Part shown: one piece after another, positions 1 through 64,000 of the stretch
Position numbering within the stretch: position 1 is the first letter of the stretch
How the letters are laid out: each line of letters begins with the position of its first letter
Source: an uncultured Winogradskyella sp.
GTDB lineage: Bacteria; Bacteroidota; Bacteroidia; Flavobacteriales; Flavobacteriaceae
DNA length: 64,000 bases
Reading direction: 5' to 3'
Assembly (NCBI RefSeq): GCF_947498345.1
Contig: NZ_CANMJY010000002.1
Coordinates: 1-64,000, forward strand
Translations under genes and position numbers: made by a program
Notes under the pieces: generated by a model
Seen by the model: the letters and a program-made list of their open reading frames with translations, nothing else
What the model was told of the DNA's origin: nothing
Databases searched by the model: none

Positions 1-2
1 AC

Positions 3-1385
3 GGTGATACCAGCTTTGGTTTTAAAGATGGTGCCAACCTTACCACCGAATACACTTACGATGCCAATGGTAACATGACAGCGGATGAGAACAAGGGCAT
101 TACCTCAATAAGCTATAATCACTTAAATTTGCCTACCAATGTTAACTTTGTTTCGGGAGATATTATTTATATTTACGATGCCACTGGTGTTAAACAAAAA
201 AAGATTGTGAGTACAGGGACTACAACCGAATATGCGGGTAATTATATCTATGAGGATGGGACATTAAAGATGCTATCTCACCCAGAAGGGTATATAGAAC
301 CAGGTAACAAGCAGTTTAATTATATTTACCAGTTTAAGGACCATTTAGGGAACGTTAGACTCACCTATGCAGATAGTGATGGGAATGGTAGTATTAACTC
401 AAGTACAGAAATCATTGAAGAAAATAACTACTATCCTTTTGGCTTAAAACATAAGGGGTATAATGACGTGGTAAGTGCTAATGTGAATAGTGTGGCATCT
501 CGATTTAAATTCGGTGGGAAAGAATATAATGAAGAACTTGGATTAGAGTGGTATGATGTATCTGCTAGAAATTATGATCCAGCTTTAGGACGTTGGATGA
601 ACCTTGACCCTTTGGCTGAAAAAATGCGAAGACATAGTCCATATAATTTTGGATTTGACAACCCCGTTTATTTTCAAGATTACGATGGAATGGCTCCAAG
701 TGGACCTGGTAATCCTATTAGAAAGTTAGTAAAGAAAGCTGCAAAAAAATTAGGTAGACTAGGTAAACAAAAAAGATTACGACAGGTGCTTAAAGACCCA
801 AAGGCTAGTAAAGCAGATAAAGGCTGGATAAAATCTGAAATGAATCAGATGAAAAAGAGCAATGAACTGGGTACAAAAAGAAAGAGCATCAGAAATCCCC
901 CAGGAAAAGATCTGGCACATGAAAGAGGTCGAGAAGCTTCTAAAGGTTATGGTTATGAACATTCAAATCTACAAAATAGAGCCGATCATAGACGTCAACA
1001 CAAATACGATAATTATGGTAGAAAAAACAAAGAAAGACCCGTAAAAGAAGTAGCAACAACAACATTAGCAGCAGGTACTATAACAGACGAAGAAGTTTCG
1101 ACTACAGATACAGATAGCGAAAACTCAAATGCTATGCTAGAATTTTCGATGAATTATATTGAAACAATGGATAATTTAGGAAAAAATTTATTTGGAAATA
1201 ATAGTTTTGGTAATGTTGTAGATGATTTCTTTAATCCATTTCCTGGGTTCTCGGAATTTTTTAATATATTAAAGGATGATAGTAATACAGGTAATGGGGG
1301 TGCGTCTAATTCAAATAATCATACTCTAAATGTAAATGAGGCATTACCAGTTAATACTGTATTTCCTGTAGAAGAAAATTTTTAG
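3..1385 (+). CDS. RHS-repeat polymorphic toxin, C-terminal part (5' end outside window)
   Basis: The frame is open from base 3, so only the 3' part of a large secreted RHS/YD-repeat toxin is present. YD-type repeats (EYTYDANGNMT) lead into the RHS-associated core, ending in ARNYDPALGRWMNLDPLAE and YNFGFDNPV, after which the variable toxin tip begins. The tip (about bases 690-1050) is Lys/Arg-rich, with KGWIKSEMNQM, NPPGKDLAHERGREASKGY and a His-rich DHRRQHKYDNYGR segment. From memory this resembles the polymorphic toxin type 8 family (predicted nuclease). About 110 further residues rich in Asn, Ser and Thr follow, which is unusual because the toxin domain normally ends the protein. The gene directly downstream is a plausible immunity gene. 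The RHS core is certain; the toxin type is an inference. Confidence 0.9.
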   Translation, partial: GDTSFGFKDGANLTTEYTYDANGNMTADENKGITSISYNHLNLPTNVNFVSGDIIYIYDATGVKQKKIVSTGTTTEYAGNYIYEDGTLKMLSHPEGYIEPGNKQFNYIYQFKDHLGNVRLTYADSDGNGSINSSTEIIEENNYYPFGLKHKGYNDVVSANVNSVASRFKFGGKEYNEELGLEWYDVSARNYDPALGRWMNLDPLAEKMRRHSPYNFGFDNPVYFQDYDGMAPSGPGNPIRKLVKKAAKKLGRLGKQKRLRQVLKDPKASKADKGWIKSEMNQMKKSNELGTKRKSIRNPPGKDLAHERGREASKGYGYEHSNLQNRADHRRQHKYDNYGRKNKERPVKEVATTTLAAGTITDEEVSTTDTDSENSNAMLEFSMNYIETMDNLGKNLFGNNSFGNVVDDFFNPFPGFSEFFNILKDDSNTGNGGASNSNNHTLNVNEALPVNTVFPVEENF

Positions 1386-1409
1386 ATTATTATAAGTATA
1401 GATAAATAA

Positions 1410-1799
1410 ATGAAATTAAATTCAAAAGAGATAGAGAATGTTTCAAAATTGAAACCTTTTAAACGGTATAAATACTTCATGAAAAAGGTTGCAGACTTTG
1501 AAGAATTATGGACTGTAGTTGACAATAATGGTGATATTGGATTATCAGATATAGATGACAAGACTTTAATACCAATGTGGCCTAAAGAAGCTTATATCAA
1601 AAGTTGTCTTGAAGGCAACTGGAAAAACCATATACCATTTAAAATAACTCTTGATGATTTTGAGGAAACAATCATTGCATTTATTTCAGAAAATAATTAT
1701 TTGATAAATGTGTTTCCAGTAGATGAAAAAACAGGTTTTATTGTTAATTTAAATGAATTTATTAGAGATTTAAATGAAGAGTTAGAGTGGTATGAATAG
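1410..1799 (+). CDS. DUF2750-like protein, candidate immunity protein for the RHS toxin
   Basis: This 129-residue cytosolic protein starts 24 bases after the RHS toxin stop on the same strand. It has the DUF2750 pattern: RYKYFMKKVADFEELWTV near residue 14, then an acidic stretch, a LIPMWPKEAYIKSC segment and a C-terminal half containing NVFPVDEKTGFIV. DUF2750 proteins are small and often adjacent to polymorphic toxins. No signal peptide or membrane segment is visible. The immunity role is inferred from position, size and acidity and is not shown by the sequence itself. Confidence 0.75.
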   Translation: MKLNSKEIENVSKLKPFKRYKYFMKKVADFEELWTVVDNNGDIGLSDIDDKTLIPMWPKEAYIKSCLEGNWKNHIPFKITLDDFEETIIAFISENNYLINVFPVDEKTGFIVNLNEFIRDLNEELEWYE

Positions 1800-1833
1800 G
1801 TTAGGTAATAGTATAGAGGGTAATGGTACAGAT

Positions 1834-1872
1834 TAGTTGATGCTGTAGTTTTTAAATACAAACAATTGTAAA
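1834..1872. repeat. Dispersed repeat copy 1 (partner at 62097-62135)
   Basis: This 39-base stretch matches 62097-62135 at 34 of 39 positions when aligned by eye without gaps (shared core ACAAACAAT). Each copy lies just downstream of a stop codon, in otherwise empty DNA. No coding potential is seen. Confidence 0.5.
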
Positions 1873-1936
1873 ACAATAACTTAAAATATAATTTTGGTTG
1901 TAAAAGGATGGGCGTAATGTTCATTCTTTTCTTTTT

Positions 1937-1966
1937 AAACGCATTTAGAGGCTTCTAAATGCGTTT
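1937..1966. terminator. Bidirectional hairpin terminator after the toxin-immunity pair
   Basis: A perfect 13-bp stem (1937-1949 with 1954-1966) has a 4-base loop and is flanked by T-rich and A-rich runs. It separates the RHS/immunity unit from the TIR gene. Confidence 0.75.
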
Positions 1967-1994
1967 CTTCAATCTTAATGGTTCAAATTAGTTG

Positions 1995-2704
1995 ATGGAA
2001 AAAACTAAATTGAAAATTTTCTTTGCCTATTCGCGAAAGGATAATGATTTAAGGTCTAGACTAGAGACACACCTTTATTTACTAAAAAGACAAGAATATA
2101 TTGAATCTTGGTATGACGGAGAAATATTACCTGGGCAAAACTGGAATGAGAAAATTAAGCATGCTCTCGGAACAGCAAATATTATCTTACTTCTGATAAG
2201 TGTAGATTTCATTGCTTCAGATTACTGTTATGATATTGAAATGAAAGCTGCTTTTGAAAGGCACAAGCAAGACGAAGCTATCGTAATTCCAATTATTTTG
2301 ACTGATTGCGATTGGTTAGAAACACCTATTGCAGAATTACAAGCTCTACCAAAAAATGGAATACCAATTAATGATGAATATTGGAAAGACAAAGAAAAGG
2401 CTTTAAGGTTAGTCGCCAAAGAGATTAGGAAAATTGTTGAAATTAGTTTAGAAAGTGAGGATAAAAAAAAGAAACTTACAAGCAACTTTTTGAGCAAAAA
2501 CTGAAAGAGAATGAGAATCTCAGAAAACAAATTGAAATCTTGGAAAATGAAATTCAATCTTCTAATACTCTTGAAAACAACAAACATATTTCAATGGAAA
2601 GAATTGCTGAAATAATTGTCAATTATACAGTAGATGAGGTAGATGAACTTGCCAAACATCTAAAAGATGAATATGGAATTGAACCATTGGGTAAAGTAAA
2701 ATAA
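1995..2704 (+). CDS. TIR-domain protein with possible -1 frameshift extension (coiled coil + bL12-N-like tail)
   Basis: Frame 1 encodes a TIR domain from ATG 1995 to the stop at 2504: KIFFAYSRKD (strand A/box 1), LPGQNW, and a SDYCYDIEM segment whose Glu (about residue 82) sits where TIR NADases carry the catalytic Glu. TIR effectors usually degrade NAD+ or make cyclic ADP-ribose signals during phage defence. At 2463-2471 there is A8G, containing an A AAA AAG heptamer in the phase of classical -1 slippery sites. A -1 shift there avoids the stop at 2502 and adds about 77 residues ending at 2704: a coiled coil (EQKLKENENLRKQIEILENE) and a helical tail (IAEIIVNYTVDEVDELAKHL, then DEYGIEP). That tail closely resembles the bL12 N-terminal dimerization domain. 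A simple deletion mutation or a sequencing error in the A run is the alternative. The call of TTG 1992 as start is less likely than ATG 1995. Confidence 0.8.
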
Positions 2705-2715
2705 TATATAACTAC

Positions 2716-2847
2716 TACCAACAACGTGTATAGTTCATTGCTAAGTCGGTTAAGCGAAAGAAAATTTCCTACCTTTAAGAAAAATCAAACTAGCGGAAAA
2801 AAACGCGCGTTAATTCCCGCAACAAACCATACACGTACACGTTAGGC
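2716..2847 (+). repeat. attC-like structured intergenic element A
   Basis: The ends are imperfectly complementary: TACCAACAACGTGTATAG at 2716-2733 and CCATACACGTACACGTTAGGC at 2827-2847. The 3' box GTTAGGC fits the attC R' consensus GTTRRRY. The interior holds GC-rich inverted segments. It lies directly downstream of the TIR gene, as attC sites do in gene cassettes. The 5' box is degenerate and no integron integrase is in the window. Confidence 0.45.
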
Positions 2848-2869
2848 ATAATCTGAATCAACAAAACGA

Positions 2870-3748
2870 ATGGATGAAATTTTAAAAGACTCAAGAGTTG
2901 TAGCTGGAATAATTTCTGCGATTACAGCAATACTCACAATATTCATTCTAAAACCAATAGTCGATAGAAAATTTTTAAAATTCAGATTAAATCAAGAGCA
3001 CAAATACGAACAGAGAAAAAAAATTAAGGAGGTTTTAGCTAAAAACAAAACCCATCTTTTAAATAGTGCCGAAGATTTGAATCACAGACTGTGGAATTTT
3101 ATCAACAATCAAGATAAAAATTGGCATAAAGTTGATGGAGAATACTTTGAGAATGGACACAATTACTTCAATTCCTTTGTTTATAGAATTTTAGCATTTT
3201 ATGGTTGGTTGAGGATAATCGAAAAGCAGATGATATACTTAGACACAACAATAGCAACAAAGGATGATTTAAACTTTATTAAATACATCAAAGTTTTTCC
3301 TCAAATAATGTGTGATTTAGCTCTATTCAAAGGCGAGAACTATGATTCGAATAATGCATCTGACCATTTCTTCAGGAATAGCTTTCAAAATATTGCTCTA
3401 ATCCTTGTTAAAGGAGATGAAGTAACAGATTACGCAAATTTGTTCGATGAATTGAATTACTGCCAAGAGGAATACACCCAAATGTGTGAGTTTATTGATG
3501 GAATTTCAAGCACAGAAGAAAGACTACGGTTTGACAGATTAAAACTGCTTCATTTGACTTTAATAGCTTTCATAAACAAATACGGCTATGATTTTCAATA
3601 TACAGAAAAGAAAAAGATAGAGTATATCGCAAAAACGCCTCGGAAATCAAAACTAATTAAGAATTATACATATCTCATTCAGAGAATTAAATTAGACTCT
3701 GAAAAGGAAATGAAGAAACTTTTAAAAACAATAAAAGACTATGCCTAA
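2870..3748 (+). CDS. Single-span membrane protein of unknown function
   Basis: A 292-residue protein with one N-terminal membrane segment (about residues 9-30, VAGIISAITAILTIFILKPI), a basic stop-transfer stretch, and a long helical, Lys/Glu-rich cytosolic part (N-out/C-in by charge). I do not recognise a family. Its last codons and stop lie inside the GCCTAAC box of attC-like element B, so the gene sits between two structured elements like a cassette. There is no obvious partner gene. The 1-TM plus helical cytosolic layout occurs among membrane defence effectors, but nothing specific supports that here. Confidence 0.65.
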   Translation: MDEILKDSRVVAGIISAITAILTIFILKPIVDRKFLKFRLNQEHKYEQRKKIKEVLAKNKTHLLNSAEDLNHRLWNFINNQDKNWHKVDGEYFENGHNYFNSFVYRILAFYGWLRIIEKQMIYLDTTIATKDDLNFIKYIKVFPQIMCDLALFKGENYDSNNASDHFFRNSFQNIALILVKGDEVTDYANLFDELNYCQEEYTQMCEFIDGISSTEERLRFDRLKLLHLTLIAFINKYGYDFQYTEKKKIEYIAKTPRKSKLIKNYTYLIQRIKLDSEKEMKKLLKTIKDYA

Positions 3749-3800
3749 CAATGAACTAAGCTAAAATTCTCTTGCATTTTAGCTTAGTTCATTGTTGTGT
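3743..3800. repeat. attC-like element B / 19-bp perfect hairpin
   Basis: GCCTAAC (a consensus R'' box, 3743-3749, overlapping the stop of the upstream gene) begins a perfect 19-bp inverted repeat (3749-3767 with 3776-3794, 8-base loop) followed by GTTGTGT (one mismatch to GTTRRRY). At 58 bases it would be about the minimum attC size. It also separates two convergent genes and could terminate both. Confidence 0.45.
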
Positions 3801-3823
3801 AACGTGTTTTTTATTACGATAAA

Positions 3824-4612
3824 CTATTCATTTACATTACGAACACATCTACAGCTGAATTTATTTCTAGGTACTTCAGGCGAATATCCATCAAAATCTA
3901 TTTTTTTTGGATTCTCATCTAATCTACCATTTAAAACCATTACTGTAATATTATCGGTATTATCTTTATCATTATTGTTTGTCCAATAATATCCCATTTT
4001 ACCCTTTTCAATGACTTTTTTTGTCTCTGGGTCATAGTTTCCAGTTAGTTTCAATTTAACTTTACAATTCCCGTTTACAATCTCTTCGTAGGCTATATTT
4101 ATTGTCTTACCACAGAAATTAGCTAATTGTCTAAATTCAGATTCATTAGGTAGTCTCCAGCCACCTTTCAATTCAGAACAAGCCTCGCGAGCTTCCTCAT
4201 AAGAATAATATCTACCATCAATTATGCTATCATTGGATTTATTTAAAGGGGCATCACCTATTTTTTTCGAATTGTTGGCAGAACTCCATTCAAGGTTACC
4301 GATAACATAGTCATTGTTTCCCTGTTCATTCCAAAGAAGAGTATAAAAGAAATATCCTATAAGACCAATTAAAACTGTGTAAGATAAAAATTTTAAAAAA
4401 GCATTTTTTTGTGATAATGCTAAATTCACTAAATAAATAATTATCAATAATCCTAGTAATAAGGCAAATTTGCCAGTTATGCCAATCTCTGGTAATTCTC
4501 CCATTTTGTCTGTGAAAATTGTATAAGTTCCAAGAACACCTGAGACCAAAGAAATCGCAATGTTTAAACCACCAAGCTTTTTCTGTTTTGTTGATTCCTG
4601 TTCTTTATTCAT
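3824..4612 (-). CDS. Membrane-anchored DUF1566/FISUMP-like protein
   Basis: The 262-residue protein has three hydrophobic segments in its first 100 residues (around ISLVSGVLGTYTIF, GKFALLLGLLIIIYLVNLAL and FLSYTVLIGLIGYFFYTLLW). A globular C-terminal domain follows with YYSYEEAREACSELKGGWRL, then LPNESEFRQL, a GYYWTNNN segment and a final FSCRCVRN. That order is typical of DUF1566 / Fibrobacter paralogous (FISUMP, Lcl C-terminal-like) domains, thought to be lectin-like folds. The domain probably lies outside the membrane. The gene is isolated between attC-like elements B and C and convergent with its left neighbour. Confidence 0.7.
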   Translation of the reverse strand: MNKEQESTKQKKLGGLNIAISLVSGVLGTYTIFTDKMGELPEIGITGKFALLLGLLIIIYLVNLALSQKNAFLKFLSYTVLIGLIGYFFYTLLWNEQGNNDYVIGNLEWSSANNSKKIGDAPLNKSNDSIIDGRYYSYEEAREACSELKGGWRLPNESEFRQLANFCGKTINIAYEEIVNGNCKVKLKLTGNYDPETKKVIEKGKMGYYWTNNNDKDNTDNITVMVLNGRLDENPKKIDFDGYSPEVPRNKFSCRCVRNVNE

Positions 4613-4665
4613 AAGGTTGATATTTATATTCTTTGTTTATCTTTTAGTACAGTATTAAACAATAT

Positions 4666-4753
4666 GTTACACGACGCTCACTGTGTGTGGCGTGGTGAGG
4701 CGTGCCTCGCGGGTAGTCATAATTGCGCCTCATAAGCTATACACGTTCTTGGC
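4666..4753 (-). repeat. attC-like structured intergenic element C (reverse orientation)
   Basis: Read on the minus strand it begins TGCCAAGAACGTGTATAG, sharing CCAA.AACGTGTATAG with element A, and ends CGTCGTGTAAC, close to the end of element B. The interior is GC-rich with several inverted repeats. It lies just downstream of the minus-strand pair 5435-4762, again in the cassette position. Confidence 0.45.
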
Positions 4754-4761
4754 AATAGTAT

Positions 4762-5112
4762 TTATATTAATAAAATAATATGAATGCTGAATAAAGTCAT
4801 TGAGATTACAAATGAGAATAATTGTACTACTGATGGTATTTTTATATTCGATGTAGAAATATTTGGTTTAATATTTTTATAAGATGCCAAACTTCCTGTT
4901 AAAGCCATCATAACCATTAAACCAGACAAAATTGAAAAGAGTAAAAAAATAATTGAAGTTATTAGTATCCATTTAATTTCAACATCTTTGAGAATTTTAT
5001 CACTAAATGTTAATATTACTGTTATGACTCCTGTAGATAAACTAATTATTAACTTTGTAGTTTCTGAGGCAAAGTCAAATGATTTTGTTTTTTCTTCTTT
5101 CATTATTAGCAT
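4762..5112 (-). CDS. Small three-span membrane protein, partner of upstream gene
   Basis: About 116 residues with three predicted membrane segments (TKLIISLSTGVITVILTF, IKWILITSIIFLLFSILSGL and VVQLFSFVISMTLFSIHIIL). I prefer ATG 5112, which overlaps the TAA of the upstream gene (ATGCTAA); ATG 5103 is equally possible. The overlap suggests translational coupling with the 109-residue protein. Family not recognised. A soluble helical protein coupled to a small membrane protein is a layout seen in toxin-antitoxin and abortive-infection pairs, but I have no motif to support it. Confidence 0.6.
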   Translation of the reverse strand: MLIMKEEKTKSFDFASETTKLIISLSTGVITVILTFSDKILKDVEIKWILITSIIFLLFSILSGLMVMMALTGSLASYKNIKPNISTSNIKIPSVVQLFSFVISMTLFSIHIILLI

Positions 5113-5435
5113 ATTGGCCACAAAGGGCAAAGTTTTTTTAATCCACGTCTTATTGCTTCAATTTTTATTTCTTTTTCTTCACTTTCAATCATTATAATTT
5201 CACAAAAGGCTTTAATTTTATTATTTATATCTGCTACACTCATTTTAGAACTTAATCTACGTCCATACTTTATTGCACGAAGGGAATATTCTAAATCCGC
5301 TTTTTTACCAATATATTCTAGAAGTAAATCTGCATCATCGTGAATTTGAATACCTTTATTCGAAAAATATTTATCAATCTTTTCTTTAGTCCTAATTCTA
5401 GTTCTACTACCTGTTTTATTTCGTTTTATCTCCAT
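5106..5435 (-). CDS. Small basic helical protein, first gene of a two-gene unit
   Basis: A 109-residue soluble protein with a very basic N-terminus (MEIKRNKTGSRTRIRTKEKI) and predicted helical remainder. It ends in CPLWPIC and overlaps the start of the small membrane protein downstream. It has no recognised domain. The basic start could bind nucleic acid. The element upstream is the mobilizable element, transcribed in the same direction but separated by a terminator. Confidence 0.6.
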   Translation of the reverse strand: MEIKRNKTGSRTRIRTKEKIDKYFSNKGIQIHDDADLLLEYIGKKADLEYSLRAIKYGRRLSSKMSVADINNKIKAFCEIIMIESEEKEIKIEAIRRGLKKLCPLWPIC

Positions 5436-5538
5436 AAGATGATCATATTATTCCCATTTATATTTATACTAATAAAAATACATTTTTTTATATAAAGCAT
5501 ACGGTAAACAACATTAATATTTTGCTGACAAAAGAAAA

Positions 5539-5561
5539 AACATCCTCATTATGAGGATGTT
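5539..5561 (-). terminator. Terminator of the left, leftward-transcribed gene block
   Basis: An inverted repeat of 11 bases per arm with a 1-base centre, followed on the minus strand by a T-rich run (complement of AAAGAAAAAA). It would end transcription of the genes running from 9122 to 5645. Confidence 0.7.
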
Positions 5562-5644
5562 GTATTAAATTGTTTGAAGTGCTAAAAAGTTTTGGGAACG
5601 GAAAAGCTAAAGTTTCATTTCTCAAGCCAAATCTCTTTAGCTTT

Positions 5645-6019
5645 TTAAGACTTAGTTGTCTTCTCATCTTTTTTGTCATTGGACTTTAAATTTTGTTGAG
5701 CTCTACTAGAGCTTGGTTTAGACTTTTCAGCAATAGGTTTATCTTCTTTTTCTTCCTTACTCCATTTTTCAGTAACATAGGAAATAATAAACAGCTCGTT
5801 ATCGATAAGTTCCAAGAGTTCTCTATTTTCCATTTCCATTAGGTTATGTTCCTTGGGAATGGTTCCACCGAATTTCTTCTTCAAGATCTCGATGAGCTCT
5901 TTTCTTGAAAAGTAGAACACTAGGTTCTTACTTATAAGGCTTTCTGTTTCTTTTTCCAATGCCAGATTTCTGAGTACCGTAGCAAAATGTTTCATCAATT
6001 GTTTTTTGTTGTCTTCCAT
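5645..6019 (-). CDS. Small helical mobile-element protein of unknown function
   Basis: A 124-residue soluble protein, helical through about residue 85, with a disordered Lys/Ser/Asp-rich C-terminal tail (KPSSSRAQQNLKSNDKKDEK). No family recognised. It is the last gene in a leftward run of five mobile-element genes with short gaps and ends before a good terminator. Confidence 0.65.
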   Translation of the reverse strand: MEDNKKQLMKHFATVLRNLALEKETESLISKNLVFYFSRKELIEILKKKFGGTIPKEHNLMEMENRELLELIDNELFIISYVTEKWSKEEKEDKPIAEKSKPSSSRAQQNLKSNDKKDEKTTKS

Positions 6020-6051
6020 GATTTCTAATGTTTTATGGATTAATATTTGAT

Positions 6052-6582
6052 TTATTGTCTTCTGTAGCGGTGAAGTATATGTAGCTCTTCAGGACTGAAC
6101 AGTCCATCAGCTATAAGCTGTTGCATTACTGCCTTAGCCTCTTCCTCTTTTTTGAAATAGAAATTGGGATGAGAAGTCACAAGCTCTACATCGTTTTGAG
6201 ACACATTACTTTTGTAGATGCCATACATTTTCTTAAGCTTTCCAGACTTAATTAAAAGCGATCTGTAGTTAGAACGATCGTATTCATCCCAATTGTCAAT
6301 GGGCTTACTAGCTAAATAATGGGTGTGAAATCCTAGTTGGGATAATACTTCCCATATCTCTTCACTGCTGATCTGTTCTTGTTTGACTTCACAGTAGTAC
6401 TTTATGGTCTGGCACAAGTGCTCATAGTCCTTGGACTTAGCTTCTTTAGCTACTGCTTCAATTTCTTCTTGAGTCCATCCTTCTTTTTTTGCTTGATGTA
6501 CAAACAGTCCAAGGATGACAAAAGAGTTTACTTCGTAATTGGACAGATCAAGATTGACTGTCTTATTAATCGTTCTTTTCAT
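6052..6582 (-). CDS. Mobile-element protein of unknown function
   Basis: A 176-residue soluble protein with no recognised domain. It is mixed helical, with a hydrophobic heptad-like segment near residue 20 and a Tyr/Arg-rich C-terminus (LHILHRYRRQ). It lies 32 bases upstream of the 124-residue gene and 37 bases downstream of the Dam gene, so it belongs to the same leftward unit. Confidence 0.65.
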   Translation of the reverse strand: MKRTINKTVNLDLSNYEVNSFVILGLFVHQAKKEGWTQEEIEAVAKEAKSKDYEHLCQTIKYYCEVKQEQISSEEIWEVLSQLGFHTHYLASKPIDNWDEYDRSNYRSLLIKSGKLKKMYGIYKSNVSQNDVELVTSHPNFYFKKEEEAKAVMQQLIADGLFSPEELHILHRYRRQ

Positions 6583-6619
6583 ATGTAATTGTTTAAATAT
6601 TTACTTGTTATGCTTTGGT

Positions 6620-7411
6620 CTAGTTAAGCGGATAGTTAGCAGTAAGTACTTCTGTCTTTCGACCTCTTGGTTTATTGCCTTGTGCTTTTCTAGCTGATAA
6701 AGGCTTATCAAAACTTTTGGTATGCCACCCAAATTCTTTGATATATTTCTCTAAAACGGTATTAGGATATGAGGACAAAATGAATTTCGCTTTTAGCTTA
6801 GAAAGTACTTTTAAAAGATTTTCAAAATGTTCTTGGGTGTACCCGCCATAATGACCTTGATTAGAATTTGGATATGGCGGGTCGATATAGAAAAACACAT
6901 CTTCGTTATCTCTATTGACAATGACCTTAAGTGCATCAAGATTTTCGATCTGAGCTTTTTCAAGTCTGTCAACAATTTCAGTGTTAAAGCGTAGCTTTTT
7001 GTTTTGAAAAACTTTTACCCGTTTTCCATATTTATCGTAGCCCCAAGAACCAATCTGGCAGCTAAAGCCCATATTAGTTCCCACATAGAATGCCCAGGCC
7101 TGTTGCAGTTTATTAAACAAGTGAGGCATTCTATAAATGGCAAGGGCAACGCTATAGGTTGCTCTTGAAAACAAAGTTGCTTCAATCTTAGTTTTTAGAT
7201 TATCAAAATCCGTTCTTGCCACTTCAAAGAAGTTGACCACCATGTTATTGGTATCGTTGATCACTGAAGCTTCGGCAGGGGACTTTGCAAAGAAAATGGC
7301 ACCACCACCAAAAAAGGGTTCTATGTAGACCTTATGTTTTGGGATCAATGGTACTATTTGCTTAATCAAGTTTAACTTGCCACCATAGTAGGTTATTGGG
7401 GTCTTGGACAT
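6620..7411 (-). CDS. D12-class DNA adenine-N6 methyltransferase (Dam-like)
   Basis: This 263-residue enzyme should transfer a methyl group from SAM to N6 of adenine in DNA. Visible motifs are N-terminal TPITYYGGKLNLI and IEPFFGGGAIFF (SAM-binding motif I), and FFYIDPPYPNSN with the catalytic DPPY (motif IV), followed by FILSSYPN. Length and motif order fit the Dam/M.DpnII alpha class. No restriction gene is adjacent, so it is probably an orphan methylase protecting or regulating the element. It is co-directional with the RadC-like gene. Confidence 0.92.
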   Translation of the reverse strand: MSKTPITYYGGKLNLIKQIVPLIPKHKVYIEPFFGGGAIFFAKSPAEASVINDTNNMVVNFFEVARTDFDNLKTKIEATLFSRATYSVALAIYRMPHLFNKLQQAWAFYVGTNMGFSCQIGSWGYDKYGKRVKVFQNKKLRFNTEIVDRLEKAQIENLDALKVIVNRDNEDVFFYIDPPYPNSNQGHYGGYTQEHFENLLKVLSKLKAKFILSSYPNTVLEKYIKEFGWHTKSFDKPLSARKAQGNKPRGRKTEVLTANYPLN

Positions 7412-7456
7412 ATAGTTGATATGATTAGGGACTGGTAAAGAGGGAAGTGAGCTTTA

Positions 7457-7924
7457 TTAGAGGGCATGATGGTCAGAAAAACTATAGTAGCCTTCCTGGG
7501 AAACGATAAGATGATCTACCAAGCTTGAATCTATAAGCATGGCTAACTTTTGAAGCTTTTTAGTGATTCTATAGTCACTGACGGATGGATTCAGATTGCC
7601 AGAGGGATGGTTGTGTATGGCTATAAAGCTTGAAGCATTGGTGAGCAGTATGAACTGAAAAATTTCTTTCAGATTAATATGCACACCATTAGTACCACCC
7701 GAGGCTATATCTGCTATGCCTACCACTCTATTGGCACATGAGAGTAGCATCAACCAAAAGAACTCCTTATGGCAGATACGATTAGAATTTATGTAATCTT
7801 TCATCGTCCGGTAAACATCTTTTGAACCTTTGATGTGAATCATGTTCTCAAATAAAGGACGTTTCAAATGCAGTTCCAGTTCTGATGCGCTAAGCACCAA
7901 AACCGATGGTAAATTCGATTTCAT
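7457..7924 (-). CDS. RadC-like JAB-domain protein
   Basis: A 155-residue protein with the RadC/JAMM signature: VVGIADIASGGTNGVHINLK, then FIAIHNHPSGNLNPSVSD (the metal-binding H-x-H-P-S-G-x7-D motif), and LVDHLIVSQEGYYSF at the end. The HhH N-terminal domain of full-length RadC is absent, as is usual for mobile-element copies in Bacteroidota. A role in DNA processing or in countering host defences is inferred; RadC is not a proven repair enzyme. Confidence 0.9.
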   Translation of the reverse strand: MKSNLPSVLVLSASELELHLKRPLFENMIHIKGSKDVYRTMKDYINSNRICHKEFFWLMLLSCANRVVGIADIASGGTNGVHINLKEIFQFILLTNASSFIAIHNHPSGNLNPSVSDYRITKKLQKLAMLIDSSLVDHLIVSQEGYYSFSDHHAL

Positions 7925-7989
7925 TGTTATCTGTTTTAAAAAATTAGTATTTGTTTTATGGTTTTCTTGCCTAGACAGCCTTAGGCTGC

Positions 7990-9060
7990 TTAGAGGATGG
8001 TGTCTGCACTGAAGGGTTTTGAGGGCTTTCCGTTTATCATAAGTCTCAGGTAGATGGAATGGTTGGGAAGGGATGTGAAATCCGAAGCCTTAAACTCAGG
8101 ATAGAACTCTTTTTCCATAAGACGTGCATCTTGAATTCCGAGTCTAAAGCAAATGATGGTTCCTACATTACCCAGGATACTGGCACGTACTTCTGGGTCT
8201 AACTGGTAGAGGAACTGATTACTCAGATTTAGCCCAATAGCAAACTTCCGAATTTGTGCCAACAGCTCTGAAATCAGCTCTGTTCCACTGAGGGTTTGAA
8301 ATTCATCTATATAATAGAAATAGGGCCTACGGTCTTTTACTGGTGTGTCAATTCTTGAAAAGGCTGCCGAGGACAGGGAAGTGAGCATAAGCCCACCAAT
8401 GATGTTAGCCACATCACTTCCAATGGCACCCTTTGCTAAGTTGATAATAAGAACCGTTTTACTATCGATTATCGACCTTAGAGATAGCTGGTTTTTGTTA
8501 TCTACCAATATACGCTTAACAACATCATGGGATAAGAGTGCACCAAGCTTGTTGAGGATTGGAAGCAGATCATTTGGTTTATATTTTGGAAATTCCTTTT
8601 CAAAAAAGGTCTTGACGGCATCATTTCTAATAAAGGGAATAACTGATGCTCTAAAGGACGTATCATGGATCAACCTTAAAATGTCCGATAGGTTTGAGCC
8701 AGGTTTGTCCAATAGACCAAGCAGGCACATTCTAAGAATATGTTCCATTTTCATACCCCAAGCCGATTTCCAATTACGCTGGAATATCTCAAGGAGATTA
8801 GAAGCCACTAACGATCTTTTTGCAGGACTAACTTTTCGTAAAGGATTATAGCCATAAGGAATATTGGGATCGGTAACATCAAAGTAGATCAGCTTTGTTT
8901 TTGGAAATCGTTGTTTAATGTAGTTTGCCATTGTCTTAGCCGAATCTCCGTGTGGGTCCAGGAACATAAAGCCTCTGTTAGCCATAAGGTCTTCTGACAT
9001 CAAAGTCTGTAATAGGGAAGTCTTACCACTTGATGTCTTTCCGAAAGCGTACAGGTGCAT
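7990..9060 (-). CDS. HerA/TraG-like DNA-transfer ATPase (T4CP superfamily)
   Basis: A DNA-pumping ATPase probably involved in transfer of the element. Walker A is FGKTSSGKTSLLQ at the very N-terminus, followed by GFMFLDPHGDSAK and YFYYIDEFQTL (Walker B) and a FNLSNQFLYQL-type sensor region. A final domain is typical of TraG/TraD C-termini. ATG 9060 leaves only about seven residues before the P-loop, which is short for the family. A 20-codon frame just upstream (9122-9060, with YFARANYR) matches the usual N-terminus and stops at TGATG overlapping this start. The N-terminus therefore looks split or frameshifted. Confidence 0.85.
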   Translation of the reverse strand: MHLYAFGKTSSGKTSLLQTLMSEDLMANRGFMFLDPHGDSAKTMANYIKQRFPKTKLIYFDVTDPNIPYGYNPLRKVSPAKRSLVASNLLEIFQRNWKSAWGMKMEHILRMCLLGLLDKPGSNLSDILRLIHDTSFRASVIPFIRNDAVKTFFEKEFPKYKPNDLLPILNKLGALLSHDVVKRILVDNKNQLSLRSIIDSKTVLIINLAKGAIGSDVANIIGGLMLTSLSSAAFSRIDTPVKDRRPYFYYIDEFQTLSGTELISELLAQIRKFAIGLNLSNQFLYQLDPEVRASILGNVGTIICFRLGIQDARLMEKEFYPEFKASDFTSLPNHSIYLRLMINGKPSKPFSADTIL

Positions 9061-9122
9061 CAATCGATCTTTCTGTAATTTGCCCTGGCAAAATAGCTCA
9101 CCTTATAAGGGTCAAAAGGCAT
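9060..9122 (-). CDS. 20-codon leader overlapping the ATPase start (detached N-terminus?)
   Basis: MPFDPYKVSYFARANYRKID and a stop, whose TGA overlaps the ATG of the ATPase as TGATG. The YFA-x-ANYR sequence is what I would expect at the start of this ATPase family, just before a DRLxHLYxxGKT segment. The leader either couples translation by reinitiation or is the displaced first exon-like piece of a frame-disrupted gene. Confidence 0.45.
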   Translation of the reverse strand: MPFDPYKVSYFARANYRKID

Positions 9123-9563
9123 TTAAAGGGAAGGGACATTAGAGATGAATAATTGGTATGTGATTTTTTGCCCAGATAGGATATTGACAATTTTAAAAAA
9201 TTATCAAATACCGATTATCGGCTGGGGAAAAGAACTGGCTGTATGGGAATAGAGTGATAAGTTGAAGTGACTGACTGGCTATGTAATATCTGCTTTGCTT
9301 ACCTCTATTATATCATGGCAAGCCATCAAGTGCCAGTAAGTAACTTATTTAAGGTTCATCTTATGAACCTTGATTTTATTTTATTATGAGATACACTACT
9401 AGTGGTAACTTAAATATAAAGACACCCAACATTGCCCGAAAGGGTCGCTTGCTTCTTTGAAGTGAGTTAAAGCAACGATGTGAGTAAATCAATTTTCTTG
9501 AATCTTTAGATTTGAGTTAATGAAAGACCCACTGGATTGCTTTCGGTGGGTCTTTTATGTTAT
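9123..9563. other. Non-coding region between transfer ATPase and integrase (candidate attachment/control region)
   Basis: No gene is seen. It holds a CCGATTATCGG palindrome near 9209, a 9-bp hairpin at 9351-9371 followed by a T-rich run, and three loose copies of a TGAGTTAA-like motif between 9460 and 9522. A 10-bp hairpin (9523-9532 with 9546-9555) ends in Ts just before the integrase start. Such repeats beside an integrase could be recombinase arm sites. Confidence 0.4.
9523..9557 (+). terminator. Hairpin with T-run in the integrase leader
   Basis: The arms AAAGACCCAC (9523-9532) and GTGGGTCTTT (9546-9555) pair perfectly, followed by TT. The structure ends 7-9 bases before integrase ATG 9564, so it would terminate read-through or occlude integrase translation. 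Confidence 0.5.
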
Positions 9564-10445
9564 ATGACAATTAAAAAAGCAATACAGATTTATTTAGACT
9601 GGAAACAAACCCATACCAGCGTTGCATGTTCACGCTATATGGTAAGATTAAAACATTTTATAAAATTCATCAGCCCTAAATCCTGTCTGATGGACATCAC
9701 GGGCGATGATATTATAGATTTTCATAAGAGCATGGAACCTATTTACAGCCCGACAACTATCGCTTACTCAGCAAGAATCCTAAAGAATTTCTTTTGGTTC
9801 TGGCACGGAAGGGGGCAGACCGAAATTAATCCCAAGGAAATTATACCTATACGATTTATTAATGCTGATAAAGCGATCGTAACCCAATCTGATTTTGAAG
9901 ATATGAATTTTGCCTTGGGCAACGACACTCTTGCTAATCTTCAAAAAAAGCTGGTACTCAACCTACTTTGGGACACTGGCATGCGGGTCAGTGAACTATT
10001 GGATGTCAGGCTCTCAAATATAAGCAGTCAAAACTTCAATGGTCTTAGAACGGCAAAAGTTAGAAGTCGAAAGACAATGCGCTATGACCTGGTTGTTTGG
10101 TCAGCCCAGACCAATGAGCTTTTGAACCAGTACTTGGGAATTCGATTGTGCTTTCCCATGGCATCGGAATATTTATTATTAAATAGAAAGACAGGGAAGC
10201 CATTCACCAGTAAAAGTGTTCAAAGATGGATAAAGGATATAGCGGATATGGCAATGATAGATAAAGATATCACACCCCACAGTTTCAGACATGGTAAGGC
10301 CAATGCTATATTGGAACATGGTGGTACGGTAAGGGATGTAGGGGCACTACTCAGGCATGTGAGCCCAAGCTCAAGCTTTAATTATCTCCAGCTATCTGAA
10401 CACCGATTCTTACAAACAGCAGGAAAGTTTCTGCGGACAGCGTAA
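9564..10445 (+). CDS. Tyrosine recombinase / integrase of the mobilizable element
   Basis: A 293-residue integrase catalysing integration and excision. The N-terminal SAM-like core-binding domain covers about residues 1-100. The catalytic set is visible: Arg in LLWDTGMRVSELL, HSFRHG (HxxR), LLRHVSPSS (His) and the nucleophile Tyr in FNYLQLS. I use ATG 9564 (MTIKKAIQIY) because upstream in-frame TTG 9537 lies inside the leader hairpin. The gene is monocistronic between two hairpins and close to the transfer gene block, the usual place for an IME integrase. Confidence 0.9.
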   Translation: MTIKKAIQIYLDWKQTHTSVACSRYMVRLKHFIKFISPKSCLMDITGDDIIDFHKSMEPIYSPTTIAYSARILKNFFWFWHGRGQTEINPKEIIPIRFINADKAIVTQSDFEDMNFALGNDTLANLQKKLVLNLLWDTGMRVSELLDVRLSNISSQNFNGLRTAKVRSRKTMRYDLVVWSAQTNELLNQYLGIRLCFPMASEYLLLNRKTGKPFTSKSVQRWIKDIADMAMIDKDITPHSFRHGKANAILEHGGTVRDVGALLRHVSPSSSFNYLQLSEHRFLQTAGKFLRTA

Positions 10446-10482
10446 ATTAAAAAGCAACCTCTAAAAGGTTGCTTTTTAATTT
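10444..10482. terminator. Strong bidirectional terminator after the integrase
   Basis: A perfect 17-bp stem (10444-10460 with 10466-10482) with a 5-base loop. The stem contains its own A and T runs, so it works from both directions. It starts inside the integrase stop codon. Confidence 0.85.
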
Positions 10483-10729
10483 AAGTAGTAATATACTGGT
10501 TGTAGTTCCTTTAGCTATGAATATGGTTTGTACCTAAAATGACTTTATAAAGCTAATCCTTTATATTTAAGTTACCACCGTCCCATCAAGTAATAATACC
10601 TTAAAAGGGTATTTACATTGTTGCTACCAACGTCGCACAATATTGCTTGTCGGACATCATTTCATTTTAGGTATAGATCATATTGGTCTATTTGACCTAA
10701 GGCTAAAGGAAACATAAACAAAATTTAAA

Positions 10730-10939
10730 ATGACGACATTTTATAATGTATGTACGCGAAAGGAAATTACTAGTCCATCTGATAAAAAGATGATTTACCA
10801 TAAGGTAGGTGTTGTAAAGGTGACTAATAATGGCGGTTGGTTTCTTCAGCTCTTCCAACAACCAGAGACCGATTTCTTGATCTTTCCCAATCAGAACGAG
10901 CAGTTACCGGTAATCAATTACGAAAGCCATGACGCTTAG
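10730..10939 (+). CDS. Small mobile-element protein upstream of the HTH protein
   Basis: A 69-residue protein without signal or membrane segment, overlapping the next gene by 11 bases. It reads as a small beta-rich fold (KVGVVKVTNNGGWFLQLFQQP). No family is recognised. The overlap suggests it is co-translated with the replication-like HTH protein. The 284 bases upstream (10446-10729) hold only the terminator and a short AATACC/GGTATT hairpin near 10610. Confidence 0.6.
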   Translation: MTTFYNVCTRKEITSPSDKKMIYHKVGVVKVTNNGGWFLQLFQQPETDFLIFPNQNEQLPVINYESHDA

Positions 10940-11444
10940 GTACACTACTCCTGTTGCGAATGTTTTCTTTGATAGTCTTATGCAACAGTTGTCATCCTCG
11001 GCCATTCGCGTCTATCTAAAGATCGCTCGCAACACTAATGGTTGGCGAAATGAACTTGGGCAGGTGAAAAAACGGGATTGGATAGCGCACTCCCAGTTTG
11101 GCAAGGTCGGTGTTAGCCCAAGAAGTGTCACGACTGCCGTTGAAGAACTGCTCAGTCTTGAACTGATTCATGTCACGGATGAACAGGGCAATAGTTTGCA
11201 CGACCCCCAGAAACGCAAACGTGCCAAGCGCATTTATTACGGTCTTATCGACCAGACCCAAGCACAAACTGCTTTCAACAGCGCACAAAACCACAAAAAC
11301 AAAACGCAATTTCAGCCGACGACAAAAGAAAGTTCTACAAAAGAAAAGTACAACGTAAATGAACGTTTAACAGACAAACAAAGAATGCAACAAATATTAC
11401 AAAATGAAGAAGAAAAACAGATTAAAAGAGATGATTGGTTGTAG
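10929..11444 (+). CDS. Helix-turn-helix replication-initiation-like protein
   Basis: A 171-residue protein whose first 110 residues form a winged-helix-like domain: SSSAIRVYLKIARNTNGW, then GVSPRSVTTAVEELLSLELI, typical of phage replication O / RepA-type initiators and MarR-like DNA binders. The C-terminal 60 residues are polar and probably disordered. Its place between the integrase and the cargo fits a replication or copy-control function for the excised element. A regulator is the alternative. Confidence 0.55.
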   Translation: MTLRYTTPVANVFFDSLMQQLSSSAIRVYLKIARNTNGWRNELGQVKKRDWIAHSQFGKVGVSPRSVTTAVEELLSLELIHVTDEQGNSLHDPQKRKRAKRIYYGLIDQTQAQTAFNSAQNHKNKTQFQPTTKESSTKEKYNVNERLTDKQRMQQILQNEEEKQIKRDDWL

Positions 11445-11478
11445 TCAATCATCTTTTTTAATAACTGAACATTCATAC

Positions 11479-13266
11479 TTAATAAGTTCTTTCATAATAT
11501 ATACGCTTTATAGATGATACAATTTCAAAACCAAAAGTGTTCTTAATATAATTATCTGCCAAATCTTCGAATTTCTTCAAACTAGTTGGTAATAACGTTA
11601 TTATTGAGTTGCCATAAAAAGACCTTTTCTCAGAAATGGCTTCCTTTGAAATTGGAACAATTATTCTATCATTCACATAATAATTTATTAATCCAAAACG
11701 AATTGAATACCAAAGAAAAATATCTTGAGAGCAACCTAGTTTTTGATGGTTAATCTGATATCTATCAAACTCATTTTTAATATTTTTAGGAAAGAACTTT
11801 TCTAAATCATCTAAATACTCTATAAGTTTATCCTCATATGCTATATAATCGATATCAATTTTTTCTAAGCAATTTAAAAGTCTTAATTCTGATGATTCAT
11901 CATTTTTCTCCTCTTTATTATCTATCAAAACACATAAAGAATAATCATCTCTATTAATTTTCAATCTTTTGAACTCATTCATAATTATACCGTATTCAAA
12001 TTCGATTTTTTTATTTAGCTCATAATCACTCATCTTTCTAATTTCTTTATAATCAAAATGAGCAAATTCTACACTATACTTATTAACATGTAACTTCTTT
12101 CTATACGGGTTAAACGAATTCAAAGAATTAATGACATTATTAGTATAGATGTTAGCTATTTCTACAGCAGTTCCCCAACATAAAGTTACACCACTACCAC
12201 CATGTCCAAAATTATTGTATAAGCTTATTTTCTCACCTGAACCAAATTGATGATTGTAGTGATTAAGAAAATATCCTTTTCCATCTTCGAAGTAAGGTCT
12301 AGATCCAATAAGAATCTTGTTGGGCATATTAATATTGATTTTATGATTTTTTAGAAAAAGCTGAAGGCCAAAATCGTCTAATTCTGGATTAGAAATCAAT
12401 TCTTTTAATCTATTAAGAAGTCTATCTATTAAATCTCTCTCATTTTCACCTTTTTTTATTTCACCAGTACCTATTGTTAACTCATTCTTTCTGCAAAGGA
12501 TAGTTAATTCACCCATAACAATAGTATTTTCATAGGTGTGTAAATTTTTCAATTTATATAAAAGCAAAACACCTTTTTTAGGTCTTATTATCCTGTTGCT
12601 AAAAATGTTAATTTTCTTCTTGTTGAAAATACTAAACCCATTCAAACCAGTACAATTGAATACCACTTTTTCTTTTAAGCTTTTTAAGTTTGATGGACCT
12701 ATTTTTTTAGTTTTAAGTTCACCACCTAGACTTATAAATAGTTGCTCAAGAAATTTCAAAAAAATAGGGGGATCTATAGCATAAGTTAGGTATCCATGTA
12801 AGTATCTGAACTCTATATTAGAAGATGTTGAATTATCTAAATATTTTTCTTCAATAGTTGTATTTTTAATATTTTTAGAAGCCCAAAAGTCTTTTAATAA
12901 TTTAATATAGTAAAAATCACTTTTTAAGTTTCCGTTTGATTTTATAGAATCTAAAGAATATTCAAAATGTTTTTTTTTGTAAACTCCTAAGTCCTGATTC
13001 TTTCGTTTTTCAGAAATATCAAAAAAAAACTCTAGTGATTTTTTAGAAATTTGCCATATTTGTTCAATTACTTCTTTGGATTCGTTTTCTAAATTATTGA
13101 AAAGCTTATAAGGTTGCCATAGAGCACAAGCAACTATACTAACCGTATTTTCTGGGTTGGATTGAATTTTATCTTTAGTATAGATAATCACTTCTCTGCC
13201 TTGTTGTAACAGAGCTATTGCTGTACAATAGCCTATTACCCCATTACCTATCACTGCTATTTTCAT
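11479..13266 (-). CDS. DAAO-family FAD-dependent oxidoreductase with novel C-terminal domain
   Basis: The N-terminal 375 residues are a D-amino-acid/D-aspartate oxidase-like flavoprotein. It has the dinucleotide-binding MKIAVIGNGVIGYCTA (GxGxxG at residues 7-12), a second FAD-fold region with VVFNCTGLNG (about 201-210), and GSRPYFED (about 321) leading to NNFGHGGSGVTLCWG (about 351-365). That last segment is the FAD-pyrophosphate-binding signature of DAAO enzymes. Residues about 385-595 form an extra domain with no recognised family. Oxidase activity would make H2O2, a keto acid and ammonia. It is the last gene of a four-gene operon, 2 bases after its neighbour. Metabolic cargo or a toxic effector are both possible. 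Confidence 0.8.
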   Translation of the reverse strand: MKIAVIGNGVIGYCTAIALLQQGREVIIYTKDKIQSNPENTVSIVACALWQPYKLFNNLENESKEVIEQIWQISKKSLEFFFDISEKRKNQDLGVYKKKHFEYSLDSIKSNGNLKSDFYYIKLLKDFWASKNIKNTTIEEKYLDNSTSSNIEFRYLHGYLTYAIDPPIFLKFLEQLFISLGGELKTKKIGPSNLKSLKEKVVFNCTGLNGFSIFNKKKINIFSNRIIRPKKGVLLLYKLKNLHTYENTIVMGELTILCRKNELTIGTGEIKKGENERDLIDRLLNRLKELISNPELDDFGLQLFLKNHKININMPNKILIGSRPYFEDGKGYFLNHYNHQFGSGEKISLYNNFGHGGSGVTLCWGTAVEIANIYTNNVINSLNSFNPYRKKLHVNKYSVEFAHFDYKEIRKMSDYELNKKIEFEYGIIMNEFKRLKINRDDYSLCVLIDNKEEKNDESSELRLLNCLEKIDIDYIAYEDKLIEYLDDLEKFFPKNIKNEFDRYQINHQKLGCSQDIFLWYSIRFGLINYYVNDRIIVPISKEAISEKRSFYGNSIITLLPTSLKKFEDLADNYIKNTFGFEIVSSIKRIYYERTY

Positions 13267-13268
13267 AA

Positions 13269-14123
13269 TTATTGAGGTATTTTATTTCGTAAAGTCCTTG
13301 CTATGGTTAATATATTCTCGAAGTAGTTACAGTATTTGTTTACCTCTGATAACTCTGTAGTAAATAAAGCTTCCTTACCACCATTTTGATTTATGGATTC
13401 ATTTGCTTTTCGAAGTATATAGTCATCGTAAATCACAAAGTCAATTAAGTATTTAGCGTCTATATTGTCCTTATCAACATATATGACATATATTTCTATT
13501 CCCAGTTCTAGATGTTTTTTAAATATATCTTTGAAGCTATTAATTGAAGAGCTCTCAATAAGAAAAATCCTAATGGCTTTTTCTTTCTTTCGATCTATAT
13601 TTTGTTCATGGGCTTTTAAATATAGAGTTCCTTCATGACTAGTCCACCATTTTTCATCTTGATAGCTAATGGCCTTTAAATTATTATTACAGCATTCAAG
13701 AACTTTTTTAGTAACCAAAAGCTCATTACTCGCATTACATCTATACTTACCTCTTTGGATAATTTTCAATTGATAGTTGTATTGATCTAGGATATTTTCT
13801 AAGAAGAAATCATAAAAGCGATCTTTTCTCTCATTAATTTCATATGTAAGTGATACTGTTTCGCCTATTTTCGGGGTTTGCGATAATAGTCGAATAAATT
13901 TCTCGACTAAGTCTTTTTGTTTTTCTACTTTATCTTGATAAGAATGGAGTCTATAGATTACTTTTAATAACAACGATAATAATAGTCCAAGTGTAGCATC
14001 TCTAACTGCTTGTTTACTGGAACTTCCGAAATGAAGACTAGTCAAAAGTATACCAGTAAAAAACAAAAGTAAGCCTATAGCAATTGGCCAGTTTTTTTCT
14101 ATGAAGTTATTATTCTTTCTCAC
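13269..14123 (-). CDS. Two-span membrane protein with cytosolic W/RIF-type domain
   Basis: A 284-residue protein with two closely spaced membrane segments (WPIAIGLLLFFTGILLTSL and an ATLGLLLSLLLKVIY segment), a linker helix, and a cytosolic domain. The domain contains KWWTSHEGTLYLKAHEQNI, then AIRIFLIESS and GIEIYVIYVDKD, an alternating beta/alpha pattern. I have seen this W...YL...RIFI arrangement in uncharacterised bacterial proteins but cannot name the family. It overlaps the dehydrogenase gene by 14 bases and lies 2 bases from the flavoprotein, so it is translationally linked to both. It could anchor or sense for the operon. Confidence 0.7.
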   Translation of the reverse strand: MRKNNNFIEKNWPIAIGLLLFFTGILLTSLHFGSSSKQAVRDATLGLLLSLLLKVIYRLHSYQDKVEKQKDLVEKFIRLLSQTPKIGETVSLTYEINERKDRFYDFFLENILDQYNYQLKIIQRGKYRCNASNELLVTKKVLECCNNNLKAISYQDEKWWTSHEGTLYLKAHEQNIDRKKEKAIRIFLIESSSINSFKDIFKKHLELGIEIYVIYVDKDNIDAKYLIDFVIYDDYILRKANESINQNGGKEALFTTELSEVNKYCNYFENILTIARTLRNKIPQ

Positions 14124-15066
14124 AACCTTTGTTTATGCAAAACGCATCATCTTTTTTTAGAAGTAAATTTATTATTGATTGAGTAGTCATATTACTCACT
14201 GTATCTATAGCTTCTTGCGTGTTGAAACCTGTTTGGGAGTTAGAATAAAAAAATCTATTTGCTGGGAAATTAGGTATCTTACCATCTGGTGCTTTGTCAA
14301 AAGCTGCAAATATTTTTTCATCCTTTAGTAGTTTATACATTTCTTTTAAGTCAACTGCTTCAGGAAAAGCGGCATTGATTAATATGGCATCTTTATGCAT
14401 TAATTGTAAATCATTTTTGTTTATGAATTTTTCTCCAACCTCGTTTGAAAAATGGAGTGAGATAATATCTGCTCTATTCATTAAATCCAATTTTGAAACA
14501 AATTCAATACCTAATCCACTTTCGAGAAAGAATTTCCTATTTCTTGAATAATACAATATGTCCTTAACTCCAAGAGATTTTAAATATTTACATACTAGTA
14601 TTCCTATTCTTCCTAATCCAATAATTCCAATTGTTTTATTTTTTATGGATTTTGTAGTTTTAAAAGACTTACTTCCGGTACGTCCTAAGCTCAATACTTC
14701 TCGATTCATCATAAGCATCAAGCTAAGAGTATACTCAGCTACAGCATCCGCATTTCCTCCTGGACAATTTGAGATGAGTATTCCTTTATCTGTTGCAGCT
14801 TCATAACCTGTTATAAATTCTTTATATCCAGATCCTGTAAACGATATTGCTTTAAGCTTGTCTGCAGATTTAATAACTCTCTCAGTAACTTTTTCTATTC
14901 CTCCTAAGATATAACCAGTTTTTCCCTTAATAGCTGAGCACAAATCTTTTTCGGATAGATTTGGGTTGTCAATTCGTTCAATATCAAACCCTGCTTTATT
15001 TATGATTCTCTCATGCTTTTTATGAATGAAGAGACTATCAGTTATTAAAATTTTTTGTCGATTCAT
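14110..15066 (-). CDS. D-isomer-specific 2-hydroxyacid dehydrogenase
   Basis: An NAD(P)-dependent enzyme interconverting a 2-hydroxy and a 2-keto acid. The N-terminal substrate half contains ISNCPGGNADAVAEYTL. The Rossmann half begins IGIIGLGRIGILV (GxGxxG) with YYSRNRK as dinucleotide-selecting segment, then ILINAAFPEAVD. The usual catalytic His-Pro pair near the C-terminus is not evident (SNSQTGFNTQEA is in that place), so activity may be altered. I choose ATG 15066 (MNRQKILITD); the longer frame to 15129 adds an unlikely 21 residues. It follows the CARF regulator by 77 bases. Confidence 0.85.
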   Translation of the reverse strand: MNRQKILITDSLFIHKKHERIINKAGFDIERIDNPNLSEKDLCSAIKGKTGYILGGIEKVTERVIKSADKLKAISFTGSGYKEFITGYEAATDKGILISNCPGGNADAVAEYTLSLMLMMNREVLSLGRTGSKSFKTTKSIKNKTIGIIGLGRIGILVCKYLKSLGVKDILYYSRNRKFFLESGLGIEFVSKLDLMNRADIISLHFSNEVGEKFINKNDLQLMHKDAILINAAFPEAVDLKEMYKLLKDEKIFAAFDKAPDGKIPNFPANRFFYSNSQTGFNTQEAIDTVSNMTTQSIINLLLKKDDAFCINKGCEKE

Positions 15067-15143
15067 ATTAATTAATTTTACATTCTTATTGTTTTGATTC
15101 AAGCTTATATCTGATTTGATGATTTTCAATGTATAGACAGAGC

Positions 15144-16577
15144 TTATAAATGATATTTTTCAATTTTCTTTTTTAGTGTGTTATATGCTATTTCTAAAAC
15201 CATAGAAGATTTACTTAAATTTCTATTATACATTGCTAGGACCATTTTTATATGTTTCTTCTCCATGTCTCTTAAGCTAAGAGAAGCTATTGAACCTTGA
15301 GGATACTTGATTTTATTTGGAATATCCTCCATAACTATTTCCTTTTCACAATACACATAAAATCGCTCAATTATATTCTCAACCTCTCTTATATTTCCTG
15401 GAAAGGAATAATTATATAGACAACTCTTTACTTCTTTAGTGAATCTAAGTTTTGGCTTATCAAAAAGACGACTCTTCTTTTCTAAAAAAAAAGTGAACAA
15501 CGATTCTTTTTCTTTTGTGGGAAGTTCGCGGAATGCTATTGCTCTAATATCAGCTACCGCTAGCCTGTAATATAAATCTGCCCTAAAAGATCCCTTCTCA
15601 ACTAAGCTCCAGAGATTTTCATTAGTTGCTGATATGACTCTTACATCAACTTTATATTTTTCATAGCTTCCTACTGGTGATACTTCTCGTTCTTGAAGAA
15701 CACTAAGAAGGTTTTGCTGTAATCTGGGTGTAATATTACCTATTTCATCTAAGAATATAGTTCCTTGATGAGCCTCTCTGAAAGCACCTTTAAAGTCAGT
15801 TGTCGCATCTGTAAAAGCCCCTTTAACATGTCCGAAGAGATGACTTTCTATAAGGTTTTCTGGGATTGCACCGCAGTCAACTTTGATAAATGGATATTTA
15901 CTTCTTCTTGATTGTTTATGAATATATTTTGCTAAAACACCTTTTCCTGTTCCTGTTTCACCAGAAATAAAAGTAGTTACATCATTGGCTGATGCTATTT
16001 TCTTAGCAAGATCAAATACTTTCTGAATGGTTGCTGTAAATTCAAATAATCCTTTTTCAAAAGGATTCCTTTTATTGCTTTCTTGTATTGCAAGACCATT
16101 TATCAGGTTGGCATATTTTACCTCTATATATTCTTTTTTAGGTTCGCCTTTTCTATATCTAGGAGGCCGCACATGAAATAATTTAATGTTTTTATATTCC
16201 ATTGCTAGTAAATACCACGCAGTCTGCATTGCTGGTGTTCCTGGGGATACAAAAATCTCTACATCTTCTTCAATATATTCTCTTAGCAAAGGAAACAACT
16301 TATCTTTAATCTCCTCTATACTAACTACATCTTTAATATCCATGTATTGCGGGAGAGTATTCTTCTGGTAGGTTCTTCTCAGGTGATTAAAAAGAAATTG
16401 AAACTTTGTGTCTGGATTTTGTTCAGACGATCCAGATAAAAGAAGATGTAAATCGTAGTCGAAAATATGTGAGTAAAATTCACAATGGGTACCATGACTA
16501 TTTACAATGACTTTTCCATCATCATTTTTTTTGAAATCATGACTATACGCGATCCAAGAAATTAAAATTTTTCTCAT
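15144..16577 (-). CDS. RtcR-like CARF-sigma54 activator (bacterial enhancer-binding protein)
   Basis: A 477-residue regulator. Residues 1-150 resemble the RtcR N-terminal CARF domain, with SPGTPAMQTAWYLLA at about 111-125 as the ligand-loop motif. CARF domains bind cyclic oligoadenylates or RNA ends. Residues about 175-420 are a sigma54 AAA+ domain: GETGTGKG (Walker A, 206-213), GAFTDA (253-258, a variant of the sigma54-contacting GAFTGA loop), GTIFLDE (Walker B), and a PGNIREVENIIERF segment. The C-terminus is a Fis-like HTH (about 431-477). It is the first gene of the leftward operon and no RtcA or RtcB gene is near, so it probably controls the three genes below it. Confidence 0.85.
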   Translation of the reverse strand: MRKILISWIAYSHDFKKNDDGKVIVNSHGTHCEFYSHIFDYDLHLLLSGSSEQNPDTKFQFLFNHLRRTYQKNTLPQYMDIKDVVSIEEIKDKLFPLLREYIEEDVEIFVSPGTPAMQTAWYLLAMEYKNIKLFHVRPPRYRKGEPKKEYIEVKYANLINGLAIQESNKRNPFEKGLFEFTATIQKVFDLAKKIASANDVTTFISGETGTGKGVLAKYIHKQSRRSKYPFIKVDCGAIPENLIESHLFGHVKGAFTDATTDFKGAFREAHQGTIFLDEIGNITPRLQQNLLSVLQEREVSPVGSYEKYKVDVRVISATNENLWSLVEKGSFRADLYYRLAVADIRAIAFRELPTKEKESLFTFFLEKKSRLFDKPKLRFTKEVKSCLYNYSFPGNIREVENIIERFYVYCEKEIVMEDIPNKIKYPQGSIASLSLRDMEKKHIKMVLAMYNRNLSKSSMVLEIAYNTLKKKIEKYHL

Positions 16578-16594
16578 CTAGTTTTCTTATCAAT

Positions 16595-16715
16595 TTTTGA
16601 TACTAGTTTTCAGATTTTGATATCCTTTGTTTTTTTAAATAATTGATAATCAATTATATAAGTGTGGACTAAGCATTGAATTTAATATAGCAGTTGTTCA
16701 TTGAAAATCTGAAAA
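16595..16715. promoter_or_regulatory. Cluster of repeat operators upstream of the CARF-sigma54 operon
   Basis: Two direct TTTTGATA repeats (16595-16602, 16615-16622) are spaced exactly 20 bases apart. A TTTTCAGATTTT / AAAATCTGAAAA inverted pair lies at 16607-16618 and 16704-16715. A 17-base palindrome, TAATTGATAATCAATTA, is at 16640-16656. The two-helical-turn spacing suits an enhancer-binding protein site. No GG-N10-GC sigma54 core was found on either strand between 16578 and 16868. Confidence 0.45.
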
Positions 16716-16868
16716 ATGTACTTGTTACTGTTAAAAACAATAGCTCAAAACTATACTATAGCCACAAAATAAAAGTGCGGAAAACCTCAGTGAGTCTTAG
16801 TTTAAAAATGGTTTCAAAACTTCATTAAGGCAGTATTTCAATGGCATTAATCTTTAAAATTTAATACT

Positions 16869-17057
16869 ATGAAAACTGTTAGAAAATTTTTACCGTTAGT
16901 TCTATTTATTAGTATCTTCTCATGTAATCCAGATGATACGATCTATGAAACCCAACCGAATAGCCCCACCTTAGAGTGTTGTACAGAAAACGGACAATTA
17001 CCCTCTGAACCAGGTGGACAAGAGGAAGAGAAAGAAGAGGGTAATCAAGGAAATTAA
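16869..17057 (+). CDS. Small SPII lipoprotein
   Basis: A 62-residue precursor with a basic start, a hydrophobic core and lipobox FISIFSC. Mature protein is about 43 residues, with paired Cys (LECCTENG) and an acidic, Gly-rich tail (GGQEEEKEEGNQGN). It is followed by a terminator and then by the TPR histidine kinase gene. It could be a ligand or partner for that kinase, which is inferred only from position. Confidence 0.65.
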   Translation: MKTVRKFLPLVLFISIFSCNPDDTIYETQPNSPTLECCTENGQLPSEPGGQEEEKEEGNQGN

Positions 17058-17076
17058 AATAGCCTTTCAAATTTTT

Positions 17077-17105
17077 AAAGCCATGCTGAATTAGCATGGC
17101 TTTTT
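17077..17105 (+). terminator. Rho-independent terminator after the small lipoprotein
   Basis: An 11-bp stem (17077-17087 with 17093-17103), 5-base loop, ending in a T run. Confidence 0.85.
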
Positions 17106-17161
17106 CATTTAAATAATGTGTAAAAAATGATTTGTTAGTTTTGTAGTAATATAACTATTTT

Positions 17162-19138
17162 ATGAATAAATATAGGTTACATTGTCTAGGCTTTTTATTT
17201 TGTTTAATCTTTAATTGTTCAAATAATGTTGAAAAGAAGACAAATATTATTTCTAATAAAATCGTCGATAGTATTAATAGTTTACTAGACTCTTCTAAAA
17301 CTAAGAATATTGCTAATCCCAAATCATATGCTCAAAAAGCATTTCTTCTTTCTAAAATTCATAAGAATGATTCACTGTGGTACAAATCTTTAGATAGACT
17401 ATCTATTATTAATTACAGATTAGGTTTATTAGATACATTCAGAATGAATAGTGAAATGTATTATTTAAAGGCCTTATATAATAAAGATACATTAAATTTA
17501 GCTAAAAGTCATTATAACCTCGGAAGTTACTATTACAAGGTCTTTACATATGATAGTGCTTATTATCATTTTAATAAATCTCAACACTTTTTTAAAGAGA
17601 TCGGTGATAGTTTACAAGTCACTGCGAATTTATTAAATATGGCAATATTACATACTGCTGTCGGTGATTATCATTCTAGCGAGAATATATCAATTGAAGC
17701 TCTTTCATTTTTAGAATCTTATAAAAAATCATCTTATAGACTTTCTCTATATAATAACTTAGGCATAATTTCAAATGATTTAGAGGATTATGACGCAGCT
17801 AGATTTTGGTATAATAAAGCATTATCATTTACAAAGTCTTCAAAGCAAAAGATAACCCTCCAAAATAACTTGGGAATAACATTTCGAAATGAAAAACAAT
17901 ACGAGTTGGCACTAGACTTGTTTAAACAGGCATTGTCTAATCCAAAAATTGAAAATTACGCCAATATAAAAGCTATGGTAATAGACAATATTGGATATGT
18001 GAAATTATTAACAAACGAACAAAATCCATTAAAAGAATTGAATGAAGCATATAGTATTAGAAAGCAAGAGGGTTCGATAAGTGGACAAATGGTAAGTCAA
18101 TTACACTTAGGTGAGTTCTATTGGAACCACAATAAAGATTTTATAAAAGCAAACACATTCTATGAACTAGCACTTTTTAACGCAAATAAATTAGGTAATA
18201 TCAAATATAAATTAAAAGCTTTATTGAAATTATCAAAAATTAACCCCAATGCTAACTATTTAAATTCATATGTTCAATTACAAGACAGTATCATAAACTA
18301 TGAGCGAAGCTTAAAGAGGGAATTTGCAAAGATAAGATACAGAACTGACCAAAAAGAAAGTGAAAATTTCATCTTAGAAAAATTAAATACTAGTCAATCA
18401 TTAATAATAGAGAAACAAAGAAATCAAAACCTTGTCTTTGTCATCCTGCTAGTTATTCTGATTGGTTCGATCTTAATTCTTATAGTTTACAATTATCAAA
18501 GACGAAAATTACAATCACAAAAGTTGATAATTGAAAAACTACGAGTTAGACATGAAGAAAAAAATAAACTATCCGTCTATTTGCATGATGATGTTGCTAG
18601 TGATCTTTTATTAGGATTACAAAAAGGAAATATATTACAAAAGGAATTTAACGATCCATATTTAAAAGAAACTATGAATTATTTTGACAACGCATACAAT
18701 AAAATGCGAAAAATTTCTCAAAACCTAAATAGTGAACAATTCAAACATATATCCTTTGATAAAAAAATAATTTTTTTAATAAGTGAGTATAACTTTGACT
18801 CAAGTTTGAAAATAAAGAGTATAGGTGTATCTTCCATTGATTGGAACTCAATTCAACATGATGTTAAAGTAGTAATTTTCGGCATTATTCGTGAAGCCTT
18901 TAATAATATCATAAAACATTCTCAAGCATCAGAAGCTACTATTTCTATTAAAAAAGTGAAAGATATACTTCAAATTGACATTAAAGATAATGGTAAAGGG
19001 TTTTCAAATATTGAAAGCTTAAGTTCTGGAATTGGAATTTCTAACATTAGAGCAAAAGTAAAAGAGATGAATGGCCTCTTTAATATTAGTAATCTTCCAA
19101 TTCAAGGGTCTTTACTGGAAATAAAATTAAAAATTTAA
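17162..19138 (+). CDS. TPR-type sensor histidine kinase (HisKA_3-like/LuxR system)
   Basis: A 658-residue membrane kinase. It has an N-terminal signal with a Cys (LIFNCS), so the sensor part may be lipidated. A periplasmic domain of TPR repeats spans about residues 60-400, with one membrane span (VFVILLVILIGSILILIVYNY, about 425-445). The dimerization helix carries the phospho-acceptor LHDDVASDLLLGL, and the HATPase_c domain has N-box REAFNNIIKHSQ, DNGKGFSN and SSGIGISNIRAKV. The response regulator starts 1 base after it. A weak -7 box TAGTTTTG lies at 17136-17143. It is cargo in the mobile element, adjacent to but divergent from the CARF operon. Confidence 0.9.
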   Translation: MNKYRLHCLGFLFCLIFNCSNNVEKKTNIISNKIVDSINSLLDSSKTKNIANPKSYAQKAFLLSKIHKNDSLWYKSLDRLSIINYRLGLLDTFRMNSEMYYLKALYNKDTLNLAKSHYNLGSYYYKVFTYDSAYYHFNKSQHFFKEIGDSLQVTANLLNMAILHTAVGDYHSSENISIEALSFLESYKKSSYRLSLYNNLGIISNDLEDYDAARFWYNKALSFTKSSKQKITLQNNLGITFRNEKQYELALDLFKQALSNPKIENYANIKAMVIDNIGYVKLLTNEQNPLKELNEAYSIRKQEGSISGQMVSQLHLGEFYWNHNKDFIKANTFYELALFNANKLGNIKYKLKALLKLSKINPNANYLNSYVQLQDSIINYERSLKREFAKIRYRTDQKESENFILEKLNTSQSLIIEKQRNQNLVFVILLVILIGSILILIVYNYQRRKLQSQKLIIEKLRVRHEEKNKLSVYLHDDVASDLLLGLQKGNILQKEFNDPYLKETMNYFDNAYNKMRKISQNLNSEQFKHISFDKKIIFLISEYNFDSSLKIKSIGVSSIDWNSIQHDVKVVIFGIIREAFNNIIKHSQASEATISIKKVKDILQIDIKDNGKGFSNIESLSSGIGISNIRAKVKEMNGLFNISNLPIQGSLLEIKLKI

Positions 19139-19139
19139 A

Positions 19140-19802
19140 ATGAAAGCAATAAAACTTTTGCTTGTTGAAGATCATGATTCAGTTAGTTTAGGAATACAAT
19201 ACAGCCTTAAACAAGAACCATCATATTCATTTGATATTAAAGCTACATCGGATGCGAATAGTGCTTTTAATGAATTAAAAAATAATGATTTTGACATAGT
19301 TATATTAGATCTAATTTTAAAAGGCAAAATTGATCGAGGTCAATTTACTTCTGGAGATGAACTTTTAAGCTATTTAAGCAAATTAGAATACAGACCCAAA
19401 GTTATTGTAATGTCAAAGATTGATAGCTTTGATATGCTTGATTATGTAGTATCTGTCTTAGATGCTGACGCTTATATTTTAAAGAGTAAAACTAGTTTAC
19501 AAGAAATTATTCCAGCTATAGATGCAGTGTTGTCTGGGGATAATTTCTTCAGTGATTCCATAAAGAAAATCTTACGCTACAATGAAAACCTTTTGGATAT
19601 GGACATTGTTGACAGAATAATATTAAAGGCAATTAGCAATGGATTGAAACAAAATGAAATTGCTGAAGAGCTTAAAATAAAAAGATATGCGATGACTGTT
19701 TCCGCTATAGAAAAACGTATTAAGAAACTTAAAATTCGTTTCGATGCTCACACCTCACCACATCTGATAGCACTAGCTATTAAAAATGGTATAATTTCCT
19801 AA
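19140..19802 (+). CDS. LuxR/NarL-type response regulator
   Basis: A 220-residue partner of the upstream kinase. The receiver has acidic pocket VEDHD near residue 10, phospho-acceptor Asp in DIVILDLILKG (about residue 55) and Lys in AYILKSKT. The C-terminal HTH region (about 155-220) contains ISNGLKQNEIAEELKI, a four-helix LuxR-like module with an atypical recognition helix. TTGAAAATCAGAAAC at 19856-19870, just downstream, resembles TTGAAAATCTGAAAA at 16701-16715 and may be one of its sites. Confidence 0.85.
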   Translation: MKAIKLLLVEDHDSVSLGIQYSLKQEPSYSFDIKATSDANSAFNELKNNDFDIVILDLILKGKIDRGQFTSGDELLSYLSKLEYRPKVIVMSKIDSFDMLDYVVSVLDADAYILKSKTSLQEIIPAIDAVLSGDNFFSDSIKKILRYNENLLDMDIVDRIILKAISNGLKQNEIAEELKIKRYAMTVSAIEKRIKKLKIRFDAHTSPHLIALAIKNGIIS

Positions 19803-19899
19803 TCAATATCTGAATACTAATTTCAAAAACTGATACCATTATGTTTTTTAAACACTTGAAAATCAGAAACTTGAAATAGGGTCCCTTTTTGAACTCTTG

Positions 19900-19920
19900 T
19901 ATGTAAAAATTTTTTACATA
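19900..19920. promoter_or_regulatory. Palindrome overlapping the start of the transfer cluster
   Basis: TATGTAAAA and TTTTACATA flank a 3-base centre. The right arm ends at the A of ATG 19920. It could be an operator or a hairpin masking translation of the first transfer gene. Confidence 0.4.
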
Positions 19921-21041
19921 TGAAATTCAATAAACAAAAGCGACTAGGAGTAGTCAGAATAGTTGATACTGAAATTACTCAGTATATCAAAGACAAAGAC
20001 CTCCAATACAGGGAGGTACATTTAAAAACAGCTACAAAGCTATCGACCATGGACTTTAAGTCCATGTCAAGCACCACACGAATAGGTGACTTCATCGGTG
20101 CATTAGTAGCCGATTTTCAGCATCTCGTTGATTACGTCAATACCAAACTCAGTGGTGATATCCAAAAACTCAAAGGTCAGTCCCATATCTCAGATATGGA
20201 AGATGAGCTACGGGATATTGATCGTAAAATCGAAGGTATCGATGGTAAGATAACACCGCTTAAGGGGAAGTTTGATGATACGGCCAAGAAGCACAAGCCA
20301 GAGGTAACGAAATGGTTCTATCTGTATATCCCGATCCTCATCGTCATAGCGTCAATGGAACTTATAGGAAACTTTGATGCACTCAACACACTGGGCGGAT
20401 CAAGGATATCTTCATTTGGATTGGCGATTTTGAGTGTCATCTCGATTTATTGGTACAGTCACTTTACGCCAGACAAAGTCAAGAAATACGCTGGTGATAA
20501 TGTAAAAAAGCAGGTTTTGCTGTTCTTTATTTTCCTTATTCCTATCATCTTGGTCTTTGGATTTTTCTCTACCATGCGCATTCAGTATATGGTAACCATG
20601 AATCCAAAACTGGCACAGGTCTATACGACTAGCCCTCTTGTTTTCACCATAATTAACGCATTTGCCTATACTATTTCATTTTGGATAATTTGGGCTATGA
20701 AACCGAGTCGTGAGGTCATTTTGAAGCACAAAAAGTACCGCAATGACGTCAAGGAACTTGCCGAACTGGAAGCTGAGCGTGAGTCGCTCTGCCAAGAGCG
20801 TGCCTCACTTAACCCTGAGCTTAGACAGAAACTTACAGACCGATATCAGATCCTCTTGCTTGGAAAGCAGACCGAAGACGAGATCGTTACCAAAATGCGA
20901 AGCTGTTTTGAGGAGTTCAAAATGGAACTGTTCCTCAAGACCAATGGCGCCTGTGCATCACTATTTACAGGTCGTATTGACGATGACCTTCCCAAGCTGA
21001 AGCTCAACTACCAGAACATTAAACCAATGAATAACAATTAA
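19920..21041 (+). CDS. Four-span membrane protein of the transfer cluster
   Basis: A 373-residue protein with an N-terminal soluble part including a coiled coil (about residues 80-120, RDIDRKIEGIDGKITPLKGK). Four membrane segments follow (FYLYIPILIVIASMEL, FGLAILSVISIYWY, LLFFIFLIPIILVFGFF and TIINAFAYTISFWIIW), then a cytosolic coiled-coil C-terminus. The family is not named. It starts a rightward run of eight mobile-element genes and could dock the coupling protein at the membrane. Its codon use is richer in G and C than the cargo upstream. Confidence 0.65.
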   Translation: MKFNKQKRLGVVRIVDTEITQYIKDKDLQYREVHLKTATKLSTMDFKSMSSTTRIGDFIGALVADFQHLVDYVNTKLSGDIQKLKGQSHISDMEDELRDIDRKIEGIDGKITPLKGKFDDTAKKHKPEVTKWFYLYIPILIVIASMELIGNFDALNTLGGSRISSFGLAILSVISIYWYSHFTPDKVKKYAGDNVKKQVLLFFIFLIPIILVFGFFSTMRIQYMVTMNPKLAQVYTTSPLVFTIINAFAYTISFWIIWAMKPSREVILKHKKYRNDVKELAELEAERESLCQERASLNPELRQKLTDRYQILLLGKQTEDEIVTKMRSCFEEFKMELFLKTNGACASLFTGRIDDDLPKLKLNYQNIKPMNNN

Positions 21042-21052
21042 AAATAATAGAT

Positions 21053-21766
21053 ATGAAAAAAACAATTCTATACATAATGGTCATAGCCCTTATATGGGGC
21101 TGTGACCAAACTCCACCGAGCTCAATAACAGTATCGGTATTAGCGGACAAGACCGATGACTTTATACCTGAACCTGAAATGGTGCATGTGCGCCGTTTCA
21201 TGGAAAATCCCATTTATGAAAGTGGTAAACGTGAGTTCTGGTATGGCAGTATTACCAACACCAGTGTCAATGCACAGTTTAAGGCTGAACTTTTAGGTTC
21301 GGATATGTTCGAAAACAATCTCAAGCGTAAGAACGATGTGGACGGCTTCTTTGAGTCCATAGCTTCACACCTTGAACATGAGAATGGTATTCAGAGAGAA
21401 TATCGTAACTCAAGTATCATAAAACCATTGGTAGCACACTTGCATAGTCTCAAAGAGTCCAACAGTACCGATAAGGTAATGCTGTTGTACAGCGATATCC
21501 TTGAAGCGAGCGACCTTTTGAATGTTTACAATACCAAAGGTTATCTGGAACTGCTAGAGTACCCTGATAAGGTAATCGAGAGGTTCAGGAATCATGTATC
21601 AATAAATGATCTGAGCGGTATTGAGCTCTACATCATCTACTATCCAGTAGATTTAAAGGACAATCATTTGTTTGAGCAAATGCTTTTGGTGTACCGAAAG
21701 CTCTTTGAGGGCTCGGGACTTTCAATAAACGTGGGCATTGATAATCCCTTAAATCCGAGACTATGA
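21053..21766 (+). CDS. Lipoprotein of the transfer cluster
   Basis: A 237-residue precursor with lipobox ALIWGC (residues 12-17). The mature part is globular, with an internal vWA-like pattern (TDKVMLLYSDILEASDLL, then IELYIIYYPVD) suggesting a Rossmann-like alpha/beta fold. That fold call is tentative. It begins 11 bases after the membrane protein and its stop overlaps the next small gene (ATGA). Confidence 0.65.
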   Translation: MKKTILYIMVIALIWGCDQTPPSSITVSVLADKTDDFIPEPEMVHVRRFMENPIYESGKREFWYGSITNTSVNAQFKAELLGSDMFENNLKRKNDVDGFFESIASHLEHENGIQREYRNSSIIKPLVAHLHSLKESNSTDKVMLLYSDILEASDLLNVYNTKGYLELLEYPDKVIERFRNHVSINDLSGIELYIIYYPVDLKDNHLFEQMLLVYRKLFEGSGLSINVGIDNPLNPRL

Positions 21767-21918
21767 AAAAGACCAAAGGCAGTATCCTGTACTCAGCTAT
21801 CGGTTACCTCGTAAAAGGGCTTTGGAAGCTCTTTTTACTTGGGCTCTATGGGTTATCAAAGCTTATGGAAGTCATCGCAGGCTTCCTATCCAAAGTACTT
21901 GAAAAAATGTTGAACTAA
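21763..21918 (+). CDS. 51-residue hydrophobic/amphipathic protein
   Basis: A small frame too short for default gene callers. ATG 21763 overlaps the stop of the lipoprotein gene as ATGA, and the stop at 21918 is 13 bases before the coupling protein gene. The peptide is amphipathic to hydrophobic (SILYSAIGYLVKGLWKLFLL, then LSKLMEVIAGFLSKVLEKML) and Lys-rich. Tight coupling and G/C-rich codon use like its neighbours support a real gene. It is perhaps a membrane accessory of the coupling protein. Confidence 0.6.
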   Translation: MKKTKGSILYSAIGYLVKGLWKLFLLGLYGLSKLMEVIAGFLSKVLEKMLN

Positions 21919-21931
21919 AACCAAAATTGCT

Positions 21932-23404
21932 ATGATAAAACTATTTATTGATACGATAAGTGATGTTCTCTCAAATATACTGGGGGACATCTCGTCATCA
22001 TTTGATAAAGACCACAGCGTTAATGCAGAATTTGGAAATCCGAACAAGCTCATTTCCAAAAGAAACAAGGGTTGGGTTATTGATGGTGTTAGAGCCTTGG
22101 ACATGGAAACCTCTCGCCGAAATTTATGTGTAGTGGCAGGGTCTGGAAAAGGTAAAAGTCAGAACCACGTATTTACCAGTATCATGAACTGTATTAGCTC
22201 ATCAATGGTCATCAACGATAACAGTTCTGAGCTTAGTGCCACACTTCCATATCTTGAATCACAGGGTGTAAGTACAAAAGTGATGAACCTTGTCCGAAAA
22301 GAGAACGTCTATATCAATCCCCTTGATGGTTGCAATGGTAATGTAGCCGCCATGCGAAAGATTGCCAAGACCCTTATGGGCAATGCAGCTAAGGAAAACG
22401 ATTTCTTTTCCATTAGTGGCGAGGACTGTATCACGATATTTATTCAACATGTATTAGAGTCTGAACCTCGTATTAATGCCAATTTAGGTAATGTCTACAG
22501 GCTTATTCTTGAATTTCAAGGCAATCCCAAGGTAATTGAGAGTTATATGGCGGATAAGGCATCAGATGCGGTCTGGACAAAGTTCAAGGCCTTGGCAGGG
22601 AACTCTGAAAAGACGCTCAAGTCTATTACTTCAACCGCAATTTCAGCACTCAGTTGGTTAGGCGATAACCCTGTTCTTGCTGACCTTACTTCGGTCAGTA
22701 ACATATCATTTGAGGACTTTAGAAAATCGCCAACCTGTTTGTTTATTCAGTCGCCAGCGAGCGATTCTAAGTTCTATGCGCCAATGGTAAGTTTAGTTTT
22801 TCAGAGTTTCTACCGCTATGCCTTTTCAAGACTTCCAGAGGAAAATGACTTGGACATTATGATGATCCTAGATGAATTTTCGTCCCTGATCGATGGGCTT
22901 TCAGACTATAGTCAGATCATTAGTAACAGTCGAAAATTTCGTATACCTCAAGCTATTTTTCTTCAGGACGAATCCCTGCTCAGCCCTTACAAAGAGCTCA
23001 AGGATAATATCCTCGCCAATTGCTATGTGAAATGCTACTACGGGGGTCAGGACAAAAAGGCCTTTGAGCTCGAAAAGCTATTGGGAAGCTATTCCTATGT
23101 TGACGGCAGTTCGGGACAGACCAAATCCAGACCGCTCATGTACGCCTCTGAGATCCGTGAGATGGACGATGAGATACTGGTTATCACCAATGGTCAAAAA
23201 CCTATAAAGGTACGCACCAAGCCTGCATACAAACAGTCCAAGCTTCGTAAGCGTTTGGCAATGGAACTGGATACCGAAGTTCAGGAAGAACCTATGGATT
23301 ACAATATCCAATATATCGACCTATCACCTTACAAGGACGAGATTAAAGATAAGAATGTAGAACCAAATAATTCAGTGACAGATGGACAAGGTACTCTTCA
23401 GTAG
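21932..23404 (+). CDS. Type IV coupling protein (VirD4/TraG-like)
   Basis: A 490-residue ATPase expected to bring the relaxase-DNA complex to a helper secretion channel. Walker A is CVVAGSGKGKSQNH (about residues 66-79), Walker B is IMMILDEFSSLID (about 308-320), and ISNSRKFRIPQAIFLQD is the sensor region, followed by the C-terminal recognition segment. There is no N-terminal membrane domain, so the separate four-span protein upstream may supply it. The phage-type methylase gene overlaps its 3' end by 23 bases. Confidence 0.88.
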   Translation: MIKLFIDTISDVLSNILGDISSSFDKDHSVNAEFGNPNKLISKRNKGWVIDGVRALDMETSRRNLCVVAGSGKGKSQNHVFTSIMNCISSSMVINDNSSELSATLPYLESQGVSTKVMNLVRKENVYINPLDGCNGNVAAMRKIAKTLMGNAAKENDFFSISGEDCITIFIQHVLESEPRINANLGNVYRLILEFQGNPKVIESYMADKASDAVWTKFKALAGNSEKTLKSITSTAISALSWLGDNPVLADLTSVSNISFEDFRKSPTCLFIQSPASDSKFYAPMVSLVFQSFYRYAFSRLPEENDLDIMMILDEFSSLIDGLSDYSQIISNSRKFRIPQAIFLQDESLLSPYKELKDNILANCYVKCYYGGQDKKAFELEKLLGSYSYVDGSSGQTKSRPLMYASEIREMDDEILVITNGQKPIKVRTKPAYKQSKLRKRLAMELDTEVQEEPMDYNIQYIDLSPYKDEIKDKNVEPNNSVTDGQGTLQ

Positions 23405-23825
23405 TAAATATATGGCTTGGGAAACACCACAATGGCTGTTCGATAAGCTCGATAAGGAATTTGGATTTACACTTGATCCGTGCTGTCTACCTAAGACCGC
23501 CAAGTGCAAGAAGTACTTTACTCCCAAAGAGGATGGGCTGATACAGGATTGGAGCGGTGAGACTGTATTCGTCAATCCTCCTTATGGTCGCTCTATTGTC
23601 CTATGGGCAAGAAAAGCGCATATGGAAGCCAAAAAGGGAACGACCATTGTCATGTTGCTTCCTGTTAGAAGCGATACACGGTGGTTCCACGATTGGATAT
23701 ACGGCCATGCTGAGATACGGCTTCTCAAAGGTAGACTTGCCTTTATCAGGGACGGGTGTAGGAAAGGTTCTGCCCCTTTCCCCTCAATGGTTGTGGTCTT
23801 CAACGGTAAATCCAATAAGCCATGA
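23382..23825 (+). CDS. Phage-type DNA N6-adenine methyltransferase
   Basis: A 147-residue methylase of the phage Dam-like family (PF05869 type): WETPQWLFDKLDKEFGFTLD at the start, TLDPCCLPKTAKCKKYFTP, catalytic VFVNPPYGRS (NPPY) and the final FPSMVVVFN. Its short length is normal for the family. ATG 23382 overlaps the coupling protein gene; ATG 23412 (MAWETP) is a possible shorter start. It is the second, unrelated adenine methylase of the element. It may help the element evade restriction in new hosts. Confidence 0.88.
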   Translation: MDKVLFSSKYMAWETPQWLFDKLDKEFGFTLDPCCLPKTAKCKKYFTPKEDGLIQDWSGETVFVNPPYGRSIVLWARKAHMEAKKGTTIVMLLPVRSDTRWFHDWIYGHAEIRLLKGRLAFIRDGCRKGSAPFPSMVVVFNGKSNKP

Positions 23826-24250
23826 AACATACTTCGCTACATACATATCTCGATGAGAAGTTGTGCAATGTTGATAACCCAAGTAATGAACTGATCATAA
23901 AACTCAAGAAAGACTATTGGAAACTTTATTATAGACACTACAGGCGACATCGCAGAAAGTTCAAGAAAGAGTTTACCCTTGGCTTTGACAGAGAGTATTT
24001 ACAGCTTATTCAGGAAAAAAGGGGAGCGATGGGCGTATCCGAGTTCCTGTACCTTATAGTGGATAGGGAGCTTCGATCCGATGAGCCTTTGTTCAATGAT
24101 GTCCAGCTACAGTCTGAGCTCAGTCAACAACTGATGGAACTTATAGCTCTTGTAGAAGAGCTTTTGGACAATGATAGACCTAAGGTCATAACCGATATCC
24201 TTGAGCGTCTTGAGGTTCTTGAGGAATCATTTTCGCAATTCATAAATTAA
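23822..24250 (+). CDS. Relaxosome accessory (MobC-like) protein
   Basis: A 142-residue basic then acidic helical protein with HYRRHRRKFKKEFTLGFDRE in the middle, followed by a ribbon-helix-helix-like GVSEFLYLIVDRELR and a C-terminal coiled coil. It starts 4 bases before the methylase stop and ends 5 bases before the relaxase gene, the usual position of MobC/MbpB-type nicking accessory proteins. Function is inferred from position and composition. Confidence 0.6.
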   Translation: MKHTSLHTYLDEKLCNVDNPSNELIIKLKKDYWKLYYRHYRRHRRKFKKEFTLGFDREYLQLIQEKRGAMGVSEFLYLIVDRELRSDEPLFNDVQLQSELSQQLMELIALVEELLDNDRPKVITDILERLEVLEESFSQFIN

Positions 24251-24255
24251 TAACT

Positions 24256-25155
24256 ATGATCATTAAATCCAAATCCATAAAATCGAGAAAGGCTTTTGAA
24301 AATACCATTCGCTATATCCTTACCAAGGATGACCAGAATAATGTTGGCTTTACCCTAAACCGTTATATCAAAAAGGACAGGCAGTTTGAAACCATGATGC
24401 AGACCGAAACCAATACCCAGAAACGGCTTGAACTCCTTAACAAACGTATCAACAACATCATCCAGTCCTTTGAGTCCAATGAGTCTAAAAGGCTACTTAA
24501 GCGCAAAAACGCCAACCGTGCCTACCATGAGATCATCTCCTTCCATAAGGAGGATACCAAGCACCTACCGAAGAAGGTGCTCATGAAAATAGCCCGTAAG
24601 TATGCCAAAGAGCGTGCACCGCATGCTATGGTCATAAGCACAATGCACAGTGACAAAGAGCATTTACATATCCACAATGTCATCTCAGCTTTGGAATATG
24701 CCACGGGAAAGCCCATCAGATTAACACGCAAAGAATTTAAGGAAGTAAAAACACGAATGGAAGCCTGGCAGGACAGAGAGCTTGGATTGAAACACAGCAA
24801 GGTCGACCATTCGAAAAAAAAAGTACAACTGCTACAGCTCGACATTGAGCGTGAGCTGAACCTAAGGGGGAAGCGTAGTGAGCGCCAAGAGCTACAGCTT
24901 AAACTCATTGATGTTTTTGCCAAGGCTAGATCCGAGAAAGTACACTATCGCAAGTTCGAAAAGGCGGGGCTCATGCTCTACTCAAGGGGTGGAAAAATAG
25001 TTGGTGTACATGGACTTAGAAGACGCTACAGGCTGAAAACCTTGGGGTTTGAGCCTGAGCGTATCGTGATGGAAAAGACAAAAACTCAAGACCGACTGCA
25101 AAACCTAAGGCAGCAACAGACTGAACTGGATATAGGTCTGGGCTTGGAACGTTAA
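24256..25155 (+). CDS. MOB-family relaxase (mobilization nuclease)
   Basis: A 299-residue DNA-nicking enzyme that covalently binds oriT. N-terminal IIKSKSIKSRKAFENTIRYI contains the candidate catalytic Tyr (RYI). The metal-binding motif is HSDKEHLHIHNVI, and YHEIISFHKED is motif II-like. The C-terminal part is very basic and probably binds DNA. It is short for a relaxase and lacks a helicase domain, as in Bacteroidota MobB/MOBP types. oriT is not identified; the leaders at 19803-19919 and 25156-25195 are candidates. Confidence 0.85.
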   Translation: MIIKSKSIKSRKAFENTIRYILTKDDQNNVGFTLNRYIKKDRQFETMMQTETNTQKRLELLNKRINNIIQSFESNESKRLLKRKNANRAYHEIISFHKEDTKHLPKKVLMKIARKYAKERAPHAMVISTMHSDKEHLHIHNVISALEYATGKPIRLTRKEFKEVKTRMEAWQDRELGLKHSKVDHSKKKVQLLQLDIERELNLRGKRSERQELQLKLIDVFAKARSEKVHYRKFEKAGLMLYSRGGKIVGVHGLRRRYRLKTLGFEPERIVMEKTKTQDRLQNLRQQQTELDIGLGLER

Positions 25156-25195
25156 TTACTGGTTAGATATGATATTATTATGAATATATAAAGTT

Positions 25196-25708
25196 ATGAT
25201 GAAAGAACAGAAATTTTGGGACATAATTGAACAATCGATAAATGAGAAAAAAAGTGTCGACAAGAACGAACAGGGGGATGCCCTATTAAGGATTCTATGT
25301 AAATATCCAGTAAATGATATCGCTAAATTTCAGAAGCGATTGGTCAAATTACGGGATGAAATTGATTCACCCATGCTTAGGGACATTGCCTTTATGATGA
25401 AGTTTGGGGACAATGACCATGCGTTTACGGGTTTTAAAAATTGGGTGATATCCTTGGGAAAAGAAAAGTATGAAAAGGCTAAAAAGTCACCTGCTTATCT
25501 GTTGACATTGGATGACCCGAATCTATTCGTGGTAGGCCAGGCATATCTTCCTGATCTGAACTATGTGTCACAGTCGGCCTTTTTTGAAAAGACGAATCTT
25601 GATTTCGATGATTGGTATCTAGCTCTAAAAAATGAAGGGAATAATATAAAAAAGCGAATGAAAACCTTAAAGCTTCGTATAGCCGATAGAGGGGATTTGG
25701 AACTTTAG
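25196..25708 (+). CDS. Mobile-element protein of unknown function
   Basis: A 170-residue soluble protein that starts with an acidic helical segment and has a DDPNLFVVGQAYLPDL segment and a DWYLAL segment. A DUF4240-like reading is conceivable but not secure. It lies 40 bases after the relaxase and ends before a terminator, so it is probably the last gene of the transfer run. Confidence 0.55.
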   Translation: MMKEQKFWDIIEQSINEKKSVDKNEQGDALLRILCKYPVNDIAKFQKRLVKLRDEIDSPMLRDIAFMMKFGDNDHAFTGFKNWVISLGKEKYEKAKKSPAYLLTLDDPNLFVVGQAYLPDLNYVSQSAFFEKTNLDFDDWYLALKNEGNNIKKRMKTLKLRIADRGDLEL

Positions 25709-25734
25709 TTTCTAGACTAAAAAATAAATAATAC

Positions 25735-25762
25735 AAGACAGGACTATTTACGATCCTGTCTT
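25735..25762 (+). terminator. Terminator at the right end of the transfer cluster
   Basis: A 9-bp stem (25735-25743 with 25754-25762), 10-base loop, followed by CTTTTT. Confidence 0.8.
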
Positions 25763-25848
25763 CTTTTTATAAAGGGTTATGCAAAAGGGAATCCCTTTAC
25801 CAAGATCGCTTTTAACAGCTGAACTGTTCTAAAGCAATCTTGCATCGC

Positions 25849-25930
25849 TGTCCTAAAAGTCAGAGCGACTTGGGTTAGCGAGCCAAAAAATGTCCTAAAA
25901 GACTTCGCAAAGTCGACTTAGGACATTTTT
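25849..25930. repeat. Structured repeat near the right edge of the mobile element
   Basis: TGTCCTAAAAG occurs at 25849-25859 and 25891-25901. The second copy is inside a long two-tier hairpin: outer 13-bp stem 25886-25898 with 25918-25930, inner GACTT/AAGTC at 25901-25905 and 25910-25914. The rest of 25763-26176 shows no gene. The structure could be an end of the element or a terminator. Confidence 0.45.
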
Positions 25931-26176
25931 CTAAAAGGTAAATTCATATTTGATCTTTCTATATTTTAGACCTAATCCTGCAATACTGAATAATCATTAA
26001 TGGCTTATTTTGAATTATTTTTTTGTATATTTAAGTCTCTTAATTTCCTTATTAAGACATATTTAATTCCTCCTATTAGATTCTAATTTATAGTACCAAC
26101 TCCTTGCGTATTCCTTCAAATACACATAAGGAAGGCTTAATTTTTGACTTTAAATTAATACTATAAATGTTACACC

Positions 26177-26845
26177 ATGAAACACTTAAAATTTATTTTT
26201 TTAATGGGTCTTTCAATTTCATTTATGAGTTGTGATTCCAAGGTTAATTTGGATCTCACTGATAAAAGACCCGTTAAGAGCATTAAAATCGGTGATGCTA
26301 CAGAAGCAGCATTGATTGAGCAAGAACTAGATCTAGAAATAAAACACATTAGTGGAAACACTTTATATTTCTATTCCGATGATCAAAATACCTTATCTAA
26401 ATTAAAAGATATCGGATATCAAATTTCTGATGAAAATCCAAAACAAATTTCCTTTAGAATAGTAAAACTACTTTCTAAAGACAGAACATCTCTATCCACG
26501 GAGAACAATATTTCAATTTCTAAAGAATTGAGTAGATATAATATTAAGACCATGATTAGAGAAAAAGACCATTGGATTATCTATGGAGCTCTTAGTGATC
26601 TCTCTACAATAAAAAACATGGGCTATATGATGGAGGATTTCAATTCAGAAATCTTTCCAAGGATGGTTAAAATAACTGTTTTATCCAGGAACGATGTTCA
26701 AATTGTCAACAAGCTAGGTGTTGATATTCATAGTGTTGAAATGGAAGGAAATTATCCTGTCATTTACGGACAGGCATATGATTATCAAATCGATTCAATG
26801 CGAGTTTCTGAATATAGAGTTGAAAAAATAAATGAAAGTTTATAA
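26177..26845 (+). CDS. Lipoprotein resembling a detached carboxypeptidase prodomain
   Basis: A 222-residue precursor with lipobox SFMSC (about residues 15-19). The mature part reads as three similar beta-alpha units, each ending in a LxxxGY-type segment (LSKLKDIGYQI; LSTIKNMGYMM; QIVNKLGVDI). These resemble the inhibitory prodomain repeats often fused in front of M14 carboxypeptidases. The next gene, 11 bases downstream, encodes an M14 peptidase with almost no prodomain of its own. I infer a separately encoded, membrane-anchored inhibitor or chaperone for that peptidase. Confidence 0.65.
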   Translation: MKHLKFIFLMGLSISFMSCDSKVNLDLTDKRPVKSIKIGDATEAALIEQELDLEIKHISGNTLYFYSDDQNTLSKLKDIGYQISDENPKQISFRIVKLLSKDRTSLSTENNISISKELSRYNIKTMIREKDHWIIYGALSDLSTIKNMGYMMEDFNSEIFPRMVKITVLSRNDVQIVNKLGVDIHSVEMEGNYPVIYGQAYDYQIDSMRVSEYRVEKINESL

Positions 26846-26856
26846 ATCATTAAATT

Positions 26857-28662
26857 ATGAAAAATACCATTATTATCTTGATTCTATTGATTTCACAATC
26901 AGTTTCATCGCAACTAAGGTACGACTTCTTTAGATCTCCAGAACAAATTGATGAAGCTCTAAATTTTTTACATTCTACGCACCCATCACTAACAAAGATT
27001 ACTACTATCGGCTTTAGTGAAGAAGGTAAACCTATTAAGGCATTGAAAATTTCAAGTAACCCAGATGTAGACGATGCATCCAAAGCGGATATTGTTTTTA
27101 TGTCATTAATACATTCTAGAGAATGGATAAGTGTTGAGACGCTATTGTACATAGCTGACACAATGCTCTTAGAATATCAAATCATGCCCGAATTAAGAGC
27201 AGATATCAATAATTCCCAAATTTGGTTTATTCCTGTAGCAAATCCTGATGGTCATGAGTTTTCTCGTTTGTCTATAGCAAATAGACTTTGGAAAAAAAAC
27301 AGGAAAGAAAACAGTGATGGTTCTTATGGTGTTGATTTGAATAGAAATTGGGGACATGAATGGGGTTTAGATTCAGGCTCAACATCTACACCTAGTGATT
27401 ATGAATATAGGGGAACAATGGCTTTTAGTGAAAAAGAAACTAAAGCCATAAGAGATTTTATTAGTGATCTATCCAATTTGAAAGCTCTGGTTAGTTATCA
27501 TAGTTACAGTGAGCTATATCTAAAGCCTTGGGCTTATACCTTTGATGATGCTCCTGGAGAAAAAACACTTGAGAGCATTGCACGGCGCAACATTGATTTA
27601 ATAGAATCTGTACATGGACACAGATATGCTGAGAGTATATGGTATACGGCTTCGGGTGAAACCACTGATTTCATATGGGAAGAGTATCGTACAGCGGCTT
27701 TTACACCTGAATTGAGGCCTGCTTCACGTCTACTCGGTGGCTTTGCGCCGCCCACTTCGGAAATATTACCTTGTGCACAGGAAAATTATCCTGTAGCTAA
27801 GGCATTAGTTCATGACGCTGCCAGAACTGGTCTTTATATCAAGGATCATGCAACTGATTTAGGGGCTGAACCATCTGCAATTGAAACAAGCTCCGGTGGT
27901 TGGTCAACGCCGTTTTGGGTCAGCCCTGATATATGGACGGTTCCAAGTGTGTTAAATCAAAATGCTCTGGTAGATCTGAATGTTCGAATCAATAATAATA
28001 CAGGCACAACTCAAAATGGCGTTACGCTAGAGGTTTACTATACTGATCCAAGGATTTCATTGGAATTTCCAAATCCAAATGCCATGCTAATTGATAGAAG
28101 AGAAAATATAACAGTTCCACCTTCAGGTAGTGTGCAAACATTTCAATGGAGAACTCCTACTGGAACAAACTCTATGGGGGAATTACACTGGTGCATAGGA
28201 GCTGTAGTAAAACATAGAAATGATATGCCTCTATCAACTCAAATTCAAAAAAGTAGTAATGTAAGCTGTAGAAATTTTAATACAACTGAAATTGTTGAAG
28301 CATCTATGATGATGACTATTGCTGCTCAAAATTTTTTAGAAGTTCCTGCTGAGCTAATATATACAATTGATGATAGTAGCCTTAAAGATGGATGGACAAT
28401 TGAATTACCAAATAAAATATTGAAACGAACCTCTAAAGTAAGCCCATCTTCGCTTCGTAAATCAAAATTACTTAAAACAAAAGGTATTATCATAGAACCA
28501 GGAGAAACGGTGTACTTACCTGTTAGCGTTAAGATAGGCAGTGAAGTCTCAAAAAATGAAAAATTAAAGCTTAATATTCACGGTAAGTTATTTCCATTGG
28601 TAGCAGGAAAAAGAGAAGCTGTAGGCAACGGATTTACTTTTGATTTGATTAATAAGAATTAA
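26857..28662 (+). CDS. Secreted M14 zinc carboxypeptidase
   Basis: A 601-residue exported peptidase that removes C-terminal residues from peptides. It has a signal peptide (about residues 1-19, ISQSVSSQ). Zinc ligands are in HSREW (His86, Glu89) and SYHSYSELYLKPW (His), with PVANPDGHEFS, VDLNRNWGHEW, and catalytic Glu in FTPELRPAS. The catalytic domain ends near residue 325 and beta-sandwich-like domains occupy the rest. Only about 10 residues separate the signal from the peptidase fold, so the usual prodomain is missing and may be supplied by the lipoprotein upstream. Confidence 0.9.
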   Translation: MKNTIIILILLISQSVSSQLRYDFFRSPEQIDEALNFLHSTHPSLTKITTIGFSEEGKPIKALKISSNPDVDDASKADIVFMSLIHSREWISVETLLYIADTMLLEYQIMPELRADINNSQIWFIPVANPDGHEFSRLSIANRLWKKNRKENSDGSYGVDLNRNWGHEWGLDSGSTSTPSDYEYRGTMAFSEKETKAIRDFISDLSNLKALVSYHSYSELYLKPWAYTFDDAPGEKTLESIARRNIDLIESVHGHRYAESIWYTASGETTDFIWEEYRTAAFTPELRPASRLLGGFAPPTSEILPCAQENYPVAKALVHDAARTGLYIKDHATDLGAEPSAIETSSGGWSTPFWVSPDIWTVPSVLNQNALVDLNVRINNNTGTTQNGVTLEVYYTDPRISLEFPNPNAMLIDRRENITVPPSGSVQTFQWRTPTGTNSMGELHWCIGAVVKHRNDMPLSTQIQKSSNVSCRNFNTTEIVEASMMMTIAAQNFLEVPAELIYTIDDSSLKDGWTIELPNKILKRTSKVSPSSLRKSKLLKTKGIIIEPGETVYLPVSVKIGSEVSKNEKLKLNIHGKLFPLVAGKREAVGNGFTFDLINKN

Positions 28663-28690
28663 TTTAAGGATTCCTAAGTCCTTCTTTGAC

Positions 28691-28725
28691 AAAAACGCAC
28701 CTTATCAGATATAAGGTGCGTTTTT
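28691..28725 (+). terminator. Terminator after the carboxypeptidase gene
   Basis: A perfect 15-bp stem (28691-28705 with 28711-28725), 5-base loop, A run before and T run at the end. Confidence 0.88.
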
Positions 28726-28786
28726 GCTTCATGTGTTAACAAGGTACAAGGTAATCTGAGTCGTTAACAAATAAATCATAGGTTAT

Positions 28787-28985
28787 CTATATTTTAACTA
28801 TCGAGGTAGCTACAAAGTGAATGTAACGTGAGGTGATTCCATATAACTTTCCACCTCTAATTTTGGTAACCAGAGTTCCACCTTGAATTTTAAGTTTGTC
28901 ACCTTTTTTTAATGAAAAAATAAGGTCTGAATAAGAATTGGGCGCAAATACAACCAAGCCTTCCAAAGCACCTGTAAACTCGTTT
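28787..28985 (-). pseudogene. Truncated copy of the lipoprotein gene at 31069-31554 (3' part only)
   Basis: Read leftward, this stretch encodes GALEGLVVFAPNSYSDLIF, then KGDK, GGTLVTKIRGGKLYG and SRYIHFVATSIVKI with a stop at 28787. It parallels the C-terminal third of the intact lipoprotein almost residue for residue. There is no start codon or signal sequence; similarity stops abruptly near 28985. Both copies face the same way and flank the metallopeptidase gene. Confidence 0.85.
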
Positions 28986-29076
28986 TTTCATTTTCCTAAG
29001 ATATTTATTTAGCAACAAACATCCTTAAATCTTGTGTCCGAGTAAATGTAACAACTCCAAAATGCTTTTGAAATTA

Positions 29077-30612
29077 TTATGAGACATTTGCGCATAATAG
29101 ATCAATACCATGATGCATAACCATCACTGAGACTAATACTGCTAATAATGGTTTATAAATTGGTGTAAGCGTAGAAAAAATTACTGTTACAACATCTACT
29201 GTTCTCATTGTTTTCTTCATCTCAAGAATATACTTTATTCTTTCAGATGAGCATACTTTTTTTCTTATTTCTGGCAACTCGTTTGAAAACCAGTCTTTTC
29301 CTTGCTCCAATAATTTGCTTAAGCTAGGGGGTTTAGCTCCAAGATCAGAAGCTGTCAGAGAGCCAATGGAAATAAGTAATTCCTTTTCGCTCATTTCTAC
29401 TGCTTTTTTTAACTCATTAAAGATGTGTTCATCAATCATTTGCTCATTGTATTTGTATGGTTTCCAAAATTCTCTAAAGTAGGGTAAAACATTAAAATTA
29501 ATTTTATCAAGTAACGGTGTCATTAGCCTAACCTTTCTATTTTTATTAACGCTAATTGGCAAAGGGTCTTTATCGAAATGTAAGTTTGTAGTTCTTTCCA
29601 AGTCTAAAATACCCTTATACAAACACTCACTGAAGAACTTTTCCTCATTGTTTTCAAGTTTTCTTCTGTGAATGCTATGCATAGAACTATATATCCAATT
29701 ATATCGAATTTCGTTATGAGGATATTTTGATTCATTGTAGTCTATAAAATCCTTATTTGAGCCATCATTAAATATTATGTTCTGAACCACGCCAACCGCA
29801 AATATATAGAGTCTACAATACAAAAAATAATCTATTTCAAGCATTTTAGGGTGGATTAACTCGCTCGTTCTGTGAATCCAATTTGATATTGACCACAACG
29901 TTGAAGTTTCATCTGCATCAAGTTCCATAGCTTGATAATTATTAATCTCCAACTTCTTTACATCTTTTTCATCTAAAGTTTCAGAATATTCAATATTCCA
30001 CCTTGCCATATTAGTTGTTCCATTTGAATTTTTCTTTTGTCTCAGATAACCCAAATGTCCATTTAAAATGTGAGCTACCTCATGATTAATTAAATATTCC
30101 ATAGCGATATTTTGGCAAAAGAGCGCGATATTAGCTCTGACTGTGCCTGGTTCTAAAAGATAAGAATAGTCAGGGGAGGTTGTAAGAGGCTCGGATAGAA
30201 TTTTTGAAATATTTACTTTCTCAATAGCATCTTCAATGATATTTCCAATTCCATCAATATTTTCGAAAATATCTGTAGTCGCCAATATTGAATTGAAAAC
30301 ATCGAAGCTTTTTAGAAATGCTCCCGCTGTTAGCCCAATATGATATAGACCCTTAAACTTATAGCTAGGGATTGCGAATGCGTTAAATTCGGTAGAATTA
30401 ATATATTCAAAACATATCTTAAATTCCTTTTCTTTATATAGTTTTTGAAAATTATTACCATTTAAAAATGACTTTACGTTATTCCTAAATAAACTTGCAA
30501 CTTCGCGATCTACAGGATGAAATGAATTTAAAAAATAGACACCATTATACACACCTTCTCTAAATAAATTATCAAAATCTATTTGCTCTTGTGATTCAAA
30601 AGAATATCCCAT
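29077..30612 (-). CDS. HExxH metallopeptidase, possibly Lit/U49- or M48-like
   Basis: A 511-residue protein with zinc motif INHEVAHILNGHLG (about residues 181-194), where His-Glu-x-x-His gives two ligands and the catalytic Glu, and MELDADETS about 50 residues later gives a plausible third ligand. A C-terminal hydrophobic region (VVTVIFSTLTPIYKPLLAVL, then VSVMVMHHG) could insert in the membrane. No signal peptide is present, so the protease is intracellular. Lit-type proteases cleave EF-Tu in phage exclusion and share an HExxH of this type, but I cannot assign the family firmly. It is a single gene among defence genes, between a gene and its duplicate fragment. Confidence 0.65.
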   Translation of the reverse strand: MGYSFESQEQIDFDNLFREGVYNGVYFLNSFHPVDREVASLFRNNVKSFLNGNNFQKLYKEKEFKICFEYINSTEFNAFAIPSYKFKGLYHIGLTAGAFLKSFDVFNSILATTDIFENIDGIGNIIEDAIEKVNISKILSEPLTTSPDYSYLLEPGTVRANIALFCQNIAMEYLINHEVAHILNGHLGYLRQKKNSNGTTNMARWNIEYSETLDEKDVKKLEINNYQAMELDADETSTLWSISNWIHRTSELIHPKMLEIDYFLYCRLYIFAVGVVQNIIFNDGSNKDFIDYNESKYPHNEIRYNWIYSSMHSIHRRKLENNEEKFFSECLYKGILDLERTTNLHFDKDPLPISVNKNRKVRLMTPLLDKINFNVLPYFREFWKPYKYNEQMIDEHIFNELKKAVEMSEKELLISIGSLTASDLGAKPPSLSKLLEQGKDWFSNELPEIRKKVCSSERIKYILEMKKTMRTVDVVTVIFSTLTPIYKPLLAVLVSVMVMHHGIDLLCANVS

Positions 30613-30678
30613 TTAACATAATTTAAATTAGTAAATTTTAAAACCCCTCAACATCAATTATTTCATTTAACAAATTCA

Positions 30679-30870
30679 CGCCACTTCTCTAATATTCCTA
30701 AAATTCTTATAGTATCGAGATAAATTAACCTGACTCTTTGTTATAGATAAGGTTTCCTCAATCCATAAATTGAATATTTCTAATTTTTCTTCTTTTGATT
30801 TTGTATCAAAAAAGTCTTGCTTTGAGAATTCAGACTTTTTGCACAAATAAATAGAATTAAGAAAGTTTTA
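30679..30870 (-). pseudogene. Probable decayed coding fragment
   Basis: The minus strand between about 30870 and 30679 has an open frame without an ATG, with credible protein-like sequence (EEKLEIFNLWIEETLSITKS, then QVNLSRYYKNFRN). It is not similar to any neighbour. It could be the tail of a deleted gene. The rest of 30613-31068 holds only the terminator at 30983-31006. Confidence 0.35.
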
Positions 30871-30982
30871 AAAATGCCCATATCAAAAAATGAATAATAT
30901 AACCAGTTAGTTCCTGTAGAAATAATTGGAAAACGTGTACGTTATATAACTAAGGGATACTCAAAAATACAAAAAATTAAAA

Positions 30983-31006
30983 AACCCTTCAATATATTGA
31001 AGGGTT
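30983..31006 (-). terminator. Terminator of the lipoprotein gene
   Basis: A perfect 24-base palindrome of CCCTTCAA...TTGAAGGG type, followed on the minus strand by TTTTTTAATTTTTT. Confidence 0.82.
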
Positions 31007-31068
31007 CTATCAATTTATAACCGAATGACTCTAGGCAGTTTCAAATTAGAGAAAATAGCTGTGCCCTT

Positions 31069-31554
31069 TTACATCTTCTCTATTGAGGTGGCTAAAAAAT
31101 GAATATATCGAGAGTTAAGTCCATATAATTTTCCACCTCTGATCTTGGTTACCAAAGTGCCACCTTGAAGCTTAATTTTGTCTCCTTTCTTCATTGAAAA
31201 AATAAGATCGGAATAAGAATTAGGTGCAAAAACAACCAGGCCCTCTAATGCACCTGTAAGCTCATTTTGATTTAGGTCAACATCTTCACTGGACACTTCA
31301 AAGGCGAAGTGACCTTCAGGCATTTTCTTGGTCGAATACTGAGCCTTAGCTGATGATTGTGAAAGTAGTTGGCATTCCACAACGACATCTGCACCGATAT
31401 ATTCTTCGGCAAAACTTTCATTGGAAATTTTGGAAAAAGGCACCACGGTTCCCGACGGCACTGATGATCCAGTTGATTGCACAACCCTGGTTGCACTACA
31501 TGATGACAAAAATGCAAAGCTGCAAACGGATAAAACAAAAAGTAATTTCTTCAT
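31069..31554 (-). CDS. Small SPII lipoprotein of unknown function
   Basis: A 161-residue precursor starting at ATG 31554 (MKKLLFVLSV), with lipobox FLSSC. The longer frame to 31614 adds a basic stretch that hides the signal and is rejected. The mature part reads as a small beta barrel (EYIGADVVVECQLL; MKKGDKIKLQGGTLVTKI), OB-fold-like. A 3' fragment of a paralogue lies at 28787-28985. A -7 box TATGTTTG lies at 31591-31584 on the minus strand, about 30 bases upstream. Confidence 0.72.
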   Translation of the reverse strand: MKKLLFVLSVCSFAFLSSCSATRVVQSTGSSVPSGTVVPFSKISNESFAEEYIGADVVVECQLLSQSSAKAQYSTKKMPEGHFAFEVSSEDVDLNQNELTGALEGLVVFAPNSYSDLIFSMKKGDKIKLQGGTLVTKIRGGKLYGLNSRYIHFLATSIEKM

Positions 31555-31583
31555 AATATATCTGATTTTAAGATTAATACGGG

Positions 31584-31591
31584 CAAACATA
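31584..31591 (-). promoter_or_regulatory. Candidate -7 box for the lipoprotein gene
   Basis: TATGTTTG fits the Bacteroidota TAnnTTTG element and leaves a leader of about 25 bases before ATG 31554. No clear -33 TTG is seen at normal spacing. Confidence 0.4.
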
Positions 31592-31674
31592 ATAATTTTC
31601 CTTTTTAAATACACCTTATTAGATACAATTTATTAAAGGTTGTGAAAAAGATGTACCTAGTAGTAATTTGTTTC

Positions 31675-31911
31675 ATGGCAAAACATGAAAAATACATACA
31701 GGAAAATCTCGATAAGCTTGGTAAACGTCTAGTTGAGCTTAGACTTGAAAAAGGTTATAAAAACTACGAGCAATTTGCATTCAAACATGACATTTCAAGA
31801 TCTCAATATGGGCGTTATGAAAATGGACAGGATCTACGCTTCAGTAGCCTCTGCAAGGTGCTAAAGGCTTTGGATGTTTCTTTTGAGGAATTTTTTAAAA
31901 ATTTTGATTAA
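31675..31911 (+). CDS. XRE-family HTH regulator, antitoxin candidate
   Basis: A 78-residue protein from ATG 31675 (MAKHEKYIQENL); the upstream GTG 31642 is less likely. The HTH reads LGKRLVELRLEKGYKNYEQF, then ISRSQYGRYENGQDL and VLKALDVSFEEFF, a standard XRE fold. Its stop overlaps the start of the HEPN gene (TAATG), so the two are translationally coupled. It probably represses its own operon and may neutralise the HEPN protein. Confidence 0.82.
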   Translation: MAKHEKYIQENLDKLGKRLVELRLEKGYKNYEQFAFKHDISRSQYGRYENGQDLRFSSLCKVLKALDVSFEEFFKNFD

Positions 31912-32672
31912 TGAAAAGAGTCACCAAGACATCTACATTAAAAGGAATAGAAGAAATTTATTCCTCTGCAATAACAAAAATATTAGAAACAATAGGTTAT
32001 AAATATGATGTACCCGACTCTATTAATGTAAATATAGACAATAAGATTGCTCAGATTGGTTTGTATAGTTTCAAAGAAGATGATCAGTACATGATTCATC
32101 ATCTACAAGAAAAGATTAATACTCTACAAGGTTACACAAATATAGTGTATGAAATGGCTCTAGTCTATTGTATCGCTCAATTTGAAGCTTTTTTAAATGA
32201 CTTGACCCGATTACTACTAACATATTATTGGAAAACCCTCATAACTAAGCACAAGACAATGAGTTATGAAGATGTGCTGAAATTCGAAACGATGGAAGAG
32301 CTCAAATTCTCTTTAATTGATAAAGAAGTTATGGCATTCTCGCATCTGTCAATCATGGAAAAAGTTAAATATTATGAAGATAGATTCCACGTAAAGTTTA
32401 GTTACATTAGACAAAAAGGTGTTAGAAAAAACTGGAACTGTATAGAGAAAGAAACCTTGGTAAAGTCATTTGCAACAAGAAATATCATTCTTCATAATGG
32501 GGGTGTTATTAACGAAAAGTATATTTTCTTAACTGGTGAACCAAAAAGTAAAATTGGTTCGAGTGTTACTATAGATAACAGAAATTCTATGGATTTAATG
32601 AGTATTATTTTTAGAGTCTGTGATTCTTTTTATCAGGTGAGTAAAAATAAAGTAAAGAATATCAAAAAATAA
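31911..32672 (+). CDS. HEPN-domain protein (RiboL-PSP-like), toxin candidate
   Basis: A 253-residue, mostly helical protein. The HEPN RNase motif R-x4-H is in TRNIILHNGG (about residues 194-203), and a helix with VYCIAQFEAFLNDLTR about 100 residues earlier provides the matching HEPN helix. This layout fits RiboL-PSP-HEPN proteins, predicted metal-independent RNases in toxin-antitoxin and defence loci. Overlap with an XRE regulator gene gives a two-gene module. Its target is unknown. Confidence 0.7.
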   Translation: MKRVTKTSTLKGIEEIYSSAITKILETIGYKYDVPDSINVNIDNKIAQIGLYSFKEDDQYMIHHLQEKINTLQGYTNIVYEMALVYCIAQFEAFLNDLTRLLLTYYWKTLITKHKTMSYEDVLKFETMEELKFSLIDKEVMAFSHLSIMEKVKYYEDRFHVKFSYIRQKGVRKNWNCIEKETLVKSFATRNIILHNGGVINEKYIFLTGEPKSKIGSSVTIDNRNSMDLMSIIFRVCDSFYQVSKNKVKNIKK

Positions 32673-32678
32673 GTACGG

Positions 32679-33074
32679 CTATTGTTTGCGAGCTTTTTCT
32701 AATTCAGCCAATCGAGTTTTCATTTTCACTTGCTGTAATTTCTCCACACGATCTTTTTCAATCATAGAATCCAACATAATACTGACCACATTTTTGTTGT
32801 ATTCAGAAAGCTCGTTAATCATTTCCAACTTCTGAGCAATAGAGCGATCCTTAATTTCCGAAGTTTGGAACAATTCTACAACTGATACTTCTAGTGCTTT
32901 AGCTATTTTCACTATAGAGGCTAGTCCAGGAACAGTACCACCTCGCTCCAAACGTGAATAAGTAGGCACCAACATATCTGCTTTTCCTGCAACATCCTTT
33001 TGGCTCATGCCTTTCTCTTTGCGTATACGTTTAATGTTAGTTAATAAGAGTTCCTGTGTTGCTTCCATGTTCAT
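32679..33074 (-). CDS. XRE-family transcriptional regulator
   Basis: About 131 residues from ATG 33074 (or 33068). The HTH reads NIKRIRKEKGMSQKDVAGKA, then LVPTYSRLERGGTVPGLAS and IAKALEVSVVELF. A coiled-coil C-terminus (about 95-130) probably dimerises it. It is divergent from the ATPase gene and likely controls both from the shared 149-base region, where a minus-strand promoter is visible. Confidence 0.85.
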   Translation of the reverse strand: MNMEATQELLLTNIKRIRKEKGMSQKDVAGKADMLVPTYSRLERGGTVPGLASIVKIAKALEVSVVELFQTSEIKDRSIAQKLEMINELSEYNKNVVSIMLDSMIEKDRVEKLQQVKMKTRLAELEKARKQ

Positions 33075-33107
33075 TTCTTTAATGCCGATTACTGACCAAA
33101 TGTAGTT

Positions 33108-33136
33108 CAAATATATAAAAAAAGCACTAAACACAA
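33108..33136 (-). promoter_or_regulatory. Promoter of the XRE gene
   Basis: On the minus strand, TTG (33136-33134), an 18-base spacer and TATATTTG (33115-33108) match the Bacteroidota TTG / TAnnTTTG consensus, about 35 bases upstream of the start. Confidence 0.55.
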
Positions 33137-33166
33137 GTTTTATTTATTTATATAAACATATTTGTT

Positions 33167-33174
33167 TATATTTG
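33167..33174 (+). promoter_or_regulatory. Candidate -7 box for the ATPase gene
   Basis: TATATTTG lies 48 bases upstream of ATG 33223. No clear -33 box is seen, so it may need activation or overlap the XRE control region. Confidence 0.35.
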
Positions 33175-33222
33175 AATCATAATTTTGTGTTATATGATGT
33201 TCAATAAATGCTGATTTAAATA

Positions 33223-34752
33223 ATGAATACTTTCAATACTTCAAATCCCAACCATTTTGTCTTTACCACAGAGGTATTGGAAGTCCATATTTTGGGTGGA
33301 TTGAACATACACGGGCTGGACAGGATGCGGGTCACCTTGAAGGTCAACTGTATTGAGGATGAGTTCCATGCCCTGCGCCATAATATTGACCTTTACAATT
33401 CCAATGGTGTTGAAAAATTGGTTCGTAAGCTTGCAGAGTTTTTGAAAGTGGGTACTTCTGTTATTAGAAGAGCGTTACAGGAATTGATCAATAAGCTGGA
33501 AAGTTATCGTATAGAACTCTTAGCTATTGAGAATGAAGATGAAATTTTTGAGTATCAGCTTTCCAAACAGGAACGACGTTCAGCAATGAATCTTTTAAAG
33601 TCTAAAGATTTATTAAAAAAGACCAACAAGCTTATCGGTGCAAGTGGGGTTATAGGTGAAAAGGTAAATCGGCTATTGATGTACCTTATATTTACCAGTA
33701 GAAAAACCAGTAATCCTTTGCACTGTATTTCCTTTGGTAGCTCGGGTGTAGGTAAAACACATTTACAGTCTAAGGTTGCCGAACTGATTCCCGAAGAGGA
33801 TAAGGTCGAGATTACCGTACTATCTGCAAATGCCTTCTATTATTTCAAACGCCATGAGCTCAAGAACAAACTGGTGCTCATCGAAGATCTGGACGGTGCA
33901 GAAGAGGTACTGTACCCACTTCGGGAACTACAGACTAAAAAACGCATTACCAAATCCGTGGTACAGAAAGGTATCGGTGGCGAGGGCAAGACAAAAAACC
34001 TTACCGTAGAAGGACCCGTGTCGGTTGCAGGCTGCACCACACAGGAAAGCCTCTATGAGGATAATTCCAATCGTTCCTTTTTGCTCTATATTGATGAATC
34101 AGAAGCACAGGACGAGCGTATCATGCAATACCAAAGATTGGCTTCGGCAGGAAAGATCAATGTCCAAGATGAAATTGATGCCAGACAGATGTTGTGCAAC
34201 GTGCAGCGTTTGCTAAAGCCCGTTAGGGTCATCAACCCATTTGCGGAATATCTATCCCTGCCAAAATCGGTCTTTAAACCTCGGCGCAGTAATGCACACT
34301 ACCTTCAATTTATAGAAGCTATAACCTTTTACCATCAGCACCAACGCGAATCCAAGTTCGATGCGCATACCGGGGAAGAGTATATCGAAACAACCCTAAA
34401 AGATATAAAGCAGGCCAACAATCTTATCAAATCGGTGCTGCTCCGTAAATCCGATAGCCTAAACGGTGCAACACGAAACTACCTCGAAGCCCTTAAAGGG
34501 CATTTGGCAAAAAAGAAGGATACATTATTTTCTAATCGGGAAATTAGAAAGCAGCTGCGGATAGCCGAGAGTACGCTTCGCAGATACCATCAGCTTTTGT
34601 TACGGGAAGGCTATATCATAAAGCGAAATGACATTCAGTCAGAATCCTTTACCTATGAAATTGTGGATGCCAATGAGTTTAGGGAACTGGAAAACAGTAT
34701 AGATAAAGCACTTGGTGTGTGCCTAGAAACATTAGAAAAGCAGAAAAGTTAG
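33223..34752 (+). CDS. P-loop ATPase of mobile element (primase/helicase-accessory type)
   Basis: A 509-residue protein. Walker A is ISFGSSGVGKTHLQSK (about residues 168-183), Walker B is NKLVLIEDLDGAEE (about 216-229), then TVEGPVSVAGCTTQESLYED as a sensor region. A C-terminal winged helix reads LFSNREIRKQLRIAESTLRR, then YHQLLLREGYI. This pattern occurs in Bacteroidota mobile elements next to tandem recombinases and looks like a helicase loader or AAA transposition helper. The substrate is DNA by inference. Confidence 0.7.
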   Translation: MNTFNTSNPNHFVFTTEVLEVHILGGLNIHGLDRMRVTLKVNCIEDEFHALRHNIDLYNSNGVEKLVRKLAEFLKVGTSVIRRALQELINKLESYRIELLAIENEDEIFEYQLSKQERRSAMNLLKSKDLLKKTNKLIGASGVIGEKVNRLLMYLIFTSRKTSNPLHCISFGSSGVGKTHLQSKVAELIPEEDKVEITVLSANAFYYFKRHELKNKLVLIEDLDGAEEVLYPLRELQTKKRITKSVVQKGIGGEGKTKNLTVEGPVSVAGCTTQESLYEDNSNRSFLLYIDESEAQDERIMQYQRLASAGKINVQDEIDARQMLCNVQRLLKPVRVINPFAEYLSLPKSVFKPRRSNAHYLQFIEAITFYHQHQRESKFDAHTGEEYIETTLKDIKQANNLIKSVLLRKSDSLNGATRNYLEALKGHLAKKKDTLFSNREIRKQLRIAESTLRRYHQLLLREGYIIKRNDIQSESFTYEIVDANEFRELENSIDKALGVCLETLEKQKS

Positions 34753-34779
34753 TTTTTCCTGCCCGCAGCGGCTCGCTGC

Positions 34780-34856
34780 TTCGCCACAGGTTCGCCACTG
34801 GTAAAATGGAGAGGTTAAGTGTTTGATAATGAGGATGTGGCGAGGTGCTCGCCACA
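34780..34856. repeat. Cluster of TCGCCAC repeats before the recombinase genes
   Basis: TTCGCCAC at 34780-34787 and 34791-34798 are direct copies. A hairpin TGTGGCGA / TCGCCACA (34836-34843, 34849-34856) adds one inverted and one direct copy. Four sites in 77 bases, in a G/C-rich island, suggest recombinase or regulator binding. Confidence 0.5.
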
Positions 34857-34922
34857 AAACCTTGAAATCTAAAAGGTCAGTAAAACAGACAGATAACTTG
34901 TAAAGCTAAATAGCAGTTAGAT

Positions 34923-35861
34923 ATGAAGAAGTTAAACCTACGTAGCGAATCATTTAATACGATCCTGGCGTCCTTTAGGGATTGGCTGGATGTATTGGGC
35001 TATGCCCCTACCACCGTATATAACTTGCCACACCACCTAAAAGAATTCTTCCATTACCTAGAGCGAAATGGACATTCTACTATTGAGCATATCACTACTA
35101 AAATGGTTAAGGACTATTATGGCCACTTATCCAATCGCTCCAATGACAGACGTGGCGGTGGACTCTCAAAAGCATTTCTCAATAAGCACCAACAGGCATT
35201 AAAGAAGTTCCTCGATTACCTTAAAGAGCATGAAGCTAATATTAATTTTGGTGTTCACCTTAAAGGTGAAAAGATGGATTATAAGGAAGGTAAAGTCATC
35301 CTTACTCAAGATGAGATTAAACAGCTCTTTGCAGCCTGTAATGTGTCCCACATGAGCGAGCACTTTCAGATGAGGGATAGGGCTATATTGGTGCTGTTGT
35401 ACAGTTGTGGGCTTAGACGTAATGAGGCCATGCATATTGATACTTCGGATATTTTATTTGAAAAGCAGCGCATCTATGTACGCAAAGGAAAGAACTACAA
35501 AGAGCGGTTTGTTCCCATCAATGCATATAATCTTAGCCTCTTGGAAGATTATCTCTATGATGCAAGACCTGAATTCTTAAGGAATTTTCAAACAGATGCA
35601 CTTTTAGTTTCAAATATCGGTAGGCGTATCAATGACAAGACAGTAGCAGACAGATTAAAAGTTATTATCGAAGCTACTGAAGACGATACGATCATTGACA
35701 AAAGAATTACACTGCATACGTTACGTCATAGCATTGCAACGCACTTATTACAAAACAAAGTACCTATGAAATCCATCAGTACCTTTTTAGGGCATTCATC
35801 ATTGGAGAGTACACAAATTTATACGCACATAGCAAGTCAGATTGAACATGAGGCAGTATGA
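34923..35861 (+). CDS. Tyrosine recombinase (XerD-like), first of a tandem pair
   Basis: A 312-residue recombinase with an N-terminal core-binding domain (about 10-110). The complete catalytic set is visible: Arg in LYSCGLRRNEAM, Lys in YVRKGKNYKERF, HTLRHSIATHLL (HxxR), LGHSSLEST (His) and nucleophile Tyr in IYTHIASQ. Its 3' end overlaps the second recombinase by 20 bases. It should provide the strand-exchange activity of the module. Confidence 0.9.
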   Translation: MKKLNLRSESFNTILASFRDWLDVLGYAPTTVYNLPHHLKEFFHYLERNGHSTIEHITTKMVKDYYGHLSNRSNDRRGGGLSKAFLNKHQQALKKFLDYLKEHEANINFGVHLKGEKMDYKEGKVILTQDEIKQLFAACNVSHMSEHFQMRDRAILVLLYSCGLRRNEAMHIDTSDILFEKQRIYVRKGKNYKERFVPINAYNLSLLEDYLYDARPEFLRNFQTDALLVSNIGRRINDKTVADRLKVIIEATEDDTIIDKRITLHTLRHSIATHLLQNKVPMKSISTFLGHSSLESTQIYTHIASQIEHEAV

Positions 35862-36747
35862 AGATTATTTATATCAGCTAGGATACTCAAGAGGAACCGT
35901 ACTTTCCTATTTGCGCTCTGCTACTCTATTCTCATATTGGTGCAGTTCTAAAGGTTATCTGTCGGAAACTATAGATTACAAATCCTGTCTAGCTTATGGA
36001 AAGTATATACAACAGCCCAAGAAAGGGAAACGATTATCTAAAAGCACAGTCAAGCACCAAATAGGTGGTTTAAAGATATTCTTCAACTATCTTATTGATA
36101 AGAATATCAGATATACCAATCCAATGCATAATATCAATATTAGAGGAGCCAAGCGTAGCCTCAATCATAACCTGCTTGAATTTGCTGAGCTTGAGGATCT
36201 GTATTATAGCTACCCAACACGGAATATCCAGCCGCCTAATAGTTCAGAAGTGGCATTGCGCAATAAAGTAATTACAGGATTTATGGTCTATCAAGGTTTG
36301 GGAACAACTGCGCTTAAAAGCTTAAAGGTTGAGCATATTGATATTGATAAGGGCAAGCTCTATGTACCATCAACTCGTAAGACCAACACTAGAACTCTAG
36401 AGCTCAGATCATGGCAGATGATGCCTCTAGTTCGTTATTTGGAAACGGATAGAGAAATACTTTTGGATAATTTACAGATAAATACAGAAGCCTTATTTCC
36501 GCTTAACTCGGATAGGTTTGACATCATTACCAGAGAACTGTTTAAACGCCTTAAACGTATTAATTATAAGGTTAAGGATCCTAAACAGATTAGGGCTTCG
36601 GTTATTGTCAATTGGCTAAGCGCATATAATGTTCGAGAGACACAGTACATGGCAGGGCATCGCTATATTTCTTCTACTGAACGCTATCTACAGGATGACC
36701 TTGAAAACTTGCAGGAAGTCATCGAGACTTTGCATCCGATAAACTAA
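35842..36747 (+). CDS. Tyrosine recombinase paralogue with degenerate active site
   Basis: A 301-residue recombinase-fold protein starting inside the 3' end of the first. The core-binding domain is normal. In the catalytic domain the first Arg is missing (YQGLGTTALKSLKV in place of the GLRxSEL motif), and the HxxR His is replaced (KDPKQIRASVIV). MAGHRYISSTERYLQDD keeps the second His and the Tyr. It may act as a non-cutting or Tyr-donating partner of the first enzyme, as in other two-recombinase transposons. Confidence 0.85.
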   Translation: MNMRQYEDYLYQLGYSRGTVLSYLRSATLFSYWCSSKGYLSETIDYKSCLAYGKYIQQPKKGKRLSKSTVKHQIGGLKIFFNYLIDKNIRYTNPMHNINIRGAKRSLNHNLLEFAELEDLYYSYPTRNIQPPNSSEVALRNKVITGFMVYQGLGTTALKSLKVEHIDIDKGKLYVPSTRKTNTRTLELRSWQMMPLVRYLETDREILLDNLQINTEALFPLNSDRFDIITRELFKRLKRINYKVKDPKQIRASVIVNWLSAYNVRETQYMAGHRYISSTERYLQDDLENLQEVIETLHPIN

Positions 36748-36940
36748 ATATTTGTAATTCTTTTCTTATTGTAAATGTTAAAATGTATATTTAAGCTCTA
36801 CCCTTAATTAATTTCATCATATACGGTTTTCCGTAGTCATTTAGTAAAGTTGTAAGTTACTTTGCGTGCATAGTTTTTTCTTTAAAACATGTACTAACAT
36901 TGTTTCTTATTAAAATTATTAATAAATAATTTCAAAATAA

Positions 36941-38848
36941 ATGTGGTCAGATAATGAAACCTCACAAGACCTTTTAGGTTTTAAAGTTCACGCAGACTTA
37001 TTAATTGATGTTGTTAAAGACGATTCTGTACTTCCAATAACTATAGGTGTTTTTGGCGATTGGGGAAGTGGTAAGTCCAGCATTCTTAAAATAATTCAGG
37101 ATGAATTCGAAAATGAAGATGGTGAACCTAAACAAGAAGAATCATTATGCATTTATTTTAACGGTTGGACATTTGAAGGTTATGATGATGCCAAAGCAGC
37201 CTTATTAGATTCTATATTAAAAGAATTAGAAGATAATAAGAAATTAAGTGCTGAAGTAAGAGAAACAGTAAAGGATAAGGCAAAAAAGCTATGGAAGTCT
37301 ATTGACTGGATGAGGGGAGCTGGAATGGTGTTGAAAAATGTAGCGTTACCAGCAGTGGCAGCATATTTTACAGGGGGATTGAGTCTGGCACCTTTTATAA
37401 CCAAGAAGTTATCGGAATGGGATGTAGATAGTCCAGAAAAACTGATAGAAAAATTGGGATCCAAAGAGGGTGAAGAATTTTTTAAATTATTAAAAAAAGA
37501 ACAAGTAAATGAGGATTCAAGTACAAATTTAGTTTCCGAATTTAGAAAAGATTTTGGGGATTTATTAGAAGCAACCAAATTTAAAAGACTCGTTGTAATA
37601 ATCGATGATTTAGACAGGTGCAGTCCTGAGAGAATAATCGAAAACTTGGAGGCAATAAAGTTATTTGTAAACGTGCCTAAAACAGCCTTTATAATTGGTG
37701 CTGATCCAAGAATTTTTAGTCATGCTATCGAGTTTAAGTATGGAAACTCAAATCCAATTCAAGAGGACAACCCAAGAATAATAAAAGACTATTTAGAAAA
37801 ATTAATACAGTTACCTTATGCTTTACCAAAACTCTCTGAGCCTGAAGTTGAAACCTATATTTCAATGTTAATATGCAAAAGAGAGGTGAGCGAGGTAATA
37901 TTTAAACACGTTCATACAAAATTCCAGGAATTTAGATTGAATGACAGGTATTCAAGCTATGGATTATTAAACATGCGTGACGAGTTAAGTGTTGAAGATT
38001 TTGAAAAAGTTAAATCTAATATCATTTCAATTCCTTCATTAGTTCCACTGATTACACAAAGTTTATATGGTAATCCTAGACAAATAAAGAGGTTTTTGAA
38101 TACATATATCCTTAGAAAGAGGTTATCTGATGTTGCTAAATTGCCAAATTTTAGTAGTTCTATTTTAGCAAAGCTGATGATTCTAGAATATTCTGAAATT
38201 AAGTTATTTAAGCAATTATATGGCTGGCAGTTAAATCAAGACGGAAAACCAAGTGAAATAAGGGAATTAGAAAAAATCTGTAGTGAAGGAAATGCTCATG
38301 AAAATTCTCAAGAGATAGAAAACACTAGTTTTAATGATTGGGGTAAAGAAAAAATAGTTAATTGGTTACGCATAGAACCTAAATTATCAGATGTGGACTT
38401 ACGAGATTATTTCTGGATTTCAAGAGATAAAATATCATCGATTTCAGCTTCTAGTTTAATCCCTCCAATAGTAAAGGCTTTCTTTAATGAGTTGTATCAA
38501 GAAATGCCATCGGGTACGAGAAAACAGATATTTCAGGATCAATTCTACGCTCTGACCCCAATAGAGAAAGACTCTTTCCTAAACTTGCTGTCCAATAATT
38601 TAAAAAAGAATCCACAAGAGAAAATAGGTTTTGACATATTTAATCAAATGTTACGAGATAATATTGAGAATACGGAGACATATTACATCGATACGCTAAA
38701 GACGATTAATAAAAAAGAAATTGCTCCAGCAATAGGTATTAGTTTACAGGAGTTTAATAATCATGCTGTTATTGGTGATTTCTTAAATGACTTTTTTAGT
38801 GATAATAGGACCAAAGTCAGTAAGGCATATAATTTAAAAAAGAAATAA
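36941..38848 (+). CDS. qatA: QatA: KAP-family P-loop NTPase
   Basis: A 635-residue KAP NTPase, first gene of a QatABCD anti-phage locus. Walker A is VFGDWGSGKSSILK (about residues 38-51) and Walker B is VVIIDDLDRCSPERI (about 223-237). The hydrophobic insert of KAP ATPases is seen as MVLKNVALPAVAAYFTGGLS (about 130-150), suggesting membrane contact. The segment LYGNPRQIKRFLNT is the helical domain signature. qatB begins on the next base. Assignment rests on domain type and on the four-gene order. Confidence 0.88.
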   Translation: MWSDNETSQDLLGFKVHADLLIDVVKDDSVLPITIGVFGDWGSGKSSILKIIQDEFENEDGEPKQEESLCIYFNGWTFEGYDDAKAALLDSILKELEDNKKLSAEVRETVKDKAKKLWKSIDWMRGAGMVLKNVALPAVAAYFTGGLSLAPFITKKLSEWDVDSPEKLIEKLGSKEGEEFFKLLKKEQVNEDSSTNLVSEFRKDFGDLLEATKFKRLVVIIDDLDRCSPERIIENLEAIKLFVNVPKTAFIIGADPRIFSHAIEFKYGNSNPIQEDNPRIIKDYLEKLIQLPYALPKLSEPEVETYISMLICKREVSEVIFKHVHTKFQEFRLNDRYSSYGLLNMRDELSVEDFEKVKSNIISIPSLVPLITQSLYGNPRQIKRFLNTYILRKRLSDVAKLPNFSSSILAKLMILEYSEIKLFKQLYGWQLNQDGKPSEIRELEKICSEGNAHENSQEIENTSFNDWGKEKIVNWLRIEPKLSDVDLRDYFWISRDKISSISASSLIPPIVKAFFNELYQEMPSGTRKQIFQDQFYALTPIEKDSFLNLLSNNLKKNPQEKIGFDIFNQMLRDNIENTETYYIDTLKTINKKEIAPAIGISLQEFNNHAVIGDFLNDFFSDNRTKVSKAYNLKKK

Positions 38849-39586
38849 ATGGGTACATCAAAATCATTTTCTGACACAAAGAAAAACATACCTAATTGGG
38901 GAAGTTTAAGTGATACAATTACAAGAAGCTGTGATTCTTCAACAATATCGACAGAAAAAAAGAATAAGATTCTAAAAAGGTATGTTGATGTTATAGGTGG
39001 TTCATCTAAAGCTGGTAGAGGAAATTCAAAAGTTGCTGGAAGAAGTGGAATAAGAACTGCTAAAAAACTAGGTGCCTTTTTTGGCGCTTTTATCAACTCA
39101 GGAAATAATTTTAGAGAAACTCTTGATAATCTAGGGCTGTCCGATTTAAAAGACAAGTCTGTATCAGACATAATTAATCATTTGATTGAATATTGTTCTG
39201 GTACTGCATCAACAATTGATGAAGTGGCTGCAAAAGAAGCTACTAGAAAAATACTCGAAGAGCTTGTTTCAAGTGCTGAAACCATAGATGAAATGGAAGA
39301 ATTATTAGATAGTAAGTTTGAAAGGGAAACATCAGAAGATTTAATAATCAGGTATTTCGGTTATTATATTTATGAGCACCTAGACAAGTGGTTTTACGAA
39401 AAGTTGATAAAAGATAAAAACCAATCTGATTGCAATAATCTCTTCAGACAAATAAAGGATTTTATATTTGAAAGCCTGAGAGGTGTTCAACGTGTAAACT
39501 CTTTACAAGATATAGATTGGAGCTCAGATGGCGCTGATAGATTAATAAAAAACATACAACAAGATATTTTAACGGTATTTGAATAA
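38849..39586 (+). CDS. qatB: QatB
   Basis: A 245-residue protein with zero gap after qatA and 2 bases before qatC. Its N-terminus is polar, with a glycine/serine-rich linker (GGSSKAGRGNSKVAGRSGIR) before a helical domain. QatB has no known fold or activity but is required in the described QatABCD systems. The identity comes from position and size. Confidence 0.8.
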   Translation: MGTSKSFSDTKKNIPNWGSLSDTITRSCDSSTISTEKKNKILKRYVDVIGGSSKAGRGNSKVAGRSGIRTAKKLGAFFGAFINSGNNFRETLDNLGLSDLKDKSVSDIINHLIEYCSGTASTIDEVAAKEATRKILEELVSSAETIDEMEELLDSKFERETSEDLIIRYFGYYIYEHLDKWFYEKLIKDKNQSDCNNLFRQIKDFIFESLRGVQRVNSLQDIDWSSDGADRLIKNIQQDILTVFE

Positions 39587-39588
39587 TT

Positions 39589-40954
39589 ATGAGAGTAGGA
39601 ATAGAACTAAACGAAGCTACTAATGGAAAGTTTTCAATGAATAAATCTAGTATTCGAAGATTTAAACAATGATGAGCAAAAAGTAGCTCATGTTCTGAAT
39701 GATTTTGTTAATTTATATGATCTTTCTAGAGACACAAAGTCTGTTAAATTTGATTTATTCTTAATATCTGCACTGGTATATGGAATAGATAATTTATTAA
39801 ACAGGGAGAAATACTCAATTGATGGTTGGGCAAGAGAGATAGAAGTGGAATTTCCTGTATATCAATTATCATTGTGGCATGGTCAAGAGGAGGTATTACA
39901 GGACGCATTAAAATTTCTAACAGGCGATTATTGGAGTATCAATTTTGTTACGAATACAATTGAAAATTGTTTTATTGAAAAAAGAGGAAGATGGAACAAG
40001 AATAGAAGACATTTTAATACTGAGAATATCAAAACAACAAGTTTATTCTCTGGAGGATTGGACTCTTTAATAGGAGTAATAGATCAGTTGGAAACTTTGA
40101 ATGATGGTGATGAAATTATGTTAGTTTCGCATTTTGATTTTTATTCTCCTGGACCAAATAGAGACCAACAATTTTTATACAAGAAATTATCTGTCGCATA
40201 CCCAAATAAAGTCAAAAATAATTGGATTCAGGTTAGATTAGCTTTGGATAGAAAAAATAATGAAGGGCAAGCTTTTGAAGTAGAAAGTAATTATAGAAGT
40301 CGTTCATTCTTTTTTATTGGTTTGGGATGTTTTATTTCTCCTTCAGCTCACCTTATAATCCCTGAGAATGGAACAATCTCAATTAATTATCCTTTAACGC
40401 CATCTAGAGTAAGTTCTTTGAGTACTAGAACAACTCATCCATATGTCCTGAGTAAATTACAAGAGCTTTTAGACAATCTTAGTATTAATATTGAGCTTAG
40501 GAACCCATATAACTTTAAGACAAAAGGTGAAATGGTTGTAGATTGCCAGAACAATAGTTTTCTTAATAGTGTTTTAGAACACTCAACTTCATGTGGTAAA
40601 CCTGGACGCAAACAGTATTGGAGTAGAAAAGATACAAATCACTGTGGGATTTGTATGCCTTGTGTCTACAGGAGAGCGTCCTTGAATAAGGCTAATGTTG
40701 ACAATCAAGTATATGGAAATGATATTACCAGACCTTTATCTAGAGAAAGTTATGTAGATTTGCCAGCATTAATAAATTTCTTAAAGAAGGATATTACACA
40801 GGAACAAATGAAGACAGATATATTAATTAATGGCAGCATTCCTTTTAATAATCTAGAAGAATATGCCCAAATGATTCTACGCTCTAAAAATGAGGTTTTA
40901 CAATTATTTAGGGATAAAGGAAATGCAACAATAAAATCGGAATTAGGAATATAA
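39589..40954 (+). CDS. qatC: QatC: QueC-like protein, reading frame broken near the 5' end
   Basis: The main frame (39641-40954) carries PP-loop TTSLFSGGLDSLIGV and the QueC-type zinc cluster CGKPGRKQ...NHCGICMPCVYRRAS. In that frame no ATG, GTG or TTG exists before GTG 39845, yet clear coding sequence (FLISALVYGIDNLL, then DGWAREIEVEFPV) lies upstream. The natural start is ATG 39589 (MRVGIELNEA), 2 bases after qatB, in another frame that stops at 39672. Joining them needs a +1 shift between 39641 and 39672. QueC-like proteins use ATP to modify a carboxylate substrate. The locus is either inactivated, recoded or contains a sequencing error. Confidence 0.82.
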
Positions 40955-41691
40955 TGATTATTGATACTCATTGCCATTTTGATTTGTATCCAAATCCTGT
41001 AAAGATTTGTGAAGAATCTGAGAAATTAGGTATTACTACAATTGGTATGACTAATTTGCCAAGTCATTTTCAAATGGGATATAACCATGTAAAAGGCTAT
41101 AAAAAAGTAAGATTAGCTTTAGGTATGCATCCATTGATGGTTAGTGAGCATGAAAAAGAAATGCCTTTGTTTCTTAAATTCTTAGATATGACATCTTATA
41201 TAGGAGAAATTGGATTAGATTTTTCACGAGAAGGCGTAGGGTCAAAAGAATTACAATTATATAGTTTTGAGCAAATTTTAAAAGCTGTAAAGGGCAAGCC
41301 GAAGATTTTAAGTATTCATTCAAGAAGTGCCGAAAGAGAAGTTCTAGAGTTACTCAGAAAATATGACATTAGAAACGCTATTTTTCATTGGTATTCTGGT
41401 GGTGTCAGATTAATAGAAGAAATAGCCCATTCTGGATATTATTTTTCTATAAATACCGCAATGATAAAATCTAAAAAAGGGAAGGAAATTATAAAACACA
41501 TTCCTAGAGAATATCTATTAACTGAAAGCGACGGTCCCTATATAGAATCAAATGGCAAAACAGTAAAGCCCAAAAATATAAGCTTAATAATAGAATATCT
41601 GTCAAAATTGTATTCTATTGAACAACAGTTAGTAGAACATTTGATAAAGATTAATTTTAATAGAATGATTAATAATATAAGAATTCTCTAG
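40954..41691 (+). CDS. qatD: QatD: TatD-family metal-dependent nuclease
   Basis: A 245-residue TIM-barrel hydrolase of the TatD DNase family: IIDTHCHFDL (HxH metal site), IGEIGLDFSRE (bridging Glu), LSIHSRSAE and AIFHWYSGG (metal His) and LLTESDGPY (final Asp). It overlaps the qatC stop by one base (TAATG), closing the four-gene qat operon. All metal ligands look intact. Confidence 0.9.
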   Translation: MIIDTHCHFDLYPNPVKICEESEKLGITTIGMTNLPSHFQMGYNHVKGYKKVRLALGMHPLMVSEHEKEMPLFLKFLDMTSYIGEIGLDFSREGVGSKELQLYSFEQILKAVKGKPKILSIHSRSAEREVLELLRKYDIRNAIFHWYSGGVRLIEEIAHSGYYFSINTAMIKSKKGKEIIKHIPREYLLTESDGPYIESNGKTVKPKNISLIIEYLSKLYSIEQQLVEHLIKINFNRMINNIRIL

Positions 41692-41740
41692 CCTCATATT
41701 TTAACAATCCCAATGTTTATTTAAAATCGACTCTGAGTTT

Positions 41741-42571
41741 ATGAATAAATCAATATTCTTTTCAGTTGAAGAAATCTTGAATGAAGTTTTTTTTAACAAT
41801 GTAGACGAAAGTATTCTTCTTTTAAAAAAATATGAATTATATGATATCGTTCAGCAAAACTTAAGTTATTTAAAAAACAAAAAGGAACGAGATACAAAAA
41901 AAGTTTTCGACACCATAACAATTTCTTTTTTACAAACTGTAAATACAATACTTCATGCTATAGAAGATATAGATATTAGAAATGATTTGAAGTATATCTT
42001 ATCAAATATAGGGCATTACATAATTGATAATTTTGCAGATTACCAAATCTTAACTATTACAGAATTAAAATCACTAAGAGAGTCGCTAATCAGTTTGTCA
42101 GAAATAAAGGGTTATAATTTTAAAGATATTGATAGCCATTTGCAGTTAAATAGATTGATTAGAAAAATGGAAAATAAATCTACGGTGGCCTCAAATGATA
42201 TGCCTAAGGTCTATTATGATTGGCTAGGGAACATAAATAAATTAGATGAAATTGCAGATAATTTATATTCTGAGAGAGCGATAAAATCTGTAAAAACATT
42301 CAAAAAATTATTCAAGCCTGAACCTGTTAATTTAGAAATTAATCCTGCTAAAAGTGATTTAGTTTTTGTTTTGTTTGATATACTACATGAAAAGAAACTT
42401 ATCCAACCTAAAAATAGAAGAGGAAAATTTCTTGCTTTAAAGCAACATAGTGTTGACCTTCAAGGAAAAGTTTTATTTAAAAAAGCCCCAAAATACATCA
42501 AACAAGAAATTAAAAAACGAGAGGAAACATATTATCAATTAAGAGCTAAGGCAGAAAAATGGATTGAGTAG
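41741..42571 (+). CDS. Helical protein of unknown function downstream of qat
   Basis: A 276-residue soluble, nearly all-helical protein. The C-terminal 70 residues (FVLFDILHEKKLIQPKNRRG) read as a winged-helix-like module seen at the ends of some mobile-element regulators, which is tentative. It begins 49 bases after qatD, close enough to be co-transcribed. It is not a recognised Qat component. Confidence 0.6.
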   Translation: MNKSIFFSVEEILNEVFFNNVDESILLLKKYELYDIVQQNLSYLKNKKERDTKKVFDTITISFLQTVNTILHAIEDIDIRNDLKYILSNIGHYIIDNFADYQILTITELKSLRESLISLSEIKGYNFKDIDSHLQLNRLIRKMENKSTVASNDMPKVYYDWLGNINKLDEIADNLYSERAIKSVKTFKKLFKPEPVNLEINPAKSDLVFVLFDILHEKKLIQPKNRRGKFLALKQHSVDLQGKVLFKKAPKYIKQEIKKREETYYQLRAKAEKWIE

Positions 42572-42674
42572 AATTGGTCTTATAATCGACTTTATGTTGA
42601 CTTATGCATAGGTCAAAACAAGTAAGTGCTTTAAAGTACTATGTTTGTGTCAGTAAAACTATAAAAACGAGACA

Positions 42675-43193
42675 ATGAATATAAATCAATATGTATTAAA
42701 AAATCAACTAAGACCAGCAGACGCAGTTATTCTACATAAAAAATTTATGGGAATGGTAGATCACTTTGTTATATATGTGGGAAACGATCTTTCAGGACCT
42801 AAATTTACAGCTAATTTCACCAAGGGTATAAAAGTACTTCCAAATGAGGAGATTAATAAGCAATTAGAAAAATATGTTCCAAAGAAGATAGAAAGGTGCC
42901 CAGGAAATAATTTTGACAGACAGAGAGCCGTTGACAGAGCACTATCAAGATTGGGTGAAAAAGCATATGGATTTTTCTCTAATAATTGCGAACATTATAA
43001 AAACTTTGTTCACTATGGTAAAGAATATAGTAATCAGGTAGATGCAGCAGGAACGACTCTAACTGCCACAGGAGGATTAATGGCTGTAGGCGGTGTGCTA
43101 GCCTCGAAAAAGAAGACTCGAAATTGGGGAGCTGTTTTATTGATTTTAGGTTTAGGATTAAAATATTTAGCTGAAAGAAATAATAACTCTTAA
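42675..43193 (+). CDS. LRAT-like (permuted NlpC/P60) protein with C-terminal membrane anchor
   Basis: A 172-residue protein with the LRAT pattern: LRPADAVILHKKFMGMVDHF gives the first His, IYVG follows, and SNNCEHYKNFVHYGKEYSNQ carries the catalytic Cys with the NCEHF-like signature. LRAT/H-rev107 enzymes transfer acyl groups on lipids. A C-terminal hydrophobic hairpin (TATGGLMAVGGVLASKKK and WGAVLLILGLGLKYLAE) anchors it. A lipid-directed role, possibly self-damaging, is inferred. It stands alone. Confidence 0.8.
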   Translation: MNINQYVLKNQLRPADAVILHKKFMGMVDHFVIYVGNDLSGPKFTANFTKGIKVLPNEEINKQLEKYVPKKIERCPGNNFDRQRAVDRALSRLGEKAYGFFSNNCEHYKNFVHYGKEYSNQVDAAGTTLTATGGLMAVGGVLASKKKTRNWGAVLLILGLGLKYLAERNNNS

Positions 43194-43318
43194 AATGTAA
43201 GAAACGAATAGAAGGTAAACTCATTCGGCTTTTTCTGTCGTACTAATCATGTAATTTACTGCTAACATATATATTTATGTTGTTACGCAACTTATTTATC
43301 TTCGTTCAATTTATATAA

Positions 43319-43678
43319 TTATTCTTGTAGTGCTTTTAAACGTTTTTCTACTATTTCTAAAGCATTTTGATATTGATTAAACTTATCATAAATGAAATAT
43401 TCAATATTATTTTGTTTTGCTTTTCTAGATTTTGGCATTTTGCTTAAACTATATTTACAAATATATTTTATTCGTTCTAACATATCTTTATCTGCATTTT
43501 CGGGTATCTTCTCTATCCTGATAGCATACATATCTTCAGCTAATTGAGCTGGAATTCCTCTGATAAAACCATATTTGTTTTTTAAAATATGACCTTTTTC
43601 TTTTTTTAGACACTTTTCTAACAAAATATCATACTGCAAGTTTTTTAGTTCGTTAATTTCTTCATTACTCAATGACAT
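43319..43678 (-). CDS. Small helical protein of unknown function
   Basis: A 119-residue soluble Lys/Glu-rich helical protein with a central GFIRGIPAQLAEDMYAIRIE segment and C-terminal coiled-coil tendency. No family recognised. It is downstream of and co-directional with the HNH-type gene, 105 bases away. Confidence 0.55.
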   Translation of the reverse strand: MSLSNEEINELKNLQYDILLEKCLKKEKGHILKNKYGFIRGIPAQLAEDMYAIRIEKIPENADKDMLERIKYICKYSLSKMPKSRKAKQNNIEYFIYDKFNQYQNALEIVEKRLKALQE

Positions 43679-43783
43679 ACAGATTTTTAATATTAATTTA
43701 TATTCGGCTTATTAACTTATGGCATTCATCCAAGTCCCTAATAGTCGTTCTATTCTATTAATTTTCTCATGTTTGAAATTTAA

Positions 43784-44527
43784 TCACTTGCTAAAGTACT
43801 TAAATATAGGAGTTATTATACATTGCCATCGTTTTTTCCATTTAATCATTCTTAAGTAGTTTTTTCTTACTGCTATTACTAGTGCTGCATGTTCTTTTAC
43901 ATAATCAAAATATCCTACGTAAATATTTTCATTAATACTTGGTATTAAGTCATTTTTGCTGGGGTTCTCAATACCAAGCCGAAATGGTTGAAGGGAATAA
44001 TTCAAAATATCTTCATGCCCAGAAACTTTTCTATTAAAAAGGTCTTTTAAAAAACCTAAAATCCCTAGTGTTGGTAAAGACCAATCATTTTCATCAATGT
44101 TTACATAAATGGAATATTTCTTCTCATTAAATATTTCTCCATATTGATTAAAGAATATTCCTTTGAAATTTTTTTTGTGATACTCTTCAACTGTGATTTC
44201 ATTTAAAGTTATTCCACTAATTTTCCCTAAAGAGTCTAATGAAAAGGTGTTTCTTGTAGGGTCCTTTCTCAATAGTGAACGTTTTGTTTTATTTGTTATG
44301 GCATTATTTTCTTTGCGTTTAGCTATTGCTCCAATCATGTTTCTAAAATCTTCATCAGTTGGACTATATTGCTGATTACATTTCAGACAAGCTGAAACAG
44401 TAATTCTTTGAATTTTGTATTTTTCATTGTACCCTTCGAACAAATTTTTAGCTGGAATATGCTCTTTGGTGAGCTCTTTCTCTTTGATGATTTTTCCACA
44501 ATTGTAACACTTTTGTTTAGATCCCAT
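43784..44527 (-). CDS. HNH-type zinc-finger protein (putative nuclease)
   Basis: A 247-residue protein whose first 70 residues form an HNH/zinc-ribbon unit: CYNCGKIIKEKELTKEHIPA (CxxC and the E-H-I-P motif) and ACLKCNQQYSPTDEDF (second CxxC with the N/D-E-F helix). The rest is helical, without a named domain. HNH folds cut DNA or RNA. The gene has no methylase or specificity partner nearby. Confidence 0.65.
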   Translation of the reverse strand: MGSKQKCYNCGKIIKEKELTKEHIPAKNLFEGYNEKYKIQRITVSACLKCNQQYSPTDEDFRNMIGAIAKRKENNAITNKTKRSLLRKDPTRNTFSLDSLGKISGITLNEITVEEYHKKNFKGIFFNQYGEIFNEKKYSIYVNIDENDWSLPTLGILGFLKDLFNRKVSGHEDILNYSLQPFRLGIENPSKNDLIPSINENIYVGYFDYVKEHAALVIAVRKNYLRMIKWKKRWQCIITPIFKYFSK

Positions 44528-44944
44528 TTTTTCATTAGATTTTTAATGGTCGTTAATAACAATTAGATAATCTATCTAGGGAGTTCATCTATATTATATA
44601 TTCACTCAAATATATGCTAAATCAACAATTTTGTATACCAAAAAGAAAGATAAACTTAAAGTAAGTCAATTTCAATAACTAGTAAGAAATCTTAGAAATT
44701 CTAAGAGAAAACCTTAGGTAAAAATCCATTAAAGCTATATCTTTATTTACAGAAAGATGTTCTTTGGAATAGGTAGTTGAAAAGTTGTGCTACTGCTTGA
44801 AAAACCTTAAAAGGTGGAAAAAATCACGGGTAGCTGTTATCCTTTTACAGAACTTCATATTAATTTAGACTAGACAATTCTTTTTGAATAGAATATCAAT
44901 CTTTTGTATATCTTTGACTTGGATGTGTTTAGTTAACTAAGTTT
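44528..44944. other. Non-coding stretch upstream of the DUF3124 gene
   Basis: No gene is seen. It has a short CTTAGA/TCTAAG hairpin near 44690 and, at the right end, TTG (44884-44886) and TATCTTTG (44909-44916, 22-base spacing), a plausible Bacteroidota promoter about 29 bases before ATG 44945. Confidence 0.4.
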
Positions 44945-45469
44945 ATGAAGAAACTCGATAAAATATTTATTTCTATTATTGTTATTTTAGCACTAGCATG
45001 TAAAAATCCTAACCCAAATCTTGATACCTTAGGTCAAGATGAACTTGAGGCTTTAGAGGTAGATAAAACACCTGATGAGAGCTCTCTTTCTTATAATAAC
45101 GAATTTTATGTACCTATTTATTCCGATATCTATATTGACTCCCAAAACCCAAAACACTTATTGTCAGCTACTTTGAGTATTAGAAATACTAACTCGAAAG
45201 ACTCCTTATTTGTTAGTAAGATTAACTATTATGACACTCATGGTCTGCTTGTTAAAAAATTTATAGACAAGCCAATTAGTTTGCCGCCCATGGCTACGGT
45301 AAACTATGTTATAGAAAAAGAAGATGATACGGGAGGTAGTGGGGCTAATTTTATAGTACATGTTAGCTCTAGGTCACCTATGATAAGACCTTTGATTCAG
45401 GCTATTATGATCGGGCAGTATAGTAATAAGTCATTTTCATTTTCAACTGACGGCTACCCTCTTGAATAA
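44945..45469 (+). CDS. DUF3124 lipoprotein
   Basis: A 174-residue precursor with lipobox ILALAC. The mature domain matches the DUF3124 pattern: FYVPIYSDIYI, LLSATLSIRNTNSKDSLFV, INYYDTHGLLVKKF, SLPPMATVNYVIE, GGSGANFIV and a final AIMIGQYS. It probably sits on the outer membrane or in the periplasm. Function is unknown for the whole family. It is monocistronic. Confidence 0.85.
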   Translation: MKKLDKIFISIIVILALACKNPNPNLDTLGQDELEALEVDKTPDESSLSYNNEFYVPIYSDIYIDSQNPKHLLSATLSIRNTNSKDSLFVSKINYYDTHGLLVKKFIDKPISLPPMATVNYVIEKEDDTGGSGANFIVHVSSRSPMIRPLIQAIMIGQYSNKSFSFSTDGYPLE

Positions 45470-45622
45470 GATTACAAATTAGGTTACTTTCTTTAAGCTC
45501 ATGTCGCAACAAAGGTTTTTATAATATAAAACTACTGATTCCATGGTTTCTAATACAAATCTATTAAGTATCTTGAACTAGTAATCGCTACACAAGCATA
45601 CTTACAGGTAACTAATTGATAT

Positions 45623-46117
45623 ATGAAAAAAGATAGTTCTACAGGAAAATTATTAGTTAAGCTAATTTTAATTGTAACATTTATATGGGGTATATCTGCC
45701 GTTTTGATTATATATTTTATACCAAATTGGTCAGACCGAGGGACTTTCGGAGACCTCTTTGGTGCGGTAAATGCCTTGTTTTCAGCACTCGCTTTTGCCG
45801 TTTTGATTTATACCATTGTCTTACAACGTGAGGAAATAAAAAACAACCGTGAGGAAATACTCCTTAATAGAAAAGAACTTGAAAAAGGTGCGAGACTTCA
45901 ACGTAAGGCACAAGAGGTGCTAATTCAACAAGTTGAGCAGACACATTTGAGTGCAAAAATGAACGCTATGAGAACTCTTGTAGATTATTACAACAATCAG
46001 ATATCAAACCCCAAGAGTACCGAAGAAATTATTGAAAAAGCAAAACAAAAACGAAGACAAATTATAACCCAAATAGACACATTAATTGATGGACTAAACG
46101 ATTCAGATGTAGAATAA
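45623..46117 (+). CDS. Two-span membrane protein with C-terminal coiled coil
   Basis: A 164-residue protein with two membrane segments (LVKLILIVTFIWGISAVLII and AVNALFSALAFAVLIYTI) joined by the conserved-looking FIPNWSDRGTFGDLFG loop. A long cytosolic coiled coil follows (EEIKNNREEILLNRKELEKG). Homologous hypothetical proteins with this GTFGDMFGAVNALFS loop are common in bacteria. Function unknown. Confidence 0.75.
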   Translation: MKKDSSTGKLLVKLILIVTFIWGISAVLIIYFIPNWSDRGTFGDLFGAVNALFSALAFAVLIYTIVLQREEIKNNREEILLNRKELEKGARLQRKAQEVLIQQVEQTHLSAKMNAMRTLVDYYNNQISNPKSTEEIIEKAKQKRRQIITQIDTLIDGLNDSDVE

Positions 46118-46171
46118 ATACAAGTTTATCAAAGTAAATAAATAAAAGAAGATTTTAAAGCTAATTACAGA

Positions 46172-47035
46172 ATGTCAAATTCAAGGTTGATAATAGAACA
46201 GCGCAGTAGGGATATAGGGGATTTTCTTGTAGGTCGGTTAATACCTTTTAGAAAAAAAAGAATGATTGGTCCATTTTGCTTTATTGATCATATAGGCCCA
46301 ACCATAGTTGGACCAACTAAGTTTATGGATATAGGGCAACATCCACACATCGGCCTTACGACTTTAACCTATTTATTAAAAGGAGAGATTACACATAGGG
46401 ATAGCACTGGGGCTGTTGAGATAATCAAATCCGGGGATGTTGGGCTTATGACCTCTGGAAAAGGTGTGGTTCATACTGAACGAACACCCGAACATTTAAG
46501 GGATGGAGGCATGTATAAAATTCATGGTTTTCAGATATGGATAGCTCTACCAAAGGAACTTGAAGAGATGGTCCCCAATTTTTCATACACCGAGAAATCA
46601 AAATTACCCTTTTGGGTGTCAGATGGGGTTGAATATACATTGATTGCTGGTAAGGGTTATGGCAAAGTGTCTCCAGCTCCAGTTTATTCGCACCTATTTA
46701 TGTTGCAAATGATATCAAAAGAGAAATCCAAAGTATCCACTTTAGAAAATTTAGAAGGTGAAATCGGTATATATATAGTAGAGGGGTATATAGAAGCTTG
46801 TGACGAGAAGATAGAGTCAGGTAAAATGCTGGTTTCAAAAAACGACAAATGCAGTTTTACAATAGGTCAGAACTCATTACTATTAGTTTTTGGGGGCAAA
46901 GCATTTGAAGAAAGACGTTTTATAGATTGGAATTTTGTGTCATCAAGCAAGAAAAAGATAAAGAAAGCAAAACAACAGTGGATTAATAAAGAATTTAAAA
47001 TGGTACCAGGTGAAAGTGGTTATATAGAATTATAA
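46172..47035 (+). CDS. Pirin-family protein
   Basis: A 287-residue bicupin. The N-terminal cupin carries GPFCFIDHIGP, then DIGQHPHIGLTTLTYLLKGE and SGKGVVHTERTP, the metal-binding His/His/Glu set of pirins. The C-terminal cupin is shorter. Pirins act as quercetinase-like or redox-sensing nuclear/cytosolic proteins. It is 54 bases after its neighbour on the same strand, probably independent. Confidence 0.9.
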   Translation: MSNSRLIIEQRSRDIGDFLVGRLIPFRKKRMIGPFCFIDHIGPTIVGPTKFMDIGQHPHIGLTTLTYLLKGEITHRDSTGAVEIIKSGDVGLMTSGKGVVHTERTPEHLRDGGMYKIHGFQIWIALPKELEEMVPNFSYTEKSKLPFWVSDGVEYTLIAGKGYGKVSPAPVYSHLFMLQMISKEKSKVSTLENLEGEIGIYIVEGYIEACDEKIESGKMLVSKNDKCSFTIGQNSLLLVFGGKAFEERRFIDWNFVSSSKKKIKKAKQQWINKEFKMVPGESGYIEL

Positions 47036-47088
47036 TATTCCTGTATTCAGTGAGTAATATAAAAATGTTGCCAAATATATTTTTTTGG

Positions 47089-47136
47089 GGAATATTAATT
47101 GATATATTCCAAGATAATTATCTATGCCAGATAATT
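47089..47136. repeat. Two short inverted repeats between pirin and sigma genes
   Basis: GGAATAT / ATATTCC at 47089-47110 and AATTATCT / AGATAATT at 47116-47136 (perfect 8-bp arms). They may be an operator for the ECF sigma operon or a terminator for the pirin gene. Confidence 0.35.
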
Positions 47137-47251
47137 GATTTCGGTAAGCTAGTTTCTTTCGATTCTTTGATTTGGAAAGAATGTACTTTTGATAAAGATT
47201 TATAACCAATTAATTTAATATATTAGGAATCTAAAAAACATAGAATATCAC

Positions 47252-47782
47252 ATGGTTGATATCGACTCGCTTGTTAAACGATTTAAAGATAAAGATGTTA
47301 ATGCATTTGAAAAACTATATCAAATGTATGGTGCGAGTATTCATGGGGTGGTTTACAATATTGTAAAGGATACCGATATAGCAGATGAGTTAACACAGGA
47401 TGTTTTTGTAAAGGCATGGAATAAGTCGAACACATATTCCTCTTCAAAAGGACGGTTTTTTACATGGGTATTGAATATAGCCAGAAATGCTGCTATTGAT
47501 AAAACAAGGTCTAAAGCATTTAAGCAATCAAAGCAAAACCTCGATGCCGATAATTTCGTAGATATCATAACAAGCAGTGATAATTTAGATCGTAGTACAG
47601 ATGCTATCGGAATTAAAAAGTTTGTCACTAACCTCGGCCAAAAATGTAAAGATGTGATTGAATTACTTTATTTTAAAGGATTCACACAAAAAGAAGCTTC
47701 TGAAGAATTAAATATACCTATTGGCACAATTAAAACAAGAAATAGAAACTGTATTCAGCAATTAAGGGATATGGTTATGTAA
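47252..47782 (+). CDS. ECF-type RNA polymerase sigma factor
   Basis: A 176-residue sigma-70 factor with only regions 2 and 4. Region 2 includes TDIADELTQDVFVKAWNK and GRFFTWVLNIARNAAIDKTR; region 4 includes DVIELLYFKGFTQKEASEEL, then NIPIGTIKTRNR. The anti-sigma gene starts 1 base later. A TACTTTTG -7 box at 47184-47191 may drive it. Confidence 0.93.
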   Translation: MVDIDSLVKRFKDKDVNAFEKLYQMYGASIHGVVYNIVKDTDIADELTQDVFVKAWNKSNTYSSSKGRFFTWVLNIARNAAIDKTRSKAFKQSKQNLDADNFVDIITSSDNLDRSTDAIGIKKFVTNLGQKCKDVIELLYFKGFTQKEASEELNIPIGTIKTRNRNCIQQLRDMVM

Positions 47783-47783
47783 T

Positions 47784-48578
47784 ATGGATATTAAAGCATA
47801 CATAGAATCAGGTATTTTAGAGCTATACGTAGCTGGCCAACTTTCTGAAAAAGAAAATCAGGAGGTTTATGAACTGATGCAAGAATATCCTGAAATCTTA
47901 CAAGAAGTCTTAGAGATTGAAGCAGCTGTGGTAAAACTGACTTCTTCAGTATCCCCACATGCTGTAAATTTTGATTCTTTTGAAGATAAGCTCAATGATA
48001 AAGAAACCAGAGTAGTAGATTTAAAACCTAAGAAACCTAACTGGATATCTTATACAGGTTGGGCTGCATCTATCTTACTTGTTGGTGGTTTAATATGGAC
48101 GCTTAACACTAAAGTTCAACTTGAAGAAGAACTACAAACCGTATCTACTGAAAAGCAATATCTAGAAATACAAATTGAAGACGCTCGTGAGAATTTAGCA
48201 GCTACTAAAACCTTACTTGACGCTATACGTGATAAAGACATTATTACTGTACCATTAGGTGGTCAGGGGGATTATGATAAGGCTTTTGCAAAAGTATATT
48301 GGAACAAAGCTGACAATACTATTTATTTAGATGGTGAAGGCTTACCTGATGCACCAGAAGGTAAAGTTTGGCAAGTCTGGTCTTTAACCTTGAATCCACT
48401 CACACCAACAAGCTTAGGTACTATTGACGACTTTAATACAGACGACAATAAAATCTTTGCTATTACCAATGCCAATGAGAGTCAAGCCTTTGGGATTACC
48501 TTAGAACCTGAAGGAGGTAGTGAAAGCCCAACCATGGAACAGTTATATACACTTGGTGTGGTGGCTTCTACTCCTTGA
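47784..48578 (+). CDS. RskA-like anti-sigma factor
   Basis: A 264-residue membrane protein. The N-terminal anti-sigma domain reads AYIESGILELYVAGQLSEKE with an ENQEVYELM helix. One membrane span (YTGWAASILLVGGLIWTL, about 92-110) is followed by a coiled coil and a periplasmic anti-sigma-K domain (VYWNKADNTIYLDGEGLPDA, then GKVWQVWSL). It should hold the upstream ECF sigma inactive until a periplasmic signal. The convergent DUF4331/TonB operon next door is a likely regulon member. Confidence 0.9.
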   Translation: MDIKAYIESGILELYVAGQLSEKENQEVYELMQEYPEILQEVLEIEAAVVKLTSSVSPHAVNFDSFEDKLNDKETRVVDLKPKKPNWISYTGWAASILLVGGLIWTLNTKVQLEEELQTVSTEKQYLEIQIEDARENLAATKTLLDAIRDKDIITVPLGGQGDYDKAFAKVYWNKADNTIYLDGEGLPDAPEGKVWQVWSLTLNPLTPTSLGTIDDFNTDDNKIFAITNANESQAFGITLEPEGGSESPTMEQLYTLGVVASTP

Positions 48579-48830
48579 TATCTTTTATGATTAATTTTAA
48601 TCATAAAGAATGCCTTAAACCTTATATGTTTGGGATAAGTAATGGACTATTACCATAAGTATTGATATCTGAAAAAGAAGATTACCATGGGCTATCTAAT
48701 CTTTTAAAGACAAGAAATTATGAAATCACTTGTAGAGTAAAATAAGAACTGAATTAACTCTACTTACCTATTGAAATCCCAAAAAAATAAGTAATCAATA
48801 ACCAACAAAGCCGTAGTTTTGAAAAATAAC

Positions 48831-48858
48831 AAACACCTTCGCTTTCGCGAAGGTGTTT
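48831..48858. terminator. Bidirectional terminator between convergent operons
   Basis: A perfect 12-bp stem (48831-48842 with 48847-48858), 4-base loop, with T and A runs at the ends. The rest of 48579-48989 shows no gene. Confidence 0.8.
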
Positions 48859-48989
48859 CAACTAACAAAAAACTCAAAAAATATCATGATTTCTCATGAC
48901 CAGTAAACTGTAATCAGCAGTCTACCTTTCTTGCTAGCAACCAATCAACCATCCTAATTTACTTCCCTTTAAATTAAGAGGCTGACCCC

Positions 48990-51212
48990 CTAAAAATTAT
49001 AAGTTATAGTTCCTTTAATAAAAAATGGTGTACCAGGTGTGAAATGTATTTCTTCTACAGACTGTACTTCGTTTTGTAAACGTGACTCTGTAGCAAACTG
49101 AGTTTCATTCCAATCATCATCAAACAGATTTTCTACTGCTAAACCAATTGTTACCTTATTAAGTTTATAGTTAATATTAAAGTCCGTAACGAAGTAACCT
49201 TCAGCTACAATAGAGTTATCTTCATTGGCTGGTCTGTCATCTAAATATCTAAAACGTAAACCACCTGAAAACCCATCTAAATCATCAACTGATAAACCGC
49301 CTGTAAGTGTAAAATCTGGTGCCAAAGGGATAAAATTTTCACCTTCAGGATCATCGACACTTCGTGCTTTAGTATATGTCCCATCGGCATCTAAAAACAA
49401 CCAATCACTTATTTGATAGCGCAAACCTAAATCCACACCGTAACGTCTTGTTTTACCACTTGGTTCTACAACACCTGCATCGCCTACATAGACAAACTCT
49501 TGTTCTAAGAATAAATACCATAAGGCAGAATTCACTACCAGCTTAGGAAACGGTTTCCAAACCGTACCTATATCGGCTCCGTAAGAACGTGGTAAAATGT
49601 CTTCACTTTCATTGAACACTACGACTCTAGCATCGTTAGAATGAAATCCTGAACCAGACTTAAGATACAGTTGTAAATTGTCTGCTGCATTATAATAGAA
49701 ATTTAATTTAGGACTTAAAATAGTCTTAGTTTCAGACTGTGTTTTGTAATTAGTCTGTAACTGATCGTTGTACATAAACTTAAAATAATCTAAGCGTAAG
49801 GCTGGTACCATTTTAAAGTCCCCAAATTCAAACTCTGCATTTACAAAGGCATCAATATTAGTTTGATTGATATCACCCAATTGAATGAACTCAAGCGTCT
49901 CAGTTCGATTAAGCGTTCGCGACAATTCTACATCATCAACAATATCGTGTCGTACACCTAAACCTGTAGTTAGATTTAATTCCGTATTGCCTAAAAATGT
50001 AGAGTAATTCAAAGCGGTATTCGCACCAAAAATCTGGCGATCTTCTTTCTGTTTAATCTGATCCCCATTAACAGGATCTTCTAAAAAGAAAGTAAAATTA
50101 GAATAGAGCTCAAACACATAATGCGAGTAAAAGGCATTTGCACTAAACTTAGTGTTATCATTGATATATTTATCGAACATAACATTAAGGTTGGTGCGTT
50201 CTGTTTCACCTCCTTCTGTATCATCTATTGCACCAAATCTAGTAATGTTTCCATTATCGACTTCGCGTTGCGGAATCTGACCAGAAGCATCCCAACGACT
50301 TGTAAAATGTGACGTAGTTAAAGTTATCTTATCATTTTCTGGAGTGTACATCACATACTTCCCAAAGAGGTTTAAACGGTTAAAATTCTGAGGGGATTCA
50401 AAAGGACCATCCGTAGCAATGTATTCCATCGCTAGATAAGCATTCTGATTTTTTGTTCTCTCTAATAAATCAAATAAACCTACGGTACGTAAAGTATTAA
50501 ACTGACCCACTGAAAATGAAATACTACTTTTGTCTAAATAATCTCTGGTTTTAAAATTGACATAACCAGCTGTATTAAAATCACCTTTTGAGGCATAATA
50601 GGCTCCTTTACCAAAATCGATTTTACTTACAGTTTCAGGAATTACAAAGTGTAAATCGCTATAACCTTGACCATGGGCATGAGATACCATATTTACTGGC
50701 ATACCATCAACTCCGATGGTTATATCAGTACCATGGTCTATATCGAACCCCCGTAGAAATATCTGTTCTGCCTTTCCACCTCCAGCGTGCTGACCTATGA
50801 TTAAACCAGGTACTTTTCTTAAAACTTCTTGTGAAGAATTTACAGGAGTAATATTTAAATCTAGTCTAGAAATTGTACTCACTGTATTTAATTCTTTGTC
50901 TAAAACCATTTCATCGAGTTGAAATATTTTCTCTTCAAGAATAATCTTTAAGTTATCTGTTGAGGTTATAGAAATAACTTTTGTTTCATAACCTAATAAT
51001 CCTATTCTAAGTGAGTCACCAACTTTTGTTTCGGCAATTACAAACACACCATTTTCTGACGTATGCGCATGACTATCTGAATTTATATTATATACATATG
51101 CTGCCTCTATAGGCTGACTGAGTTCATTTAATACCAAGCCCTTAACATTCTGAGCTTGTACTACAATTGAAAAACAACCAAACAATAGCAGTGCTAAGAT
51201 TTGCTTTTTCAT
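48990..51212 (-). CDS. TonB-dependent outer-membrane receptor
   Basis: A 740-residue receptor: signal peptide (ends near VVQAQ), an N-terminal carboxypeptidase-regulatory-like beta-sandwich (VKGLVLNELSQPIEAAYVYN), a plug with TPVNSSQEVLRKVPGLIIGQ and FLRGFDIDHGTDITIGVDGM, and a 22-strand barrel ending in aromatic GTITYNF. It imports a scarce ligand using TonB energy. The plug has His-rich HAGGGK and SHAHGQGYSD loops, which could relate to metal or metal-complex uptake. It is the last gene of a four-gene operon, 2 bases after the TPR gene. Confidence 0.93.
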   Translation of the reverse strand: MKKQILALLLFGCFSIVVQAQNVKGLVLNELSQPIEAAYVYNINSDSHAHTSENGVFVIAETKVGDSLRIGLLGYETKVISITSTDNLKIILEEKIFQLDEMVLDKELNTVSTISRLDLNITPVNSSQEVLRKVPGLIIGQHAGGGKAEQIFLRGFDIDHGTDITIGVDGMPVNMVSHAHGQGYSDLHFVIPETVSKIDFGKGAYYASKGDFNTAGYVNFKTRDYLDKSSISFSVGQFNTLRTVGLFDLLERTKNQNAYLAMEYIATDGPFESPQNFNRLNLFGKYVMYTPENDKITLTTSHFTSRWDASGQIPQREVDNGNITRFGAIDDTEGGETERTNLNVMFDKYINDNTKFSANAFYSHYVFELYSNFTFFLEDPVNGDQIKQKEDRQIFGANTALNYSTFLGNTELNLTTGLGVRHDIVDDVELSRTLNRTETLEFIQLGDINQTNIDAFVNAEFEFGDFKMVPALRLDYFKFMYNDQLQTNYKTQSETKTILSPKLNFYYNAADNLQLYLKSGSGFHSNDARVVVFNESEDILPRSYGADIGTVWKPFPKLVVNSALWYLFLEQEFVYVGDAGVVEPSGKTRRYGVDLGLRYQISDWLFLDADGTYTKARSVDDPEGENFIPLAPDFTLTGGLSVDDLDGFSGGLRFRYLDDRPANEDNSIVAEGYFVTDFNINYKLNKVTIGLAVENLFDDDWNETQFATESRLQNEVQSVEEIHFTPGTPFFIKGTITYNF

Positions 51213-51214
51213 AA

Positions 51215-52492
51215 TTATAGTTGTTTAATTTTTGGTGCCATAGTAGGTCCAAGTTCATAAAGACAGGTAGCTAGCTCACTCTTTAATACTTTTACCTTAT
51301 CAGTTTTGCCTACTGCTTTGTAGATTTCGGCAATATGATATAACACCTCTGGTTCTGACGTTTGTCCGTATACATGATCTTCTATAATAGTATTTGCCCT
51401 TTCTATATCACCATTTTTAAAGTAACTCCAGGCTAATAAATCATATGATTGAGGAGTGGGTCTATTTTCAACTTCTTGTTGAGCAACAGCCATAGCTTTA
51501 GTTAAAGAAGTTTCATTTTCGGTATATAGCAAGATATTGTATTTGTTATACATAGCGCCATAATTTTTATTTTTAATAGCGTTCTTGTAATCTGACAATG
51601 CTTTTTCTTTTAATTCAGAGTCATTTTTATATTCTGCTATTTCCGCTTTAAGTAAATCGTAATCTGGAGATTTATAATAGCTTGAAATATGATCTAGTAG
51701 TTGTAATGCTTTTTTTGGATTATTCTCGTGAGAGTAAAGTATCCACGCAATACCTTTTTTAGCATAAGCATTATTTGGGTCGAGCTCTAAGGCTTTTAAA
51801 TAATAACTGTAAGACATTTCTATTTCACCTGCATGGCCGTAAAAATCAGCAAGATTGGTGTATGACCATTGCTTGATCTCTTTCAAGTTAGAAGCCTCGG
51901 CAATTGCTTTAGCTTTTTCCAATTGTTCTATAGCAGCTTCGAGGTTACCGTTGTGGTCTTTCCATTTTGCCAAGCGAATTAGATAATCAAAATCTGAGTT
52001 ATCTTTAATTTGCATCAAATAACTCTCAGCAGCTAAATTATTACCTAATTCTAGATATACATCAAAAAGCATTTTTTTAGTACCATTCAATTTTTCACCA
52101 TTATCTTCTGCTTCTTTTAGCAATACCAAAGCTTCTTTAAAACGATGCTGTGAAATGTAATTCGTAGCTAAACTTTTCAAATAAGACGGAATAGTTCTTT
52201 TAGATTGGTCAATTGCTTCAATGAGATCTTGTTCAGCTTTGATGAGATAAGATATGTCACCTGTGGCATCGAATACTTGAGTGTAAGCACTTGCACGTTT
52301 AGCCAAATATGGAAATTGATCGGGGGTATTTTTTAGTTTATCTGTCCAGAATTGAGCATTAGCATGTAATTCAGATACATTTAATTTAGAAGATAAGTAT
52401 ATTTTGTAATCTACTTCGTTGGTAACTTGATTTGTATTGCAACTATAAAGTATAGTAAGCGCTATTATTGAAAAAAAATATTTAATTGTCAT
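51215..52492 (-). CDS. TPR-repeat lipoprotein
   Basis: A 425-residue lipoprotein (lipobox TILYSC) with about eight TPR-like helical repeats, for example AYAKKGIAWILYSHENNPKK and ANTIIEDHVYG. TPR lipoproteins often scaffold periplasmic or outer-membrane complexes. It is between the DUF4331 pair and the receptor and probably serves the same system. Confidence 0.85.
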   Translation of the reverse strand: MTIKYFFSIIALTILYSCNTNQVTNEVDYKIYLSSKLNVSELHANAQFWTDKLKNTPDQFPYLAKRASAYTQVFDATGDISYLIKAEQDLIEAIDQSKRTIPSYLKSLATNYISQHRFKEALVLLKEAEDNGEKLNGTKKMLFDVYLELGNNLAAESYLMQIKDNSDFDYLIRLAKWKDHNGNLEAAIEQLEKAKAIAEASNLKEIKQWSYTNLADFYGHAGEIEMSYSYYLKALELDPNNAYAKKGIAWILYSHENNPKKALQLLDHISSYYKSPDYDLLKAEIAEYKNDSELKEKALSDYKNAIKNKNYGAMYNKYNILLYTENETSLTKAMAVAQQEVENRPTPQSYDLLAWSYFKNGDIERANTIIEDHVYGQTSEPEVLYHIAEIYKAVGKTDKVKVLKSELATCLYELGPTMAPKIKQL

Positions 52493-52567
52493 GATGTTGT
52501 GAGTTTTTTTGTTAGAGTAATTCTGAAGTAAAACCTAAATCTTACTTCAGAATTTGAGTTCAGTATC

Positions 52568-53131
52568 TTACCAAGGGGAAGCTAGATAAGGAAATGAAGT
52601 TAAGAATGCTTTATCATTAGCATCTACATTATCATTAGATAGGCCTGGGTTTTCAGTACCATCTTCACCACCAAATATGAGTAGTAATTCTACAGAAATA
52701 ACGTCATCTGCTAATGTTCTACCAGTTAATACATTTGTACCATCAAAAAATGTAGTAGTTCCATCAAGCGATACAGTCAATACATCTGTTGCTAATAAAC
52801 CTGTAAATGTTGGAGCGTCTAATCCTAATGCATTTGTATCTCCAGGATTAGCATAAGCGGGACTCAATGCTGTTAAGTTTGTTTCGAACATAGATTGAAA
52901 TGATGCACTTTGTTGTGAAGGAACAGTTGTATTAAAAGCATCTTTCATACCACTAGATACAAACACAGTATTAACAGCAGGTCTACCCATTTGGTCTTGC
53001 TGAGCATATGTTCCTGAAAAGTCAGTATCCATTGGTTCTCCTCCATTATTATCGTCATCATTGCTACAATTAAAGGTCATTACCGACACTAAAACTGCAT
53101 ATGCGTATAATTTTATATTATTAAATTTCAT
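52568..53131 (-). CDS. DUF4331-like lipoprotein (C-terminal half type)
   Basis: A 187-residue lipoprotein (lipobox MTFNC) with a long acidic linker (NDDDNNGGEPMD), then YAQQDQMGRPAVNTVFVSSG, typical of the second half of DUF4331 domains, and a LLATDVLTVSLDGTTTF segment. The preceding gene encodes the first half. DUF4331 proteins are beta-propeller-like, exported and of unknown function. It is 24 bases from its partner. Confidence 0.8.
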   Translation of the reverse strand: MKFNNIKLYAYAVLVSVMTFNCSNDDDNNGGEPMDTDFSGTYAQQDQMGRPAVNTVFVSSGMKDAFNTTVPSQQSASFQSMFETNLTALSPAYANPGDTNALGLDAPTFTGLLATDVLTVSLDGTTTFFDGTNVLTGRTLADDVISVELLLIFGGEDGTENPGLSNDNVDANDKAFLTSFPYLASPW

Positions 53132-53155
53132 GTTTTCAAGTTTTTAAATTTTAGA

Positions 53156-53809
53156 TTATTGTTTTCTTTTAGATTCTACCCACGTATTAATTGTACCTGT
53201 GCCACCAATCATAGATTTTGGTACTTCAACAACTACAGATAATACATTAGAACCAGCAAAAGTATCTGATCCTGGGTTGTTGAAACTTGTTGCATTACCA
53301 CCAATGATTTCAGAATACTGTGCAAAATCCATAAAAAAAGGATCGTCTCTTGGACCAGCAAAAGCCATCATTCCTGTAGAAGATGCTACCATAGCAGACT
53401 GTCCATAAGGTGTGATATCCGCAACTAATTGATTGGCTGCATTAGTAGCGACAGTACTGTTTAAACCTGTTTGAGAAGGCGCCGTAGGTCCAAAAACATA
53501 CATTTTACCATCTCTTGCAAGAGCTTGAATAACCAAGTCTTCAACATTGTCACCAGTATTATCGATATTAAATTCGATCATTACATTTTCATCAAACGAA
53601 GCGCTTCCTGTAGCGCCAGGAGCTAAAAGCCCTTGAACATTTGCTACAAATGCAATATTTGATGTGTTCTCACCTTGGAAGGCATAAAAATCTGTGATAT
53701 CACTTGTACCACCAGAAACTGCAGGAGCATCAATATGATCAGCTGCAATGGCAACGAAAGTTGCAATACCCAATATTGCCGTTGCGATTAAAATTTTTGT
53801 TTTTTTCAT
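53156..53809 (-). CDS. DUF4331-like exported protein (N-terminal half type)
   Basis: A 217-residue secreted protein with signal peptide (ends near FVAIA) followed at once by ADHIDAPAVSGGTSDITDFY, the hallmark start of DUF4331, and a SVVVEVPKSMIGG segment. It lacks the C-terminal half, which is encoded by the next gene, so the domain is split between two chains. It is the first gene of the leftward operon. Confidence 0.85.
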   Translation of the reverse strand: MKKTKILIATAILGIATFVAIAADHIDAPAVSGGTSDITDFYAFQGENTSNIAFVANVQGLLAPGATGSASFDENVMIEFNIDNTGDNVEDLVIQALARDGKMYVFGPTAPSQTGLNSTVATNAANQLVADITPYGQSAMVASSTGMMAFAGPRDDPFFMDFAQYSEIIGGNATSFNNPGSDTFAGSNVLSVVVEVPKSMIGGTGTINTWVESKRKQ

Positions 53810-54393
53810 AATTCTGAGATTTTGTTAATTTTTTATGTCTCTATTCTACCTACGAAAAAATGTACAAGGAGGTTTTATATGGTTCTGTCGTATCTATATG
53901 AACTAATATAAAGTAGTATCTTTGAGATATAATGTTGTGGTCATAGGTTATTGTTTTCCCAAACCAATCATCATTTAAGCCATATATTTTAAATTCAGAT
54001 TTGGTTTAAGCTATCGAGAGGTAGAAGAATTAAGTTAATTCGATGAGTCAAAGTAGGTCATAACAACATTGTTGAGCAAGATTATTGGTTTTTGAAGAAA
54101 TGAATGATAATAAGAAATCTGGGATTCAAAGGGTTTGAATTCACATAAAGAACTTTATCTAGTATAGAAATAGCATATATGATTAGAGAAAATTAATTGA
54201 TTTCAAATAGAAGATTTATATTTGAATTAATCTATGCTTTGGCTGACAAAAACCTCATTTAATGATTATTTTAATATTCAAGTTTGTTTGATAAGACAAA
54301 CACAAACAATGGGGGTATATTTTAAAAATTTGTTAATAATTTTTAGCTTTAGCATACTTAACTTTATTTTAGAATATTCACAAAAAAGTAATT
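53810..54393. other. Non-coding region between divergent operons
   Basis: No convincing gene. It holds control signals for the leftward DUF4331 operon and, for the rightward DGPF/sigma operon, TTG (54197-54199) plus TATATTTG (54217-54224) with a 17-base spacer. That promoter implies a leader of about 160 bases. A TTCAAA/TTTGAA repeat is near 54126. Confidence 0.45.
54197..54224 (+). promoter_or_regulatory. Candidate promoter of the DGPF-ECF42 operon
   Basis: TTG, 17-base spacer, TATATTTG: a good match to the Bacteroidota consensus. Confidence 0.45.
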
Positions 54394-54765
54394 ATGAAAG
54401 AATATCTACTTTTAATTCACGGCAATGGGTATCCTGAAGAATTATCGTCTGAGATCTTACAAAACCACATAGATAAATATATTGCCTGGGTAAAGAAACT
54501 TTCTAGTACTAACCAGTATATCAAAGGGGCGCGATTAGAAAACTTAGGAAGTGTGATTATTGATAAAGGAGAACGTGTTATTTCTGATGGCCCTTATCTA
54601 GAATCCAAAGAAATTGTTGGAGGTTATGTACTAATTAAAGCAAAAAACCTAGATGAAGCTATTGCTCTTTCTCAGAATTGCCCACTTAGCAAAGATTTCG
54701 TTATTTCTGTAAGATCAATGTACAGTTGGCCTGTTGAAATTAATTATAATTTAAGTTCTGAGTAA
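54394..54765 (+). CDS. YCII/DGPF-domain protein
   Basis: A 123-residue protein with MKEYLLLIHGNGYPEE, then ISDGPYLESKEIVGGYVLI (the D-G-P motif) and AIALSQNCPLSKD, matching the YCII-related/DGPF family. DGPF genes are the standard partners of ECF42 sigma factors, and one follows here. Its biochemical role is not known. Confidence 0.9.
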   Translation: MKEYLLLIHGNGYPEELSSEILQNHIDKYIAWVKKLSSTNQYIKGARLENLGSVIIDKGERVISDGPYLESKEIVGGYVLIKAKNLDEAIALSQNCPLSKDFVISVRSMYSWPVEINYNLSSE

Positions 54766-54778
54766 AGAGGTAAAAATT

Positions 54779-55996
54779 ATTGTCGATAATCTTTTCCGAA
54801 AAGAGTACGGTAATATCGTTTCTTTTTTGACTTCTAAATTTGGGTTTAATTTCTTAGAATCTGCTCAAGATATTACTCAAGACACCCTATTGCTTGCATT
54901 TGAAAAATGGAAGGAAGATGGTGTACCTAATAACCCAAAAGGCTGGTTACTTACTGTTGCTAAAAATAAAGCTATAAATTTTGTAAAGAGAGAAAGCAAA
55001 AGTCAAGCTCTTAAGACAAGCCAATTAAAAGATCAAGATGTTTTTACTTATGACATAACATTACACCAGCAAATTGAAGATGGAATGTTAGAGATGATTT
55101 TTAGATGCTGTTCAAATAGTATTAAAATAGAGAGTCAGATTATTCTAGTCTTAAATATATTAGGAGGTTTTTCTAGAAAAGAACTAGCTTCGGCTTTAGT
55201 CTTAGAAGAAGAAACCATTAAAAAGAGACTCTATAGAGCAAAAAAGAAAATCCGTGAAAATGATAAATTATTCCAAACACCGAATATAGAAAAATCGGCT
55301 GACAGACTGAATAGTGTGTTGAATAGCCTCTATTTATTATTTAACCAAGGCTATAATTCCACTAGTAATGAAAATCTCATCCGAAAAGATATTTGTACAG
55401 AAGCACTTAGGTTGACACAACTTTTATCAAATTTTTATGATAAAGAATATAGAGTTAGAGCGCTTTTGGCATTAATGTGCTTTCATATTGCCAGATTTGA
55501 AAGTCGAATCGATGATAAAGGTGCCATAGTTTTGTTTAAAGATCAAGATAGAACTTTATGGAGTAGAGAGCTTATAAATAAAGGGATAGTTGAATTATCT
55601 GCTGCTTCAGAAGGCCAAATTTTAAGTTCGTATCATTTAGAAGCTGGTATAGCCTTACAACATTGTATTGCGAATAGCTATGAATCTACAGATTGGGAGA
55701 CTATAAAACATTTATACTTGCAACTATACAACTTTAAATCATCACCAGTAATTAAATTGAATTTGGCAGTGGTTGAAGGTATTACTGAAGGTCCTAAAAA
55801 AGCAATTGAAATTTTAGAAGAACTTAAAAACAAAAGCAAGAGACTATCTAAATACTATCTTTTATATGCTTCATTAGGGGAGTTTTATAAGCAACTTAAT
55901 AGAAACGAAGATGCCAAAATAAATTTTAAACAAGCTATAGAGCTAACACATAACCAAAAAGAAAAGGAATTACTTTTAAAAAAAATAAATGAATAA
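54779..55996 (+). CDS. ECF42-type sigma factor with C-terminal helical domain, ATT start likely
   Basis: About 405 residues. Sigma region 2 begins NLFRKEYGNIVSFLTSKFGF and has AQDITQDTLLLAFEKW; region 4 has LGGFSRKELASALVLEEETI. The long C-terminal half (about 180-400) is the DUF6596/TPR-like domain of ECF42 factors, ending in helical repeats. The region 2 sequence starts before the first standard start codon (TTG 54827). Between the in-frame stop and TTG the only candidates are rare ones: ATT 54779 or 54776, with AGAGG at a suitable distance. Translation therefore probably starts at ATT. It is co-transcribed with the DGPF gene. Confidence 0.85.
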   Translation: MVDNLFRKEYGNIVSFLTSKFGFNFLESAQDITQDTLLLAFEKWKEDGVPNNPKGWLLTVAKNKAINFVKRESKSQALKTSQLKDQDVFTYDITLHQQIEDGMLEMIFRCCSNSIKIESQIILVLNILGGFSRKELASALVLEEETIKKRLYRAKKKIRENDKLFQTPNIEKSADRLNSVLNSLYLLFNQGYNSTSNENLIRKDICTEALRLTQLLSNFYDKEYRVRALLALMCFHIARFESRIDDKGAIVLFKDQDRTLWSRELINKGIVELSAASEGQILSSYHLEAGIALQHCIANSYESTDWETIKHLYLQLYNFKSSPVIKLNLAVVEGITEGPKKAIEILEELKNKSKRLSKYYLLYASLGEFYKQLNRNEDAKINFKQAIELTHNQKEKELLLKKINE

Positions 55997-56099
55997 TTTA
56001 ATAGTGCTTGTCCCCATAGTATATAATTAATGGTTATTTCTATATGTAGTAGAGTGTTTAATTACAAATTACTCATCAGTCTAATTCAAACTTAACTTT

Positions 56100-57266
56100 A
56101 TGGGGAAATATTTAATCTTTATAATTTATTTTACGCTTTTCGTTTATACTAGTTTTCAAGAGGTGTATGGACAATCTACACTTGTTCTATATGAGAATTT
56201 TGAAAATGGTAGTTTGTCAAACTGGAATATAAGCTCAGCAAATAATGTTAAAGTTATTGATTCTTATGACAAATCTCATAACAAAGTCTTAGAGCTCAAG
56301 GCAAACGGAAAAGTTTTCGCCCTTTTAAAAAAGTCAAAAAAAATTAATAGACTTAAAGTCGAAGGGGAAATGTTTTTCCCAAAAAAAATCCACAATTACC
56401 TTGGTTTTATTTATAACTATCAAAAGCGAGGAAAAAGGGATGATTTTGGTGTATTATACGTAAAAGGAAATGGTAGCTATATCAGAGCAAACCCATGGAG
56501 AGATGGTAATGTTTCAAGATTACTTTATGAAGAGTACAAAATTTCTTTAAAGGGTAAGGATTCAATAAAAATAGGTGAATGGCATAGATTTAAATTTGAA
56601 GTAGTAAATGAAGTTATTCATTTATATATCAATAATTTAAAAATTCCTAAAATCATATTTCCATTATTTGAGCTTTCATCAGGTATGGTTGGCTTTCAGC
56701 CAAGAGTTTCAGGCGGGTCTGTTTGGCTAGATAATATTAAGCTAAGTAAGATAGATAATTTTTCTTATAAAGGTGAGTCTACCCCCAAAATAGATTACAG
56801 TCCAGAGGATTTAGTTACAAATTGGGAAGTTGCCGGACCTTTTTCTAAGCCAAATCAATTAATTGAAAATGGGATAAAAGAGAGTAAAATTAAATGGAGA
56901 AAATTCAATACTGATTTAAGAGGTGGAGTCATTACCGGAAGAGTTACAGAATATGATAATGAAAATACTGTGGCGTATTTTAAGACCAATATAGTTTCAG
57001 ATTCAGAAAAAGAGATAATTCTAAATTTTTCAACTATAGATGAGCTCACTTTGTTTTTAAATAAAAGATTTATAGGCAGAATTTATAGGGATGCTTATAG
57101 GTCACCTGGTAATGATTGGAATGCATGGTTTGATTTTTATAATAACCCTAAGCATAAAGGTAGAGTATATAGGGCACAATTAAAGAAAGGTGTCAATGAA
57201 TTAATTATAAAGGTAAGGAACGGGCAATTTGCATCAGGCGGATTCTTCTTGAAATTAGACAAATAA
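56100..57266 (+). CDS. Secreted concanavalin-like (DUF1080-type) protein
   Basis: A 388-residue exported protein with a signal peptide (ends near YTSFQEVYG). Residues about 28-215 form a LamG/DUF1080-like jelly roll (LYENFENGSLSNWNISS; GFQPRVSGGSVWLDNIKLS). A second beta-sandwich resembling a galactose-binding fold follows (NWEVAGPFSKPNQ; TIDELTLFLNKRFIGRIY; LIIKVRNGQFASGGFFLK). Such proteins bind or process glycans or glycosides. No catalytic motif is evident. Confidence 0.75.
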   Translation: MGKYLIFIIYFTLFVYTSFQEVYGQSTLVLYENFENGSLSNWNISSANNVKVIDSYDKSHNKVLELKANGKVFALLKKSKKINRLKVEGEMFFPKKIHNYLGFIYNYQKRGKRDDFGVLYVKGNGSYIRANPWRDGNVSRLLYEEYKISLKGKDSIKIGEWHRFKFEVVNEVIHLYINNLKIPKIIFPLFELSSGMVGFQPRVSGGSVWLDNIKLSKIDNFSYKGESTPKIDYSPEDLVTNWEVAGPFSKPNQLIENGIKESKIKWRKFNTDLRGGVITGRVTEYDNENTVAYFKTNIVSDSEKEIILNFSTIDELTLFLNKRFIGRIYRDAYRSPGNDWNAWFDFYNNPKHKGRVYRAQLKKGVNELIIKVRNGQFASGGFFLKLDK

Positions 57267-57473
57267 TCTGTTTCTTAATGAAATGTTTATTTCATTATAT
57301 ACGTATTTAAGTGACATGATATTTTAGTAAGAATCAATATTTGCAGTTTCTAAAACTTTTAGAGGTTGACAAATAAAAGCAAAATTTAAAAGGAATTCGA
57401 TTAAATTAATAATGAGAGTAAAGTTATTTTTTAAATAAAATTTATCTGTTTTTCATATAATATAAATTACAAA

Positions 57474-58376
57474 ATGAAACAATATTTTCTTTTTCTAGCT
57501 ATTTTAATAATTTGCCAAGGATGTAATACACACGGAAGTCAAAAACAGACAGCACAAATATTTCAACCGGATATTATTTCTGTTAAAGACCAACATGATG
57601 ATTATATCAGTCTTAACCCAGATGAAACCTTCTTAACTCTTACCCGATTTACTGACGACTACAGAAATGGCACCATTTATATATCACAAAAACTAAATGG
57701 TGAATGGCAAGAAGCAACTGTAGCACCTTTTTCTGGAAATTATAATGATAGCAGATCATACATAAGTCCAGATGGTAAACGCATTTATTATGCAAGTAAT
57801 CGTCCAACGAAAATCAGACCAAATAAAAAGGATTTAGATATTTGGTATGTAGAACTTCAAAATAATGAGTGGAGCAATCCTATACATACTGGCAATATAA
57901 TTAATTCGGAAGTTAACGAGACTCACCCTTCGATTTCAGAAAATGGAAACCTATATTTTGCCAGGTGGGGAAGAGGTACAAATAATATTTACATCAGTAA
58001 ATTAGAAAATGGAGTTTATCAAAAACCAATAATTCAACCTGCTATTAGTACGAACTATTCCGAATCTCACCCGTTTATAGATCCTAAAGAGCAATACATT
58101 TTATATGGGAGTGCACGTGATTCTGATGGTTTAGATGGAGAAGTATATATTTCTGTCCAAAAAGATGGACAATGGTGTAAACCTGAGAAATTGGATATTA
58201 TTAACTCTAATTTATATGATTATTCAGCAAAAATAAACTACAATAGAAATAAAATATATTTTTCACGCACAGACTTTAATAAAAATGGTGAGCCAGCTGA
58301 TATATACAGGCTGGATGTAAATTGGGATCAAGTTTTACAATCATACCTTGAAAACGCTACTTTTAATGACAATTGA
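57474..58376 (+). CDS. PD40/TolB-like beta-propeller lipoprotein
   Basis: A 300-residue lipoprotein (lipobox ILIICQGC). PD40 repeats recur as SRSYISPDGKRIYYASNRP, THPSISENGNLYFARWGRG and SHPFIDPKEQYILYGSARD, giving about five blades. It is located in the periplasm or on the outer membrane and probably binds protein or peptidoglycan partners. A second PD40 protein is at 62696-63535 with a different sequence. Confidence 0.85.
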   Translation: MKQYFLFLAILIICQGCNTHGSQKQTAQIFQPDIISVKDQHDDYISLNPDETFLTLTRFTDDYRNGTIYISQKLNGEWQEATVAPFSGNYNDSRSYISPDGKRIYYASNRPTKIRPNKKDLDIWYVELQNNEWSNPIHTGNIINSEVNETHPSISENGNLYFARWGRGTNNIYISKLENGVYQKPIIQPAISTNYSESHPFIDPKEQYILYGSARDSDGLDGEVYISVQKDGQWCKPEKLDIINSNLYDYSAKINYNRNKIYFSRTDFNKNGEPADIYRLDVNWDQVLQSYLENATFNDN

Positions 58377-58433
58377 CCTATTATAAATAATGTTTATGTA
58401 AATGGCAAAGGTCCTTATTTTCCATGAACAGAA

Positions 58434-58561
58434 TTAATCCAATCTTCCTAAAATAGCATCTGTAATAGTTTTCAACCATTGATTTGATACCAAACCTCTT
58501 TTGGCAGTTGTGATGCTATAATGGTAGAGTGTTTACCATACCTGTATTTGCTTATTTCCAT
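58434..58561 (-). pseudogene. Remnant of an IS21-family istB ATPase gene
   Basis: On the minus strand, EISKYRYGKHSTIIASQLP then KEVW, and after a one-base shift ITDAILGRLD with a stop. This matches the C-terminal IstB pattern (RYG..STIIASQLP....W and .ADAILDRL). The N-terminal AAA part and istA are absent. The rest of 58377-58760 shows no gene. Confidence 0.7.
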
Positions 58562-58760
58562 AAAATAAACATTTATATTCCCCTGTAGCCTAATGAGCAA
58601 GCTTGGTAACATATAACAAACGTGATATAACTTTGCTGATATCAGAGTTAAAAGTTTAATAAAGCAAAAAAAATTAACAAAGAGTGAGTTAGGCCTTTTT
58701 AGATCAAAAATTTTGTCCCCAAAATAATACTTGAGTTGTTTGATATAAAAACAAAAAGCA

Positions 58761-59471
58761 ATGAAATATTTTATAGTTTTACTATCATTTGTCATCACTA
58801 ACGCTTGTGCTCAAACAAAAAACCTAAAAACCATCAAATTTCCTGAAGATTTGGAAAGGGATATCGCCTTAAGTGCTTTACCAGAGCATTTAAGAGAGAA
58901 TGCGGGTATTTATATTTTCAATGAAGATAAGGGTTATGAATTAATTAAAGAAAGTGAGAATGGTTTTACAACTATGGTTCAGAGAATTCCTGGAATGGAT
59001 AATGCTTTTGTACCAGTTGCTTATGATTCAATTGGTCAACTACATCAAGTAAAACGAATATTGCAAATAGGCAAATGGATTATTAAAGGTTTAGACCCTA
59101 ATGAAATCAAGAAAAGAGTTTCAAAAGGTTATAAAGACGGGACCTTTAGTGCACCGACACAATTAGGCATTTCTTACATGCTTTCACCTGTTAATATGGT
59201 ACCAAGATCCCCTTTAGGTAAGCCAGCTATATATTATCCTCATTACATGATTTATGCGCCCAATTATGTGCATGATGATTTAGGATTACCTAATTTTGAT
59301 TGGCATGGCTATCAACCATTTATAAACAATAGTGGACCGCACGCTCATCTCATATTTAGGGTTGGTGATGATGAAGTAGAAGAAATTAGAGAAGAGCATA
59401 AAGACCTAATAGTAAGAGTAGAAAAAATTTTAGGAAAACCTCTCTCATCTTTCGAAGTACCAAAAGAATAA
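58761..59471 (+). CDS. Exported protein of unknown function
   Basis: A 236-residue precursor with signal and a Cys at the cleavage region (VITNACAQ), so possibly a lipoprotein. The mature part includes KFPEDLERDIALSALPEHLR, a MLSPVNMVPRSPLGKPAIYYP segment of the same region, and HDDLGLPNFDWHGYQPFINN before SGPHAHLIFRV. The His/Asp-rich C-terminal half could bind metal. I do not recognise the family, though similar exported proteins are common in Bacteroidota. Confidence 0.75.
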   Translation: MKYFIVLLSFVITNACAQTKNLKTIKFPEDLERDIALSALPEHLRENAGIYIFNEDKGYELIKESENGFTTMVQRIPGMDNAFVPVAYDSIGQLHQVKRILQIGKWIIKGLDPNEIKKRVSKGYKDGTFSAPTQLGISYMLSPVNMVPRSPLGKPAIYYPHYMIYAPNYVHDDLGLPNFDWHGYQPFINNSGPHAHLIFRVGDDEVEEIREEHKDLIVRVEKILGKPLSSFEVPKE

Positions 59472-59528
59472 CAATAGAAATAGTGTCCCGAATTGGGGTA
59501 TGGTTTACATTAAAATTTAAGTAATTGA

Positions 59529-59568
59529 GAAAAACAGTAATTAATAGAAGTATTGATTGCTGTTTTTC
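59529..59568 (+). terminator. Terminator after the exported protein gene
   Basis: A 13-bp stem with one G-T wobble (59529-59541 with 59556-59568) ending in T5C and more Ts. Confidence 0.7.
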
Positions 59569-60184
59569 TTTGTTCATTGATATATCTGCCTAATGCTATA
59601 AGTAATAGCGAGACTTACTCTTATTATTGACGAACAGGATTAATTGAAAATTTTAATAAGTGGGTAAAAACTAATTTTTGTCCATTAAAAAAACCAACTC
59701 AATGACTTATTTTTTACTGTTAATTGAGTTAACTTTATATTTCTTATGTTGCTAGTGATAAATGTAAGTTGATGGAAGAAAGGTGGAGTTAGGTGCAGAA
59801 TTTATACTTTAACTATAAAAGTTGAATTGGGTTAATGTAATTACTTACCGTATGTTAGATATCTGTTTTAGTAACTTACATTGCGTCAGCAAGCTATATC
59901 TAGTTTAGCTAAGCAAAAGTGGCTCAGTTTAATCCAGAGCAATGGTATACCTATTATTTTAATTGAGATTAACTGTTTTATACCTTATCCAATATGATAA
60001 AAGTTATTTACTATTGCTCACTATGGAAAAACATATAATTAAAACCTTTATTCATTTCCTAAACATTCCAAACCGCTAAGATAATTTGCTTTTCGTCGAT
60101 ATTATGTGTATTTTGGCGATATTTATTATATTATTAACATGTGAAATACTACAAGTAATCAAATTTAGCTAACCTACTTGGACT
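59569..60184. other. Non-coding stretch before the PAS kinase gene
   Basis: About 600 AT-rich bases without a supported gene on either strand. No clear repeat or RNA structure was recognised. Confidence 0.5.
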
Positions 60185-61687
60185 ATGTCAAAAAAAAATG
60201 TGTTTTCTATAGCCTCTACCAAAGATGAAACATCTCTTTTGAATTTTATTCAAGAAGCAGCAACCATTGGTACTTGGCAAGTTGATCTAGATACGATGCT
60301 TACTTATTGGAGTGATGTTACTAAACATATTCATCAGGTTCCAAATGATTTTCAACCAACTGTAGAAACAGGTATATCTTTTTACAAAGAAGGCTTTAGC
60401 AGGAATAAAATAAAGACTGTCTTTGATAGATGTGTCAAGCATGCTGAAAATTTTGATTTGGAATTACAGATTGTTACTGCTAAAGGTCAAGAAAAATGGG
60501 TTAGGGCTATTGGTATGCCTATTCTTAAAAATGGTGTTGTACATAAAGTATACGGGGCTTTTCAAGATATTGACGAAAAAACAAGGACAGCTAAAAAAGT
60601 ATCTTCCAGTGAAGAGCAATTTAGAAAAACTTTTGAATTTGCGCTTGTTGGTATGGGTTTACTGGATTTAACAGGAACTTGGATTAATATAAACACCAGT
60701 TTGCGTAAAACACTTGGATACTCATTCGAAGAGATGAAAACCTTAACACTTCAAGATATTTCTTATCCTGAAGATAAGGATTCCCTTATAAATGCCATGA
60801 GAAATATAGTTGAAAACAGAATTAGTAATTATCAAACTGAGACACGTTATTTGAATAAATTTGGTCAAACCATTTGGGCGTTATTGTCTTTATCTCTGGT
60901 CAGGAATAACATAAATGAACCGCTTCACTTTGTTGCTCAAATACAAGATATAACTTCCCAAAAAGATGCCACTGAAAAATTAAAACAACTTTTAAAAACC
61001 TCTGAAGATCAAAATAAGAGGCTTTTAAATTTCACCCACATAGTATCACATAATATGAGATCACATTACAGCAATTTAAAAATGTTGTCTAATATTATAG
61101 AAATAGATACACCTGAGACTACTCAAAATCAAGAGTTCTCCTTAATGAAAGATGCTATTGAAAATTTAGGTGAAACCATTGAAAATTTAAATAAAGTTAT
61201 TGTTGTAAACAAAACTAAGGAAGAAGACTTTGAGGCTGTAAACTTACGCTCTATGGTTGAAAAAGTAATAACTAACATTAATGCTTTAATAACTACAAAT
61301 CAAGCCATTACAAGAATAAATATTGATAAAAATCTCAATGTTCTAGTTGTTGCCGCCTATTTGGAAAGCATCATACTTAATTTACTAACCAATGCTATAA
61401 AGTATAAATCTCCTGATCGTCCGTTAGAAATCTCTATTAGTGCAAAGTTGAAGAAAAATAAAGCTATCATTGAATTTAAAGATAATGGGCTGGGTGTTGA
61501 TTTATGCTTACATGGAAAAAAGCTTTTTGGAATGTATAAGACATTTCATGACCATGAAGAAGCCAGAGGATTGGGACTATTTCTTACGAAAAATCAAATA
61601 AAAGCCATGGGTGGGAAAATAACTATCAAAAGTAAAGTAGACGTTGGGACTTCATTTTTAATACATTTGAAACATGAAACAAATTGA
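60185..61687 (+). CDS. PAS-domain sensor histidine kinase
   Basis: A 500-residue soluble kinase with two PAS domains (about 20-135 and 150-265; the second has FEFALVGMGLLDLTGTWINI and DISYPEDKDSL), each with a PAC tail. A HisKA-like helix follows with FTHIVSHNMRSHYSNLKMLS (phospho-His in SHNMRSH) and HATPase_c with LTNAIKYKSPDRP, FKDNGLGVDL and RGLGLFLTKNQI. No membrane span is visible, so it senses a cytosolic signal. It overlaps the response regulator gene by 14 bases. Confidence 0.93.
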   Translation: MSKKNVFSIASTKDETSLLNFIQEAATIGTWQVDLDTMLTYWSDVTKHIHQVPNDFQPTVETGISFYKEGFSRNKIKTVFDRCVKHAENFDLELQIVTAKGQEKWVRAIGMPILKNGVVHKVYGAFQDIDEKTRTAKKVSSSEEQFRKTFEFALVGMGLLDLTGTWININTSLRKTLGYSFEEMKTLTLQDISYPEDKDSLINAMRNIVENRISNYQTETRYLNKFGQTIWALLSLSLVRNNINEPLHFVAQIQDITSQKDATEKLKQLLKTSEDQNKRLLNFTHIVSHNMRSHYSNLKMLSNIIEIDTPETTQNQEFSLMKDAIENLGETIENLNKVIVVNKTKEEDFEAVNLRSMVEKVITNINALITTNQAITRINIDKNLNVLVVAAYLESIILNLLTNAIKYKSPDRPLEISISAKLKKNKAIIEFKDNGLGVDLCLHGKKLFGMYKTFHDHEEARGLGLFLTKNQIKAMGGKITIKSKVDVGTSFLIHLKHETN

Positions 61688-62096
61688 TATCACCTGTATC
61701 ATTGATGATGATCCTATTTTCGTTTACGGCACACGTAAAATAATGGAGATGGCTGATTTTTCAAATGCTTTTATGGTTTACAAAAACGGTAAAGAAGCCC
61801 TAGAAAACTTAAAACCTATTTTAAAGCAAGAGAAAAATATTCCTGATGTTATTTTATTAGATATCAACATGCCTATCATGGATGGATGGCAGTTCCTTGA
61901 TGAATTTATAAAGGTTAAAACAAAAAAACCTATTACCATATTTGTTGTGAGCTCATCCATTGATCCGCAGGATATCGAAAAAGCAAAAAAATATAGTATT
62001 GTTAAAGATTATATTTTAAAGCCTATTTCTCCAGATATGCTAACAGTAATTTCAAAAAAAATAGTAGAGAGTAAAAATTTGGGTAATAGTACGTAA
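61674..62096 (+). CDS. Single-domain response regulator
   Basis: A 140-residue receiver-only protein: IDDDPIFVYGTR (acidic pocket), VILLDINMPIMDGWQF (phospho-Asp) and VVSSSIDPQD ... YILKPIS (Thr/Ser and Lys). There is no output domain, so it acts by protein contact, in CheY style. It is encoded with the PAS kinase. Confidence 0.93.
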   Translation: MKQIDITCIIDDDPIFVYGTRKIMEMADFSNAFMVYKNGKEALENLKPILKQEKNIPDVILLDINMPIMDGWQFLDEFIKVKTKKPITIFVVSSSIDPQDIEKAKKYSIVKDYILKPISPDMLTVISKKIVESKNLGNST

Positions 62097-62135
62097 TAGT
62101 TGATACTGTAATTCTTAAACACAAACAATAGTAAA
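62097..62135. repeat. Dispersed repeat copy 2 (partner at 1834-1872)
   Basis: It starts next to the response regulator stop codon and matches 1834-1872 at 34 of 39 positions. The remaining 560 bases to 62695 hold no supported gene. Confidence 0.5.
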
Positions 62136-62695
62136 GGTTCTGCAGCATTTGTAAAAAAGATCATCTTTCTAGTCAAGAACAGGTTATTAGAAGATCACAA
62201 AGTTTTGATAATCAACACTAAATTGTTTTTAAAATTAATACAATTTAGAGGTAAAACAACAGATGCGACAAAACCTTTCTGTAAAAAACGAGAAATAATA
62301 TAGTGCTAAACCTGTCTAAATTATGGTTTTAAACCAACCTAAATAGCAAATTTCGTTATCAGAATCATTACATGCTTTTATCTAATTTTAGAACTTAATT
62401 TAGCAATTATCCTGAATTAAAATTTTTAGATACTTTATTCGAAACTTTCATACTCCTAATGTAAACTTGGTAAATAAACAGGTTATTTTACTACATACCT
62501 AGTCATATTAACAGAATTTAACCTTCGACAAGTGTAAATTAGATTGTTGGGGAATCCATTAATAATTGACTTATAGAAAGGGTTACTTAGTTATTAAGAA
62601 ATAAAAGTTTCGAATAAAGTCTCTAAAGTATTTCACAATCTGAAATCACATTCTAAGATCGCACAAAAAATACAACTAAATAAATCTTTAAAATT

Positions 62696-63535
62696 ATGAA
62701 AAGAGTATCAACAATCATTTTATCACTCATCGCTAATCTTTTGATAGCCCAAAGTGATTTTTCACCACAATATTCAAATGATGGCAATCAAATCTTGTTT
62801 TATTCATACAGAATTGAAAAAGAACCAGAAATATTTATTATCAATAAAGATGGTAAACAAGTTAAACAATTAACAAAAACCGATGGAAATTGGGCAATCG
62901 AACCCAGATGGTCTGAGAACGATGATTTCATTACCTATTCTACAGGTGAAAATATGGGAAAATTAAGATTGGCTATACATAACTTAAACAAGGATGAAGT
63001 AAAATTCATTGAAAAAATGGAAGGTACTCAGTTTGTTATTTCCTGGAATAAAAATGGGATTGAATGGGCTAATAAAGGTAAAGATGGATTCAAGTTTTAT
63101 AGAAAAACAGAACACGATAATAAACTAATCGAGTATAAACAATTTAAAGATTATTTTTTGAAATCAAGTAGAGATGGGGAGTTTACAGTTTTGGCAGTTA
63201 ATGATGAGAATAAAAAGGGTCTGTGGGTTGTTAAAAATAACGGTGAACCTAAGAAATTAACTGATAAAGTAGGAAGTAATATCTCTTTTTCATTTGACAA
63301 TACATTTATAGCATTTGAATATAAGGAAAATGAAACTTCCAACATCTACACAGTTAAGTTAGATGGAACCCATCTTCAACAAGTAACATCTGATAAAGCT
63401 GACGATTTAATGCCAACAATAAGCCCAAGTGGCAAGGAAATAACTTTTTCTTCTAGCATTTCTGGTCAATTCTGCTTGCACACTATAAATCTTGACAATA
63501 AGAAAATTAAGCAAATTACAGGATTGAATAATTAG
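62696..63535 (+). CDS. Exported PD40/TolB-like beta-propeller protein
   Basis: A 279-residue secreted protein with signal peptide (ends near NLLIAQ). PD40 repeats appear as DFSPQYSNDGNQILFYSYRI, WAIEPRWSENDDFITYSTGE, FSFDNTFIAFEYKEN and DDLMPTISPSGKEITFSSSI, giving a six-bladed propeller. There is no lipobox. Likely periplasmic, with an unknown partner. Confidence 0.88.
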   Translation: MKRVSTIILSLIANLLIAQSDFSPQYSNDGNQILFYSYRIEKEPEIFIINKDGKQVKQLTKTDGNWAIEPRWSENDDFITYSTGENMGKLRLAIHNLNKDEVKFIEKMEGTQFVISWNKNGIEWANKGKDGFKFYRKTEHDNKLIEYKQFKDYFLKSSRDGEFTVLAVNDENKKGLWVVKNNGEPKKLTDKVGSNISFSFDNTFIAFEYKENETSNIYTVKLDGTHLQQVTSDKADDLMPTISPSGKEITFSSSISGQFCLHTINLDNKKIKQITGLNN

Positions 63536-64000
63536 AGAATTATATGATTTTAACTATTGGCAAATATGTTTTCTATAACGTATCAAAATTCTTTAATTCT
63601 ATCTACCCAAATTTTGAATCTATAGAATTAAGAAAAGAGATGTTTTTTATAATAACCATATTTCGTTTTTTCTTCGTTTTTTGCCTAGCAACTTTGTTGT
63701 CTCAAGAAAATATAAGAATAAAATGGCTGTTAAAACTAATTACCTGTCTCAAACCTTGAATTATTCCGTTGAAACAAATAATAACATATGAACTTTTTCC
63801 GGTAATTCATAACTGTCTATTTTATGAGATTTCAATGAGTATGAAGGTATTAAGATAATTAGGTTATCTATCCTTTTGTACATAATTGTTAATTCTAATA
63901 GAATCATAACTTACTACGAAAGTGGAGGAATTGGTCTAGAGAATATTAAAAATAATTTAAAAGCTTTAATTAGAAAACTAATCAAGCTATATGTTTTAGG
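63536..64000. other. AT-rich end of window without a secure gene
   Basis: A 71-codon frame at 63544-63759 (hydrophobic, no family) begins 8 bases after the propeller gene but is doubtful. From about 63823 to the end an open frame without ATG includes YYESGGIGLENIKNNLKALI, reminiscent of the G2 box of LytS-type histidine kinases. It may be a decayed kinase fragment. Confidence 0.3.

Follow-up and report, generated by a model that had tools for sequence, protein, structure and literature searches.

Within the 64,000-nucleotide stretch of DNA analysed here (the window) lies an operon whose regulator is, as judged from its sequence, a CARF-AAA+-HTH activator of the RtcR_PspF2 branch, and whose three further genes encode a D-2-hydroxyacid-dehydrogenase-like protein (DH), a protein with two predicted membrane segments (2-TM) and a flavoprotein of the D-amino-acid oxidase (DAAO) fold. 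We see roughly an even chance that this is a mobile and rare defence-type operon, in which the CARF regulator induces a three-protein membrane unit with the DAAO-fold protein as effector. The regulator subfamily, the three-gene module, the domain folds, the lost motifs and the shared operators described below come from sequence or prediction. Two publications (PMC4012209, PMC11090510) have previously described RtcR-like proteins that activate defence loci; activators of this kind running non-Rtc, defence-linked operons are not new, and the novelty of the locus is its cargo, namely the DH-like, 2-TM and DAAO-like genes.

Organisation and surroundings of the operon

All four open reading frames of the preliminary description were confirmed, at the same positions on the minus strand, and are given here with the neighbouring hairpin and candidate operators:

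11429..11454, minus strand, terminator-like hairpin 3' of the DAAO gene (hairpin scan)
11479..13266, minus strand, DAAO-fold FAD protein with an extra module, 595 aa
13269..14123, minus strand, 2-TM membrane protein, GTG start, 284 aa
14110..15066, minus strand, D-2-hydroxyacid-dehydrogenase-fold protein (DH), likely ATG start at 15066
15144..16577, minus strand, RtcR_PspF2-type CARF - AAA+ (sigma54 activator) - Fis HTH regulator, 477 aa
16588..16602, minus strand, candidate operator 1, perfect TATCAA-AAA-TTGATA palindrome located 10 bp 5' of the regulator start codon (ATG)
16608..16622, minus strand, candidate operator 2, TATCAA-AAT-CTGAAA, 2 mismatches, 20 bp upstream of operator 1
16634..16648, minus strand, possible operator 3, TATCAA-TTA-TTTAAA, 2 mismatches

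For DH, an alternative TTG start at 15129 (ORF 14110-15129) would give 339 aa, and the ATG at 15066 agrees better with the homologue in L001, a locus of a Campylobacterota MAG. The genes had been described as overlapping or lying 2 bases apart, which holds for the last three (the DH and 2-TM genes overlap by 14 bp, and 2 bp separate the 2-TM and DAAO genes) and has to be limited to them, because DH begins 14 nt after the regulator when read from TTG and 77 nt after it when read from ATG. Terminator-like hairpins were about as frequent as chance predicts (2 found versus 1.8 expected), and sigma70-type promoters likewise at chance level (32 versus 31.1 expected).

The four-gene unit is apparently mobile, and the mobile and defence-related surroundings previously ascribed to it were indeed seen in the window:

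1992-2504, ThsB-like TIR
6620-7411, D12 methyltransferase
7990-9063, T4CP-type protein
9537-10445, integrase (domain match)
21932-23404, T4CP-type protein
23382-23825, orphan methyltransferase
24256-25155, MobA-type relaxase

Among these, the ThsB-like TIR and the methyltransferases lie about 15 kb or less from the regulator.

The regulator and its relatives

The regulator matches the PADLOC RtcR_PspF2 CARF_AAA_HTH model PDLC01995 with E=1.3e-116 over residues 3-476 of its 477, a profile match along the whole length that bears out the CARF domain postulated at its N-terminus. In Pfam it matches Sigma54_activat (2.3e-63), AAA_lid_14 (1.4e-13) and HTH_8 (0.0038; 17.4 bits, below the cut-off of 22 for this family), and its CARF region carries the motif SPGTPAMQ. 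The RtcR_PspF2 model of PADLOC scores 388.6 bits versus 151.1 bits for RtcR. The identity as a true RtcR was rejected, with 0 matches in the host's own genome both for the Pfam RtcR family PF06956 and for RtcB. The architecture of a CARF-AAA+-Fis sigma54 activator is shared with the RtcR-RtcAB RNA repair operon, but the window regulator is of a different subfamily and, as had been proposed, its operon is devoid of RNA-repair genes, neither rtcA nor rtcB being found among the four genes by domain search. A single Pfam model for the Cas10 palm-2 domain, the type III source of cyclic oligoadenylate, gave 0 matches in the own genome.

Since the AAA+ domain of PDLC01995 matches 395/395 genomes, this model was unusable for whole-genome counts, and relatives were counted with a profile of the CARF domain only, built on the sequences of the window, L052 and L053. 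With this profile relatives were detected in 10 of the 395 class genomes, own included, and in 4 of the 92 genomes covered from a second family. A recognised defence gene adjoins or lies near the regulator in 10 of 17 non-window neighbourhoods, which upholds the supposed defence link of the subfamily, and none was recognised in the other 7, part of whose genes was searched. The neighbours comprise restriction-modification (R-M) or methyltransferase genes (L052, L053, L060 and L061, with L060 assigned by likeness to L053), CRISPR/Cas (L078, L079, L080 and L089), BREX (L090) and PLD-E2 (L077). The 17 include L054, which came from the PADLOC model and has no CARF-profile match; L055 (G124), whose source match contained one stop, was left out because no CARF regulator was found there. 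The RtcR_PspF2 branch often adjoins antivirus loci and probably switches them on, and the survey supports it as a neighbour of R-M, type III CRISPR and BREX systems in Bacteroidota, which it probably regulates. CARF-AAA+ activators represent a branch of antivirus signalling with few characterised ligands and outputs.

The R-M-linked CARF-AAA-HTH proteins treated by Makarova et al. 2014 (PMC4012209) have the same architecture, a defence association and no Rtc link in that account, and the relatives of the window regulator likewise adjoin type I R-M. The window differs from those loci in its cargo (DAAO-like, pseudo-dehydrogenase and pseudo-PLD) and in the orientation of the regulator, which is co-directional with the cargo in the window and divergent in the R-M-linked relatives seen here. 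In type II CoCoNuT superoperons, according to PMC11090510, an RtcR homologue stands 5' of a co-directional defence operon, as in the window, whereas the window unit is much smaller, with different effectors and none of the CoCoNuT proteins named there; the McrB/C-type and CnuH proteins of CoCoNuT had no family match among the four operon genes. In the open-licence PMC literature since 2022, nothing was found on RtcR with phage defense.

Promoter and operator candidates

Transcription of the operon from a sigma54 start, as envisaged in the preliminary description, did not find convincing support. The best -24/-12 site upstream of the operon scored 15.5 of 22.7 with p-values of 0.155 and 0.355 in mononucleotide shuffles, so that 15-36% of the shuffles score at least as well, and the sigma54-contact loop reads GAFTDA in the window, instead of the GAFTGA found in 16 of 17 relatives (GSFTGA in the remaining one). 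It is therefore possible, although we find it doubtful, that the GAFTDA loop makes the regulator constitutive or sigma54-independent, so that it has ceased to be a ligand-gated sigma54 activator and is mainly autoregulatory through its operators, with a housekeeping-type promoter for the operon; the end of operator 1 just 10 bp from the regulator start codon and the lack of a detected -24/-12 site would fit such a role. The NorR variant G266D, the same kind of change, speaks for both sides, given that its sensor domain is fully bypassed while activation through sigma54 is retained (PMC2941729). Against sigma54 independence stand the presence of RpoN in the host genome and the intact Walker A, Walker B and FRADLYYR motifs of the regulator, and the -24/-12 matrix, home-made from a consensus, can miss weak sites.

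Divergent -24/-12-like sites were detected 85-125 bp upstream in 10 of the 17 relative neighbourhoods (shuffle p<=0.021, for a band chosen after an earlier promoter scan had been seen), a divergent sigma54-promoter layout common to these loci of the CARF branch; the same divergent band, -85..-125, gave p=0.20 in the window. The palindrome TATCAA-N3-TTGATA with a second copy at 20 bp occurs in the window, L052, L053, L060 and L061, where L053 and L060 are not independent because they have the promoter region in common. The candidate operators of the window regulator are thus common to its R-M-linked relatives.

The three-gene module

Because the order DH, 2-TM, DAAO recurs in L001, whose DH is 49% identical to that of the window, we regard these genes as a real, very rare module (1/395, 1/397 and 1/298 genomes). 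The contig of L001 starts 172 bp before the module, and the genome it belongs to (G773, a MAG of unstated completeness) gave no regulator relative at E<=1e-20; G226 and G716, two genomes of the same genus as G773, gave AAA+-region matches only. Of the expectation that all four genes would be neighbours elsewhere, the part concerning the three cargo genes was borne out; for the regulator the outcome is, if anything, unfavourable. Regulator and module were seen together in one genome only. The DAAO profile found 11 loci in genome contigs, with a full-length match in L001 only and no profile match to the extra module in the other ten. No DAAO relatives were present in the plasmid collection and no dehydrogenase relatives in plasmids at E<1e-30; with the L001 DAAO as query, DAO-domain matches turned up on 48 plasmid records, each with less than 80% coverage. 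Neither the DAAO profile A1 nor the 2-TM profile found relatives in viral contigs, and the extra module had none in viral contigs, plasmids or phages.

DH matches the Pfam family 2-Hacid_dh_C (1.2e-24) and keeps the Rossmann motif GLGRIG. It has lost the catalytic Arg (NxxRG changed to NAAFP), with Phe at this position in the window and Tyr in L001, and the position of the PH motif reads SQ in the window and LQ in L001 (a motif reading, the MAFFT alignment being poor there). Since both elements are missing, and this in both phyla, redox catalysis by DH is unlikely, contrary to its proposed role as a redox effector enzyme. D-3-phosphoglycerate dehydrogenase and other 2-hydroxyacid dehydrogenases (1wwk) share the Rossmann domain and the family profile with DH, but not the absence of the catalytic Arg and PH motif. 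An active phosphoglycerate or lactate dehydrogenase was rejected, the catalytic residues being absent from the window and L001 proteins in a comparison that included own-genome 2-hydroxyacid dehydrogenases (L081 and L082 were used; L083, whose longest frame is another protein, was disregarded).

The membrane protein had been left unnamed; its two hydrophobic N-terminal stretches were found again, and its C-terminal half (residues ~117-284) is now predicted to adopt a PLD fold lacking the HxK(x)4D motif. This assignment comes mainly from VIA-align, while the top Foldseek matches were to TrmBL2, with low TM-scores of 0.34-0.39, and the sole Pfam match, DASH_Duo1 (E=0.068), was taken as chance. 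The TrmB/TrmBL2 sensor domain and FAM83 are PLD folds not known to have a working HKD pair. They resemble the C-terminal half of the 2-TM protein in fold and in this respect, but the latter has in addition two N-terminal hydrophobic helices and conserved motifs of its own (YxDxxWW, RIF and DFVIYDD).

The DAAO-like protein matches DAO in Pfam (1.6e-17, residues 2-372), its DAAO fold extends over residues 1 to ~385 with an FAD-binding GxGxxG, and a conserved alpha/beta module follows at ~395-595, in agreement with the DAAO-family flavoprotein with a ~200-residue uncharacterised C-terminal module described earlier. One group carries the extra module behind the DAO domain, on its C-terminal side, and P0027-P0030 carry it in front, on the N-terminal side; being found at either end, it is tied to DAAO. 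Metagenomic DAAO proteins with the module are P0009, P0010, P0012-P0018, P0022 and P0027-P0030, and the module has an invariant E/H/D/K/D/E/C/D/W/R cluster. It had no match among PDB sequences at E<=1, and in a structure search with the full-length protein the match list was filled by the DAO domain. R323 (GxRP) is invariant in 16/16 aligned sequences; we take it to be DAAO Arg283, via RPYR..VRLE of L001, whereas the HMMER alignment puts it at Arg279. The L254 column, which on a motif reading presumably corresponds to DAAO Tyr228, has Leu in 10/16 (the window clade), Tyr in L001 and P0022, Phe in P0018, P0023 and P0025, and Cys in P0024, so that the window clade, unlike L001 and D-amino-acid oxidase, has no Tyr there. 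D-amino-acid and D-aspartate oxidases (2du8, 1kif, 6rkf, 9vpf) are 17-22% identical to the window DAAO and do not have its 200-residue extra module. The open-licence PMC literature searched gave no link of D-amino acid oxidase to anti-phage defense, CRISPR/CARF or a defense island.

Possible function of the unit

The DAAO and 2-hydroxyacid dehydrogenase folds are metabolic, PADLOC families gave no convincing match to DH, 2-TM or DAAO, and the module in L001 comes from a genome in which no regulator relative was detected at the above threshold. The three genes might on these grounds form a metabolic or cell-envelope unit, acting for example on D-amino acids or N-methyl amino acids, and not a defence effector; this we think unlikely in view of the defence association of the regulator subfamily, the rarity of the module and the conserved loss of catalytic residues in DH. 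As for defence, the combination of a defence-linked, putatively nucleotide-sensing regulator with three unusual partners makes the four-gene unit probably an undescribed defence unit, and from here on we infer its ligand, induction, complex formation, substrate, effector chemistry and antiviral outcome. The regulator would bind the tandem TATCAA-N3-TTGATA sites before its own gene, its CARF domain would bind a nucleotide signal of infection, and the ligand-bound form would increase transcription of the regulator and the three downstream genes. Their products may act jointly, probably at the inner membrane, where sensing or scaffolding could fall to the membrane-anchored pseudo-PLD and to the pseudo-dehydrogenase, with its Rossmann NAD-binding motif kept. 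The catalytic effector, turning over an amine or amino-acid-like substrate, would be the DAAO-fold flavoprotein together with the module fused to it.

MnmC-type FAD proteins act on tRNA. By analogy, the substrate of the DAAO-fold protein might be a nucleic acid or a derivative of a nucleotide, and the extra module might then be a binding or second catalytic part, which strikes us as quite improbable. Returning to a defence unit acting on amines, one tentative form of it, which we hold to be rather less than probable, is an undescribed, CARF-switched membrane-associated immune module in which two repurposed pseudoenzymes (an NAD-binding 2-hydroxyacid dehydrogenase and a PLD) gate a DAAO flavoenzyme to which a new, catalytic-looking module is fused. 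Amine oxidation, if true, would be an effector chemistry other than nuclease, pore or NADase action, and a DAAO-fold effector would add amino-acid oxidation to the known defence chemistries. Ligand, promoter class and effector chemistry are directly testable, because the locus has a compact, conserved cargo of unusual chemistry as well as a defined candidate operator, and because its regulator carries GAFTDA as a natural variation.

Layout of the operon and class of its regulator

The operon consists of four genes, read as ORFs in the window:

15144-16577, minus strand, regulator gene (CARF-AAA+-Fis HTH)
14110-15129, minus strand, 2-hydroxyacid-dehydrogenase-like gene (likelier start, ATG 15066)
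13269-14123, minus strand, 2-TM protein gene (C-terminal PLD fold without HKD)
11479-13266, minus strand, DAAO-like gene (DAO fused to an uncharacterised module)

The tight packing claimed in the preliminary description, with genes overlapping or 2 bases apart, holds for the last three genes (14-bp overlap or 2-bp spacing between neighbours) but not for the regulator, whose stop codon lies 14 nt from the dehydrogenase-like gene if that gene begins at the TTG, and 77 nt from it if the ATG is used. A terminator-like hairpin lies 3' of the operon, and hairpins of this kind occurred only at chance frequency in the scan.

The regulator scores 388.6 bits with the PADLOC model RtcR_PspF2--CARF_AAA_HTH, which covers residues 3-476 of its 477, as against 151.1 bits with the model of RtcR proper. 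The Pfam RtcR domain has no match across the host genome; RpoN is present. With a CARF-only profile, A6, built from the window and two other genomic stretches (L052 and L053), relatives were found in 10 of 395 genomes of the class, the window's own included, and, in a different family of the phylum, in 4 of 92 genomes; further relatives lie on three Bacteroidota plasmids. The regulator belongs to a known kind of protein: PMC4012209 (2014) describes RtcR-like CARF-AAA-HTH proteins without an Rtc link, frequently tied to R-M, and PMC11090510 (2024) defence superoperons headed at the 5' end by RtcR homologues. The novelty resides in the cargo, a dehydrogenase-like/2-TM/DAAO combination not found in the literature searched.

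Regulator neighbourhoods in other genomes

Recognised defence genes lie beside or near the regulator in 10 of 17 non-window neighbourhoods, which comprise 14 genome stretches (L052-L054, L060, L061 and L072-L080; L054 picked via the PADLOC model) and three plasmids (L089-L091). L052, L053, L060 and L061 (L060 by resemblance to L053) have operons of type I R-M or methylase genes. The CRISPR-Cas cases are L078 with Csm5, Csx1 and Cas1, L079 with Cas1, L080 with Cmr3, Cmr4 and CARF-HEPN, and, from annotation, L089 with a cas10/cmr operon; BREX is annotated in L090. In L077, a divergently encoded protein (8739-9899), in which a PLD-like domain is fused to a C-terminal region hit by the E2 and cyclase models of PADLOC, reads as CBASS-like. 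Among the subset of genes searched, no defence gene was recognised in the other seven (L054, L072-L076, L091).

In L089, an Aureispira plasmid (NZ_CP133672.1 60770-75300), the regulator is divergent from the type III-B cas10/cmr operon and a sigma54-like site lies at -100 (p 0.004), a candidate case of CARF-controlled type III CRISPR transcription. In L061, the regulator is divergent from a gene (5074-7911) whose product joins an N-6 methylase to an ATPase domain of the histidine-kinase type, and the similar operons of L053 and L060 include a 312-aa gene that is response-regulator-like by eye.

Control region and sigma54 loop

Ten of the 17 relatives (L052, L053, L054, L060, L061, L074, L076, L078, L079 and L089) carry a divergent -24/-12-like site between 85 and 125 bp upstream of their regulator start (shuffle p<=0.021). 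This band was set only after initial inspection of the sites, and L053 and L060, both counted, carry the same upstream sequence. The sites of L052 (TTGGCACTGGGCTTGCA) and L054 (TTGGCACGCTATTTGCA) are close to perfect. In the window, the top score in this divergent band is 13.7 (p 0.20), and the top upstream site of any kind reaches 15.5 (p 0.155 and 0.355).

The palindrome TATCAA-N3-TTGATA lies near the regulator start without mismatch in the window, L053, L060 and L061 and with one mismatch in L052, and all five carry a second, imperfect copy precisely 20 bp farther upstream; the exact palindrome occurs once within the 64 kb. Since the palindrome is common to the window and these four relatives and the window's -24/-12 scores are low, the window seems to have retained the predicted DNA-binding site of the regulator without a recognisable sigma54 promoter. 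In agreement with this, the sigma54-contact loop reads GAFTDA in the window regulator, and GAFTGA in 16 of the 17 relatives and GSFTGA in one. Both the loop and the site scores speak against the earlier proposal of sigma54 transcription of this operon. In NorR, according to PMC2941729, change of the second loop glycine (G266D) removes the need for the signal while sigma54 activation is retained. Given this precedent, the GAFTDA loop and the unrecognisable promoter, the window regulator may be constitutive, or may no longer be under sigma54 control.

Where the relatives carry a divergent defence operon, the window has a divergent 62-aa ORF (16869-17057) that, judged by eye, may encode a lipoprotein; a hairpin of 12 pairs (17077-17103) comes after it.

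The three-gene module

It had been asked whether the four genes are neighbours elsewhere. The dehydrogenase-like/2-TM/DAAO trio recurs in identical order on L001, a contig of 3.8 kb from an Arcobacter MAG (Campylobacterota), with identities of 49%, 28% and 31%, respectively. For the regulator the question meets the contig edge, 172 bp ahead of the module, and a search of that MAG gave no match at E<=1e-20. Two further 2-TM/DAAO pairs of database proteins, P0003/P0009 (12446) and P0004/P0010 (4119), have longest contigs that match in size, which suggests that each pair may be co-located. The module is rare: the DAAO profile found it in 1 of 395 genomes of the phylum and the 2-TM profile in 1 of 397 of the family, in both cases the window's own, and the DAAO profile in 1 of 298 genomes of the L001 phylum, again its own. 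In database proteins P0027-P0030 the domain order is module-DAO, the reverse of DAO-module.

The dehydrogenase-like protein is clearly matched by 2-HADH profiles and retains the Rossmann glycine motif. The catalytic Arg motif, ILINTSRG in 1wwk, ILINIARG in 2dbq and LINTARG in two 2-HADHs of the same genome, reads ILINAAFP in the window and ILINTSYA in L001, with no Arg, and by motif reading PH is replaced by SQ and LQ, respectively. Because both changes are common to two phyla in proteins still 49% identical, they argue for a retained non-canonical role rather than decay, as judged from sequence.

The best reading of the locus is a mobile, defence-type operon controlled by the CARF regulator, in which catalysis would probably be the part of the DAAO-fold protein, as effector, with both pseudoenzymes (dehydrogenase-like and 2-TM) acting as sensor or scaffold at the membrane. 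In the host genome, neither Cas10 (one Pfam model) nor RtcB was detected.

Other genes around the operon

Near the operon, a ThsB-like TIR protein (1992-2504; PADLOC ThsB1|ThsB, 1.2e-49) is followed by a gene (2870-3748) with no Pfam match at E<=0.001. At 75-1799, an Ntox8 toxin domain protein and then a DUF2750 protein look like a toxin-immunity pair. Adjoining the operon, 17162-19802 encodes a 658-aa protein, a TPR-type sensor kinase by eye, and a response regulator (Pfam Response_reg).
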